From Jaapia argillacea MUCL 33604 (lineage: Eukaryota; Basidiomycota; Agaricomycetes; Jaapiales; Jaapiaceae), in the NCBI GenBank assembly GCA_000697665.1, contig KL197718.1:689099-753098 (forward strand): a stretch of 64,000 nt of DNA, written 5' to 3'. The number at the start of each line of letters is the position of its first letter. Positions within the stretch are counted from its first letter, which is position 1. Below are positions 1-64,000 of this stretch, piece by piece. The notes under the pieces were generated by a model that was given only the letters and a program-made list of their open reading frames with translations, was not told the origin of the DNA and ran no database searches. A program made the position numbers and the translations under genes.

Positions 1-2430
1 GTCATCGGTCGACCTCATTACTCCTTGATCGCTATTCGCACTCTTCATCCAGCGCTGCTGCCAGTCACATCCCTGGTTGTTGTTTGTTGCTGACAGGGTG
101 GGCTGTGAAAACAATGAGGAGCATGTTATAATGGGTCTGAGAAGATGGGGGCGTCAACATACCAGATACAACGCTCTAACCGGAGCCAAATCCCATGGTG
201 GTCGTCACCCATCAGACCGCCGTGGTGAACCTCGCATGTACGGCAAGGGGAAGGCACGGCTAGAGAAGGAGTAAGGTACTGATGCGAGAAAATTCACGTA
301 CCAGGGCGCGCAGGGAAAGGAAAAGATGGGACACGAGCCGCCGCTCAGACTTGAAATCTGCTGTCAGCCACCTGTTATAATCAACATTATCGGAAGACAC
401 GAGGAGATGGGGTGGGTAGACAGACAAACTGATAAAACTCACTTGCGTCGTGTTACATCATGCGGGCTTGTGGTTGGGTTGAAGACATTAGCGAGAAAGT
501 GGGATGGTCCCAAAGGCGAGGTAAGGGGATTGGCAGAGTTGTCGTTGATGAGAGGAGAGAGATAGCATTGTCGTTGACAACGATGCGGCGAGAGGAGACA
601 TGGCGAGAGGATGAGCTGGCGAAAGCTCCCGACACTCAACCAACCAAATTTAAGCTCCGCTTCATTCTTAAGACTTAGAGAATTTGCATGCTCGGCGGGC
701 TGCAATACTGGATGCCTCATGTTCGATATAACCCCACATGCTGAATTCACTGCTACTACAAACGAACATTACTAGCACTCCTTCATCCCATCCTTTTGTT
801 CGCCATCTGGGCAACCTCATGAAAGATTTCATTGGCTCTGGTCCCTACCCGACATACGCCCTACCCCCTCATCCTTCCGAACAGCCGACTCGGTCATTCA
901 AATCCAACGCTGTCTCAATACCAGTCATCCCCATACCCATTCAGAAATCACCACCCAAGCCCGTCCAGAACCTGTTACCGCCTCCCCCTGTTCCCGTCAA
1001 GGTCACCCACGACCCTCGTCATGCCATGAACCTTTTCACTATCGTCGCCCGCCACGTCGTCATCACCTCCCGCACCACCTGATGGTGAAGAGATCTAGAT
1101 CACCCACAGTTGCTATCCCTGCCTGGTAATGATGGCTGCAGGACTTGAGCTCCAGTCAGCATGCCCAAAATCCAAGATTAGTCAGGAAGCTTTTGCTGCA
1201 CCGGCAGTTGGTAGCGCCATCGGTGTCTCCTCTGATTTCTTTGTTGCTGCTAGCAATGTCCTCGCCTCTCATCAACTTCCATTCTTGTCTCAATTTTCTA
1301 TCTTCTCAGGTTTTCCCCTATTTGGTGGCCTGGCAGTCTCGACAACAGCAGTTGGACAATACTAATGGCTCGCTGTACATTGGGCTGTCATCATCGTTCA
1401 CCAGCACTTCACTGGCATTCTCCACGCGCATTATTGTACCTTTTTTTCTTTCATTCCTTGTTTTGTTTGCGTATTTCCCTCCTCCCTTCATCAATCTCAC
1501 AACATCATCACGTCTCGTGTACTACCAACACAATTATGTCTTGGTACAGAGTGATATCCACAGTATTGGCCCAGACATACACCCCTTCTACATGTATCCA
1601 TCCGTAGATAGTCGCCTTAGTTGAACTCAGCCTGCAAAAGTTTCAATTAGTTGGAATTAGTTGCAAGAGCACCTTTAGCAAGCGTTTAGGACTAATGGAA
1701 CCTAATTTACTTTAGGTTAGCGTGGGAGGTTTTTCCTGATGCACTCATAAGCAAACATACATGCTACGCGGGGTGGGGGCTTCTGCTTTGAACGGCTTCG
1801 GTTGTTGATCCAGGAAGACCAGTTGATTGATTTCCTTCCATAGTATCCAATCGCAAGCTTTGCAAGCTTCGCAAGAATACCTGAAATATTTGCGATCGGC
1901 AAGAACGCAAGCAATCCGAAGAGTCCAACGATCGCAAGGAATGCAAATAAAGTATCAAATAAAGCTTGCGAACTTCATCTGTGAACAGACAATGGAATTC
2001 CTTGCGATAGGTGATTTCGGAAGGGGAACCGCAATCCTTCCGAACGCAAGAGTTCAACGGGAATCAGATATTCTTTCCGATCCTTCCGATCGAGAGGTTT
2101 CAATAGGTTCTTGCGTTCGCAATATTCAGCCCCAAAGCTTCCGATTGAATAGTTTCAGCAAATATTTACTAAGTCCTTCGATCGTAAGGATCGCAATACC
2201 CTGCGCAACCATTTGTACTGCAATCTCGCAATTCAAACACCTCCGATTCTGTATCGGACCTCATATTCAGCTAGCTCAAACCCTCAGAAGGTTTACACGC
2301 ACGCTTTTCTCTCTAGAACCATGTATTTTCATCGCTTTGACTGTCAGAGCCGCAGGACGCGGCGGGGTGGCTGACCGTTGTCTACGGCTCGAGTTCGTCT
2401 TCCTGCATTCCCATCCCTGGATGGACGAGA
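1..2430. other. No supportable gene; likely intergenic
   Basis: Open frames here are short and overlap on both strands. None shows a recognisable domain or a coherent set of intron-linked exons. A proline-rich frame on the plus strand at 738-1082 and a hydrophobic frame at 1145-1624 are the longest, but neither has a convincing continuation. The right part (about 1840-2260) is AT-rich and dense in a short motif, listed separately. Confidence 0.5.
1840..2260. repeat. Cluster of short TTGCGA / TCGCAA motifs
   Basis: Over about 420 bp the words TCGCAA, CTTGCG and GATCGCAA recur on both strands roughly a dozen times or more, for example near 1850, 1868, 1892, 1930, 1965, 2003, 2043, 2112 and 2186. 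The block ends shortly before the core promoter of the NAD(P)-binding gene that starts at 2524. It could be a cis-regulatory cluster or a decayed simple repeat; the sequence alone does not decide. Confidence 0.4.
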
Positions 2431-2437
2431 GTCTTCG

Positions 2438-2445
2438 TATTTAAG
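2438..2445 (+). promoter_or_regulatory. TATA-like element upstream of the 2524 gene
   Basis: TATTTAAG lies about 80 bp upstream of the ATG at 2524. The intervening stretch is pyrimidine/CA-rich, as expected for a fungal 5' leader. No other TATA-like word lies closer. Confidence 0.4.
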
Positions 2446-2523
2446 AAGCTCAACCTTCTGTTATAATGCCATCGAAAAGCCCCACACAGTTTCGCAACCT
2501 CACCACCTCAAACATCAAACAAT

Positions 2524-3493
2524 ATGAAAGTACTCGTCCTCGGAGGTTCTCGCCACATCGGCTACTTCTCCGCCTTGAGACTACTTGGTAAGCACTCCTC
2601 TTTTCCCCTTCACTTAGTCTGGTTGTTGATCGGTCTCTCTTCGCTAGCGAAAGGTCACACTGTTACATTTCTTCTGCGCAAACCCGCCGTCTTTGATGGC
2701 GACGAGAAGGTTCAGCCCTACATCTCCTCAGGCCAAGCCAGGATCGTGCAAGGCGACGCCATGAAATCTGACGATGTCAAACACGCTTGGGAAGCAGCTG
2801 GCCGGGGCGAACCAGAAGGAGCCGTCGATCTTTGTCTCTTCACAATCGGTTTGTCTAACCACCCTCCCACCCCATATCAGACAACGAACTCACCACGGGC
2901 ATCCCACATTAGGTGCAACAACCGGAACTTTATCCCTGACCAAAGGCCTCATCATCAACCCCATCAACGTCTGCACCCAATCCATGATGAACGTCCTTTG
3001 TACGATGCCGAAACCTGCAACGACGAAGGTCGTCGCAGTGACATCGAACGGAGTCGGTCATTCATCCCACGCCTCCCTTCCTCTCGCCCTCAAAGCACCA
3101 TATTCGTACCTCCTCTCCGGATGCCACAGAGACAAGATTGGTCTCGAACGTGTCCTCTTCCATACGGGGGATAAACCTTACAGCGAGAAGGAGATGGGAA
3201 AAGAACCGGGCGAGCAGATCTTGGAGAAGGAATGGAGGAGTCGTGAGGGATTGCCAGGACAGGGGGAGTTTAAGGATTCTGTGATTGTGAGGCCTGCGTT
3301 GATGTTTGAGGGCGAGTGTAAAGGTGATGAAATTAAGTCTGCAAAGGGAGGAAAGGGGCCGTACAGGGCTGCGGAGGGTAACTTGCCTGGTGCATGGACG
3401 ATCTCGAGGCAGGACGTCGCACATTTCATTGTTGAGGGAATTTTGCCCGAGTGGGAGAAGTGGGCTGGCAAAGTCGCAACGATTGGGTACTAG
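2524..3493 (+). CDS. NAD(P)-binding Rossmann protein (epimerase/NmrA-like)
   Basis: Three exons fit well: 2524-2587, 2648-2848 and 2913-3493, giving about 281 residues. The introns (2588-2647, 2849-2912) have GTAAGC/GTTTGT donors and TAG acceptors. The N-terminus reads VLVLGGSRHIGYFSALRLL, a beta-alpha-beta nucleotide-binding start with a GGSRHIG glycine motif. Next come a typical second strand (GHTVTFLLRKP) and an acidic strand-turn (QGDAMKSDDV). This is the pattern of short NAD(P)-binding proteins of the extended SDR/NmrA type, but I do not see a clear YxxxK, so the substrate is unknown. The C-terminal part (ISRQDVAHFIVEGIL) resembles the helix after the substrate region in NmrA-like proteins. 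A fragment of its 5' end, including leader sequence, recurs in reverse orientation near 40.43-40.53 kb. The family call is fairly safe; the function is open. Confidence 0.8.
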
Positions 3494-3779
3494 TCTTTAT
3501 CTCACCTCGAATCGTTTTCGTGGTCTTTGGTCTCCTGTTAGTATTCTCGAGATTGACATTAATATTTGGGTACTTTGGTCGAATACTCGGATGTTAATAG
3601 TAGACCACTCTCCCTGGCTCACCCATGTATTCGACTGAATTGCATCCTACTGTACGACTGTTTGGCACTTTCATCGCGGCTCGATGTTGCGAAGCTTGCG
3701 AAGGTAAGATGAGAATATAAGCTGAGTTACAGGCTGCAGAGGATGCGTTACTTTTCCCCAAGGCTGAGCTCAGACTCGG

Positions 3780-3845
3780 AGTCATCCAGTTATGCTTGCA
3801 ACTTAGCAACACGGAAACCGAAGTTTACAGGCTGTTCTCAATACA
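3780..3845. repeat. Dispersed short repeat, copy 1
   Basis: This stretch (ccagttatgcttgcaactt onward) matches 8270-8335 with scattered substitutions, including the run cggaaac...tttacag. Both copies lie just downstream of plus-strand genes. No open frame is conserved. The rest of 3494-4451 shows nothing I can name. Confidence 0.5.
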
Positions 3846-4451
3846 GGGTATATCAAGCCTCGACCTTGGCCCCGAAAATTACTTCTACATGGAACGAAAC
3901 AGTCTTCAGTCTACGGGATACAAATCTGACTACTCAGTTCTTTTCTACTATGCTGGACGCCACAAGAGGATGGCGTTGGATCTCGAAACTCTGCGGACAT
4001 CCTGAATCCTGAATCCTGAACAGATCTACACCATCTCTAATATCTATGATCGATTACAAGGGTTCGAATCAGGTGGGCATGAGGAGTGTTCGTACGGTGT
4101 CTCCAAATCTGTGCCCGTATGTATTTCTCGGTAGTCAAGCGGCGATTAGCTGATTGGCTGCGCTCACTTTCACCTAGTACATATGATCTAGCTGCAAATA
4201 TGCCTTGAGCTTGAGCGCTTGAGCTCGAGTCCAACTTCGACAAGAAACACGCCAAAACCTCATGCACGGTGATACCTTTCCCGGCTGGTCTCCGGTGTAA
4301 TATGGCTGCTGCAAAGTCCTCGTGTACATCAGCGCCTATCATCCATGCTGACGACTGGCCCCATGTTGACCTCGTTGCCAAAATTCGCTCCGTCTCCTTC
4401 AACCTTCATCTTCCTTCCTAGCGCAAACTACACCACTGCAATACCTACACC

Positions 4452-7400
4452 ATGGCTCATACACTTGTTTGGCGGAGCAAGTATCACTTCTATCCGATAG
4501 GAAATACCAGTGCCGTCTCGCTGACCAGGGATCTTCCTGCCCAAGAGGCTGCAAATATCTTACTGTTGGGATGTGGCGACCCTCGTAGCGTCTTGTACAC
4601 TATTGCCTCTGAGGGATCAAATTGTTTGTCATTTCACCTTGTTCGAAAATCATTGTGTTGAAACATTGGACAGCCGGCCGTGCCCTCGACTTTACTTGCT
4701 GCGATTTCGATCCAGCCGTGTTGGGTAACGTTATCATCTCATCGTCTCTCATCAGTCCCGTCCTGATCCAACCCATCCGTCCTTGCAGCTCGGAATGTCC
4801 TCCTGTTGACCATGGCGGCTGATGATCAACCCTGTGCGACCATGTGGAATATATGCTTCCATTTTAAATTGGATAAAGAATCCCATACCGCCCTTGTCGA
4901 CCAATGCAAAAAATTGATTGGACTCTCGGAGAGTCTCCAGGAATGGAACACTTCCACGTATGCTCCGTTCATCAGGATGTGTACCGAGTACACCCTCTCT
5001 GAACTTAGACGTCACTGGACGCTCTACGTCGATATGCAAGACTTGCCAAACTCACGGCTCGGAGCCATCCGTGATGGATTCGATCGTCAATCCAAACAAA
5101 ACGTCAAAATATACGCAAACACATTCACTGGTACACGATCCTTGGGTCCTCTTGGGATCAACGGGATAAGGGTCCTGAGCGAAAGTTTCAGAAACTACTG
5201 GAAGACGGGAGTGACCTCCACCGATAGAAAGAGCGTCGCAGCGGCGACCCTAATCAACCCCACATTCGTCTATTCTCTCGACGGAGAAAAGTTCTCCTTC
5301 CATTATGGATCGAATCCCTTCGACTCCTTCCACCTCGCCGCCTTGTTCGGAAATTCAAAGGGTACGGTAACGATGACAGAAGTAGCAAGGGCAGCGAGGG
5401 GTCAATTCACGGATTGGTGCTCATCTTATCGTATCTCATCTTCCTCCAACCCTCCACCCATCGTCCGTTTTTTCGTGGGAGACGCGACAGCTGCCTGTCG
5501 TGCCCTTCATGCATTCGATGCTACGGGGACTCTCAAACTGGGTGTCCCCGTCGCACAATGGAAAACGCAGTTGATTCAGCTCAGTGGAGACGAATATAGA
5601 CCAGGCGGTGCTCCTTTCAGGTTCAACGTCGTTGATACGTCGAATCTGGAGGATCACATCGGATTATTGAACGTCCTCATCGCTTCTGTTCCCCTCCTGG
5701 CCCCGACACTGACGAGTGTACTCTACGCCGAATCGCTCCTTATCTTGGGCAAAGACGCAACCAAGGAGTTCACGGAGCATTTACACGCAGACCCGACAGT
5801 CATTGGGATCCTCATCGGCTTGTGCCCCGTCGACTACCTGTCTGGGTTCACGACACGGTCCAACACGCACGAACTGATAATGCATCATAGTTTGAAGTCT
5901 GAAGTGTCGCAGTTCCACCAAGTTACCACTTGGAAGGCCCCCACCGCTGGCGATACTATCGCCTCTCAAGGAGCCGTCTTGGCACCTACCTTTGACGGAC
6001 ATCAGCTGGGGACGTTGTTATACGACATATATCAGTCGTTATTCGAGCAGGAGACTGCCATGAAATTTTGGAAGGCTAATCAGGGGAACTTGGCGAAAGC
6101 CATTGCTGCTTCGAATATGAGCCACTATACCCGCGAATCATTCGTTCTATTTCTGAAACTCGTCAGAGACAACCTTCGTCTCTCGGAGGAGGTGTGGAGC
6201 GAAGTCATGCAGAGGTTCATCGCTCTCGAATTGGCGGCTTGGTCTATCCAGTCGATGGACACATTGCACTACCAAGATTTGTGCGGTCAATTGAACCGAC
6301 ATGGGGTGTACAGACTTACATTCTTCAACGACAAAGCTCGGAGGATCGGTCGACTTGCGGCTTGGGAGACGATTCCCGACCTCGTCAGAATTGTCCTTGT
6401 TATCCCTCGCGAAAATTTAGCGGTGTTGGAGCATTCGAAGGCTGAGGAAATTGGGACTCCTCCATTACATTGCGACATATTCGGTCCTCGGTCTCTCAAT
6501 GTGTTCACTGCGATTCATGTTGCGTTTGGTAGGGCGATATCGATTGGGACCAAGTCTCATCCACGGGTCATCTTTGAAGAGGATCGAAAGGGTTGGGAGG
6601 GAGATTCATCACTCGTTGCATCTTTCACTGCACCAACTTGGATTCTTTCGGATCTCGACCCTCCAGAGGCGCTCAATATTGGGTTTAGCGTTCGGGATAC
6701 CCCTGCGGCGTGCGCTGCGCTCCAGAAAAAGTTGGGTCTTATTCTTCGCGTTTTCAGTGCTAGGCTCATGGATGAGTCTCTTGTCCATATCCTACCTGAA
6801 CCGGTTTTATCCACCAAAATACCCCGCCCTGCCCCATCGTATCTTCATTCTGAGGCGATGACTACTCAAATTGGAGAGTCTGGGGCTGCCGCCGTTGAGT
6901 TGGATGAACAGTGCGAGTTGATCACCTCCCTTGCTATTCGGGTATCAATTACGGATCAGCAATCGATCTCGTTGTTTGGTTCGAGCAAGATCGTTCCTCA
7001 AATTTCCCAGCTTTCACCTTGTGTTCTGAGAGTCGCGTTGGGAGATCGAACCCAGGATATCGCGTACCCGTTTCCCGTTTCTGGAAGTGCCCAGAGACTT
7101 CGGCTTGCTAGAAGGTCTTTATACATTGAGGTAAGCTGTTCTTCAGAGAGTATGGGTTCTGTGTCCTGAGTTTGTCGTTGTCGTAGGTTATCGTGCCGGC
7201 TTCTCACTCGTTGATGCCGGATGGAATGAAGCTCAATCCATTCCCCGTCATCAATACGAGAGAGTCGCTCAATACGTGGAGCATCCATCGGGTGAACCTC
7301 TCGAAACTACCCGTTCTCGATGTCAACGCAAAGAAACTTGGGGAATGGCTCAACCCACACGTCGGTTCCATGATGTCCGTCCGTGAACGTTCACTCCGGA

Positions 7401-8113
7401 AAAAGCAGCGGAGTGACGCTCTAATGTTTATCAAAGATACTTTGCACTCCATCTTCGTCCGCTCGTCGGGAATCCAGGGCGGATCTGTGCAAAGACTCTT
7501 CGCGCTACGTGATGAGAAGACGAACAATTGCGATACTGTGTTCTTCATCAGTGATTTGAGGTTTGACCTCTCGTCTCATACGATGATTTGCGATGGATAC
7601 GTACTCCCTTTGACGAAGAAATTGTTGTTGGAGATCGAGCAGCCTTTTTCGAAACTGGTCAATCAAGGGAATATGGAATACATTGGCGTGTTTGAAGGCG
7701 AGATGCAGTCCTGGAAACAGCTGTTGCCCGCTTTCGTTGAAAGGTGCCGATCTTCGTGGGACCACGGAAATAACTGTGAATACAAGGCCCAGGGTACAGT
7801 CCCGCTGACCGAGGAGATGGAGACCGATCCTTTGTGTAGTTGCGGAAGAGGTAAGGAAACCGAAGGGATGCAGAAAGTGGGACTGTGGAAGAAGTTGGCA
7901 CCATATGTTACCAGGGTCGCAATGTCGCCGTTGTTCGCGGTCTCATACCTCGAGACCGTTGGTCGCGATCCTGACGCTTACAAGTGCTCGGTATGTAGAG
8001 GGAGGGGGAAACCCAGGCTCAAGACGTGCACGGCTTGCAAGAAGGTACGATATTGTTCCACGGAGTGCCAGAAGAAGGATTGGAAGACGCATAAGCCGAA
8101 ATGCAAGCTTTGA
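4452..8113 (+). CDS. DUF4470 protein with C-terminal MYND zinc finger
   Basis: Four exons join in frame: 4452-4623, 4674-4724, 4789-7130 and 7187-8113, about 1,163 residues. The N-terminus carries the DUF4470 signature seen in many fungal and some animal proteins: KYHFYPIGNT, then NILLLGCGDPRSVLYTI, then LDFTCCDFDPAVLARNVLLL. The last block only appears when exons 1-3 are spliced. The extreme C-terminus is a MYND finger with regularly spaced Cys/His (CSVCRGRG, CTACKKVRYC, ECQKKDWKTHKPKC), probably binding two zinc ions and mediating protein contacts. The central 900 residues show no domain I recognise. DUF4470 has no settled biochemical role, so only the architecture is claimed. The start at 4452 is preferred over the internal ATG at 4806/4810 because it restores the complete DUF4470 block. 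Confidence 0.9.
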
Positions 8114-8269
8114 TATCCCAGATGTAACAATATTAATGATATAGTATCATCGTATGTGTCAGTAGTATAGTTCGTCCTCGTTCGTTCATACAACTTGAAG
8201 TTGCCATTTACCATTTACACTTCTCACGATCGTGCCTGTGGCAGCATTGGGCACACCTCAGACTTGTTC

Positions 8270-8335
8270 ATCTGGTTATGCTTTGCAACTTTGCAAAACG
8301 GAAACAGAGCTTTACAGCCTATTCTCGATAACGGT
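8270..8335. repeat. Dispersed short repeat, copy 2
   Basis: Diverged copy of 3780-3845 (ctggttatgctttgcaact onward), just downstream of the MYND gene. Too short and too diverged to assign to a family. Confidence 0.45.
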
Positions 8336-8699
8336 TGATGCTGGTATAGCGCCAGCGTGAGGGAAGGGGAAGAAAGTGAGGGACAAGCTCGAACAACGCG
8401 ACATTTAGTAAGGGTGTTTGGAAACAACGCAACGTCTGCCACAATTCTCGTCGGTGTCACGCCTGAACTGGTGAATGTTATGTGATTCTTCAGCAGCCTC
8501 AATCCTCCAGCTCCCCAAAGCAGCGGAAGCTCATCTCATAATCGAACTTGCGGTGAAAATCAAAAAATCCTGATCTCGCTGATACTGCGACCACACATCA
8601 GAAACTCTCCACCATCCAAACTGAATTTTATCCTTGACCGTCAGCCCAGAGTCGTCGCCTGCAATCGTCATATCCCTGCATCGGGAGTCCCACCAGCAG

Positions 8700-9800
8700 C
8701 TCACATGTGCGATTCTCCCGAAGCAATCGGGTGGCTTTCGCTATAAGACCCTTCTCACCAAGGTCAGCCTCCTTCGTTCTCCTCTCCTCCTCTACTATCT
8801 CATTGTGCTAGTTCGCTCCCGGCTCTATCCCTTTTTTCTCAACCTTCGGTTCACTCCCGTCTCTGTGTCCTCTGGATGCAGCAATTTTACGCCTTCTAGC
8901 CAGAGTTAACCCCCGGACCCTGCGGCATCGTCATTTATTTGGCTTGTTGTAAGGAGGAAGATGGGGTAAGGTGTGGGTATTGACATGAACATGACGGAGA
9001 TGTCTCAGGGTTTCTTTTCTTCTCTTCGGTTCAATCCTGTCTCTGTGTCTTCGACGCAGCAAACTCGTACTTAGCTAGCCAGAGGCAAGCCCCGGACACT
9101 GGCATCGCTCGCGATGGCAGGAGGAAGACGGGGTAAGTTGCAGGTAGACTTTGAACATGACTGAGATGTCCCAGGGGTTTTTCCACTTCTCTTCAACCAC
9201 TTCTCTCCCTCCTTTCCCACCTGTGGGCTCTTCTTCCACCTTCTTCCGTTTCGGTCCATTCCGTTTGATATCCCTACGGTGAGTCATGTTCATCTCCATC
9301 CTCTGCACACTGTGGCTCATGCTATCTTTTTGTTTCGCAGGGTAATTTGCTCCCCTCGCGCGAGCCATCCTTCTCACACCGACATAATCCGTACGTCGAC
9401 CGTTATCCTTCTCAGGACGAACTTCACCCCTTTCTACGAGTAGCCGTCGACATCCTGCTCCATTTTGCGCTTACAAGAACCAATGCTTCGTTAGCGAGTT
9501 TCTTTTGTACGTCGACTCGTTGATGGTCCTTACAATATGCTCAACTAATTTCTAGCCCTCGTCCTTCCCCTCTGGTTGCCGTTCATGACTACCACTTTGC
9601 ACCGCTTGCCTTCATGTTTTTGCTCGCTCCAGTAGCTCGGGGAGTTTTGACGGGAGGCGGATGACCGCAGAACGGCTACCTATCGTCGCAAGAGACAAAG
9701 ATCCATGGTCAAGCCGACCGCAATGGGCGATAGGTTTAGGTCCTACTTGCTTGCATTTGATCGCCAGGAGCACCCATAAGGACATTTCTCTTCTTTGGCA
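8700..9800 (+). repeat. Repeated TATA-bearing noncoding unit, copy 1
   Basis: This unit contains, in order: a TATA-like promoter (8741); two diverged tandem subrepeats of about 170 bp that begin with CGTCTCTGTGTC and a GACGCAGC-type word (about 8852-9013 and 9031-9184); an intron-like element at 9279-9340 (GTGAGT to TTTCGCAG); and a 3' module at about 9641-9770 (GTTTTGACGGGAGGCGG, then GGCTACCTATCGTCGCAAG). The closest copy is at 38.95-40.18 kb. Open frames are not conserved between copies, so I read it as a noncoding transcript or a non-autonomous mobile element. It sits between the convergent MYND and polyketide synthase genes. Confidence 0.6.
8741..8747 (+). promoter_or_regulatory. TATA box of repeated noncoding unit, copy 1
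   Basis: CTATAAG follows GGTGGCTTTCG and an upstream word like ATGTGCGATTCTCCCGAAG. The same order of boxes precedes copies near 39.0, 42.66, 46.78 and 49.31 kb, which supports a real core promoter. Confidence 0.5.
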
Positions 9801-10168
9801 GCTTGTAGATATCGATTATAATATTTGTGATTATTCGTGATGATTCGTAGAAGACTAGTTCTAGTTGAACGCAACTGTTAAATGCGAGGCAACCTCGATG
9901 TCGCAGCCAGTTGTGCCACTAACGGCACAGTAAAGGAGATTGAAAGTGCTGTTCATCAGCTGCTCTGACGCACGGCTGAGGAAGTGGTCACCGGCAAGAG
10001 AACTTGAACTCTGATAATTTATGCGATGCAACTTATTACTTGTCTAAGTATTGGAGTAGATTGCTACACATCAGCGGAAGGAGAATAAAGTATCCGATAA
10101 CGGATCCATCCAACGGTGGAGGAAACCATAAAACCCGTAGTAGAAATGAGCCCCCAACAACTTCATCA

Positions 10169-13100
10169 TCAGGCCCCATACACATCCATGAGCACCTCTG
10201 CGATTCCCGAATTGGGGTGTAGAATCGAAAAGTGAGTCCCCTCAAGGCTGTACACCTCCACAGTATCTGTAAACTTATCCAAATCAAACGCTTCCGATGC
10301 GCCTTCTGAATAGCTCTGGCTCCCAACACCATCGGTCCCCTTGATCAACACGGTCCGACTGGTAGGCCAAGGCTTCTCATAGGTCGTGCGGTCTGCACTG
10401 TTGATATAGCGTTCGTAGGCAATCGTGGCTCGGACACCGAGGAGGACGTGAGCCGTGTAGGCAGAACAGAACCGACGAATCCAGGCAGGGCCGGAGTCGC
10501 CTTCGGTGAAGTGTTTCTTGAACTGGGTGTGCAGATCGCCTGCACCCTCAAGGGCGTCAGAATTGACCATGTCCTCGACGATTTCCAAGATCTACGATGA
10601 GATAAGCTTGGGTATGGAATTCAGACGAGAAATGGGGCGTACATCTCCTCGAATGGAACCAGAGGCAATGTTGGCGAGAGTGTAGGCCTTGAATTTGGGT
10701 CTTTGGAATAGCGTTGGTGCACCGTCAAGCATGACGATCGACTCGACCGTCTCGCCCTGATCCTGAAGGATCATTGCCATGTCAAGGGCCAGTGCCGTTC
10801 CTATCGAGCAACCATCAATTCGACTGCTTCGAACAATGGCAAGGGAATGAGAAAGGGACCGACCGAAACTGAACCCAGCTAGACGATAAGGACCCTCCGG
10901 CTGCTTCTCCCTAATCTTCTGAGTATAAAATTCAGAAAGACGACGAAGTGTGCCCGAGATGGGTGCCTCCACAGTATCTTGCACTCCATATACGGGGAAA
11001 GGTAGCAGTTCGGCCATCTTTTGTAGGACAAGTACACCACCTCCGGCTCCGTGCATAATAAACACCGGCTTGCCTTCCGTGACTCGGTTGAGGCGGATAA
11101 CAGTGTTTCCGAGATCTTCTTGGAGCATGTCATTGGAGGACATGGGACCACCTTCGGTGACTTCCTTTAAGCTGGATGTAGATGCACTGTTGGCTTGCTC
11201 CTCGCGTATGACCTCGAGGCGACCAACTAAATGAGCCGGTACAGCGTCAGCGTTGATTCGAGTGAGCGACATAGAAGGTGCGTACCAGTCATGTTTCCTC
11301 CAAGCAGCTGCAGCTGGGTCACGTTAAGGTCAAAGTGGGCCTTGAGAATACCCGAAAGTCGAACTGAGGTCAAGGAATCCAGGCCATAACTCGACAGGGG
11401 AACATTGTCTTCAACGTCATTGATCTCGAGGGACAAAACCATGGCACAAGCAGCCTTGATTGTCTGCTCCGCAGCGCCCTTATCTGCGCCTTCGTTGGTT
11501 TCCTTGACCAACAAGTGTCGAAGGAGGGAGAGATGGTAGCTAGGAACACCGACTATCGAAGGGTTGTGAGATGGTGAACAAACAGGGTGATGGGAGTGGA
11601 CTCACTCTCGATGGTCTTCTTCCAGTTTGTGGGAGGAATGTACAAGGAGATTGGGTTGGCAGTACCGATTGACCAAATCGCCTCGACACAGTGGTGAGCG
11701 AGTTGGTATCCAGTCATACCCAATGCCTTATACTTGTCCAGCGCCGCATTCCTGGAGTTACCCTTAGGCATGCTTCGCACGAACACACCACCATCGGTCT
11801 TCAAATGAAAATCAGAGACCGCTTGTATAATAGCATAGAAGGGGCGCGTACTAAAGGAGGAACAGTGATAGTCGTTGCATTTGGTATCTTCGCCGCGATG
11901 GCCTCCATCCAAGTCTGGGCGCTAGTGATCAGAACAGACGATCAGCGAGGCAGATCATGGTTAGCAAATAGAATGTCACATACGCTGCGTAATTTGCTTG
12001 ACCAGGAGAACCTAAAGTTGATGCCATACTGGACGTAAGGACGATGAAGTCGACGGTTTCAGGATCTACAGCTTGTAGAAGGACCTGGAAGCCTCGAACT
12101 TTGACATCGTACACTAGCGATACACATAAGCACGGGAATGATAACGATGATCGTCAGCACTCACCCATCTCCCAGTCATTTGATGTCGTCATACTTGTGA
12201 ACTGCATGAAGCTGAATCAGACGTAATCCTGTCCAAAGATACCATGCAATCATACCAAAGCATCATTCAGACGAACTGCGACGTGGAAGATACCGCCGAC
12301 ACAGGGTAAGGACTCAAAAAGCGTCTTGGTTCCCTTGACATCGAGACAGTCGAGTGCAACAAGGTCGATCTTGACGCCAGGGACAGAGCGCAGGGCCACC
12401 AGAACCTTCTTCTCACGGATCAATCGACCGTCTTCGAAACCCTAAGAGGCAAGCATGAGCGGAGGAAGCGTACCACACATTAACCGACGCTTACCTTTTC
12501 GCCAGACCGCGAAGTGAGCACGATGTGTCTCGCTCCCAATTCGACTAGAAGTCGTGCAATAGCAACTCCCAGTCCTCCGATACCGCCAATCACAACATAG
12601 GCCTTGCGGGGATCAAACGCCTGGGTACCAGGGCGAATTCCACCCTTGAAAACAGGAACGTCGGGACTTTGAGTTTCAAAGTCGACGAGGAGACACCTAT
12701 CGGGTGCGGTCTCGGCGATCGCGTCCTCCAACCGATCCCCGTGATGTAATGTGACGACGGTATTTCGTGGAGCCAGCTGTGCCATGAGTTTTGATGGAAC
12801 GTTGGCTAGACACTCTCGAAGGCACATATCAGTCGCAAGGTGGTCGTATGACACCGAAATGAATCGCTGGGAGAACTTGAGATTGACCGGAGGTGTCACA
12901 TCTTCCGACCCAATGCAAACAATCGTGCCACGGGGATGGAGCAACGAGGCTGTCTCGCGCAGGATGTCATGAGTCGCATCGAACACGAATGCGTACCGGA
13001 AGCCCCCACGAGCTTGCTTTCGGAACGACAAAGACCATCCAGATACATTGTCTGAACGGACGGGGGCATCGTTTTTCCCAGACTGCGTAAATGATTTATC

Positions 13101-16100
13101 GAATGCTGGGTCGTCGAGAGTGACGCGAATTGACAAAGATTTATGAATCAGGGCACGGTAAACGGCGAATGAAGCAGGGGAGCCTTGACCAGCGTGAAGA
13201 AGAACTGCAGTTTCGGGAGGATGAGGGGGTTGAACGACATCGTTGACCAGGCTGGCCAACGTCAAGCGGCCCACCAAGGCAGCCGAAGAGAGCAAACTCC
13301 ACCGTTTCGGCAAGGCTGCAACACATCTGGCAGGACAAATAATGACATTTCCTTTGGGGGAAGGTGCCAGGCCGAAAACTCTGGAGTGAAATGTCAGACT
13401 ACTATGGTATAACGATGGGTAGTGGAAAGCATAGAGATTCACCTTGCGCCTAAGACATACTCAGAGTTATCAACCCCCGGGCCAGTGCCAACGATGACCC
13501 CCGAAAATTCAGAGCAGTTGGGGAACGTGGGCGATGCTGAAATGACAGACACCGCAACCTCAACATCATCAGCTCCGAGATGAGGAGGGAAACCTCGCCA
13601 CACGTTGATCCGCTGATCGTCGAGATCGAAATACAAGACATTGGCCTCTGCATTTTCAGTGACTGAAGGAGACGGAGCGGCAACGATCCGAGCCACTTGG
13701 ACGGAGCCATCTTCCTCTACTTTAACTTCAGCATCAATCCACGGGAGCGGCCTCAGTCGGGACTGGATGAAATCGTTCTGACGCAGTGACGACCAAGACG
13801 GTGGGAATAGGATAAGGAAGATTTTGAAGAGACTGAACTCGTGTCGCAACGACCGAGCGAGGCCGACGAGCGTGGCATTTTCAACTTCTGTAGTTGTATG
13901 AAGCCATATGGTATGCGAGAGGTTGGAGTCAAGGCCAGAGAAGAGGGAGACGAGTCGGAGTTCGTCTCCGCACACGAAGTGGATGATGAATGTCGTGGGA
14001 CCAGGTGGCGTCGGCAACTCTTGGCCAGCTGCCACTTCGGTCAAGGCGGCGATGATTTCTCCAGAAGCCAAAGGCGTGGGGGTGCGGGGTGGTGTAATTA
14101 CTGAAAGAGGTATCCCATCAACCTTCAAGACAGGGGTAGGCTGGACTTCGGGGGGTGTTCCTGGTTCACTATCACTGCAAAGGGAGAGGCTGCTTGGAGA
14201 CGATGAGCCACTTATTGGAAGGGAGGTTAGAGGGTCGGATGGGTTGTTGCGCTTTTGAGAGATGAACATCAGATGATCAACAACGTTGACACGGTTTTTT
14301 GCAACCCAGAAAGCGGTGGAAAAGTTGCACTCGGCAAGGACGTCCTGCCAGTCACTTCGATCTAATGTGCAGTGGGCGGCCGAGTGGCGTTCGTCCAAGA
14401 CACCGAACCATTCTCGGAAGCCACCAAATATCCCTGCGAAACGGATAAGGAGAGAGAAAATATCTGATTGAAGTTACTTACAATCCATCCCTGCAGATGA
14501 AGGCTCCGTGAGAAAAGACTGGAGCGGTGTGAAAGAATTACTTACAGACGCTACCGTGGCTATTAGAAGTGAACGCACTTCCGTCCAATTCCACAACAGC
14601 AAGGTACCCTCCAGGTACGAGAAGGTGGCGCAAGGTCGTCAATGTGTCGGTAATAGATGGGGTAGCGTGGATCACATCGAAGGCTGTGACGATGTCGAAG
14701 CTAGCAGGGTCCAGATTCTGATCGGCGAGGGGAACGGTGAGGTCGAGAGCCATGGGCGTCACCGTCATCCAAGGCGTATGTGCAGAGGCCTCTTGGGCCA
14801 AGGATATCGAGATATCCGTACAGACGTAGTCGACGTATACGCCTGTCAGACCAGCATCTACGAGTTCCTGACCCAAGAGGGCAGTCAGTCGACCAGTGCC
14901 AGCTCCGACCTCAAGCACGCGAATCACGCGTTTCCCACAAGCGGCAACGCGACGAACAAGGGCAACGAACTCGGATGCAACCTTCTCAAACACGGGGCCG
15001 CGGAATGGGCAATATTCGTAGATTCGGGACATAATGTCGTCTGTGAATAATAAATCCACCGTGGCCGTTGAGCTAGAACAGATTTCTGTATGGCTGATTA
15101 TGAGCAGATTGCAAATACCGTTAGAGATGGGGATGATTGACCTGCTTGACCCTTCCCAACGCGCTCCGAAAGTTCAAATAGAACGGAATACTTCTCCTTA
15201 AGTTGGGCAGGTACCTGAAGCCCGGCAGGCGGTCCTTCGGGGATTTTGGACGCTTGAGAACGGCACCATTGGAGATAGCGCTGACGGTCAGGGGTTGAAA
15301 CAGTAAAGTCGTGAGGCAACCGAGTCATCAGGTCTTGAGTGTAGCTGATGGCGAGTCGATCCAGAGTTTGCAAGAGTAATACCTCTTCAGACTTCGCAGA
15401 GACTCCATCCAACGACAAACCAACAAGACTAGTATCTTCAGGTACCACATATGGCTGCCATTCCATGGTAAAGCGATTCTTCGGCCATGGGGCACCTTGT
15501 TGTACTCGCTCAAACCTCAGACCTGGCAAACAGTGAGCAAATCATGGAATAATGGGGAGGAACCGACACACCTTCAATCGAGAATAAAACATCACCATTT
15601 TCAGCCAACAGGTATGCGTCAAGGACCCATGAATCAGGAGTCCATTCCGTCATCCTGGCGAAGACGGGGAACTCTTCTGGGAAGTTCAGGGGTAATGTAC
15701 TTCCATCATTACGGAATGCACGTTCGAGACTGTGGGGAAGTAAGAAATCTCGCTGGGCATCGCCGACATTGATCTTCTCATGCTGAAGATTCCAAACAAT
15801 GGCAGACTGAAGGCAAGCATCTACGATTGAAAAATCAGAGGGGAAAAGAGGAGGGCCAGCTAAAATACATACCAAGGATGGCAGGGTGTAAGTGATAGTC
15901 AGTTTGGTTCAAACCAGTAGATCCTTTGATCCAGCACAGAGCTTCTGTCTCGTTCGCAACCGCTCGATTGATGCGCATGAACCTGTAGCTCCAGGTGTCA
16001 GTTCATATCCGGTGAATGGGAAGCTGGACTGACTCAGGGCCAAACTGGGCGAATCCACTGATATCGTCGTATAGTTCATCACGTGTATGAGAATAAGGAC

Positions 16101-19100
16101 AACGCTCCATCACAGCTTCCACGTCGACGTGAGCAAGGCTTCGGGAACCGAGCTCGGGAATGCCATAGCCAAGTTTGCCCCAGGCATGTTGCACATCAAA
16201 CGCGGGAGCGCTGCTTGTCCAGGCCAAGTCACCTTGCATGGTTTCCAATCCGGTCGAGGATCTGATGGTGGCAAAGTGGCCATCCTTCTTCACCTCGATG
16301 GTGACAGCGGGGAATGAAGGATCCAGCATACATGCTGCCTCGAAGTGACAATCCCAGACCATAGTGACACCTGGGAATTCAAGTAACATTTCGATATAGG
16401 CTGCGGCTGGAATGATGTTGCTGTGGTCGATCACCTGGGAAAAAATGACTATGAGACGGATGGTTGGTGGAGGAGACAATTAACCTACGTGATGTCCCAT
16501 CCATTCTTCGGGCAACTGAGCACTGACACGTAACCTTTCGCTGTTCAAGGGGCGATGGCGAGGCAACTGCTTCATAACATGAGTTGGAACATTGGGAGCG
16601 AAAGGTCGGAACTTTTTCTGGAACGGATATGCTGGACCCTGCAATCTGGTTGGAGGGCATCCATTCAACTTAGCGAAATTAATCTGAGAATGAAAATCAG
16701 CAAAAGGGTCTCGTGACCTATGATCTTACGAACCGCATTGACACCACATAGCAGCAGCTGACCGAGAGATTCCAATAGAGTATTAACTTCAGTAGGCGGC
16801 TTGACCCCGGGCTTGAGGTGACGGGCAGATGGAGGACGTTTACTCCCAGCAACAACCTCGCTCGCCCCCAAGGTGCGCAGATACTGGGGGGAAGTTGTCA
16901 GGCATGTAAACAATTGTTCGTATTGTGTGGAACTCACGGCTGAAAGAACGGGATGTGGAGCAACTTCAATAAACGTGGAAGCCTCCCCATATTTATGAAC
17001 CATTGCAGAGATGGCAGGGGAGAACTTGACTGGTCGACGAAGATTTTCCCAGAGATAGTCAATAGTATACTCCTGGTTGACGAATGACCCGGTCACGGTT
17101 GACATAGTTGGAATGACAGGAACGTGAGGGCCGGGGTGTTGAGCAAAGATTTCTGCCAATTCCGCACGATATGGGATCTCGCAAGGATCCACGTATGGAC
17201 TGTGGACAGCGGTGCTGACCCGCAACTTTGTGGCTTTGACACCGTCAACCCAATTTTCGACGAAATTCGTGAGTTCGTTTACCAAGCTGCAGAGTTTTGG
17301 TCAGTGATATTGTAGCGTGGATCCAATGACGAGTTACTCACTTTTCGGGGCCAGACACACCGATATCCGTCGGGCTGTTGTAGGCAGCGATGTGTAGGGC
17401 ATCGCCAGGTTTGATGATTGTCTCCGAAGCTATGTCGATGGCGGCCTCAATATGATCCTGGACTGTCTGTGCATCTGCTCCAGAGAGGGCGACCATGGTT
17501 CCTCCGATAGAATCAACGATCTTCAGAGCACGACCACGAGCAATAGCAATCTTGATTGCCATCTGAAGATCAAGATATTAGCATGGAGCGGAATACACCA
17601 GAGGTAAGAAAACTCACTTCGCGAGGCATGGCGCCTGAAGCATATAAAACTGCTGTCTCTCCGATGGAATGACCGACAACAGCAGTGGGTTTCATACCAA
17701 GGGAGACAAGCAAGTCATAAAGAGCGATTTGGAAATATGCAATCCCAATGGAAATCACGTCAGCAGGCCACAGGAGCATAGTTTGGAGGGGTCGGCCCTG
17801 AGGAGGGTCGGACATGAACAACCCAGTTTCCTCTAAGAAGGACACTCCAGTATAATCACGGTGGACAGCGTCGGACGCCAAGATGCTCTCCCTGAACACA
17901 GTGTAACGATTGAATAATTCTGCGAAGATCGACACGAAATCAGGTGCTGCTCAGAATGATTGTGAATCATCGAGACTTACCTCGTCCCATGGCCCAGTGC
18001 TGAGGCCCTTGCCCCGAGAAACAGAAGATGAGGGGAGGAGGCCTCTTCGCAACGACAGCGGAATCTGGGAATTTCGCTTCCTCGATGGAGTCAGCGACGG
18101 CGAAACTCCTGAAGGGTGCCTGGCGTGCGCGAGAAGAGAGGTGCTCTGACAAGGCCTCAGGAGCTTCGCTTGCGTATTCGGAGCGGTAAGTGTTGATCAA
18201 GCTATTCACAGCCTTGGGTGACCATCCACCAACTGCGAAAAGGAAAGGTCCCTCTCGAGCAGAGCCATTATCGTAATCGGGAAGGGTGGGGCGCTTCTCA
18301 TGAGAGCGAAGAACAGTATGCCCACATGAACCTGAGGAAGTTGAGGATTAGCACAAACAAATCAGAACTTGTTTTTTCACTGACCTCCGAAACCGAAACT
18401 CGACACTGACACAATAGCACCCAATTCAGGTCGAGCGGGAATCAGCTTCTCGGTGGTGACTGGGACGCGGAGGTTGTATTCCTCGAAGTTAATCTTGGGG
18501 GAAGGCTTCTCGAAGTAGCCGTTGGGAAGGATGGCACCTTGCTCCAACATCATGACAGCCTAAAAGTTGCGTCAAATTATGATGTGCTGTTTATGGGTCT
18601 TAACAAGGAACCAACCTTGACAAGCGAGCTCATGTAAGCTCCCCTGGATCAGTCGTCAGCAACGTATTTTAAAACTTAAAACGAAACAGACAAACATTTC
18701 ACCGTGTCCAATATTGCTCTTCACACTCCCGATAACTATCTCTCTCCCATCCCTCCCCTCACTAAACACCGATCCAGCAGCGTTGGCCTCCAAAGAATCA
18801 CCGACAGTGGTACCAGTCCCATGAAGCTCAACAAAGTCAGCCATATAAGGCGCTAACTTCGCATCAGCATAAGCATTCCGAATAGCTTGGATCTGCGCCT
18901 CAGGGCTGGGAGTAGTGATGGATCCCATGAGCGAACCACAAGATGTAAGAGCAGTGCCAACGAGGACCGCATGGATATGGTCTCGATCCGCAATGGCGAG
19001 GTCGTGCCTTTTGATAATAACCGCCGATACTAAGGATACGGTCAGAAAAGGTTTTCAGGAAAGAATAGCGAAGTGATACTCACTGACGTCACCACGGGCG

Positions 19101-20092
19101 TAGCCATTGGCACTTTCGTCGAAAGACTTTGAAATACCATCGGGACTGAGAACTCCAAGTTGACTGAAACTGGAAGTCTCCAAAGGTCCGAGAATTAAGT
19201 TGACACCGGCGACGACCGCTTGGTCACATTCGCCGTTCCTGACGGCTTGTGCAGCCAAATGCATCGCAGTAAGCGATGAAGAACAAGCTAAAAATCCCCC
19301 AAAAATCATCAGCAAAAATCCCGCAGAACCAAAAGATCTCAACGCAATAATACTTACCAGTATCAACGGGGAGCGAAGGGCCCATCATGTCAAACACGAA
19401 TGACACCCTGTTGGCAGTGATCGATAATGACGTGCCCGTCATATAATACTCTCGGCACTCGGTAATATCGAGTTCACACGTAGCTCCTCCACCTGCACAA
19501 CCGACGTATACACCGGTGGTGGTGCCGCGGAAATCGACGCCAGAGCGCTGGAGAGCATTGAAAGCTTGATGAAGGACGTTTGCTTGAGTTATGGCGATTT
19601 GAGCAGCCTAAGAAGAACGAAGAAAAATAAGCATCCGAAGTAATGATTTCGGTAGAGGGGGCATTTACCTCGGCGGCAGCAACACCAAACTCCTGGACAT
19701 CAGTCATACATATATCCGGGATGAAACCTCCCTTAGTCTACAATATAAAAGCAACCATCCGGTTGAGTTCCAATAAACAGGATGTGAAAGAGAAGTTATA
19801 CGAACGGTACAGATTTGACCGGGGCCAGTGCCATAGTAAGCATCAGCGTTCCAGCGCTCCGTGGGCACCCTGATAGAGCCGTTACCGCGTTTGGTGAGGA
19901 ATTCAAAGAATTCGACGGTGTCGAGGCCATGGTCGGCGTCCTCTCCTCCCGGAGCGGATATGGACATCCCTATAGGACGGCGGTGAGCGGGGACGATACG
20001 ACATAAAGAAGTCACTCACCGACGATCGCCAAGGCGCGAGGGTCGGGATTGGTATACGAAGGAGGGGGAGCAGGCTTTGAGAGTATTGCCAT
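10169..20092 (-). CDS. Reducing iterative polyketide synthase (KS-AT-DH-MT-ER*-KR-ACP-TE)
   Basis: The gene has more than 20 short introns and encodes roughly 2,800 residues from the ATG at 20092. Domains run from high to low coordinates. KS, about 20.06-18.4 kb: start AIVGMSISAPGG, then active-site DTACSSSL split by an intron, HGTGT and SNIGHGE. AT, about 18.05-16.67 kb: GHSIGE and TAVHSPYVDP. DH, about 16.6-15.5 kb: WMGHHVIDHSNIIPAAAYIE and DACLQ. C-methyltransferase, about 15.5-14.1 kb: SAM motif VLEVGAGTGRLT. An ER-like medium-chain reductase fold, about 13.9-12.66 kb, with VFGLAPSPKG but a degraded cofactor loop. KR, about 12.65-11.6 kb: GGIGGLG, then LTSSMAS and NYAAY. ACP, 11.51-11.29 kb: GLDSL. 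TE, about 11.25-10.17 kb: GFSFG, MLDGAP and a C-terminal EGTHFSIL His. KR and DH look active while ER does not, so the likely product is a conjugated, partly methylated chain released by the TE. Exon borders are approximate. Confidence 0.93.
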
Positions 20093-22012
20093 TGTGAATC
20101 GCCTAAGAGTGGGGTGGCGAGGATTGGATAGAGGTGAGATGGTCCACGAGAGGCTCAAATTCTATGAAAGAAGTAGGCGCTCGGTGGTGACTTTGACGAT
20201 AAAGAAGCCCTCATATAAGTACATGTCTCGGGGGTGGGAATGCGAAGCAAAGTTGTGGTTGGCCTCCGCCTGCGAGGTGAATTCGGGCAGAATGAAGGAG
20301 GCAGAGGTGATGCGAAGAACGGCGCATGGTGTTTCAGGTACGAGGGACGGGAATCTGATGCTGATTCTGATGATCTTCATCAAGAAATCGTGAACGCGAG
20401 GGAATTCAACGACGCACTAGCTCGGAAATGAGACAACGGAGCCGAGGCGGAAGTCCGGTCCACACTTTCACGTTGAGATTTGGCCATTGCTAGAGGATCG
20501 CTGTATTTTCGGTGCAACGGCAAGGATCAGTTGTGAGAAATGAAACGAAAGATGTTGGCAAATGTTCGATATCTTCACATCTACTAAGCATATGGACATC
20601 ACTCACAAAAGCAAAGTCTGAAGGCCCTCCGGTCGGGATCTGAGGAGAAGTTGCGAACCACCGCTGTCACGCGCTGTCACAGACCATCACATTCAACCAC
20701 ACTCCGACAAAGTGCGACGCCGTGTAGCACCCCACAAAACGATCCTTCAAAGGCAGCCGCTGTCGCCAGTGTACGAGATCACCAACTCTTCAGAAAAGAG
20801 TATCCCAGCAACCCAAAAATGGAGCGAAACCCTTGATTTCTGTTTCATTGCGAGGGGGAGGGGTGGAAATACAGAACTCGCACAGCCAGCTCAGGCATCT
20901 GCGTACACACGCCTCGGTTCGAGGTACGAAGTCTAACAGGGGCCGAACGGTCCCTTATCATGCTGAGTACCGAGATCAGAAGTAGTCGACACCTTCGGAT
21001 CGATCGAGGGTACTCACATCTTCGCTCAACGAGGCTCAATCAATGTTCATGTTTGATGATCATGATATCTATATTTGTGTCCCGGTGCGAGGTAACCATG
21101 ACCTTAAATGCCGTGGCAGATACATTGAAGCCTGGAGTGCCAGTGTGAGTATAGACGAGACAAAATAAATTTTGGAGACCTTTTGGGGACTTTTCCTGTA
21201 CATGCTATCGGTGTTCCTCGGAGGGCCCACTTCAGTCAACCACAAAGCTCTGAAGGTCCCAGGGACACACCCAGCTCGTGAGCGTACCGAATCCAAAAGA
21301 CACGATTGGAGACGAGCTCTGTTCGCGCCACGTGGCTGCACGATGTAGCCGATCTGAAGCTAGGGACACCAAGTGATTGCCTCGTACAACCGGCAATCTT
21401 GTCTATTCTTGCTCGAAAAGTTGAGAATACACAAACTGACCGGCAGGTTGCATGTATCGACTACTGCGGTACTCTCGGGAGGAAATGAGCCGAGATTCTC
21501 CCAAATGAGGGGCGGCCGTTCAAGATGAAGCAAGTTAACGCAACAAGACGGTATGAGGCGGATGTAGAGCTTGATGTTGTGGATCGGGGGATTGTCGCTT
21601 GCGAGCATATGGCGACGAAGGAATAAAGTTGATGGAACCATGATGGTGAGAATGAACGAGGTGACGGATGCGAGGAAGCGAGGAACGGAGCCTATCTTTG
21701 GCGCGGTTTTGGGGTCCTGCATGGCCATCAGTGATCTACATCCCAACGCTTCTTTTTTCACCTCCATCGTTACAATGTTCCTGGGGCCTTGTTCCTTCAC
21801 TGGCAGCACCAGTGAGAAATACTACGAACGTTCCACACGGCAATGAACATATCCAAACTCTGGTGTCTCACGATGCTGCTAGAGTCGACATCATCTGGAC
21901 CTCGCCTTCAAGTTGAGGCTCATCTTGAAAGTACTAGTACCGATAGGAAAGCCTCGATCACGGTCCGCGCAGCCCTAAGTCCCTTGCTCCAGCATTCACC
22001 GTCACCAGAGGA
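20093..22012. promoter_or_regulatory. Divergent intergenic region between synthase and oxygenase
   Basis: About 1.9 kb separates the synthase start (minus) from the oxygenase start (plus), so both could share control sequences. The longest internal frame (minus, 21360-21809) is hydrophobic in part but has no recognisable domain and no convincing exon partners. I see no obvious palindromic operator that I would name. Confidence 0.45.
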
Positions 22013-23790
22013 ATGCGTCTCCGCTTAATGTCTTCCTTGACCTCCAAACCTCTCCAAGCTTCAGGTTGCGCAATCGGTTTCGAAAATGCCGTCGAGCAAC
22101 TTGAGCCCATCGCTCTCCGTGTCAAAGGCGAAATTCCTCCATGGCTCCGAGGGAACCTCTATCGTACGGGACCTGGTACATTCAGGGTCCCATCTACCGC
22201 CTCTCCCACAGGCTCAGTCGACCTAACACACTGGTTCGATGGCTTGGGCATGACACATCGTTTCGAAATCACCACGTCTGGTAGTGTCATGTACAGGAAC
22301 CACTCGACTGCAGATGGGCTAAGGAAACGTATTGAGAAATCAGGGGTAGTCCCCGGTGTCACTTTTGGAGATCAGGATCCCTGTGAAACCATCTTCTCCA
22401 AATTCTTTACCATGTTCAGACCCAAGGTCGAGACACCTCCAAAACCTATCGAAGGCGCTCCCGACGATGTCAATATTCAAGTCACCCTCACTCCCGATAT
22501 GCCGGGCTTTGCATCACATCATTCCATCCCCTCATCTGCAACCAAAGCCACCCCTCGCTACCTTGTAGCCAAGAGCGACAATGACACCCTCCAAATCCTG
22601 GATCCCGAGACTCTCAAACCTCTTCACGCGACCACTTACGCTGAACTCGACCCGAGGCTTGATGGCCAGATCAGCGCAGCCCACTCTTGTCGCGACAAAA
22701 CTACCGACGAGTTCTACAACTTCTCTCTAAAGATGGGTGGAAGGCCTGTATACAAGGTCTTCAGAGTTAGACCCAACGCATCTTCTGAGAAGGGCTTCGA
22801 CGTCGATGTGTTGGCTGAGATCAACGACGCTCCTGCCGCTTATCTTCACTCGTTTGTGATGACGGAAAAATACGTCGTACTCTGTGTTTGGCAAGCCGAC
22901 TTCAAGTAGTAAGTTCCGTCTCCTCCTATTGTATCTCATCCGAACCTAACGGAGACACCATCAGTTTCGGAGCAACAATCCCTCTAAACCGCAACATCGC
23001 GTCCTCACTCGAAAAGAAATGGAACCCAAACCGTTCCACCCTCTTCTACGTCATCGACCGCCACTCCGGTGGCCTCGTCTCCAAATTCAAATCCGCACCA
23101 TTTTTCTGCTTCCACGCTATAAACGCCTATGACTCGGGCTCCGACGACATCACGATTGATCTCTCTGTATACGACGATCACTCAGTCATTGACCTTTTGT
23201 ACCTCGAGAATTTGAGGAACCTCTCAGCTGAGAAACCTATGAAAATGGGGAGGGCTAGGAGGTTCGTTTTGGAAAAGGTGTCCACTCCGGGTGGGAAGGG
23301 CTCGAGAGAGGCTACGATCTCATTCACTCTACCTCAGAGCTCGAGTGTCGAGCTCCCCACAGTTCATCCAGCGCTGTATCACAAACCCTATCGTTTCGCG
23401 TACGTCTCTTTTCCTCAGGTTACCCATGGATGATCGCCTCACAGACACTCTATTTGATATAGCTATGGGATGAACAAGCTCGACCCAAAGACCCATCACA
23501 CCTTCGCAGATCGTCTAATCAAACTCGACATGTCCCAACCCGAATCCGAGCCGAGGACTTGGAGCGTGCCAGGATACACGCCTGGCGAGCCCATATTTGT
23601 CCCCCGTCCAGGGACCACCTCGTTGGGGGATGCAGAGGATGACGGTGTGGTGCTGAGCTTGGTGTTGGATGGAGAGACACAGAAGAGTATGCTTGTTGTG
23701 TTGGACGCGAAGGAGATGAAGGAGGTCGCTAGGGCGGAGATGGAGACGCATTTCCCGTTCGCGTTTCATGGGGTGTTTACGCCCAATTGA
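22013..23790 (+). CDS. Carotenoid-cleavage-type dioxygenase (RPE65/CCD family)
   Basis: Three exons join cleanly: 22013-22908, 22965-23399 and 23463-23790, about 552 residues. Introns are 22909-22964 (GTAAGT/CAG) and 23400-23462 (GTACGT/TAG). The family N-terminus is clear (EIPPWLRGNLYRTGPGTF). The four Fe(II)-binding His of the seven-bladed propeller are all present: ISAAHSC, YLHSF, FCFHAIN and PFAFHGVF. Conserved acidic second-shell regions also look intact, so the enzyme is probably active. Family members use O2 to cleave double bonds of carotenoids, apocarotenoids or stilbenes. The substrate cannot be read from sequence. A second in-frame Met (22028) is an alternative start. It is divergent from the polyketide synthase and convergent with the MFS gene 210 bp downstream, which hints that its substrate may be the synthase's polyene. 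Confidence 0.93.
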
Positions 23791-24000
23791 AGGAATATCC
23801 TCGTACATTTGTACCACCAGGTCAAGTTCGAGATTATGCAGTCCCGTTTTCTGATTACACCCAGACTCGAAGTTTGTTACATGTTATATAGTCAGACGAA
23901 TGCTTTGGACATGACTTGGCGTCAAATCAACTCAAAGCTGGGACATATTACTTGGCAATACATACAACAAGTATCCATCCCAAACCCTACCAGCCAATTA

Positions 24001-25996
24001 TCACGACGAAGTCGTACCACCGTTCCCCTCCTCAACCTGGCCCGAGTTCTCCTCTCCTTTCTCCCTCCTAACAGCCATCTCTTCCCCATCCTCTTCCCTC
24101 GTAACAGCAGCACCCACCTCCGGGAAAATATGCTTCAACCCCAAAGTCGACACAGCCCCAACACCAAACCAAACCGCCACAACAACAAAAATCAACGAAT
24201 ACGCAGAACTATAAGCTTCCTTCACGATAGCCTGAGACTGGGGATCCAAAGAAGGTATAACAACCGTCGGACCCTGCATGATCCCAGCCCTAACACCAGG
24301 GTTCGCAAACACCTGCGAAGTCAAAGCAGCAGCATCAAGCTTCTCAGACACCCGAACATTAACAATAGCAGTGGAGATAGCAATCCCAATCAAACCTCCC
24401 AACATCCGACTGAAAGACTGGAACCCAGTAGCAGTAGCCAAATCCTTCCGATGAACACTAAATTGGATGATGATGGTCGAAACGGTGATAGTGACTCCAA
24501 TGCAAATGCCTTCGATGACTTCATACCCGTACATCCTTCCGAAATTGGTGTTGGTGCCTCCACCACCGTTGATGGTGGATAACAGACCAGCACCGATGGC
24601 TCCGAGAGCAGCTGCGATGCTCATTAACGGGCGGTAAGATTTGCTGAGCATTACAGTCGCGCCTGCGAATGGACTAAGGAGTCCAGTTGGTAAGAGGATA
24701 GGGAGCATCTTCACGCCTGCTCCGATTGGACTAAGGGAGTCAACGATTTGTAAGCGCTGAGGGAGGAAGACGGTGGTTGAGTAAAGGGCGGCTCCGAGGC
24801 AGATGGTGTAGATGATCATGAGGTTGAAGTTAGGACTGGGAGGGACAGGTGTTACTTCTTGCGTAGAGTCGGACGCTGAGGCGGAGGAGGACCGGAAAAG
24901 ACGAAGAGGGAGGATGGGTTCGGGGTGTCTCGTCTCGACCCACAGGAAAACTGGGATCAAAGCAACCGAGATTGCGAGGGGAGCCAAGACTTTCGCAGAG
25001 ATCCACGGATATCCAGGCGTTCCACCAATTTGTAGCTATGGTTAGAATAGATTAGTGTAAAATCAGGGTACGGCGATGTAGAGACTGACCGATAGGGCCA
25101 ATAGGACGGCACACGCGAGTAACAGGAATGAACCAATCCAATCGATCCTTTTCTTGAGATCTCTCAGTTTAATCTGGGCTCTAGACGCGGGATATTCGAG
25201 GAAGAGCTGGAGCATCACAGCCCCGACAAATCCGATTGGCAAATTGACGAAGAAAATCCAACCTGAAAAGCAATTTCGATGTATCAGCGTCTGCTCAGCC
25301 TTGAGTACAAGAGCAAACAAACCCCAATGAACATGCTCTACGATTGCTCCTCCAACGAGCGGACCAGCAACGCTGCTAAGAGCAAAAACAGCGCCAATGA
25401 TGCTTGTATATTTGGCAACACTTTCTTGGGGAACCATAGTGGAGATTGTGACCACTACTCCAGAGTAAATCGCAGAACCTCCAATCCCTTGAAGAGCTCG
25501 GAAGACGATAAGTTCAGTCAAGGACTTGGCACCCCCACAAGCGCCTGAAAACGCCTATGAAATCACATTAGCCACAATTCAAGAGTGAGAAATGACACGT
25601 ACCATGAAGAAGATGGTGGAAACCAACAGGACATATTTACGGCCGACGATGTCAGTCAACTTTGACACAATGGGAAGGAAAGCTCAACGGCCGGGTCAGT
25701 GGGGGAAGAAGTAGTATGACGAGGACGGACCTACCCGTATACGTGATAATGTACGCAGTCACCACCCAACTTGTTGACTGGTAATCATTAAAGTCAGAAC
25801 CAATTTTCGGAAGTGCGACAGCAACTTTCAGAAGGCAAGGATTGGAACTCAGGAGGCACTGGATAATGAGGGGGAGCTTACCGATGGTTGAATCGAGTGC
25901 CGATATGAACAATATGAGTGCAAGGGCAGTCGACACAAGGATCCTCCGGTTAGCTGGTACATAGTAGTCGGAGTCGTTGTGGGGAGTGGCCGCCAT
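24001..25996 (-). CDS. MFS exporter, DHA2-like (14 TM)
   Basis: Six exons fit: 25996-25882, 25824-25735, 25682-25603, 25554-25323, 25262-25090 and 25035-24001, about 574 residues. Sequence features of drug:H+ antiporter-type facilitators are visible: an N-terminal TM start (ALILFISALDSTIVAVALP), the loop motif DIVGRKYVLL, the TM5-type FRALQGIGGSAIYSG and PLVGGAIVEHVHWGWIFFVNLPIG. The C-terminal half has the extra hydrophobic segments expected of 14-TM members. The tail after the last segment is charged (EEDGEEMAVRREKGEEN), likely cytosolic. Such pumps often export the product of an adjacent secondary-metabolite cluster, which fits the polyketide synthase and oxygenase next door. An alternative ATG lies 9 bp upstream (26005). 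Substrate unknown. Confidence 0.92.
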
Positions 25997-27020
25997 TGGC
26001 AGCAAGATGTTTGGCTTGAGTCACGGACGGGTGGGCAGGGGAGAAAAGTATAGCGAGGAGGGCCCAGCGTCGGCTGAGTCGACGGTCTGGGTGAAGAAGC
26101 CTTTCTCACAGTTAAAATGAGTACACATTGGAAACTCGCAGCGATTGCTGATGATCATTTCGACCTGAGAATGAAGGAACCGGCAATCAAGAGGTCAAGT
26201 CTGCAAGTGTCTGGGGTCCCAGTCAATGGCTTCTTGATCTGTGGCTGTGCTTCGACAACAGCCGTTTGCTTCCGCGTTCCCTCTATACTTAGTTCCCTCA
26301 TCCCACCATCATCTTGGCTGCCAGATTATTAGATTTTAATTCGAACCCTCCATCAAATATCTGCCATAGCTGCTGCAGTCTGAAGTTCTCTCCGTTGGAC
26401 GTAATGGACTTCTGATCTTTTCCGCTCCTCGGATGCGACTGTTGGGTTGCTCTCAGCGATAACAAAAATAAACTGATAATTCATTTCCTAGACCTTGTCG
26501 GCCCTCCCCGCTTTGCCCATGCATACATACAGCGGAGTCGTACGTATGACATCTCGGGACCCGTGCACAATATCCGCAGGCCATGCCTTGCTGGCGTCCG
26601 GCATGAGTTTATGTCTGGAAGTGTCCGCGCACGTTTGAAACAGACTTGGTCGCGGTCTTCATCTTCTGGAGAACATTGACCCCATTCCGCTCCGGCCTAC
26701 AGGCCTAGGGAAATCAAGGACAATTGATTCGTGGCATGACACGAAGTCAACGCGTCAACCCCAGTGTCAAATACCCCAAGAACAAGATTTTGCTCACAGC
26801 ACCTCCTCCAGGTCTCGATCGATCGGGATAAGCTCAAAAGCGATGGGAAAGACACTAGGAGCTTATCAGATAGCGAATGCAATGATAAAATCAAGTGGGT
26901 CAGCTTTTTTTTTATGCATCAGGAATCAGCTGCAGGTCTCGACTTGAACTTGATGAATGACTCTGAGTTCTCTTTCGTTCGCTGATATGGCGAAGAAATC
27001 CATCCATTTCCTATCTTCCG
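25997..27020. other. Intergenic, no gene seen
   Basis: Only short overlapping frames are present. None has domain features or linked exons. It lies upstream of the exporter and presumably holds its promoter. Confidence 0.5.
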
Positions 27021-27119
27021 TAGTCCGTGGTAATAGGTTTTGTCGCATCGACCTTTACTTTCTCTTGCGTCCAGGTTTACGTCTATGAATCTGAGTGCGA
27101 ACAAGCTGACTTGGTGATT

Positions 27120-27300
27120 GACCTCAGGATATGTCGACGATTGGGAAGTTTTGATGGACGAACGCAAGGAACTGCGGACTGGCTGTCTATCATTGCAAGA
27201 GACACAGATCCATAGTATAGACAGCTGCCATGAGCGATACATCTACGTAGATCCAACCTACTTGCATTTGATTCCAGGAGCTTCCGTATTGTTGACGAGT
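27120..27300 (+). repeat. Stray copy of the 3' module of the repeated noncoding unit
   Basis: GAAGTTTTGATGGACG, GGACTGGCTGTCTATC and GCAAGAGACACAGATCC match, with changes, the 3' modules at 9641, 40013, 43608, 47757 and 50273. The flanking text CCTACTTGCATTTGATTCCAGGAGC matches the following part of the 8.7-9.8 kb copy. The upstream TATA and subrepeats are absent here. Confidence 0.55.
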
Positions 27301-27604
27301 CTTACTTACATGGATAAGTACTGTCTCGAAACTTGCGTGGCTGAAATTCATTATATACGAGGAGATTGCATAAGACATTATTGAAGGGCCTAATAGTAAA
27401 TCTGTGGAGGTACAACAACTATGAGAGGTATTCAAGAACTTGTTAGCCGGGTACACAAAGGGTATTACACACGTCACTCCATCCGGGGAGCTTGAACCAA
27501 ACATTTATCCAAAGAACCACATCCCGCTTGACCACCTACATTCGCAGCACTTGACTTCACCAGCATTGCGACGTCGCCGATATTCACAATCACCCCAACC
27601 TCCC

Positions 27605-30600
27605 TCAACCTCCAATCTCACCAGCTCTACACTCCAGAACAACCTCAACCAGCTTCGCAGCATCGGCCTCTCCAAGCCCCGCATCCCTAAACCCAAATTT
27701 CCAAACACTAGGATCTTCGAAACTCAACGACTCTCTCACTCTCGCAAACCCAGCCGAATTCAAACCCCTATCACTCAAGAACTGATGGATGGGCTCGGGG
27801 AATTGAGATGCGGGATTTGTAGGGTGATAAGCTGGTGGTGGCGGTGGGACGTTGGCCTGGGCCTCACTGCTAACTTCATCACCTTCCAAAATGGATTGGT
27901 GGGAGATGGAAGCGGTTGGAGAGAGAGGTCTGCCGGGCGAATACGAAGATGCAGTGGCATCTGGAGGGAGAGGTGGTAAACTGGATCGACGAGAAACCCT
28001 GGAATGAATAGACTGGTCGGACAAGATAGACGACGTGGACGGAGCTCGTGAAGGGCCACGAACGGATGGAGGGCGCGGTAGAGGAGATGGTCCCGTCACC
28101 CGTACCGAATTCCCACGTGATGACGATGGTGACGTAAGGAGTGATGATTGGGTCGAACTTCGACGGGAAGACATAGAGGGTATTGTGTGTATTGAAGATG
28201 GGATAGACGGCGTTGGTGAGGGTGATCGGTCGCTTTCAGCTAGGCTGGACGCGAGTGAAACGTAAGGAGGGATGTGTGGAGAAGGTAAAGACGCCTCTGG
28301 GGGTGTTGACGGAGCTGGTGGTCGGGTTTGGGTTTCTGCTGGGCAGAGGTCAGAGTTGGTCGAGGTGTTACAAGAATGGGGTAGGTTAGACTTGCCTCCG
28401 TGGACACTGCGAGGGCTGGAAGGCGTACCTTGTGCGGTCCGAAAACCTTCACTGCCAGTTGAGGGTGTTACATCCCCATGCGCAATCCCGTTGACCACAA
28501 CGTCTCTCGCCTCGACTCCAAGCCCACTTCTCAGGGATACTGCATCAAAATCACCCCTGAGAGACTCGGTCTCAAAATCACCTCTGACATACCCTGCAAA
28601 GAAGTCGTCCCTTGTAGGCTCGGCGTCAAATCCTGCTACTCCAATCTCGTCTCGATTCAAACTTCCACCTCTGACACTACTATCATCGCTTCTACCCTCT
28701 TCCCATCTTTCCCTCTCAACTTCCCTCACCCTCGAAGGAAAGCTCTCGACGTGTGGTAAACCGATCTCCCTCTTCAACACTTCCACAACCTCTTCCAAAG
28801 TCTCTCTATACTTCGGGTTCATCTTAAACTGTCTGGTAGTGACTAGCTTGACTTCCATGCGAGGTGGGATATGGGGTGTATTTGAATCGTAGATGGGCTG
28901 AATCACAATGCCGGCAAAGAGGGCGTCTGTCAGACGGGCTAAGCCTGTCGCCTACACCCAGATAGCGAGTTTAATTCACGCAAGGCTTAAAGGAACGAGC
29001 AACCACTCACAGCATCCCAGATATCATTGATCCCTTCCTCACTCGCATCCTCCCTATCCCTTCCTTCGCTCAAAAAATGCATATGTAAACCCCTCTCACA
29101 TTGCTCATCTCTATCCTGTCTGACATCCAATCTCTCTTCGAACCTTTTCTGATCACATTCACGTTGCGAAGGTCGGTCGGGACGGAGGGAGTGGATCCAC
29201 GAACGGAGGGCTAGGGGGCCATAAGGAGCAATGCGCCGGGAGGCTCGGCGAGTCAAAGTTGGAGAGTGGGCAGAGTGATGAGAGTGACTAGAGTGGAAAG
29301 AATGGACAGAGGGTGTTCTTGATGTTATTGAGGGTGTAAGGCGATGATTCCGAGAGGACGAAGACGAGGAGTTGGGTAAGGGTGGGGAAGACGACCCTGT
29401 CGGTGTCTGTTGGTGTGCGTCATGTGCGTCCTGTTGACGCTTCTGTTGGTGGGATGAGTGCGGTCTGAATGCATCTCGTAGAATTTCTTCGGCTGGCAAG
29501 ACTGGGCCGTAATCGACTGCCCTTGGTCGATTCGCTGAGGAACGAAGTAATTCTTGAGGGAAAGCAGATGGGAGTTTCTTTCCCGATAGGACCCTGTTGA
29601 TTAGATGTATCGCTATAGCTAGACCCTGGGGTGATAAACGACCCTTCTTTCCAGTGTCTGCTAGATCCCTGCCCAATAGAAACCGCATTAACCTCCAAGT
29701 TGGGAGTGCGAGAGGGTAAGGTGATACTCACCAAACTTTGATTAGAAGGTCATCATTCAGCTTAGATCTCCTCATGAAAGGCACGGCGACCTCCCCGATG
29801 ATATAACCCTTCCCTTTCGGGTCCAGCACGTCAAAACATCTGTCGCTCCGGATCCGCTCTTCCTCAGTGATTTCCCATTCGCCTCCTCCTTCTATGGGGT
29901 GTTTCGCTTGTTCGTAGACTTGAGATGGGAGGCATGCGGGTATAGTGGTGAGGACTCCGGAGGTGCAGCATCGGATCAGATACATGGCAACTGCGAAATC
30001 CGCCGAGTCCAGAGAACCGCGTTTGCGTTTATCGGAGAGTGCCCATATTTGTGTGAGCTTATCAACTGGAAGTTTCGACTGGACTAGTATGTCCCTGGCC
30101 TTCTCGCCTGAACCAAAGTGCAGAGGATAGTATGAGAACTAGCAGTGATCTTCTCCGACGAGGAGAGTTAGCGCACCACTCAAAAGTCCGTTGATGGGTA
30201 TTGCGTCTTCAAAAATCTCCAAAAATCTGGTCTTATCGTGGGACGTCAATGGTGGCAAAGTTGGAGACACGCCGATGATGTAGGGCAGCGGTCCTGCTGG
30301 AAGACGAGTGCCCAAGTTAGAACACAGCCTGCCCCGAAATATCCCTTCTCGGAAGGACATACGTTCATTGAGCAACTTCCTCGAGATCCTCTCACCCCGC
30401 TGGGCCCAACCCATCAATCTCACAGCGGCAATCGTTTCCCTCTTGGTCAAGCTCCCACTTCTGTTGGAATCCGCCACTGCCCAAACCTGGGACAGCACCT
30501 CTGGCGATAAATTGGACCCACCAAATAGATCTAGCGCCACTTCACCCACCAACATACCCAATTTTTGGGCTACTGGATGGGCGAACATCTTGTCAACAAG

Positions 30601-30633
30601 GACGAGCTCTTCCGGAGTTGGAGACAGCGACAT
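27605..30633 (-). CDS. EH-domain protein with three EH domains (paralogue A)
   Basis: EH1 begins at the ATG at 30633 (ELVLVDKMFAHP ... LSQVWAVADSNRSGSL). EH2 appears after splicing near 30.1 kb (KARDILVQSKLPVDKLTQIW, then ALSDKRKRGSLDSADFAVAM). EH3 follows (RCFDVLDPKGKGYIIGEVAV, then ADTGKKGRLSPQGLAIAI). After a Ser/His-rich linker comes a block conserved with paralogue B (ECDQKRFEERLDVRQDRD and LHMHF). Then come TDALFAGIVIQP, TRQFKMNPKYRETLEEVVEV, a long Ser/Pro linker, and a conserved C-terminal module (EPIHQFLSDRGL, WKFGFRDAGLGEADAAKLV). EH domains bind NPF peptides and usually act in endocytosis; three EH domains recall Ede1/Eps15, but the C-terminal half is not the usual Ede1 form. First-intron position and phase match paralogue B. 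Exon borders were inferred by eye. Confidence 0.85.
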
Positions 30634-30887
30634 GAGGGTACAAGGGAACGTGTGCCGTGAACGTTGTTGTTATCGAGGAAATAGCCTAGTAGGGACTTTA
30701 GGCGCTGCATGCTGCCAAGTAACTCTGAGACTCGGCGAAAGTCACTGCGTAGTAGTAAATTCATAACAACTGTACAGCTGCGAACGTCCAGCGCTTATGT
30801 CGAAGTTTGCCTCGAGCCCATCAAACATGCTCGGCTTCCGAAGGTAGAGCGGCTACGGGCAGTACGCTTTTCTTGTTCCGCACCTCC
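30634..30887. promoter_or_regulatory. Short bidirectional promoter between EH paralogues
   Basis: Only 254 bp separate the two start codons of the head-to-head EH genes, so their promoters must overlap. The segment has no clear TATA box. Confidence 0.5.
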
Positions 30888-33800
30888 ATGACCGCTTCAC
30901 CAACATCTGCAGAGCTAGAGCTCGTGGACAAGATCTTTGCTCACCCATCTGTGGAAACCTCTGGATACTTGGACGGAGATGTTGCCGTGCACATCTTTTT
31001 GGACTCGGAGCTTCCCAACGCGACTCTGAGAGATGTTTGGGACTTGGCAGAATCTAGTCAGGGTGGTCGATTGTCCAGAATTGAGACTGCCATCGCTGTC
31101 AGACTGATGGGATGGGCACAGGCGGGGAAGACGGTGACGAAGGAGTTGATCAATACTCGTGCGTGATAAGGTCTTTGAATGGTTGGTATTCGCTACACCT
31201 TGCTCAGATGAACCTACTCCACTGTAGCGGGCCCGCTGCCATACATCACTGGCGTATCCACTCCGTTGCCTCCGTTGACCTCCGAGGATAAGGGGAAGTT
31301 TCATAAGATTTTTACTGGAGCAAAGCCTGTGGATGGAGTCTTGGATGGCAAGTCGCGATATCGAGTGGATCGATCGAGCTGAAATCTTATGGTTGTCGTA
31401 TAGAAGGGGCAGTACGAGCACTTCTCCCCAAGTCGAACCTTCCTTCTGAACGGCTCCACCAGATACGGTGAGTCGCATTGCCTTCCGTCATCAATGGACC
31501 TGTTCTCACCAGGAGTCCTCTTCCCTCCAGCTCGTTGGCCGATCCAAGCCACAGCGGTTCCTTCGACTTCCCTTCGTTCTGTATCGCCATGTACCTTGTG
31601 CAAGCGTGCATGCTAGGAAAGCTTGAAACAGTTCCCCCCATCATCCCGCGGTCGATCCGCGAAAAGGCAATGCAGACAGGCGATTTCAACCCTTTCCCAG
31701 CCTTATCAAGCTCAGGAATCAGCCCATTACGACCTACAGCCCCTCCTAAACCACCGAAACCTGCGCCAAACTCCACTGGAAACCAACGACCCAGACCTCC
31801 CATTGCTCCCAAACCGCTATTGGCCTCTCCAGATATAGCTACATCGACTTCGACTCCCCCAAGATCTGCTAGAGCAGGTGTCGTCGCTGCCGCTGTAGCA
31901 AGAATGACACAAGCTGCAACTAGCGTGTCTCCAGTCACTCCGTCCCCTCAGCAGACTCAGCAGACTCACCGTCGTGTCATGTCGGGCCCTGCTGACGTAA
32001 TGTTGTCCAGGGCAAACACGGTCGTTCCTTCTCGAACTCTTCCTACACCAGACGAGGATCCTCCGGAACCACCAGCGTCAGCTCCACCCGCGACTACGTC
32101 GGCGACTGCTCAAGCCATTCAGCGTCGTCTGGCTTCGAGGTCCACGATTTCCTCCGGCAGTCCGTCTCGCGCCATCGCCAGTCCTCAGCCTCCCAATCTA
32201 CTAGAGTCACCTCTAGATGAAGAACCTGCACCCACGACGTCCTTACTCGCCTCCGCTGCTGCCCAGGCGGTTCAAAATCGTGTTACATTGAGATCTCCAG
32301 CTACCCCAGGCGCTCGCCCTGACCCCCCTCCCATTTCCCAGCATTCTAATCAACCAGAGCGTCAACCTCCAGACGCTCCCTCCTCCCCCGCCGCTTCGGT
32401 GTTCTCACAAGTCCCAGTACGTCGTCGACGCCGTGAACTTGTTCGCAATCGTGCTTCTTATGGTCCGCCTGGTCTTCGTGCATGGGTTCAATCAAACGGG
32501 TTGAACAGGCCACTGCAGCGAGAGTGTGACTTGCGGAGGTTGGAGGAGAGATTGGATGTCAGGCTGGATAGGGACGACCAAGTGGATCGCGCATTGCATA
32601 TGCATTTTGTTCCTAGCGCGGCCGATCGGAAGTTGGCAGTCGAAGAGGCTATCAACGATATTGCCGATGCTGTGAGCTTACCTACCTCTATGCCTCAATC
32701 TGACCTGAGCGCTGATGGTTATGCCTACGAAGGCTACAGGAATGGCTCGGCTTTCCGATGCTCTCTTTGCAGGATTCGTCATTCGCCCAGAATGGGACGT
32801 GAACCAACCCCTCCAACCTTCCAAAGTTGAAGTCGAAGTCATCAGTACGCGGCAATTCAAGATGAATCCAGAGTACAAGAAAGTATTGGATAGAGCCGTT
32901 GAGGTGCTGCAGCAAACTATCGGTGTTCCTCATATTCTTGGATATCGTGATCGACTTCAGATGGTTCAGCCGGAACCTGGGTACGTTTTAGATGCTCATA
33001 CCAAGGCGATGCAGAACCAGGACGTTACTCTCGACCCAACCGTCCAAGGTGATCATGTTGAGGGATTCGTGCTGGGCCCCAGCCTTCAAAGACTATCAAC
33101 CCCCGCACGCACTCCACTCCAACCAACCATTGAAGAGGATCGTCTTGAGGGATTCTCCCAGGACCCTGGCCTTCAAAGACTCTCAACTCCTGCATGCACT
33201 CCACAGCCACCGCCACCGCCTCCTCCAGCAATGTCAAGTCCTGTCTCAGGCAAGTACTTCGAACTCCGTAATGATTGCCCTAATTGACGTCATATTTCTT
33301 ACCTAGAGAGGGCTCCAAACATGCGGCGTAGTTCCTCGCTGGCACGTCAAGAGGCATTATTATCAAGTTTGATGCCTCCCATTCCCAATATTCCACCTTC
33401 AACTCGCGCCAGCCCAAGTTTGCCGCCTATATCCCCCTCACCACCCTCTCCCCCAAGACCTACGCTGGTCCTTCGTCCGCCGCCGGTTCCTCCTACCCCG
33501 ACTCGATCAAACGACCCATCGCCTCCCCTGCCTCCCATTCCAGCTGGACTACTACACCTACACGACTCACATTTACATCGTTCGCTCCCGCCTACGCCCA
33601 GACCGGCTAGCGCAATCCCAGCCCGCCGGCCGACACCTCCCCCTGCCCCTACAGTTGTGCGATCTCCTTCTCTTGGGGGATCTCCACAACCTGCGTCACC
33701 GCCCATCAACAATACCAATCGGAACCAAGCAACCCATCGCGATATAACCCCTGCAAGCCGGGCTCCCCCTGCACCTATCGACACTAACATCAGACGTCAA

Positions 33801-34238
33801 AATTCAGTTATTCGGGATGGCGATTCTCGGAACCGCGCTCCTCCACCCATCAATACCCGCACTACGGATCAAACACTATCATCTCCAGATGGTGATTGGG
33901 TTCATACCCCTCTCGGTTCTCCAACAACACCTATTCAACGATTACCCGACTTACCCCCTCCCGACTACTATTCCACCGACGTCACCCGATTCCAATTCGC
34001 AGAACCTATCCATCAGTTCCTCGTGGAATGTGGTTTGACTGCGACAGGTTTTGCAAGGATTGATGAAGTGATGTCGTATGAACCTTCGGCTTGGAAATTT
34101 GGTTTTGAGGATGCTGGTTTGACCTCGGATCAAGCTCAACATCTGGTGGATATTTATTTGGCTTGTCTTGATCCTGATACGAGGGATGTTGTGGAGACTG
34201 CTGCTGCTGCTGCCCTGCTTCGTCAGTGGGATACCTGA
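30888..34238 (+). CDS. EH-domain protein with two EH domains (paralogue B)
   Basis: The ATG at 30888 starts MTASPTSAELELVDKIFAHP, parallel to paralogue A. EH1 continues with GYLDGDVAVHIFLDSE and LRDVWDLAESSQGGRL; its loop lacks the EF-hand acidic set kept in A. Exon 1 ends at 31159. EH2 is assembled from the small exon near 31.41-31.47 kb (ALLPKSNLPSERLHQI) and the next exon (SLADPSHSGSFDFPSFCIAM). No third EH is visible: the sequence passes straight into a Pro/Ser/Ala-rich linker. The conserved middle block (ECDLRRLEERLDVRLDRD, LHMHF) is followed by LSDALFAGFVIRP, TRQFKMNPEYKKVLDRAVEV and the C-terminal module EPIHQFLVECGL/WKFGFEDAGL, ending at 34238. It is therefore a shortened sister of paralogue A, likely with a related membrane-traffic or scaffold role. 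Confidence 0.85.
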
Positions 34239-34367
34239 TTTATCATACCCCTTCGTCCTGAATACACGACCTGGTTCTGTATTCTCGTTCCTGTTGAACT
34301 TATTCGCACCTTGTTCAGACTGCGTATATGTACATTTGTGGACGTGAACCACCATGTATCCATATAT

Positions 34368-35269
34368 CTATTTATCAATTATGGAGCGAATTTTAGAGTG
34401 GGACGGAATCATGGAGTGTGTGTGTGATTGCGAGTCAATTCGACTAGTAAATCTATACGTGAAGTCCGAGTGCCAAGTCGCTTCAACGTACGTCTGACGA
34501 GAATACAATATGGTTCCGAGATTAAGGAGACAAAACCCTCCGTATATCAATGCGATATTGAAACAACAGTATTTGATGGTCTGTGGTGAAAAGGTAGGTC
34601 TTAAGGTCGAAGGAAAGAATTTGCACTCGTCGGCGTCGAGCACGTTGGTAATAATGGTGATATGGAGAAAAATCTGGATAGTTCTAGTTAGCGACTGGAA
34701 TACTGTATACACAAGAAAGAGGTTGGAACTCACCGCTTGTGGGAAAGAGTTGACAGGAAGCGAGAAGAATAGGGCGATGAGAGAGGGTAGTAAGGGTAGC
34801 TTCATGTTACGAGGTTGCGGCTGGTTGTTGTCTTGGTTCATGCTTAGGAGCGGGATGTGGGAGGACGCGCCGATAGACGTGGAGGAGTAGGAGGAGTAGG
34901 AGGTGCCATAGCTGCGGCTGAGGCCCTCCGAATCGCCGCTGCCTGAGCTTTTAAATTCTCAAGTTTCGCCTCAACAACAACGAGCTCGGCACTGGCAGCA
35001 GCAATCCTCGACTCAACAGCAGCAATTTTCACCTCATTAACAGCGGTCTTCGCCATATTAGCGGCAATCCTCGCCTCGTTAACATAAATCGTCGCCTCCT
35101 TGATAGCAATCCTCCCCTCATTAGCAGCAATCCTTGCTTCAGCAGCAGCATCCTCCATTTGGACAGCGTACAGCTGCAACCGGAGCCAACTCGTTCCCTG
35201 TGCATGTTTCTATGTGACGTGGTAGGCCTCGTAGCGCAGGGTCCTTCCAGTCTTGTGTACTTTGGGCAT
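34368..35269 (-). pseudogene. Coiled-coil MPK-type gene, copy 1, disrupted and next to a gap
   Basis: The minus strand begins MPKVHKTGRTLRYEAYHVT at 35269 and then meets a TAG in frame. The sister copy at 41.8-42.2 kb reads on at that point. Downstream, an Ala-rich heptad region (EARIAANEGRIAIKEA and similar) with coiled-coil character stays open to 34844, followed by APPTPP. A second short frame (34841-34368) encodes two hydrophobic stretches (LPSLIALFFSLPVNSF; CCFNIALIYGGFCLLNLG) around a probable intron. Whether both parts belong to one gene is unclear. The copy stops against the run of N on its 5' side. Confidence 0.5.
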
Positions 35270-35333
35270 GGTGGCCACTGAGATCTGAGAAGTGAGAGTA
35301 GGAAAGGCTGTTCTGTTCAATAACATCGTTTCG

Positions 35334-35523
35334 NNNNNNNNNNNNNNNNNNNNNNNNNNNNNNNNNNNNNNNNNNNNNNNNNNNNNNNNNNNNNNNNNNN
35401 NNNNNNNNNNNNNNNNNNNNNNNNNNNNNNNNNNNNNNNNNNNNNNNNNNNNNNNNNNNNNNNNNNNNNNNNNNNNNNNNNNNNNNNNNNNNNNNNNNNN
35501 NNNNNNNNNNNNNNNNNNNNNNN
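35334..35523. other. Assembly gap (190 N)
   Basis: A run of 190 undetermined bases. Sequence to its left matches the interior of the copy at 36.04-36.92 kb, and sequence to its right begins in mid-unit at a point matching 40885. The junction may therefore be a scaffold join inside a repeat rather than a true measured gap. Confidence 0.95.
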
Positions 35524-36047
35524 GAAGACTGCATATCCCAATCGGCCTGGCCCAAGCGATCCAACACCACGTCGCCGTCGTTCCACTCGCGTGACCTAAA
35601 ACATGAGCAAGACTAAACATGCATATGGAACGCTCACCCGACCGTCATCCTAGGACTCGTCAGACAGACACCAACCTCTTAGCCCAATCCGCTCCGATGT
35701 CAAGGACCAGCTCGTCTTGATCAACATCTGGCACCGTGATGGTCCCCAAAGTGCCGAAAACAGCAGAGAAAGCCCTCCCAACACCATCACTCACCATCAT
35801 CCTCGAGCATCAGCTCTGCTAGCGGAATTCCCTCCAGATGCTGCAATGGCGTCGGCCTCTCCATACATATAGGGATGTATGGGACGTTCTGGAATCGATA
35901 GTCGCGCGAGTTTGGTAGGTCGCCTTGTCTCAGATATTGGAAGATATGTCCGGGTATATGGATGCATCTGCAGAGATGGAGGGCTTCTATGGTCGGATTT
36001 CGACAGAGGAAATCACATAATAATTTGAGAAAATAAGTACATGACAT
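35524..36047 (-). pseudogene. 3' fragment of an unidentified gene, copy 1
   Basis: Identical, as far as I compared it, to 40885-41408. The minus strand reads FLCRNPTIEALHLCRCIHIP, then an 80-residue stretch ending AELMLEDD. Two plausible introns follow, and then DELVLDIGADWAKR and SREWNDGDVVLDRLGQADW. The start resembles the tail of a leucine-rich repeat array, as in basidiomycete F-box/LRR proteins, but that is a guess. No 5' exons exist here, so it is a fragment. The final codons fall in the gap. Confidence 0.45.
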
Positions 36048-36057
36048 CGACAGTTCT

Positions 36058-36857
36058 AAGTCACTTCAACGTACATCTGACGAGAATACAATATGGTTCC
36101 GAGATTAAGGAGACAAAACCCTCCGTATATCGATGCGAATTGAAACAACAGTATTTGATGGTCTGTGGTGAAAAGGTAGGTCGTAAGGTCGAAGGAAAGA
36201 ATTGGCACTCGTCGGCGCTGAGTATGTTGGTAATAATGGGGATAAGGGAGAAAAAATCTGGATAGTTCTACTAGTAAGTTAGCGACTGGAATACTGTATA
36301 CACAAGAGAGAGGTTGGAACTCACCACTTGTGGGAAAGAGTTGACAGGAAGCGAGAAGGGTAGGGCGATGAGAGAGGATAGTAGGGGTAGCTTCATGTTA
36401 CGAGGTTGCGGCTGGTTGTTGTCTCGGTTCATGCTCAGGAGCGAGATGTGGGAGGACGCGCCGATAGACGTGGAGGAGTAGGAGTAGGAGGTGCCATAGC
36501 TGCGGCTGAGGCCCTCCGAATCGCCGCTGCCTGAGCTTTTAAATTCTCAAGTTTCGCCTCAACAACAACGAGCTCGGCACTGGCAGCAGCAATCCTCGAC
36601 TCAACAGCAGCAATTTTCACCTCATTAACAGCGGTCTTCGCCATATTAGCGGCAATCCTCGCCTCGTTAACATAAATCGTCGCCTCCTTGATAGCAATCC
36701 TCCCCTCATTAGCAGCAATCCTTGCTTCAGCAGCAGCATCCTCCATTTGGACAGCGTACAGCTGCAACCGGAGCCAACTCGTTCCCTGTGCATGTTTCTA
36801 TGTGACGTGGTAGGCCTCGTAGCGCAGGGTCCTTCCAGTCTTGTGTACTTTGGGCAT
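36058..36857 (-). pseudogene. Coiled-coil MPK-type gene, copy 2, disrupted
   Basis: Near-duplicate of 41.42-42.22 kb at a constant offset of 5,361 bases and of copy 1 at 34.4-35.3 kb. The frame begins MPKVHKTGRTLRYEAYHVT and then has an in-frame TAG, as copy 1 does. The Ala/Glu-rich coiled-coil region (36767-36435) stays open. The TM-like follow-on region is also present. It is probably not translated in full. Confidence 0.5.
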
Positions 36858-37282
36858 GGTGGCCACTGAGATCTGAGAAGTGAGAGTAGGAAAGGCTGTT
36901 CTGTTCAATAACATCGTTTCGCAATCACTTGCCTCTGCCAGCCACAGCCACGTGGTCGTCCACCAGAAAAGGAGAGTGAGTTACCGTTTTCAGATCTCAT
37001 GTGTATCATGTCTCGAGGTTGAACCGTCTACACACCAACCGTCCATAAACTTCTCTGAGTATGCGACTCCGTCTACTTCCACACGGAAGGGAAACATACC
37101 AGTCCTTGATCTGTCGAGTCGCGCAATGGAGCTTTCAATGCAAGACATTTCAACAGGTCACTTGAGTCTTCAATTCAAACAGTCTACAATTTATGGTATA
37201 CAAATCAAACTTGGTGGTTCCTTCCGCTACGCTTCAAACAAGAGGGAATATAAAGGGATAGGATGCTACTCTAGCTGTGTGT

Positions 37283-38820
37283 TTATATCTGAAAGCCCGC
37301 GATGAGAGCATCATAGGCTGCAGCGGGATACGCTTTCGGCTCCAATGACAGGAACAAGACTCTCTACAAAGGAAACAGTCGATTACTTACCAAGCTGTCA
37401 CGAGGTGGAATTGAATGCGGAATGACTCACCCTCTTCCCTGCAGCAAATTCAGCAATGATGGAGTCAATCTCTGCACCGTCAGTTTGCGTGGACGACCCT
37501 GCAACAGGTTCTCGCAAAAACCTGTACTCGAAGCTTTCGATGACTTCTCGAGCAAGTGCAACCTTGTCCTGTTAAGATGAGTGTGTACAAATGAGTGCCA
37601 AGCAAGCGACGGGAGAGGAAATGGGCTCGCCTCGTCTGGAAGATCGTCAAACTCGGTTGGGGTGAGCTCTCCTTTGGGGTGGATGCAATAGTCGCCATGA
37701 ATGACATACTCGTCATGGGAAGTCGCGGAGAGACTGAAGACAATGACCAATTCGTCGTTGGGTATCGCAGGAGCATTGGCGGAGAGCATCAACCCCCGTT
37801 TTCCCGGACCAGAGGGGGTTCCACTTTTGCAAATTAACTTGACCCACCACTTCTCCGAGGTAGCGTCCGAGTCAGGAGTCAGGGTAACATTTGGAATGGG
37901 TAGACGGGAAAATGTGCCGGATTGTAGCTTCTGGTGACGATGACGCTGGCAGAGTTGGAACTTCTTCCTCTGGATCCTGCCCTGGTATCTCAGTGAGACG
38001 TAGATATACTTGTAAGCCAGCCAATTCTTTCTCTTCGCAGTCTTCTGTACAAGTAAGGTCAGCATCAGCTCAAGTATTTAGTCAGGTCCCTCCCTCACCT
38101 TGTGGCCAGCGAACAAGTATTTCGTCTTTTCCAAGAATTGTAGAGCACCCTTTGCTCTTGTTCCGTTCATGGTGACCATGGCAGTAGGTGAGTCAGGATG
38201 GGCGACCGAAGTGTACCCTAACGCGTGAGTCTCAACGTCATCGAGAACAAGGTCCGGAGAGTTGCCGCGAAAATTGACATCCGTGAATTTGTCAGGCACG
38301 ATGAGCGGGGAACTCGAGGTATATTTCGGGCTAAGGGTGCTGGTTGATCCTCAACGATTCGCTAAAGTTGTTTAGGGTGAGTACTTAAACGGGGGAAACT
38401 TGTCTTCTCAACGCACAGCTCGTCTATTTGCCTCTTGACAGGCAGGGGTCTTGGGAAGAGCGGGAGCATACGCAGGGGCAGGAAGAGACGCAGGTGCGGG
38501 AGGAGACGCAGGCGCAGGAGGAGACGCAGGCGCAGGAGGAGCCGCAGGCGCAGGAGGAGTCACAGGCGCATGAGACGCAGGCGCACGAGGAGAAGCGGAA
38601 ATAAAGGAGGTCCAGGTGACACTGGCTCTGGTGCCGGAGAGGGAGGCGCAGCAACAACTCCAGGTGGTGCAGGTTCAGGAACTGGGCACTGGTGCTGTCT
38701 GAAGAGCTTGACTGTTTTCCGATAGTCTTTGACAGTTTTCTGAAGATCTTGGATCTTTTTCCCCTGTACTCGCTTGTCTGAGAGAGAGACGTAGCCGCGG
38801 GGGTCGCTGGCCTTGACCAT
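37283..38820 (-). CDS. MPK/MVK-family coiled-coil, proline-rich protein, copy at 37-39 kb
   Basis: The start at 38820 reads MVKASDPRGYVSLSDKRV, then a Lys-rich helix (KIQDLQKTVKDYRKTVKLF) and a proline-rich stretch running into a minisatellite that encodes PPAPAS repeats. A frame change occurs near 38.6 kb, so an intron or a frameshift must be assumed there. The C-terminal domain matches the 44.2 kb member: EYVIHGDYCIHPKGELTPTEF, a helix with KVALAREVIE and EPVAGSS, EIDSIIAEFAAGK, and a last exon VLFLSLEPKAYPAAAYDALI ending at the stop at 37283-37285. No known domain is recognised. An intact gene is likely but not certain. Confidence 0.55.
38469..38596. repeat. 18-bp minisatellite (PPAPAS-coding on minus strand)
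   Basis: About seven tandem copies of GAGACGCAGGCGCAGGAG with small changes. On the minus strand, in one frame, each unit encodes Pro-Ala-Pro-Ala-Ser/Ala-Pro. It lies inside the MVK gene, where it extends the proline-rich linker. Confidence 0.75.
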
Positions 38821-38949
38821 CTTGTCAAATGATTGTGGGAGATAAGCTGTCCGACGTGCGGGGGTGGAAAGGAAAACGAGAGTCAAGTTCAAGTTCAAGT
38901 TCGAACGTCGTGACGCTAGGACTGTCGAAAGTCAGCCACCATCGATCAC

Positions 38950-40180
38950 GTCATTGCCTGGTGAATGTCATGTGATTCTCCCGAGCGGCTTTCACTCCAT
39001 AAAAGCCGTCGCCTAAGGTCAGTCTCCTTCCTGCTCCTTTCCTTCTCCCTCTCAACGTGCTGGTTCGCTCCCGTCTCTGTATCCGACTCTGGATGCAGGA
39101 AGTTCATGCTTGCGTGCCCAAGGAAACCTCGGACACTGTGGCATCGCCATTTGTTTGGCTGGATGTAAGGCGGACGATGGGGTCAGGCGCAGGTATTGAC
39201 TTGAACATGACAGAGATGGCTCTGGTCTTTGGGAATTCTATGGATCACTCCCGTCTCTGTGTCTTCGACGCAGAAAACTCGTGCTTAGCTAGCCAGAGGC
39301 AAGCCCCGGACACTGGCATCGCTCGCGATGGCAGGAGGAAGACGGGGTAAGTTGCAGGTAGACTTTGAACATGACGGAGATGGCTCCGCTTCTTTTTCTC
39401 AACTCTTCGGTTCAATCCCGTCTCTGTGTCTTCGATGCAGCAAAACTCGCGCTTAGCTAGCCAGAGGCAAGCCCCGGACACTGGCATCGCTCGCGATGGC
39501 AGGAGGAAGACGGGGTAAGTTGCAGGTAGACTTTGAACATGACGGATATGATGTCTCGGGGGGTTTTTTCCACTTTGCTTCGATCTCTTCTCTCCCTCCT
39601 TTCCCCACTCTTGGTTCTTCTCCCATTTTCTTCTGGCTTGGTTCACCTCGTTTGGTACCCCTACGGTGAGGCATTTTCGTCTCCATCCCATCGCATACTG
39701 CGGCTCATGCTATCATTTTGTTCTCCAGCATCATGTCCCCCTCGCAAGTACCATGCTTTGCCCATCAATCTAACCCGTACGTCGTTCGTTGATATTTCTC
39801 AGAACGTACTTCACTCATTTCTACGAGTAGTTCTCGACATCCTATTTCAATTTGCGTTTACAAGAGCCATTGCTTCTCCAAAAGTTCCCCTCGTACGTCG
39901 ACTCGTTGATGGTCCTCACGATGCGCTCAACTACGTTCTAGTCCTCATCCTTCCCTCTCGTTGCTTTAAATGTCACTTTGTACCACTCGTATGTGCTCGC
40001 TCCAGTAGGTCGGGGAGTTTTGACGGGAGGCGGGGGACCGCGGACCGGCTACCTATCGTCGCAAGAGACAACGATCCACGGTCAAGCCGACCGCAATGGG
40101 TGATGGGTTTAGATCCGACTTGCTTGCATTTCATGGCCCGGAGCGCATGTATCGACGGTTTTCTTCTTCGCACAACTTGT
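38950..40180 (+). repeat. Repeated TATA-bearing noncoding unit, copy 2
   Basis: Closest relative of the 8.7-9.8 kb unit. It has three tandem subrepeats (about 39064-39235, 39247-39385, 39417-39560); the last two are nearly identical over AGCCAGAGGCAAGCCCCGG and following sequence. An intron-like element lies at 39666-39728 (GTGAGG to CTCCAG) at the position used by the 9279-9340 intron. The 3' module is at about 40013-40140. Open frames differ from copy to copy. Confidence 0.6.
38997..39005 (+). promoter_or_regulatory. TATA box of repeated noncoding unit, copy 2
   Basis: CCATAAAAG preceded by ATGTGATTCTCCCGAG and GCGGCTTTCACT, the same box order as at 8741, 42662, 46784 and 49306. It diverges from the MVK gene start at 38820, about 180 bp away. 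Confidence 0.5.
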
Positions 40181-40261
40181 ATACATACATCACAACGTTT
40201 ATGGATTATTAGTCAGGCTACATACAAGACGGGTTTAGAATCCAACACGAGAATATGTTAG

Positions 40262-40560
40262 CGTCACAGACAAAGCAGCCGACGAGGGCGCGTTGAAGGG
40301 GTTTGGTGGGAGACGGTGGCATGCGGCTGACTACTGCCTTCCTTCTCTTCCAAGATGGGTTGGCGGGAGACCATGATGGCAGCGGTTGGAGACAGAGGTC
40401 TGTCGCAGGAGCACTCAACATGTGAAGGGGAGAAAGGGAGGAGTCACCAAGTGATTTCCATGCGGAGAAGTGGCCAATGTGGCGAGAACCTCCGAGGGCG
40501 AGCACCCTGTGTGCTGGTTGACATTTGAGGTAGTGAGGTAGTGGAACTGCGTGAGTCTCT
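40262..40560 (-). pseudogene. Chimeric patch: EH-gene fragment joined to epimerase-gene 5' end
   Basis: Plus-strand text at about 40330-40420 (cttccaagatgggttggc, ggagaccatgatggcagcgg) matches 27870-27960 inside EH paralogue A, in the same orientation. Next to it, the minus strand at about 40430-40530 reads CTCGGAGGTTCTCGCCACAT and neighbours, matching the 5' leader and first exon of the NAD(P)-binding gene at 2495-2610. The predicted peptide ALGGSRHIGHFSAWKSLG parallels LGGSRHIGYFSALRLLG. The match includes untranslated leader and intron-side sequence, so it is copied DNA rather than a processed transcript. It directly follows the 3' module of the repeated unit. Confidence 0.65.
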
Positions 40561-40853
40561 TTGATGGCTGATAACAGACTCTGAGTGTGTTGTCTCTTCA
40601 ATCAATACGAAGACTCTCGTTCGTGGAAGGAAATAAGTGCACAAACGCGAAGTCGAGCCGTAGACAACGATCAACGACCTCGCCGCGTTCTACGGCTTTC
40701 TGACCATCAAAGACATGAAAATCTATGACTCTGGAGAGGAAGAGATGAAGACGTGCAAGTGAACATTAGTCGTGTTCTGAGGTGTTCGCATTTCACGATG
40801 TAGGTCATTTCCGCACGCGTCGAATGAGATGTGGCTTTACATGCATATTGGGG

Positions 40854-41408
40854 TCATACAGCCGTAGCCGTAGCGTTCGGTGAGGAAGACTGCATATCCC
40901 AATCGGCCTGGCCCAAGCGATCCAACACCACGTCGCCGTCGTTCCACTCGCGTGACCTAAAACATGAGCAAGACTAAACATGCATATGGAACGCTCACCC
41001 GACCGTCATCCTAGGACTCGTCAGACAGACACCAACCTCTTAGCCCAATCCGCTCCGATGTCAAGGACCAGCTCGTCTTGATCAACATCTGGCACCGTGA
41101 TGGTCCCCAAAGTGCCGAAAACAGCAGAGAAAGCCCTCCCAACACCATCACTCACCATCATCCTCGAGCATCAGCTCTGCTAGCGGAATTCCCTCCAGAT
41201 GCTGCAATGGCGTCGGCCTCTCCATACATATAGGGATGTATGGGACGTTCTGGAATCGATAGTCGCGCGAGTTTGGTAGGTCGCCTTGTCTCAGATATTG
41301 GAAGATATGTCCGGGTATATGGATGCATCTGCAGAGATGGAGGGCTTCTATGGTCGGATTTCGACAGAGGAAATCACATAATAATTTGAGAAAATAAGTA
41401 CATGACAT
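40854..41408 (-). pseudogene. 3' fragment of an unidentified gene, copy 2
   Basis: Same sequence as 35524-36047 but complete at its 3' end: after DELVLDIGADWAKR and SREWNDGDVVLDRLGQADW it ends MQSSSPNATATAV and TGA at 40854-40856. The left-hand start (LCDFLCRNPTIEALHLC) resembles a leucine-rich repeat edge. No upstream exons are present, because the sequence switches to the coiled-coil unit at about 41419. Likely a captured or duplicated gene end. Confidence 0.45.
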
Positions 41409-41795
41409 CGACAGTTCTAAGTCACTTCAACGTACATCTGACGAGAATACAATATGGTTCCGAGATTAAGGAGACAAAACCCTCCGTATATCGATGCGAA
41501 TTGAAACAACAGTATTTGATGGTCTGTGGTGAAAAGGTAGGTCGTAAGGTCGAAGGAAAGAATTGGCACTCGTCGGCGCTGAGTATGTTGGTAATAATGG
41601 GGATAAGGGAGAAAAAATCTGGATAGTTCTACTAGTAAGTTAGCGACTGGAATACTGTATACACAAGAGAGAGGTTGGAACTCACCACTTGTGGGAAAGA
41701 GTTGACAGGAAGCGAGAAGGGTAGGGCGATGAGAGAGGATAGTAGGGGTAGCTTCATGTTACGAGGTTGCGGCTGGTTGTTGTCTCGGTTCATGC

Positions 41796-42218
41796 TCAGG
41801 AGCGAGATGTGGGAGGACGCGCCGATAGACGTGGAGGAGTAGGAGTAGGAGGTGCCATAGCTGCGGCTGAGGCCCTCCGAATCGCCGCTGCCTGAGCTTT
41901 TAAATTCTCAAGTTTCGCCTCAACAACAACGAGCTCGGCACTGGCAGCAGCAATCCTCGACTCAACAGCAGCAATTTTCACCTCATTAACAGCGGTCTTC
42001 GCCATATTAGCGGCAATCCTCGCCTCGTTAACATAAATCGTCGCCTCGTTGATAGCAATCCTCCCCTCATTAGCAGCAATCCTCGCTTCAGCAGCAGCAT
42101 CCTCCATCTGGACAGCGTACAGCTGCAACCGGAGCCAACTCGTTCCCTGTGCATGTTTCCGTGTGACGTGGTAGGCCTCGTAGCGCAGGGTCCTGCCAGT
42201 CTTGTGTACTTTGGGCAT
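41796..42218 (-). CDS. Coiled-coil MPK-family protein, copy 3 (open)
   Basis: 140 residues without interruption. The N-terminus MPKVHKTGRTLRYEAYHVT is shared with the 44.2-46.0 kb protein (MPKASDLKSTRALRYDTYQVT). A strongly helical Ala/Glu/Asn repeat follows (EARIAANEGRIAINEA, NEARIAANMAKTAVNEV), probably a coiled coil, then a short proline tail (APPTPTPPRLSARPPTS). Copies 1 and 2 carry a stop after the 19th codon where this copy has Arg. A further hydrophobic frame lies just downstream (to about 41.42 kb) with a possible intron; it may be a missing C-terminal exon. Function unknown. Confidence 0.55.
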   Translation of the reverse strand: MPKVHKTGRTLRYEAYHVTRKHAQGTSWLRLQLYAVQMEDAAAEARIAANEGRIAINEATIYVNEARIAANMAKTAVNEVKIAAVESRIAAASAELVVVEAKLENLKAQAAAIRRASAAAMAPPTPTPPRLSARPPTSRS

Positions 42219-42599
42219 GGTGATCGCTGAGATCTGAGAAGTGAGTGAGAGTAGGAAAGGCTGTTCTGTTCAATAACATCGTTTCGCAAGGACTTGCCTC
42301 CGCCAGCCACAGCCACGTGGTCGTCCACCAGAAGAGGAGAGTGAGTTACTGTTTCAAGTCTCATCTGTATCATGTCTCGAGGTTGAACGTTGAACATTGA
42401 ACCCTCTACTTATGCCCTTCTTATCTATCCCTGGGTCGCTGTGTCCGAGGTTACTCTGTTCACATGAAATCAACCTTTACAATGGTCGCTCCCATCATGT
42501 AAACTCGTCAGGGAGGTTGAAAATTTCAGCGATTTTGGTTCATGCTGCTGTAGCTGGAGGGTATTTCGTCCTTGTCCAACAGTCGAGAGTGTGCGGGTA

Positions 42600-43870
42600 T
42601 ATGCGTCATGATGTAGTCCTCCGCCTCCATGTGATTGTCCCGAAGGGGGTGGTGGCTTTCACTATAAGTAAGGTATGTCGTCCCAGTTTTCCCTCCGTCG
42701 TTCATTCCCTCCCCTTCCTTCCCTGTTGCCAACCTCCCGTTCTTCTAGTTCCCGCCCGTCTCTGTGTCCAATAGACGCAGCAGAGCGATGTATCGGCCCT
42801 TACATTCCTGGACCCTTCATCGTGCCTGCATGGTGTTAGGAGGAAAGGATTAGGGTACCGAGCCATAGTTTTGAAGATGGCGGGGGTCGGTTCTGGATCA
42901 GTGGCCGCTCTCGTTCGATCATACCTATGTGTCCGTTGGATGCAGCGAAGTCGTGTATCAACCGCTGGAGTCCCCAACCTTTCGAGGAGATGACGGGACG
43001 AGGAGAATCACGTCTTTTCGAAAAGGGTTTTGATCATTCCAGATGTTGGCAACTACGGCTCTTCAGTTCCTCTCCTCGGCTCGTTCGCTCTCAGGACGAG
43101 GCAACACTGATTTGATCACACCTATGTGTCCGTTGGACGCAGCGAAGTCGTGTATCAACCGCTGGAGTCCCCAACCTTTCGAGGAGATGACGGGACGAGG
43201 AGAATCACGTCTTTTCGAAAAGGGTTTTGATTGTTCCGATTGTTGGCAACTCCGATCCGTCCCCTTACCTTCTCTTCCTGGTTGCCTCTCAGGCTGAGTA
43301 ACGTTGCTCGCTGTGAGGCTGACGTTTCATATTTCTCATCACCTGTGGATCCAAAATCATTTCGGTTAGCTGGCTCCTCCCGCTCTTCCATCTCATATTG
43401 CTGACAATTGGTTTTGCAGCGACCGTCACCTCTTGTCTTCTTCAATTGCAGTATTTATATATGAAGTACACCACGACTTGTCAGCCTGCCTCAGTCACTT
43501 TCTTTGGCCTCTCTGATGCATCGGTTTACAGTTTCGCTCCGTTTCTATTCATTCCGTTCACTGAGTGCTTGTAAGCCTTCGCCATCGTTGTTGTGCCATG
43601 CTCTGGAGGGTGGGGGACTTTTGACGGGAGACAGGGGACTGCGGACCGGCTACCTATCATCACAAGAGACGAAGTTCCACGGTCGAGCCGGGTTCGAATC
43701 CTACCGTCTTGCATTCCAATTGCCAGGAGCTTGCATATCCTTCGCAATGTCCATTTCTCTTTGTGCCGCCTATCGTGTGTAAACGCCACGGACGTGATTG
43801 TTGATTCGAGATTAATTGTGCCTCGCGATAATAGAAGTGTAAGACATTGAATGTGGGTCGCCTTACCACA
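42600..43870 (+). repeat. Repeated TATA-bearing noncoding unit, copy 3
   Basis: After the promoter come subrepeats of about 200 bp. Two are almost identical (about 42925-43050 and 43125-43252, sharing CGCTGGAGTCCCCAACC and GAGGAGATGACGGGACG). An intron-like element lies at 43365-43419 (GTTAGC, branch TTGCTGAC, TTTTGCAG). The 3' module is at about 43608-43730, followed by a tail shared with the 46.7 and 49.2 kb copies. A perfect B-box-like GGTTCGAATCC occurs near 43690, only in this copy. A reading frame (LLCHALEGGG ... LRTGYLSSQET) is partly shared with the 50.2 kb copy but lost at 47.7 kb. Confidence 0.6.
42662..42668 (+). promoter_or_regulatory. TATA box of repeated noncoding unit, copy 3
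   Basis: CTATAAG preceded by CATGTGATTGTCCCGAAG and GGTGGCTTTCA. It diverges from the coiled-coil gene that starts at 42218. Confidence 0.55.
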
Positions 43871-44060
43871 GGTGGGTGGGATAGGTCTTATTCAAACCCT
43901 AGACCTTGGGGGTGTACGCGAGCTTATTCAACTCCTCATCCGTCCCCTTAATCTTCTCAGGCTCCGCCCACTCGTGTCCGACTTTGATGAGTTCAACCTT
44001 ACTGAAGGGTGCGACGGAACCTCTGACCGTTCGAGAAAATACATTTCCAAGGTGCGAAAT
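43870..44060 (-). pseudogene. GH5 gene 3'-end remnant, copy A
   Basis: Plus-strand text such as GAGCTTATTCAACTCCTC, CTCCGCCCACTC and TTTGATGAGTTCAACC matches the last 250 bp of the GH5 gene at 50.64-50.86 kb, with many substitutions. It is placed between the 3' end of a noncoding unit and the 3' end of an MPK gene, exactly as the remnant at 48 kb is. Confidence 0.6.
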
Positions 44061-44234
44061 ACATCTGTCCTAGTATACTGTGGAACTATCAATCTATCTG
44101 TGTAATGTGCACCAGAATCCAGAGATGAAGAAAACGAACGCTTTACAAATCGATACAAATCGATACAATGATCATACAACGATCCTTTGATTGTCTGTGA
44201 TGAGGGGTCTAGTTGTGAGGTTGAAAGAAAATAA

Positions 44235-46033
44235 CTACTCGTCGTCCGCCAGCGTGTTGAAAGGCATGGTTCCGGCCGCAATCAGGGCGTCGTAAGCCTT
44301 AGTATCATAGCCTACCGGCTCCAGCACCAGTACCCTAATGACCTGCAGGCGACGTAGCACATGAACAGGGGGTAATCATAAAGAGCATGAATGTAGGCTT
44401 ACATGCTTCCCAGTCCTGATCGCATCTATGGCGGCTGTGACCTCGGGATCTTCCTGAGCGTTCGAGGGCCCCGCGACGGGTTCCCGTTTCCGTTCGAGGT
44501 CGACGACTTTGAGAATATCCAAAGCCAAAATGACCTTATCCTGATGCGCAGAACCAGTGAACCGGTCAGCACAAACAATGCAACAAAATTGAAGACATAC
44601 CTTTTGTTGGAGTTCGTCGAACTCTTCAATTTCGAGCGAACGTTGGTTGTGGATGTGGTAATCACCGTACACAATGAAAATTCCAGAATCCTCTCCAGGT
44701 CCGAATACTCCCACTGGCTCTCCCTCGGCAAATTCAGGGGGATTTACCGCCAATATAGCTCCCTCGTACCCTGGAGCCAAGGGACGCCCGACGGTATTGT
44801 TGATCGAAATCCATTGTTTGGCACCAATGTTTTGTCTATCAGGGTGAGTATGATTCTTGGTATGAATTTTGGGCATCCGGGAAAACATCTGTTTGCCGAG
44901 AACTGTCAGGTTCAGGAGTGAATGGCAAATCTGAGTGGGACTGCAAGTTCTTCGTTCATCATTAGGGACAACGAATCTCTTCATTCCCTTCCTAATGGAG
45001 TACCATGGCGCCGTGAGTGAGAGGTTTTTCTTGGGAAAGCAACATCAGAACTGTTCATAGACCACGCATAATGCTCACCTGTGGCAGTGATTGGTTCGGC
45101 AAATTGTTCGCCCCCAACTCATAAACTCTCCCCGCGGTTTTCTTCCTCCCGTTCTCCGTAGTATTCGCAGTCGGTGAAGTGGGAGGAGAGATCTTCGAAT
45201 ATCCTAAGTCGTCGGCAAGATCATTCTGACGAGGTTGGAGAGTGAGATCCTGAGGCGTACCGCCTGAGAAATCCACTTTTGGGAGCTGGTAGGGTGCTGC
45301 TGGAGCCTCACGAGCTGGTGAAATTGTAGGTGAGGCACCATCGTCCGTCCTTCGATTCCCGACAACAGGCGTCGGGGGGACTGGGGTGAGGGGAGAGCCA
45401 ATTTGGTCATTCAAAGGAGCGATGGACATTTGTCGGTCTCGAGTTAATCGCTAGAGTAGATGAACCGGTGAGAAATGAGACAGAAATGTACGGGTTGAAG
45501 CTCACTGCTCGAGGATTCGTATGCGGATGGGGAGGGGTGATGGGAGGCGGAGAAAAGGCAGGTGCATGAGGAAGGGCCATGGCTGGGGGAACGGGAGGCG
45601 CCCCATATTCTGGGGCTGCAGTTGGTGGCCATGGTGGAGCGAGAGCAGGTTCGTGCTCAGGAGCGGGGGGGCTGGACGGTTGTGCTGGTAGAAGCGGAGA
45701 CTGAGGAGGAGGTGCTGCAGCTGCAGCAGGGTCGCTCTGACGCTTCGCTTCTTCAGCCTCCAGAGCCTCTGCTCTGGCCTGCCAGAAACGACTTCTTGCA
45801 TCAGCAGCAGCAATTTCCGCCTTAAAAGCTATGGCTTCCGCAGCACCTTTTGCCTCTGATGCAGCGAATTTCACTTCCAATGCAGCGACTTTCACATCCG
45901 AGGCAGCCGACTTCCTTCGAGCTGCGTCACGCTCCGACTGGAGGTGGGTCTTCTTTACCGCATGACTCTGAGTCACCTGGTAGGTGTCGTAGCGGAGTGC
46001 TCTGGTGGACTTCAAGTCGGATGCTTTTGGCAT
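44235..46033 (-). CDS. MPK-family coiled-coil, proline-rich protein (best full copy)
   Basis: Start at 46033: MPKASDLKSTRALRYDTYQV, then a Lys/Ala/Glu-rich coiled-coil region (VAALEVKFAASEAKGAAEA, ARAEALEAEEAKRQ) and a long proline-rich stretch. Exon 1 ends at 45506 and exon 2 runs 45450-45079 (LTPVPPTPVV, then LGYSKISPPTSPT), joined in frame by a GTGAGC/CTAG intron. Further exons encode a compact domain (GYEGAILAVNPPEF, GVFGPGEDSGIFIVYGDYHI, EIEEFDELQQK), a helix with EPVAGPSNAQEDPEVTAAID, and the C-terminus VLVLEPVGYDTKAYDALIAA ending at the TAG at 44235-44237. The C-terminal motif recurs in the 37.3 and 48.4 kb copies, so it is the conserved part. The middle splice sites are uncertain. I recognise no known family. 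Confidence 0.65.
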
Positions 46034-46699
46034 GATGGCGCTGAGTAGCAGATGGAACGAAGGCAAAGGATGATCTAGAACGACGGTCAGGGAGAAAAGA
46101 ATGTGTGTGTGGGGGGGACAGATAGGGAAGGATGTGGGGAAAGTAAACTTGAAGATATGGGGCGGACGAGCTTCAACCAAAGGGTTTAAGAACGGTTTCG
46201 ACGAGAGCCAGAAACGGAAAACGTATTACCGTATTCAGCCCCCTTCTCCTTCACTTCGGCGACTTGTTGGTGATTTCAAAATCATTAAGGACAAGTGAAA
46301 GACCACGGACTAAATGCATGGTGCAACATGGAGCGCACTTCATTTTCCAGGGAACCAAATGGGTTTGGGAGGACGGTATCTGAGGCATCCGGTTTGTCTA
46401 TCGATCGAACAAGTATTCAGCTTGAAGTTGGAGATATCACCAAGTCACTGGTCACGGTAGTGACGAGTCCTGTCCTGCATTGTGTGACACGCCTGACAAC
46501 AGCAACCTTTGGATCGAATGCTATGCCAATGTAAAACGCATACTTATTCCACATGACCTACTTATTTCTCCCCTCTATAGAGCAGAACCTCAATCAGCTT
46601 TGAAGTGATGAGTCAAGTGCTAGGTCGCGATTGCAGACACTAGCCTACCGGAGCACTGGAAATCCCCAGAGGGTATTTCGTTTTTGTCCAACAGTCGAG

Positions 46700-47985
46700 A
46701 GTCTGTTGGGGTATGCACGTCATGATGATGTACAATCCCCTCCGACTTCATGCGGCTTGTCCCAGAAAGGGGGGCGGCTTTCGCTATAAGTAAGGTGCAT
46801 CATCCTAATATCCCCTCCATCGTTCCTTCTTCCCTTCCCCTTCCCCTTCCTCTCCTAAAGTTGTCAACCTCCCACTCTTCTAGTTCCCGTCCGCCTCTGT
46901 GTCCACTGGATGCAGCAAAGCGATGTATCGGCCCTTATATTTCCTAGATCCTTCATCGTGTATCTACATGGTGTTAGGTGGAGGACGGGATTGGGTACCG
47001 AGCCATCATTTTGAAGATGGCGGGGTCGGTTCTGGTTAGTGGCCGCTCTGGTTCGATCGCGCCTATGTGTCTGTCCGACGCAACGAAGTTGTTATCAGCC
47101 ATTAGAGTCCCGAAGCTTGTATCATGTACCCCATGATGCGAGTAGATGATGGGAGTAGGCGCGAGAAATCATTTCGAAGAGGGTGTTGACCGTCCCAGAT
47201 GTTGGCAACTTCTCGTCACTCCTTCTCAGCTTCCCTTCCCCGTTCGCTCTCGGGATGCGGCAACTCCGATCCGATCTCACCTATGTGTCCATTGGACGCA
47301 ACGAAGTTGTGTATTAACCGCTGGAGTCCCCAATCTTTCATCATGTAACCCATGGTGCAAGAAGAGGACAGGACGAGGAGAGGCATCATTTCGAAAATGG
47401 TCTTGATTGTTCCGGTGGTTGGCAATCAGACTCGTCGTGTTATCACTGCTCACTGTGAGGCTGACCCTTTCAGGTTTCTCATCGCATCTGTTTCGCAATC
47501 GTTTCGGTTAGTTACTTCCTCTCGCACCCATCTTCTATTGCTGACCATCAGTTGTTCAGCCACCGTCCTAGTTGCTCACGTCCTCTTCGATTCAAGTATA
47601 TATATATCAAGCACACCACGACTCTGTTAGTCTTCTTCAGCCACACTTTTTGGTTCTTTCTAACCCCTCGGTTTCGGTGTAGTTTCTTTTCGGTCTTCCG
47701 TTCATTCGGTTCATTCGTTGTTCGCTCGTTATTGGTTTTATGCTACGATCGGGGGGAGGAGAGTTTTAACGGGAGGCTGCGGGCTGCGGACTGCGGACCG
47801 GCTACCTATCGTCACAAGAGACGAAGATTCATGGTCGAGCGGATTTTGCATATCTTTCGCAATGTCCACGTTTTCTTTTTGTGGCGGGTGCCGCCAATTC
47901 GTGTGTAAATGCCATGGATGTGATTGTTGATTCGATGTTAACTGTGCCTCACGGTAGTAGAAGTGTAATGCGAATGTGGTTGCTT
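46700..47985 (+). repeat. Repeated TATA-bearing noncoding unit, copy 4
   Basis: Same order as copy 3: promoter; subrepeats (about 46885-47030, 47060-47210, 47280-47420; GTGTCCATTGGACGCAACG, CGCTGGAGTCCCCAATC); an intron-like element at 47507-47559 (GTTAGT, TTGCTGAC, GTTCAG); and the 3' module at about 47757-47860. The tail GTGATTGTTGATTCG and GCCTCACGGTAGTAGAAG is shared with copy 3. Open frames are not conserved. Confidence 0.6.
46784..46790 (+). promoter_or_regulatory. TATA box of repeated noncoding unit, copy 4
   Basis: CTATAAG preceded by CATGCGGCTTGTCCCAG and GGCGGCTTTCG, matching the other units. It diverges from the MPK gene start at 46033. Confidence 0.55.
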
Positions 47986-47989
47986 GACC

Positions 47990-48200
47990 ACTGGTGGGAT
48001 AAGCCTCGCTCAAACCCTCGAACTTGAAAGTCTGCGCAAGCTTATCCAATTCTCGTCCATCCCCTTGAACTTTTCCGCCCACTCCTTTACCATGAACTCC
48101 GCCACAAATTGCAACATTGTCCAAGCCAACCTCACGCATGGAAACCTCGGAAGCCTTCTCGACTCTGATAGAGGATCTTGTCCTTCGTAACCTTTGACGA
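47990..48200 (-). pseudogene. GH5 gene 3'-end remnant, copy B
   Basis: The minus strand still reads VAEFMVKEWAEKFKGM, matching the C-terminal region of the intact GH5 protein (residues encoded near 50.67-50.75 kb). Neighbouring text on both sides also aligns with several indels. Better preserved than the 43.9 kb remnant. It cannot encode a catalytic domain. Confidence 0.75.
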
Positions 48201-48412
48201 GTTCGACCTTTGTGAGGGGCCTCTGTGCTCGAGAAAATACATTCCAATTTTCGGAATACATTTATACTAGAATACGGGGGAACTGTCAATCCACCCATCT
48301 GTGCAATGTGCACCAGGACCCCGAGATGAAGAAACCGAACGCTTTACAAATCTACAACGATCATTTCATAGTCTGTCATAACGGGGCCAGTTGTGAGGTT
48401 GAAGGAAAGTCG

Positions 48413-49103
48413 TTACTCGTCGTCCGTCAGTGCGTTAAAAGCCATAGTGCCGAACGCAATGAGGGCGTCATAAACCTTGGTATCACAGCCTACGGGCTCC
48501 AGTGCCAGGACCCTAACGACCTGAATGCGAAGCGGGTACATGTACAGAGGGTGATTGCAAAGAACTGGAATGTGGACTTACATTCTTCCCCCTCGCAATG
48601 GCATCTATAGTGGCTAAGAAGTCGGGATCCCCTTGAGCATCGGAGGGCCCTGCAGCAGGTTGCCGTGGCCATTCTGGGCCGACCGTTTCGAGATGTTCTG
48701 AAGCCAACGAAATTTTTTCCTGTTGGGAGCGATCCCGTCAGAATACACACGATGCAACGAAAACTGACTACTTACCGGGACGATGAAATAAGTATATGGG
48801 CGACGAGGTCGGCGCACGAGGGAAATTCACAGACTTTGCAACAAGGCGCTTAGCCGGATTGTTCATTACCTCGTCCATCTTGTCGTCCGTTATCACAGAA
48901 CACGGAGTGATGGTTGGGGCGGGCCGGGCTGACCTGAAATGGAAGGATTGATACGTGTTTGGCTCAGTGGCTGGTGCTGTGGCTGACAACGAAATGGTCC
49001 TCGATATCGACCTCGAGTCGATGCGACATGCAGCATTAGACTTGTTACGGTGTCTCTCATCTGAAGACGAGCCATGGTCTGCTAATGCAGCATCTTTGGA
49101 CAA
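48413..49103 (-). pseudogene. Degenerate MPK-family copy
   Basis: The C-terminal end is clear (VLALEPVGCDTKVYDALIAF, stop at 48413-48415), as is the preceding helix (SLASEHLETVGPEWPRQPAA, PDFLATIDAIARGK). The upstream frame (MSKDAALADHGSS at 49103, reaching APTSSPIYLFHRP) joins only with a frame change, and the GDYHIH-type core is missing. The N-terminal coiled coil and proline-rich linker are also absent or unrecognisable. It is a shortened, probably inactive copy. Confidence 0.55.
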
Positions 49104-49199
49104 GACTTTCCGCCACCGTTGTCATCAGGCTTTGGGTAACACATAATCACTAGCTTTTTCACGAATTCAGCGTCGCTGGCAAGAGGGGATTTCGTTCCT

Positions 49200-50580
49200 G
49201 TCCAATAGTCGAGAGTCCTCGCATTTGTCGGGCTATGTTCGCCATTGTGGTACACCCGTCCCCTCTGCATCCATGTGATTGTCACGAAGAGGGTGGCGGC
49301 TTTCACTATAAGAAAGGTCCCTCGTCCCAGCTTTCCTTCCATCGTTCCTTCTTTCCTCCCCCCTTCCTTCCCTAGGTTTGCAAGCCTTCCACTCTTCTAG
49401 TTCCCGCTCATCTCTGTGTCCAGTGGGCGCAGCAAAGCGATGTATCGGCCCTTACATTCCAGGGACTCTTCATCGTGCCTGCGCGATGTGGGGGAGGATC
49501 GGATTAGGGTACCGAGCCATACTTTTGAAGATGGTGGGGGTCGGTTCTGGACTACTGGTCGCACTGGTTCGATCGCGCCTCTGTATCTTATGCAGCGAAG
49601 TCGCGCATCGACTGACTGACGCCCGGACCTTTCATCATGTTCGCATGATGCTAGCTGAATGAAGGGATTAGGTGGAGGCGCCATTTCGCAAAGGGCGCGA
49701 TTGTTCCAGTTGTTTGCAACTCCAACTCTTCATTTCTACTTCTCTGCTCGATCGCTCTCAGGATGCGGCAACTCTGATTCGATCACGCCTCTGTGTCTCT
49801 CATGCAGCGAAGTCGTGTATCGACCGTCTGACTCCTGGACCCTTCATCATGTACGCATGATGCTAGCTGAATGAAGGGATTAGGTGGAGACACCATTTCG
49901 CAAAGGGCGTTGATGGTTCCAGTCGTTGCCAATTCCGATTCATCACTTCTTCTCTACTCGATCCCTTCAGGATGCTGTGAGGCTGACCCTTTCAGGTTTT
50001 CATCTCATCTTTGGATCCACAATCATTTCGGTCAGTTGATTCCTCCTCTCTATCCTTCTTACATTGCTGACAATTAGTTTTGCAGCCATCGTCGTCCACA
50101 TCTTCTTCGATTCAAGTATTTATATATGAAGCACACCACGATTCTTGTCAGTCTTCCTCGGCCACTCTTTTTTGATCTTTCTAATCCGTGGGTTTCAATT
50201 ATTATCCTCGGACTTCTGTCGTTCGTTCCATATAAGGCTTTACCATCGTTGTTGTGCCATGCTCTAGAGGGCGGGGGAGTTTTGACGGGAGGCAGGGGAC
50301 TGCGGACCGGCTACCTATCGTCGCAAGAGACAGAGATCCACGGTCGAGCTGACCGCAATGGACGACGGGTTTGGATCCTACCCTCTTGCATTCAATTGTC
50401 CGGAGCTTGCATGTCGTCGGCAATGTCTATGTTTTTCTTTTCGTGGCCTTGCAGCCTATTCCGTGTAAATGCCATGAATGTTATCGTTGATTCGGGTTTA
50501 ACTATATGATTCGTAACAATCGGGACGCAATGTGGTCGCATTACCACTGATAGGAACTGTTTCGAGTCCATGTGAGATGA
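49200..50580 (+). repeat. Repeated TATA-bearing noncoding unit, copy 5
   Basis: Promoter at 49306; subrepeats (about 49410-49560, 49575-49740 and 49790-49935, the last two sharing TTCATCATG, CATGATGCTAGCTGAATGAA and GCAAAGGGCG); an intron-like element at 50031-50085 (GTCAGT, TTGCTGAC, TTTTGCAG); and the 3' module at about 50273-50400. A plus-strand transcript from this unit would run into the 3' end of the GH5 gene in antisense. Confidence 0.6.
49306..49312 (+). promoter_or_regulatory. TATA box of repeated noncoding unit, copy 5
   Basis: CTATAAG preceded by CATGTGATTGTCACGAAG and GGCGGCTTTCA. It diverges from the degenerate MPK copy and points towards the 3' end of the GH5 gene. Confidence 0.55.
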
Positions 50581-50593
50581 CAGTATTGATTGC

Positions 50594-52297
50594 TCACTGA
50601 GAGCCATGCTCCATCAACGCCTTATTCAAACCGTCCCTCATTAAACAGTTCTCAAACTTGAAGCTCTGCGCAAGCTTATCCAACTCCTCCTCGCCCATCC
50701 CCTTGAACTTCTCCGCCCACTCCTTGACCATGAACTCTGCCACCAACATCGTCCGAGCCAACCTCGTAACTCTGCCTTCCAATCCCCAAATCGGCGGATA
50801 AAGGATTCTGTCTTTCTCGTCGGGGACAGCTTCTTTGATGAGTTCGACGATGGGGTCGTAGATGTGTTTGACGTATTTGTCGTCTGGACCCCAAGCGTCG
50901 ACCGCTAGACGGTATTTCCGCGCGAGGTGGTCTTTGAACAATTCCATGTAGGGAGTTTCGGGGGATACGTAGACCATGCCTTGGTAGCCAATATCCTTAT
51001 ACAACCAGATCGACCAACTCATGCGATCCTGCCAAATTTCGAATTCAGCTCGTGCGTCTAGTAGAGCGGAAATGGGACAAACCTTGCCGTACAGCTCCAA
51101 CTGATCCTTCAAAACATGATACCGCCTCTTATTAGTATCATCCGTCGCATCCCCATCAAATTCTCTCCTAGCATAAACAGGTCCCCACTCCCCATTCCAA
51201 ACACACAACCCTCGTTCATCCATCCAAGCTCTCTTCCTCTTATACGTCTTCGACATAACGTCCAGCTGCTCTGCACTCCCAGTGTAGGGTTCCGGCGTCT
51301 TTGGGAATCCGTATATACTGTAATCGTGGATGGCGTAAGCGGAGTTGGGCCAGCGTGTTGAGGCGTCTGATGGGAAGTGGGAGAAATCGATGGAGAATGT
51401 GTTGCCGTCGAAGAAGATTATATGATTGGGGTCGACGGAGTGGATTGCGGCGTAGACGCGGTCGTAGAAGGCGATTAGACCTGTGTGTTGGGGATCGGCG
51501 GGTTCGTTGAGAGGGTTGTAGCCCGCGACCCATTTGTTATCTTTATAACGCTTTGCGATTTCGGTCCATAACCAGATACACCGGTCTTGGAAATCCTGGT
51601 TCTCAGGTTTAGCCAGCCTGTAGCGCTATCGAACAAGGACGCGAACTTACCTTGTGGATCCAAAACGAGGCGATATGACATCCATGATCAGAATGCCAAC
51701 CTCCGTTCTGCCCTCCCGGAGCCGTGTGCAAGTCGATGATGGTGTAAATCTTGTACTTGGCGCAGATTTCGATGGCGCGGTCGAGGTGTTTGAATGCATC
51801 GGGTTTGAGCACTCGGGGGTTTTGGTTATCTTCGAAGTGTCGGTAGTTGATTGCTATGCGGATGCAGTTGAGGTGGAGAGAGTGGAAGAATGCTGCGTCA
51901 GGTTCGGCGAAGAAATATTCGAGGAACTAAGGGGGTTATAGGTTCGGGTGAGGGACTTAGTTGATGAACGGGAGGGCATACGTACCTTATCAAAGAAGAA
52001 TTCAGACTTTTGAGGCCCGAGGACTTCGGCCAGTGCATCTCTGACTTGGAATTCACAGCCAGGGAAGCCTTGAAGGTTTGGGTTCAGAATCGGCTACGGT
52101 TATGTCGATAAAATATGGTCTTTACCTGAGATGAAGTTCTCCATCCTGCGAAACATCGCCAATCACTGAGCGAACTACGCATACTGAGATTAGAGCGGAC
52201 TCACGTCATCCACCCACCGAGACCAGCGCCCCTTAAAACTACCTCCTTGCCCTCCTCATCGACGATTTTGTCACCAGATACCTTCAAGAGTGACATG
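50594..52297 (-). CDS. Glycoside hydrolase family 5 (cellulase-fold) enzyme
   Basis: The start at 52297 reads MSLLKVSGDKIVDEEGKEVV, LRGAGLGGW, the usual opening of GH5 (beta/alpha)8 proteins. After several introns: LNCIRIAINYRHFEDN (strand with conserved Arg), YTIIDLHTAPGGQNGGWHSD (conserved His), WVAGYNPLNEPAD (general acid/base Glu in NEP), IHDYSIYGF, and WNGEWGPV (nucleophile Glu). All key GH5 residues are present, so hydrolysis of a beta-glucosidic bond is expected. No signal peptide is evident, so an intracellular substrate is possible. The C-terminal part (KYVKHIYDPIVELIKEAVPD, VAEFMVKEWAEKFKGM) lies outside the barrel. One intron near 51.03-51.08 kb (KVCPISALLDARAEF reading) is a multiple of three and would read through if retained. 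Fragments of its 3' end recur at 43.9 and 48.0 kb. The subfamily was not determined. Confidence 0.88.
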
Positions 52298-53544
52298 TAT
52301 TCAGTGATTGGGGGGCGATACGGAAACGATTCGAAAGGGAAAAGGAGACTACAGTGTGGTGAGCCTTCCAGCCTTAAGTCGCAGCGAACACCTCCGAAGA
52401 TAAGCCGTGGAAAGCTCAAGTGACTCGCAAGGTTGGAAGCGTTGCATAAGACGGTTAGAGAAGGGAACGGTACTCACTCGCCAGTATGGTCTTGAGGCTT
52501 GTCGGTCGGGCCGGTCCTCCGTCTCCTACAGACGTTGATTCAAGACAATCTACACAAAAAAAGATGCAAGTTAGCGGCAGTAGGAAATTATTTGGATTTG
52601 AGGACAGTAGGACCAGTCTACGGGTAAAGACAGAAAAGCGTTCACGAGGTGATGGCTTAGTAGACCCAGTGGAAAGCACTCCACGCGGTCACTACCTAGC
52701 CACCATCTCCAGTCGCAACTGGGGGAGGTTGGTATATCGGGTTGGCCCAAGACGTTTTAGCATCGGCGGTGTGAGAGGGAGGAAGAGGGAGGCTGAAACT
52801 CGATTCAGACCTTCGCTGCTCCAAGAGAGGGCGGAAACAGGTATGAGGGTGATTCCCTTCCGCCACGAGTATTTGTAGCCTGACAACTGCAGTCGAATGG
52901 AATCTGATTCCAGCGGGGAAGTGCACAATAACTAGGATACTGGCGTGGCGTTGCAGCCTGCAGGCAAAAAAAGTAAATGCTGCTCCAGGTAAAGTCGGAT
53001 TCGAGGGTCAAAAATGGTGAAGCGAAAGGTCGTCAAGGTGATAAAGATGAAAGCCAAATGAAACCTAACGGCAGGAACGACGTCAACAGGCCATAAGTCT
53101 CCGGGTGATGGATGATTGTCGTTCCCCCAAGATAGTCATCGACTGAACCTTGCTGGAAACTCTCGGCTTTCGTTCCATTTCGACGACGGGGACCTATTTT
53201 TCGTGTTTCCTTTGTAGTCTGCGACTGCCACGACGGTGAGGATTGCACCCAGGCTGCAGGGCCGACCGACGTTGTGAACGCTGACAGACTTGACAGGTTA
53301 CAATTCCAAATTTCACCCTCTTTTACCACCGACTCGGTTGCACCATCACTTCAACAATCTCGCTCAAACTCGGAGTACGACGCTCGCTCAAATTTCTCTT
53401 TCTCAATTATTGTTCTGGTTTCTCTATCGCTCAGGCTGGACTACCTGAGATATTCTCCATCGAACGATTACTACTCCAGAGCCGAAGGTCGAGAGCGCAA
53501 CAAATTTATCGGAGCTGAAGCCTAGTACGGAATTTGCTTCCGAT
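52298..53544. promoter_or_regulatory. Divergent intergenic region, GH5 / low-complexity gene
   Basis: About 1.2 kb lies between two outward-facing start codons. Overlapping frames on both strands (52486-52928) show no domain or exon pattern. The stretch just before 53545 is TC-rich (about 53380-53450), as is common upstream of fungal start sites. Confidence 0.4.
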
Positions 53545-56500
53545 ATGGCTGCTACTAGTACCACCACCGCCAGGCCACGGACGAGGACGAGGGACCCCCC
53601 GAATAACGGTAACCGTGACTCCAACTTGGTTCGTGCTTCCGTCTTGGACGCCGCCTTGCAGTTAGGTGTTGGAAGCAACTGGACGGTCACAAATTGGATG
53701 TTTGATAACGGAATCGCAGAGGAAGAAGAAGAAGAGGTGTGTTTTCGCTTCTTGATTCTCGTTATGTCGCCTTTCTTTGCAGGTCGCTAAAGCCCTTGCT
53801 TTTCCGCCACTGGATAGCCTACAACCTCATCAAACGTTCCTTCCGGTTCGAATACATCCCAATTTGACGATCCTTTACCTCCTCAAACCCGCTATCTATC
53901 TACATCCCAGTCGGGAACCAGTGGATACAACTACAGACTCCCGACGAAGCCAGCAAATTCCCCCTATCCTTATTCCTCCGCTAGCTCCGCCTCCGACCTC
54001 CATTCCTCATCGAGGCTTGACCTCGAATCCCAAATCGACTTCAATCCCAAGCGAGGTTTTCATTTTGACGTAGGAGCAGATTTTCCTCCACCTCCGACTA
54101 CCGCCCCTGCTGTGGATCCTCATACAGTCACCCCTAAGAAATCCATGAACAAGCTTCGCAAACTCAAGCAGGGTGACGTGGACGACGGGAATGGGAACTA
54201 CTTTAGCGATGCTTTTGGTCGTGGCAAGAAGCCTGAACGGAGAGCTGACCCTTTCGGGGGTTATCCATCTGATGTGGCGAAGGTTGGGAAACCCGGTGGG
54301 AAGAAGGACTTGTCGAGGATGTTTGGGGAGGCCTCGTATGAGGAGCCAGTGCAAAAGGGTCCTGGAAAGAAAGATCTCTCCAAGATGTTTGGCGACGACG
54401 TCGACGATCCATCGTCAGCGTTCGACACCAGTCCTCGTACTCCAAGCAAGAAGGACAAGAAGAAGTCCAAGAAGTCTCCTGCAAATGGAGACGACTCTGA
54501 TGGTGGATACTTGTCAGAGTCAAGTACGAAACGCAAGAAGGGTTTCTTCAGGAGTCTTGGTAGTTCAGGGAAACGGAATAGGAAAGACTCGAAAGCCCCC
54601 GCTCCAGTGCCGCCGATGCCTGTTATGCCTATAATTCCTATGGAGTTACCCCATCTCCCACCCTCCCAGTCATTAAACCTCCCCATCGCGGAGATGTTCG
54701 CGCGGAGCGAAACTCCCCCTCCGGACTCCTTCTCGTCGACTGGCATGGCGGATATCGGGAGAGACGAGACGCCTATGGGGAGCAGTTACGATCTGGGATA
54801 TGGTCCTTCCCGAGGAGGTGGAGATTGGAAACTCTGGGACGACGACGGTGGAGCGCCAACTGGTCCTATTATTCCCCACTCACTACGCAAGGTTTACGAG
54901 GCCCAGAGCGACGACGAACAAGGTTCGGTTTCACTGAACCGTACCCGCAGTATCGAGTCGAACGACCAAGGCAATGGTAGCTTCATGACCCATTCGTCGG
55001 GCTCCATCGTGCCCCCGCAATCCCAGTCTGGTCGATCTGGAGTCCGTCAGCAGCCCTCCGACTCGTCGTCTGAACTATCCCACGCGAACTCCAATGTGAG
55101 CGGAGACTCTAACGGTGTTGGGATGCGTGAGTCGACTGCTCGTTCGATGGCGGGATCGGATGGGTCGGATACTCCACCGTCCGATGATATGACCGATATT
55201 CCTGAGACAGTGGGCAATTGGACTTTGAAACTGAAGAAGAAGCATAGCGATCAGGTTCTTCCGACCATCTCGTTGCCCATCACTAGGCCTGAAGAACCGA
55301 TCCAGTCGTCTCCGGATGAGGCGTACCCTCCTGCCTCTCGAGCACCCTTCTTCTCCAGACGAGGCCCTCCCAACGGTCTTTCCCTGCAACCCCCTGACAA
55401 CCCATATCGTGGCAACCTTCGTTCTCCAGGAGGCCTCTCGTCGGGGGGTTACTCCCCTGGTGCACCATCTCCAGGTTCCAGTTCAGGCTACGGATCGGAG
55501 TTCGTCTCGATCACACCATCGACGTCCATGCCTCCCACACCTGTGTTGAATAACACGAACGCGAAACCTCAGCACAAAAATTTCCTCTCCGCTGCGTTTC
55601 ACCGTTCACGAGTCCGGTCAGCAGCTCCAGCGCCTTCTTCCCCTCTCCCTCTTCCTCCACCTGCGACTTCCTCTCAAGGCAGTAGCGGTTCTGACCCTTC
55701 TATCGTACCATCAACCGACTACCTTGTGCCATCACCGATACCAAGTCCAAGGGCTGGCGTCTATGATTTGCCCCCATCTACACCACCTCCATCAGGGCCA
55801 CTTCCTCCTCCACCTATGGGTTCATTGCCTCCAGATGGCTTCCCTCGATCGCCTTCACTTTATCCCAATGCCCTTGCTAGGAATGGTAGTGGTGGTAGCT
55901 CGAGACCCAGTACGGGTTCAAGGCCGGGTACAGCTGATCGGGAACGCGAACCTGAGCCTGAGAGGGAGTGGAAGTTCAAGTTGAAACCTGGACCTCCCTC
56001 CGCTTACCGTGATATCCCCGCGGCGGCAGATGCAAGTTCGAATCTTCAGGCCGCACCTCCACCCGTTTCCTCGCGAAGTCCATCGCCTGGTCTTTATAAC
56101 CAACAGATTCCTCGCGTTCAACGTGGTCGCGAGTCGCCATTCCCTGCTCGACCTATCCTCCCTCCTGAGGAATCATCACAGCTGGTACGAAAAAGTAGTC
56201 TGGCTGGTCGGTCGGGATCTGCCATGGGTCGGTATGGGAAAGACGTTCTACGCGAAACGCCTAGTCCACCTCAATCCGATATTGATCCAGGCTACGATGA
56301 GGAGTTCGGCTATGGTGTGGGTGATGGCATGAATCGAAGGGGAAGTGATAAGAGGCGGGGTATGAGGTATAATAGCGTTCAAAGTGAAGACCTCGGATCG
56401 CCTCATCACTGGCCTCCTGTGCCTAGCTCTTCGATGATGGAAATGAGGAAGCCTGAGCCTGTCGTGCAGCCGGATGTGACCTACGAGGATGACAATGACC

Positions 56501-57069
56501 TCGATTTTGGAGATGCACTTATGCGAGCTTCCGACAGGACTCGTCAGGCTCCAGATCCCTACTACGCAGAGTCATTCTACGATGATGGCGACGATGACGA
56601 GGAAGCTGAGGGGTCAAATCCCGATCTTGATTCTGTTCTGTCGAGGTTCCAAGATGGATCAGACGATTACGAGGATACAGCCTTGTCGGAATCGGCGTCC
56701 AAAGCGCTCTTGTTCAATCATCACCATCACCACTACCCTCGTGAAGAAACCGCGGACGACGATGACGCATCTCGATACCCTGAAGACGACAAGACTGCTG
56801 GACGGCGGACTATGTATGAACTAGAGGGGCTCGAGGATGAAGCAGGGTACAACAGGCAGTCAGTTTGGACTGTTGGTGACCGAGGAAGCATTTTGGATGG
56901 AGAGAAGAGTTGGGAGACTCGAGATCGGTTTGTGCAGAGGGTTGAGGCTATGTATGGGGAGGATGGGAGGGAGATGCCGGCCATTCCGCCTGTACCCCGC
57001 ATGAACCCTCGGTTCGCGAATATGGTGGGAGCCCCGAATGGAGCGGGACGAGCACCTCGATTTGGTTGA
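53545..57069 (+). CDS. Long low-complexity Ser/Pro-rich protein, unknown function
   Basis: Exon 1 (53545 to about 53735) encodes MAATSTTTARPRTRTRDPP, then LDAALQLGVGSNWTVTNWMF and a Glu run. An intron to about 53808 (GTGTGT to GGATAG) joins it in frame to PTTSSNVPSGSNTSQFDDP and onward to the stop at 57069, about 1,150 residues. The rest is dominated by Ser, Pro, Gly and charged runs, with Lys-rich patches (KKDKKKSKKS, STKRKKGFFRSLG), short repeated GKKDLSRMFG / GKKDLSKMFG motifs, a six-His run and a conserved-looking C-terminus (PRFANMVGAPNG). No catalytic domain is visible. The N-terminal WTVTNWMF segment and the KKDL repeats are the best candidates for function. It may be a disordered scaffold or regulator; I do not assign a role. 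Confidence 0.75.
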
Positions 57070-59640
57070 TTGTTCGGTGTTTACACACTCCGTGCGTTGG
57101 ATTATCTTGTTATATTTAATATCATTCCATCGTTTACTGTGCTATTCTTGTTGGCGTTTTTTTGATGGGGTACATCGAGTGCAATGGTCACCCTTCCTCT
57201 CCTTTTGGGCTAGCGTTGTCATGTTCGACTTGAAATCATACCATATACCTGGATGTCATCCATATTTATGTAACGGATACAGTCTCTGGCGTTTCGTTTC
57301 TGTATGATAGAATAAGAATCGGAAGAATATACTCAGCGACATTACTTTATACAGTCTGTTGTGAGCTCCAGCTGTGTTCGAAGGGGGTTCGGGGACGGTC
57401 AGTCCACACGTCAACCTTGATCGGTTCATGGGTGAAAGGGGTCGGTCAAGTTAGAGAATCGATTATTGATCTTATCGTCGATCTCCAAAAACACCTCTAT
57501 CAGACAACAAATCGCACAGTTCTAAGGAACTTTTTCGATAGGGAAACGGTAAGTATTGACGGTGAGAGGAAGAAATTCCGCGAAGGTCGTTGAATCTCTA
57601 CATTTGTGTTGGAGAGAAACACATGCCAGGACTATGACTTTGGGGGAGCCAATGGCGATGCCTCTCGGAGCCACCTCATCCTCTCAAAATTTGCAGGACG
57701 GAATGGTGGAAGCATCACCGCGGAGACAAATATGCATCAGAGGACGCGCAAAAGATTGAAAATTGCAAGAGGTATGCACGTCGACCAAATCCAAGGACAT
57801 GGCGAGGCAGACACGTTGAAGTGCTCTGACAAAGCGCCGGAGGGGTCGGAGGTATCCTGTAGTTCCCTGGATCAAGCTACAAGGATGAACTTTCTGTTAA
57901 TTAAATTCGCCTTTCGTAGAAAAACATATGGGGATCTCACTGTGTTTGGCAGCAGGATTGCCATGGGGGGAGAAGTCGCAGAAAGGGTGGGGCTGACGCC
58001 CGATGAATGGACGGCGAGGTGTTCATGAAACTGACTCGCTGGCCCGGGGATAAGGCACCCCTATCAGGCGAAGGATCGCGTGAGTTCAAAAAGCTGTCTA
58101 AATGGGCAAACGAGTAAGTATCGTCGGTGAGAGGAAGAATCCCATGAAGACAGTTGAATCTCTACATCTGTGTTGGAGATCCGGGAATGCAGCTTGGGCT
58201 GAGATGCGGGTGCCCACTAATGGGAAATCTTTTGGACAATAGAATGGCGGGGCGAATGTTTGAAAACTGCGAAAGTTCCGCGCCGGCGAACATCGCGAGA
58301 CTGATATGCTTCAATGCCTTGCGTAGAGCCCCGGAGGGGTCGGAGGTCGCTGGTATTCCCTGGGTCAAGCTTCACGGACGATCGCTCCGTTACTATTAAA
58401 CTCACACTTCCTAAGAAACATAGGGGACCTCACCTGTTTGAAACAAAGATTAGTACACCACGAGGATATGGCGAGGCGATCATGAAGGTGACTCACTGAA
58501 TAGGAGTGATGGGGAGATCGTGAGTGGTCTCAGACTGGATACCTTCGCTCTGAAGTCGGTCAGATGGGAACGGTGACTTGGCCGAAAGCTGGGTTCGGGA
58601 GCGCATGTCATGTGAAAATCAACCCTCCACGAGTATAAATTTTCATAAAATCCGATTGAGGCTGCAGAAATAAGTAGTTCTTCGAATGATGAGGGTTGTA
58701 GAATGGAACGGCAGGCAGGCAAAAAGATTGAGGCTGTCTCCCGAAGTCCCATTGAGTACGTACTAAATATTCTGGGTAATTGGGACACCTCTTGTGGGTG
58801 GAGGAGTGGGTCGGGAATAAGACCATTCAGGGTTCCTCTCTGTTTCAAGGACTTGGAAGGGGACTCCGGCAATTTGGAACTAGGAGTTACATAAGCCTTC
58901 TTAGAAGCTCCACAAATCCTTCAAGTTGCCGTAGGTCAAGGATTGACCGTCGTTGATCCTCCCTTGAATTCCTGCCTATTCCTGCCTGGGAATAGTTTCA
59001 AGCTCTGAAGCGAGCCAGACAATTAATCCAGCATGGCCTCGTGCTCAGCTGGTCATTCGGACCGTAATCTTCTCCCCAATTATTCACTCGATTGCAGGTT
59101 CAGGAATCCAAGTGAGGCACTCCATACCGCTCGTTCGCCCGATTTTTGACTTTGTCGACGTCAAGATCCCTAGGAAGCAGTCAGAGAGCACATTTGGTAT
59201 AGCGATTGACTGATACCTAACTTATTTGGGCGCTTGCTCGACGGCGATGTCACTCCGTGGCCCAACAGTTTGGAAACTTTCCTGATGGCAAGATCCTTGG
59301 GAAGGACGTGCAGTCGGAAGGTATCTCGCGAATCCACCGGGAAATAAGATAGGGGTGTCCCTCGGCTTTCTCTGGAGCGGAGGAGATACATTCAATTCAA
59401 GGAATTATCGAGCAATTTTGCTGATTCTCGTTTGCTTAATAGGTCAGGCCATCCCTTGCATCTTCGTCCGCCGCGTACTTTCCCCCCCCCACCATGAATC
59501 CCCATCCACCGGTGTCCACACACGTATGGTTCCTACCATCTTCACCTGATATCCTAGAACTGACTGGGCACCGATACAGGAATTACACGATACACCCGGG
59601 TTTCACCGACAGGGTTATCGTTCTAACATTTTTCTCTCGA
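57070..59640. other. Gene-poor stretch with an internal duplication
   Basis: No coherent gene model emerges on either strand. The only structure I see is the tandem duplication at 57540-58500. Minus-strand frames at 58480-58872 and 59170-59391 are open but have no recognised domain or conserved partner. Confidence 0.45.
57540..58500. repeat. Diverged tandem duplication, noncoding
   Basis: Segments at about 57545-57930 and 58105-58440 share, in the same order, GGTGAGAGGAAGAA, GTTGAATCTCTACAT, TGTGTTGGAGA, GCCGGAGGGGTCGGAGGT/CCCGGAGGGGTCGGAGGT and GGGATCTCAC/GGGACCTCAC. The copies differ by substitutions and indels, and neither keeps an open frame. Origin unknown. Confidence 0.6.
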
Positions 59641-59837
59641 CATTCAGGAGGGGCAACGTTGATATGCTCGTGAGCCATCACACACTTTTCGTTCTACTAA
59701 GGCTCGACGACTTGGTTCTAGGTTATAATCAAGCGACTCCGTATCACACCCACCGCCATCGTCAAACGGGTGGGCAACACCGTACTCGATTCCGCATCTT
59801 TCGAATGTGTGGCTCATATCTATTTACCTCTCAATAG

Positions 59838-60680
59838 CAATACAATTCGTGCTATGCAAAATGGAAAGAACTGGATCACCCCAACCTTACTAAATACCTC
59901 GACTTTTTTGACGACGCTGCTCACCTGCCGGGACTCCTGCGACCTTACTACGTGAACGGAAACATTGTGGAATACTATGCGAAGAACCCCGAGAGCCGGA
60001 TTACTCAAGTGTGCCTTTTCATTTTCCTTTTTCTTGGCCGTGCGTGTGCCTGATGTTCATACTTCAGCTCCAGCTCTCGGATACAGTTGCGGGGTTAGAT
60101 TACCTCCATTCCAGAAGTATCATCCACGGGAGCGTGCAAGGGGTAAGTGAACCACCCCTCCCCCTTCATTGCACGTATCGCGCTCAAACTGAGAACAACT
60201 AATTTTGGGGCGCTAGTCGAAAATCCAAATAGACCCTGCTGGACACGCACTGCTCGTCGATTTTGACTTGCATCAGATTATGGGTCACGGACTCGATTAT
60301 GGAGAATGGAACGATCCATTTTGTTTTTGGAATGCTCCTGAGTTGGTTGTTTCGATGAATGAAGATGGAGCGTTGAGGACGAAGGAGGGGGATGTTTATT
60401 CTTTTGGTATGACCATTATCGAAGTGAGTCATCCACCCCCATCCCTTTCGGCTTTTTCAGTGTTCATATCAATGTTTAGATCTTTACACAGGAACGACCT
60501 TTCCATCGTTTAAGAAATACGCGGATGTTCCATATGGCGATGAGAGAGGATTTGGAATTGGCGAAGACTATTCTGCGTCCTCAATTTATTCCGGAGGTTC
60601 TTTGGATGGTTTTTAAGAGGTGTTGTTATGCAGTCCGTGAGGAGCGACCTACTTCTCGAGTGGTACATTCCCTTTTGTGA
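59838..60680 (+). CDS. TKL-like protein kinase homologue lacking catalytic Asp (pseudokinase), 5' end unclear
   Basis: Exons 59838-60008, 60068-60142, 60217-60423 and 60480-60680 join in frame. They read YAKWKELDHPNLTKYLDFF (alphaC/beta4), RPYYVNGNIVEYYAKNP (beta5-hinge), DTVAGLDYLHSRSIIHGSVQ (catalytic-loop region), HALLVDFDL (DFG region), FWNAPELV (APE), DVYSFGMTIIEIFT and PFHRLRNTRMFHMAMRED, ending at a TGA at 60678-60680. The catalytic HRD/HGD motif is HGS, so the base Asp is missing, and DFG is DFD. The protein looks like a pseudokinase of the type common in Agaricomycetes. Upstream coding sequence (glycine loop, VAIK Lys) is not clear; VIIKRLRI near 59.72 kb is a candidate. Its 3' end is duplicated at 62.1-62.3 kb. 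Confidence 0.7.
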
Positions 60681-61357
60681 TCCCCCGGGATTACAATAGT
60701 TTTGCGTAAAACCATTTTTCATTGACTGTATTCTCCGTAGGGCGCTTGCTGAAATTTATTCCCCGTTGTCCGGGTAGTCCCGCCGTAGCACTGTCTTTAT
60801 TGGAAATTCTCGAACACGATCTCTGTTATAAAAATCTTTCAGCTTTGTGAGAAAGCCTCCGGGGGGAGGGCCTAGAGGCGGGTTCTGTAATGACATGAAA
60901 ACAGCATGGGTCAAATACGACCTGGTCGCCGAGTACCAAGAACGTGACCGCAAACGGCGGCGATGCTCCAAATTCTGGCATATAGCGGCTCACAGGATTT
61001 AATGATCATGCATTGGCCCGATTCCAATCATGTCGTGAACCTAACGACATGGAACAAGTGAGGATCCCGATATTAGTCGTTCCCTCGGTACTTATGCCAA
61101 AATAGGAAGGATCGGAGGGCTGGCGTTAGTGGTGACGTCGATTCAGATTTGTAACTTGTCAATCACTACGCACTATTTTCAGTTTCGCAATTATTCAAGT
61201 CCTGAGAACGACGAAAGTAGTTACGCAAGGCAGAGCTTGTTTTCTTAACGGTACAAGTGTTCTGCGTTTGGCTGTGCTCCATTTCCACGTGATGGCCCTA
61301 TGGAGTCGTCGCCTCAAGGCCTCGAGTCATACTCCCACTTGAACCCCTCCTCATAAA
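60681..61357. other. Intergenic spacer, part of the tandem duplication
   Basis: Pieces recur downstream. TCTGGCATATAGCGGCTC near 60977 parallels 62737. AAAATAGGAAGGATCGGAGG near 61100 parallels 63411. GGCCTCGAGTCATACTCCC at 61319 parallels 63653. No gene is seen. Confidence 0.55.
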
Positions 61358-61976
61358 ATGGGCATCTCATCCAGTTCACTTCAACCACCCGACCCCCCAA
61401 AGATGTCCAACCCCTCACCCCGCGACATCCAAAGAACGCGATTCACCCTCCTCCGTCTCCTGCCCATCGAACTAGTAGACTCCATCCTACACCAAGCCGA
61501 ATACTACACCATCCTCCACTCCACTCGTCCCGTCGAAACCACCATTTCAGATTCTACATTTTGTTGTCTCCGATCACGGCGGACCGAGAAACCGGTGAAG
61601 AGAGTTGTGATAAAGGTTGAAGGGCATGATCAAGGGTGGAGTTCTTATCCTGCAGATCAAGGGACGTATAGAGGGTCGTGGACTTGGTTTGAAGCTGGCA
61701 TTGGGAATAAAGAAGGAGGGGAGGGGGAGAGGAGGTGGGGTGTTGCGAGGAATTTACATGCGGAGAGTGCGTGGCAGGTCCATGAGGTTGTTTGGGGTGA
61801 AGATCATGAGCTTTTGAAGAGTTTGAGAGAGGGGGATAGTATTGATTTGTATGCTGCAGCTAGGTGAGTGGTTTCTTTCGTATTGTAGGTTGTGATTTGA
61901 CTTCGGTGGACTTAGGTATCCGGGGTGGAGGAATACGTTTCGGAATGTGGAGATTGAGGTGTTTTGTTGGATATAG
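61358..61976 (+). CDS. Conserved basidiomycete protein, unknown function (copy A)
   Basis: Exon 1 is 61358-61863 and exon 2 61916-61976 (GTGAGT/TTAG intron), about 188 residues. Conserved segments include RFTLLRLLPIELVDSILHQA (like an F-box-type or LPxEL helix), VKRVVIKVEGHDQGWSSYPA, GTYRGSWTWFEA, RNLHAESAWQVHEVVWGEDH, LREGDSIDLYAAARYPGWRN and a short C-terminus VEIEVFCWI. I know this arrangement from uncharacterised Agaricomycete proteins but no biochemical role. From the first Met, MGISSS matches the N-myristoylation pattern MGxxxS, which copy B also keeps. A second Met at 61403 (MSNPSPRD) is the alternative start. Confidence 0.8.
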
Positions 61977-62119
61977 ATCTCGATTGTGTCTGTCCGTGTT
62001 ACATGTGGTCCTTTGTTGAGCATGTTGAGGGTGATTTGGAGGCTCCTTGACACGGCGTTAATAAGGTCGGAGAGGTGTTTGTCCTCCTATTAAGTATAGT
62101 ACTCATCATTTCTGCGTAC

Positions 62120-62343
62120 TTGTGATTTTGAAGATCTACACACGAAAAACCATTCCCCTATTTGAGCAACGTTGGAACACTTGGGTTTTGCATAGAGCGA
62201 TGAAGGAAGATATAAGGTCGGCGAAGACGATTGAGCGTCCTGGATTTGTCCAGATGTTCTTTGGATGGGTTTTGAGACGTGTTGTTGTGCTGGTCTGTGA
62301 GGAGCAACCTACTTCTCGAGCACTGGTGTATTCCCTTTTGTGA
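62120..62343 (+). pseudogene. Kinase 3'-end fragment from the tandem duplication
   Basis: The frame reads WNTWVLHRAMKEDIRSAKTI, ERPGFVQMFFGWVLRR and EEQPTSRALVYSLL, aligning with NTRMFHMAMREDLELAKTI, LRPQFIPEVLWMVFKR and EERPTSRVVHSLL of the gene ending at 60680. Nothing of the kinase core precedes it, so it is a truncated copy. Confidence 0.75.
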
Positions 62344-63688
62344 TCCCCAGTGATTATCTCTGTAGGCTGCTTGCTAAGATCTATCCCCCCCTCGTCCCAC
62401 CACTGTAGAACTTTTGCTCTTGTAGATTCTCGAACACAACCGGCCGAGGTCCTTGTTATAAAAAATTTTCAGTTTCTTGTTGGGGTACCGAGGTAGACCC
62501 AAAGGACGAGGATGCTTGGGGAGGCCCGATGACCTTTTTTCGCCGTCGAAGAGGAGTGAGAAGCGGATGTCTTGTGGAGCGTGTGGATGAGGATGGCGAG
62601 GACAGGTAAAGGATGATCCAGATCCTTAGTTAGCTTGAGCGAGGGAAGGACCTGGAGGCGGGTAACGACATGAAATAACATAAGTAGACCAAATGCCAAG
62701 AATGTGACCGTATACGACCGTAATGCACCAAATTCTGGCATATAGCCGCTCGCTTTGGGAGGAAGGATGCTCCTAGGTCCTCTATGTCAGCGAGCTGGGA
62801 CCCTGTAGGATAAGGAATAAGCTTAGGGTAAAATGATACCTACGTCAGATTCTGTTTTGGCCAAACGCAGATACTTTTTTCTAACAAGGGTCGAATCAGG
62901 TGGCCCGGGATGGGATTGACTTATCATGCGTTAACCCGATTACAATCCTGCCTGTGAACCTGACGACATGGAACTGGAACAAGTGAGTCACCGGGTGCAA
63001 TGAACGATGTTCGGAGACCAGATATCACCAAAACATACAACTTTGAAATAATAACTACCAATCCAAAAAAAACGCCAGAACATTGCAGCTAGTTTCATGT
63101 CGATAGACCACTGGGATTTTATTCCACTCAGTCGGACTTTCAGAAGACTACTTTATCAGGGCACAAATCTTGATGGTCTCAAGGAAATCCAGCACAAGCT
63201 CGACCAATATGGACAGAGACCTGAGCTGGAACTCATGGTATTACCGAAATTGGGTCAAAATGTCTCGGGATATTGGATGACCCTATGCACGAAAAAAACG
63301 CAGTCGGTCTATCGACATGAAACTAGCTGTGATATTTTAGGGATATTTAGATGATGAGGCCAACAATGGTCCAGTGGAGGATTTAGTAAAGCCCGATAGT
63401 AGGTATTCCAAAATAGGAAGGATCGGAGGAGCGGCGTAGTGGTGACGCCGATTCAGATTTGCCGAAAAGCACTTGGCAACCACTTCGCACCACGCACTTC
63501 TTTGCTTTGTATTCAATCATTCAAATATTCAAGTCCTGAGAATGACGAAGTAGGTACAAATTCTAGAGCTTGTTTTCTTAACGGTACAAGCGTTCTGCGT
63601 TTGGCTGTGCCCCTTCCACGTGATGGCCCTATGGGGTCGTCGCCTCAAGGCCTCGAGTCACACCCCCACTTGACCCCCACCTTATAAA
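62344..63688. other. Spacer of the second duplicate copy
   Basis: Matches 60.68-61.36 kb in several blocks but is about twice as long, with extra sequence around 62.75-62.95 kb and 63.0-63.4 kb. A short plus-strand frame at 63097-63354 is open without recognisable features. No gene is called. Confidence 0.5.
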
Positions 63689-63689
63689 A
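63683..63689 (+). promoter_or_regulatory. TATAAAA overlapping the first Met of copy B
   Basis: TATAAAATGGG places a canonical TATA box directly over the ATG at 63689. If it acts as a TATA box, transcription would start downstream of that ATG and the Met at 63734 would be used. Copy A has CATAAAATGGG at the same place. Confidence 0.4.
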
Positions 63690-64000
63690 TGGGCAGCTCA
63701 TACAGCTCACCGAGACCATCCAACTCGTCAAAGATGTTCAACCCCTCCCCTCGCGATATCCAAAGAACGCGATTCACCCTCCTTCGTCTCCTACCCATCG
63801 AACTAGTAGACCCCATCCTGCACGAAGCCCAATACTACAGCGTCCTGCACGCTTCTGACCCCACGGAAACCTCCCTCTCTGGTACTACAAATCGTGTTCT
63901 CCGATCACCCCCGATCCACAAACCAGTCAAGAAAATTGTGATAAAGGTTGAAGCGCACGACCAAGGGTGGAGTTCTTATCCTGAAGATCAAGGGACGTAT
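63689..64000 (+). CDS. Conserved basidiomycete protein, unknown function (copy B, cut by window end)
   Basis: Paralogue of the 61358 gene. It starts MGSSYSSPRPSNSSKMFNPS, then RFTLLRLLPIELVDPILHEA and VKKIVIKVEAHDQGWSSYPE, and continues off the right edge. Frame is maintained over the visible 104 codons, so this copy may be functional. Divergence from copy A is mainly in the poorly conserved middle (about residues 50-70). Confidence 0.75.
   Translation, partial: MGSSYSSPRPSNSSKMFNPSPRDIQRTRFTLLRLLPIELVDPILHEAQYYSVLHASDPTETSLSGTTNRVLRSPPIHKPVKKIVIKVEAHDQGWSSYPEDQGTY

What the first reader, a model, noticed from the sequence alone, without database searches (positions are those of the whole stretch)
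10169..25996. Candidate cluster: polyene-type polyketide synthase with a carotenoid-cleavage dioxygenase and an exporter
Seen: a reducing PKS with apparently active KR and DH but a degraded ER, divergent from an RPE65/CCD-family oxygenase with all four Fe-binding His, then a 14-TM MFS pump. Known: a reducing PKS with no working ER tends to make conjugated double bonds, and the CCD family oxidatively cleaves polyene (carotenoid) or stilbene double bonds. Basidiomycete reducing PKSs that make conjugated polyenes have been reported. Inference: the CCD homologue may cut the polyketide polyene, giving aldehyde products, instead of a terpenoid carotenoid. That pairing would be a new use of the CCD fold. 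The plain alternative is a retinal- or stilbene-forming enzyme that is only a neighbour.
Basis: partly seen in the sequence, partly recalled or inferred. Interest (0 to 1): 0.82.

Follow-up and report, generated by a model that had tools for sequence, protein, structure and literature searches.

The report
Polyene synthase beside a carotenoid-cutting enzyme
A mushroom-type fungus carries, side by side, an intact enzyme that looks built to make long coloured polyene acids, a relative of the enzymes that cut carotenoids, and an exporter, which suggests but does not prove that the cutting enzyme trims the polyene and would give a first genetic lead to a family of fungal yellow pigments of unknown origin.

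Summary
The CCD does not look stilbene-cleaving (about 20% identity, outside that 100/100 clade). It falls with archaeal carotenoid-type CCDs, nearest Nitrosotalea NdCCD (33%). No opsin, carotenoid-pathway or aldehyde dehydrogenase gene was recognised in what was scanned, which is part of the window. No fungal genome could be searched, so synteny, fungal CarX/CAO-2 kinship and expression are untested. Indirect support: a mushroom is reported to have a CAO-2-like CCD but no carotenoid synthesis genes (PMC8865532). The best reading, that the CCD cuts the polyketide polyene to an omega-oxo polyene acid, is about 50% likely. It would give a testable genetic candidate for calostomal/boletocrocin/corticrocin-type pigments, whose fungal biosynthesis a 2025 paper leaves open (PMC11727611).

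The parts
10169..20092 (-). Highly reducing polyketide synthase, KS-AT-DH-MT-ER0-KR-ACP-TE, 31 exons, 2752 aa
   Evidence: Curated splice model, 30 of 30 introns GT-AG, no internal stop; Pfam domains
12495..13450 (-). Approximate stretch of the degenerate enoyl reductase region of the PKS (GGVG lost, Lys column not Lys), followed by the start of the KR
   Evidence: Alignment to SpnB ER 3slk, E 2.5e-5; the ORF piece gave an ADH_zinc_N match below Pfam's cut-off, and KR
14546..15085 (-). Exon with the SAM-dependent C-methyltransferase domain of the PKS
   Evidence: Methyltransf_12 E 1.6e-14 on the ORF piece, 3.8e-13 in the whole protein
10169..11226 (-). C-terminal end of the PKS after the ACP, with the thioesterase domain (GFSFG, Asp, His)
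   Evidence: Thioesterase E 4.1e-18; in-frame intron 10801-10863 resolved
20093..22027 (.). 1.9-kb intergenic region between the divergent PKS and CCD genes
   Evidence: No gene model above my score threshold; no shared promoter motif above the control trio
22028..23790 (+). RPE65/CCD-family non-haem iron oxygenase, 3 exons (22028-22908, 22965-23399, 23463-23790), 547 aa
24001..25996 (-). MFS exporter with 14 hydrophobic segments, 574 aa in the curated reading
   Evidence: MFS_1 E 2.8e-41, TRI12 E 3.3e-13; 14 hydrophobic segments; two in-frame introns removed by eye

Best explanation
A small polyene-pigment gene cluster of a basidiomycete. The synthase makes a linear, methyl-branched, conjugated polyene acid: KR and DH act each round, the ER is dead, the methyltransferase acts near the starter end, and the TE releases the acid (shown: the parts; inferred: the product, by likeness to LpaA/PPS1). 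The divergently transcribed CCD uses its four-His ferrous centre and O2 to cut one double bond of that polyene, giving an omega-oxo (aldehyde) polyene acid and a short methylated methyl-ketone piece from the starter end (inferred). The MFS pump exports the product (inferred). A cut between acetate units of an unshifted chain, at C16=C17, would leave the C16 heptaene omega-oxo acid known as calostomal; with the shifted double bonds of LpaA/PPS1 odd-numbered oxo acids (C15, C17) are expected instead.
For: Intact PKS model with the LpaA domain order and a degraded ER (PMC7473843, part 1 of 5 and passages). CCD intact with all four His. The two are immediate divergent neighbours, with an exporter next on the CCD side, and no gene model lies between. 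The CCD is on the carotenoid-type, not the stilbene, side. No phytoene synthase, desaturase, cyclase or opsin was recognised among the gene models and frame segments scanned. CAO-2-like CCD in a mushroom reported to lack al-1 and al-2 (PMC8865532 section 14; that paper says nothing of a PKS beside it). Oxidative cleavage of an unsaturated chain of a fungal pathway is a real step, by another fold, Fma-ABM of fumagillin (PMC11727611 passages).
Against: Only one genome: conserved linkage untested. No shared promoter motif above the control trio. The CCD groups with archaeal carotenoid-type enzymes and fungal retinal-forming references were not available, so a plain CarX/Cco1 orthologue is not excluded. 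The organism's own carotenoid genes could not be looked for. [quoted passage not shown] No aldehyde dehydrogenase was recognised nearby to make diacids. The shifted double bonds of LpaA and PPS1 do not fit even-numbered C14/C16 pigments without a further change.
Confidence: 0.5

Rival explanations
1. The CCD is an ordinary retinal- or apocarotenoid-forming enzyme (CarX/Cco1/CAO-2 type) that serves an opsin or carotenoid pathway elsewhere in the genome; the PKS is only a neighbour.
For: Best match among solved structures is the archaeal 6vcf, named carotenoid cleavage dioxygenase, E 3e-64; clade of 6 with archaeal CCDs, support 100/99. A basidiomycete retinal-forming CCD, Cco1 of Ustilago, is known (PMC5133782 passages).
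Against: Reported ascomycete retinal clusters carry phytoene synthase/cyclase, desaturase and an opsin with the CCD (PMC6941272, PMC5561558 passages); none of these was recognised in the parts of the window scanned. One mushroom with a CAO-2-like CCD is reported to lack al-1 and al-2.
Confidence: 0.27
2. The CCD acts on the PKS product but as a breakdown, turnover or self-protection enzyme, not as a step towards the exported product.
For: Laetiporic acids are antifungal (PMC7473843 abstract), and an exporter lies next to the CCD.
Against: Nothing here separates it from a biosynthetic role.
Confidence: 0.1
3. The CCD isomerises polyene double bonds (RPE65/NinaB-like) rather than cutting them.
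For: A carotenoid isomerooxygenase and RPE65 are among the closest solved relatives; laetiporic acid A occurs with a cis C7-C8 bond.
Against: LpaA alone gives the cis/trans set in Aspergillus (PMC9893682 passages); RPE65 acts on retinyl esters (recalled).
Confidence: 0.05
4. The CCD cleaves stilbenes or lignostilbenes.
For: Same fold; fungal CAO-1 does this (PMC5133782 passages). Weak PDB matches: 5v2d at E 1.7e-7 and lignostilbene dioxygenase chains at E 1e-4. A Lys (K182) stands one residue before the LSD Lys column.
Against: Chains 5u8x (CAO1) and 5j53 (NOV1; names recalled) are not among the 22 PDB sequences matched at E 0.001, whereas a Sphingobium control hits both; about 20% identity to 3 LSD-type rows; the LSD Lys column reads Ser in 6 of 6 MAFFT settings; outside the 100/100 stilbene clade.
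Confidence: 0.03

Closest known systems
LpaA (Laetiporus) and PPS1 (BY1) polyene synthases
   Same: Domain order KS-AT-DH-MT-ER0-KR-ACP-TE, dead ER, near-equal length (2752 here, 2729 LpaA)
   Different: Sequence identity could not be computed (sequences not held); here a CCD and an MFS pump adjoin it; LpaA is described as sufficient on its own and the passages I read name no CCD neighbour
NdCCD (Nitrosotalea) and haloarchaeal CCDs
   Same: 33% identity to NdCCD over 471 aligned residues, four His, same clade
   Different: End branch 1.39 against a median of 0.6; Asp for the conserved Glu in the ALxE motif; extra loop of about 20 residues before it; spliced gene beside a PKS
Fungal CarX, Cco1, CAO-2/CarT carotenoid oxygenases
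   Same: Fungal member of the same Pfam family; reported fungal relatives cut long polyenes to aldehydes
   Different: Published clusters seen hold carotenoid and opsin genes, here a polyene PKS; direct comparison impossible, sequences not held
Fma-ABM (fumagillin) and Lim18 (limocrocin)
   Same: Oxidative cutting of an unsaturated chain to a new acid or aldehyde end, described as verified for Fma-ABM and proposed for Lim18
   Different: ABM monooxygenase family, unrelated to CCD (recalled)

Membership tests
Basidiomycete polyene synthases (LpaA/PPS1 type) | Domain order KS-AT-DH-MT-ER-KR-ACP-TE | tested here: met
   against PMC7473843
Basidiomycete polyene synthases (LpaA/PPS1 type) | Inactive ER, catalytic Lys replaced (Gly in LpaA and PPS1) | tested here: met
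   GGVG lost; Lys column reads Ala against both 3slk and 8g7w, on weak alignments; which residue truly replaces Lys is uncertain
Basidiomycete polyene synthases (LpaA/PPS1 type) | High sequence identity to LpaA/PPS1 (they share 68%) | not testable with these tools
   Neither sequence is held
Basidiomycete polyene synthases (LpaA/PPS1 type) | Makes methyl-branched conjugated polyene acids | not testable with these tools
   Needs expression
RPE65/CCD family | Full-length RPE65 profile match | tested here: met
   E 9.5e-107, profile 4-469 of 469
RPE65/CCD family | Four Fe-binding His | tested here: met
   H219, H274, H344, H541; His in all four columns also in 12 of 13 other rows, the Gloeothece row having Arg at the third
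RPE65/CCD family | Second-shell Glu in the ALxE motif (role recalled) | tested here: not met
   Asp184 (VAKSD) in the window, Glu in 13 of 13 other rows, in 6 of 6 MAFFT settings; a conservative change; whether it is common in fungal CCDs could not be checked
Stilbene/lignostilbene-cleaving subgroup | Lys in the L-K-E-D motif (role recalled) | tested here: not met
   Ser183 at that column in 6 of 6 MAFFT settings; Lys in 3 of 3 LSD-type rows. Lys182 is one residue away, so a one-residue shift would change this
Stilbene/lignostilbene-cleaving subgroup | Groups with LSD/NOV enzymes | tested here: not met
   14-row tree, LSD clade of 3 rows 100/100 without the window; window in the archaeal clade of 6, 100/99
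Fungal retinal-forming CarX/Cco1 type | Groups with CarX/Cco1 | not testable with these tools
   No fungal CCD sequence of that type held
Fungal retinal-forming CarX/Cco1 type | Linked opsin and carotenoid genes | tested here: inconclusive
   None recognised in the gene models and segments scanned, but only 20 of 174 outlying frame segments were scanned, and such genes need not be linked
MFS drug exporters of 14 helices (DHA2-like) | 14 transmembrane segments and MFS_1 match | tested here: met
   14 hydrophobic segments; MFS_1 E 2.8e-41; GPLVGG core of motif C read in sequence (motif recalled)

The most novel reading that the evidence does not exclude
A carotenoid-cleavage-type dioxygenase has been recruited to a polyketide pathway and cuts a PKS-made polyene, discarding the methylated starter end and leaving omega-oxo polyene acids; this is the missing genetic logic of the fungal calostomal, boletocrocin and corticrocin pigments.
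Probability: 0.3. Interest if true: 0.85.

Novelty: new variant of a known kind. Interest (0 to 1): 0.6.

Why it matters
If the CCD cuts the polyketide, a fold known for carotenoids and stilbenes gains a third substrate class, and the polyene C14-C16 oxo- and diacid pigments of mushrooms gain a concrete two-gene candidate that can be tested by expression in Aspergillus. A 2025 paper leaves the fungal route open and reports that bacterial limocrocin proteins find no similar sequences in available basidiomycete genomes (PMC11727611). It would also explain why a mushroom reported to lack the first carotenoid genes keeps a CAO-2-like enzyme (PMC8865532).

Tried and rejected
Search of the window's own genome: none held. 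Related loci of the CCD: 1 in genome contigs, NdCCD itself, of 22 stretches matching a pattern; 0 in viral contigs, of 65. PF03055 in the phylum of that archaeon: 1 of 151 genomes, and that one is the NdCCD genome. Relatives on plasmids: 74 records, 60 listed, of which I fetched 10 as outgroups; the hosts listed are bacteria and archaea. Shared promoter motif among the 900 bases upstream of PKS, CCD and MFS: 25 shared 7-mers (shuffle mean 12.2, maximum 23) and 4 shared 8-mers (mean 0.98, maximum 5), but an unrelated control trio shared 67 and 15; rejected. Stilbene cleavage: disfavoured. Bacterial precedent: the words 'oxygenase' and 'carotenoid' do not occur in the Rhodococcus polyene paper's main text (PMC11563203). 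Literature for a CCD with a polyene PKS: ten searches; no listed title or start of abstract, and no passage that I opened, links the two. The listings are capped and this library lacks most subscription papers, among them the PPS1 paper and the review and NdCCD papers I tried.
Full report
What is there. The window comes from a eukaryote with many 48-70-base introns; no genome is held for it. That it is a mushroom-forming basidiomycete is inference, from the likeness of the PKS to LpaA and the intron-rich genes. The finding's coordinates, 10169-25996, are the outer ends of three intact gene models. I built the models with a small codon-usage and splice-site program, then corrected junctions by hand where domain motifs were broken. 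The PKS model has 31 exons, 30 of 30 introns GT-AG, one open frame of 2752 residues from 20092 to 10169. The CCD has three exons, 22028-22908, 22965-23399 and 23463-23790, 547 residues. The MFS gene runs from 25996 to 24001, with two further in-frame introns read by eye. These are models; no transcript was seen.

The synthase. Pfam finds ketoacyl synthase (both halves), acyltransferase, dehydratase, methyltransferase, ketoreductase, carrier and thioesterase domains in that order. No Pfam enoyl-reductase domain passes E 0.001 in the whole protein; a 268-residue stretch between MT and KR still matches solved ER domains weakly (SpnB 3slk, E 2.5e-5), and there the GGVG motif reads GSPA and the Lys column reads Ala (that this Lys is the catalytic one is recalled). 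The order KS-AT-DH-MT-ER0-KR-ACP-TE is that of LpaA (2729 residues), described as the sole enzyme needed for laetiporic acids and shown in two Aspergillus hosts; in LpaA, as in PPS1, the ER Lys is replaced by Gly (PMC7473843; I saw the first of five parts and passages). Whether the present enzyme is close to them in sequence could not be computed. A later paper expects the LpaA methyltransferase to act after two condensations, so the methyl sits near the starter end (PMC9893682, passages).

The oxygenase. It matches the RPE65/CCD profile end to end (E 9.5e-107). All four Fe-binding His are present. Its best PDB match is the archaeal carotenoid cleavage dioxygenase 6vcf (NdCCD; E 3e-64), then a carotenoid isomerooxygenase, RPE65 and beta-carotene 15,15'-oxygenase chains. 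Stilbene-type chains are weak: 5v2d at E 1.7e-7, lignostilbene dioxygenase at E 1e-4, and 5u8x (CAO1) and 5j53 (NOV1; names recalled) are absent from the 22 sequences at E 0.001. A Sphingobium enzyme fetched as control hits all of these at E 8e-84 or better. In a 14-row alignment the window CCD is 33% identical to NdCCD, 28-33% to four haloarchaeal enzymes and about 20% to three LSD-type rows. The tree puts it with the five archaeal rows (100/99) and outside the LSD clade (100/100); its end branch is 1.39 against a median of 0.6, its place inside the archaeal group is unresolved, and three rows, NdCCD among them, have a deviating letter make-up. The rows are a small, hand-picked set: 10 of 60 listed plasmid hits out of 74 records, NdCCD and two PDB chains; no fungal CCD could be had. 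The stilbene Lys column reads Ser, and the conserved Glu of the ALxE motif reads Asp184 where 13 of 13 other rows have Glu; both hold in 6 of 6 MAFFT settings, though Lys182 stands one residue away from the stilbene Lys column.

The exporter and the surroundings. The third gene is an MFS protein (MFS_1 E 2.8e-41, TRI12 E 3.3e-13) with 14 hydrophobic segments. The cluster is flanked by a DUF4470/MYND gene and two EH-domain genes. Among the gene pieces and models scanned by Pfam and 20 frame segments, no opsin, phytoene synthase, desaturase, P450 or aldehyde dehydrogenase appeared. The 20 segments were chosen from 174 listed outside 4.8-34 kb, and two models at 36435 and 41796 were not scanned, so a missed gene is possible. 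No shared upstream motif was found above the control trio.

What it most likely does. A PKS of this build should give a methyl-branched conjugated polyene acid. A carotenoid-type CCD next door is then well placed to cut it. Supporting context from papers: Taiwanofungus camphoratus, a mushroom, has a CAO-2-like dioxygenase while lacking orthologues of al-1 and al-2, so its CCD has no evident home-made carotenoid; the paper does not place that gene beside a PKS (PMC8865532, section 14 read whole). The fungal CCD clusters in the papers I opened are carotenoid-opsin clusters (PMC6941272 and PMC5561558, passages). Cleavage of an unsaturated chain by an oxygenase is described as verified for Fma-ABM in fumagillin biosynthesis, another enzyme family (PMC11727611, passages). 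The same paper says that genomic data are lacking for the producers of boletocrocin, calostomal, verpacrocin and corticrocin, that bacterial limocrocin proteins find no similar sequences in available basidiomycete genomes, and that the fungal route remains to be studied. It calls calostomal aldehyde-featuring; its structure as the 16-oxo C16 heptaenoic acid is recalled. A cut at C16=C17 of an unshifted chain would give it and throw away the methylated end. Against this, LpaA and PPS1 shift their double bonds into the acetate units; a cut there would leave odd-numbered chains, so the calostomal link needs an unshifted product.

Limits. All evidence for the functional link is neighbourhood and family likeness in one genome. 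I put 0.5 on the CCD cutting the PKS product in a biosynthetic step, 0.27 on a retinal or apocarotenoid enzyme that is only a neighbour, and the rest on degradation, isomerisation, stilbene cleavage or something not listed. Piloderma croceum is a promising test case, as it makes corticrocin (PMC12441137, passages); that its genome is public is recalled.

Noticed in passing
34686-42132: Three copies (95-99% identical) of a block coding an Ala-rich coiled ORF of about 104 aa, plus a 300-base repeat at 100% identity 5361 bases apart next to a 190-N gap at 35334-35523: recent duplication or assembly artefact.
   Followed up: partly
4767-8113: Probably one gene with DUF4470 and a C-terminal MYND zinc finger.
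   Followed up: partly
27605-34238: Two EH-domain genes head to head, possibly a divergent duplicate pair.
   Followed up: no
22028-22908 (CCD residue D184): The Glu of the CCD ALxE motif is Asp (VAKSD) here and Glu in 13 of 13 other aligned CCDs; effect unknown.
   Followed up: partly
50594-52296: GH5 glycoside hydrolase gene (Pfam Cellulase E 3e-27).
   Followed up: no
L005 (Gloeothece verrucosa plasmid) 2959-4377: Cyanobacterial CCD whose third Fe-binding His column reads Arg, beside two genes annotated as tryptophan 7-halogenase.
   Followed up: no
L008 (Streptomyces sp. HUAS 31 plasmid) 2941-6590: CCD followed by genes annotated as aldehyde dehydrogenase and enoyl-CoA hydratase: a possible alkene-cleavage catabolic operon.
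   Followed up: no
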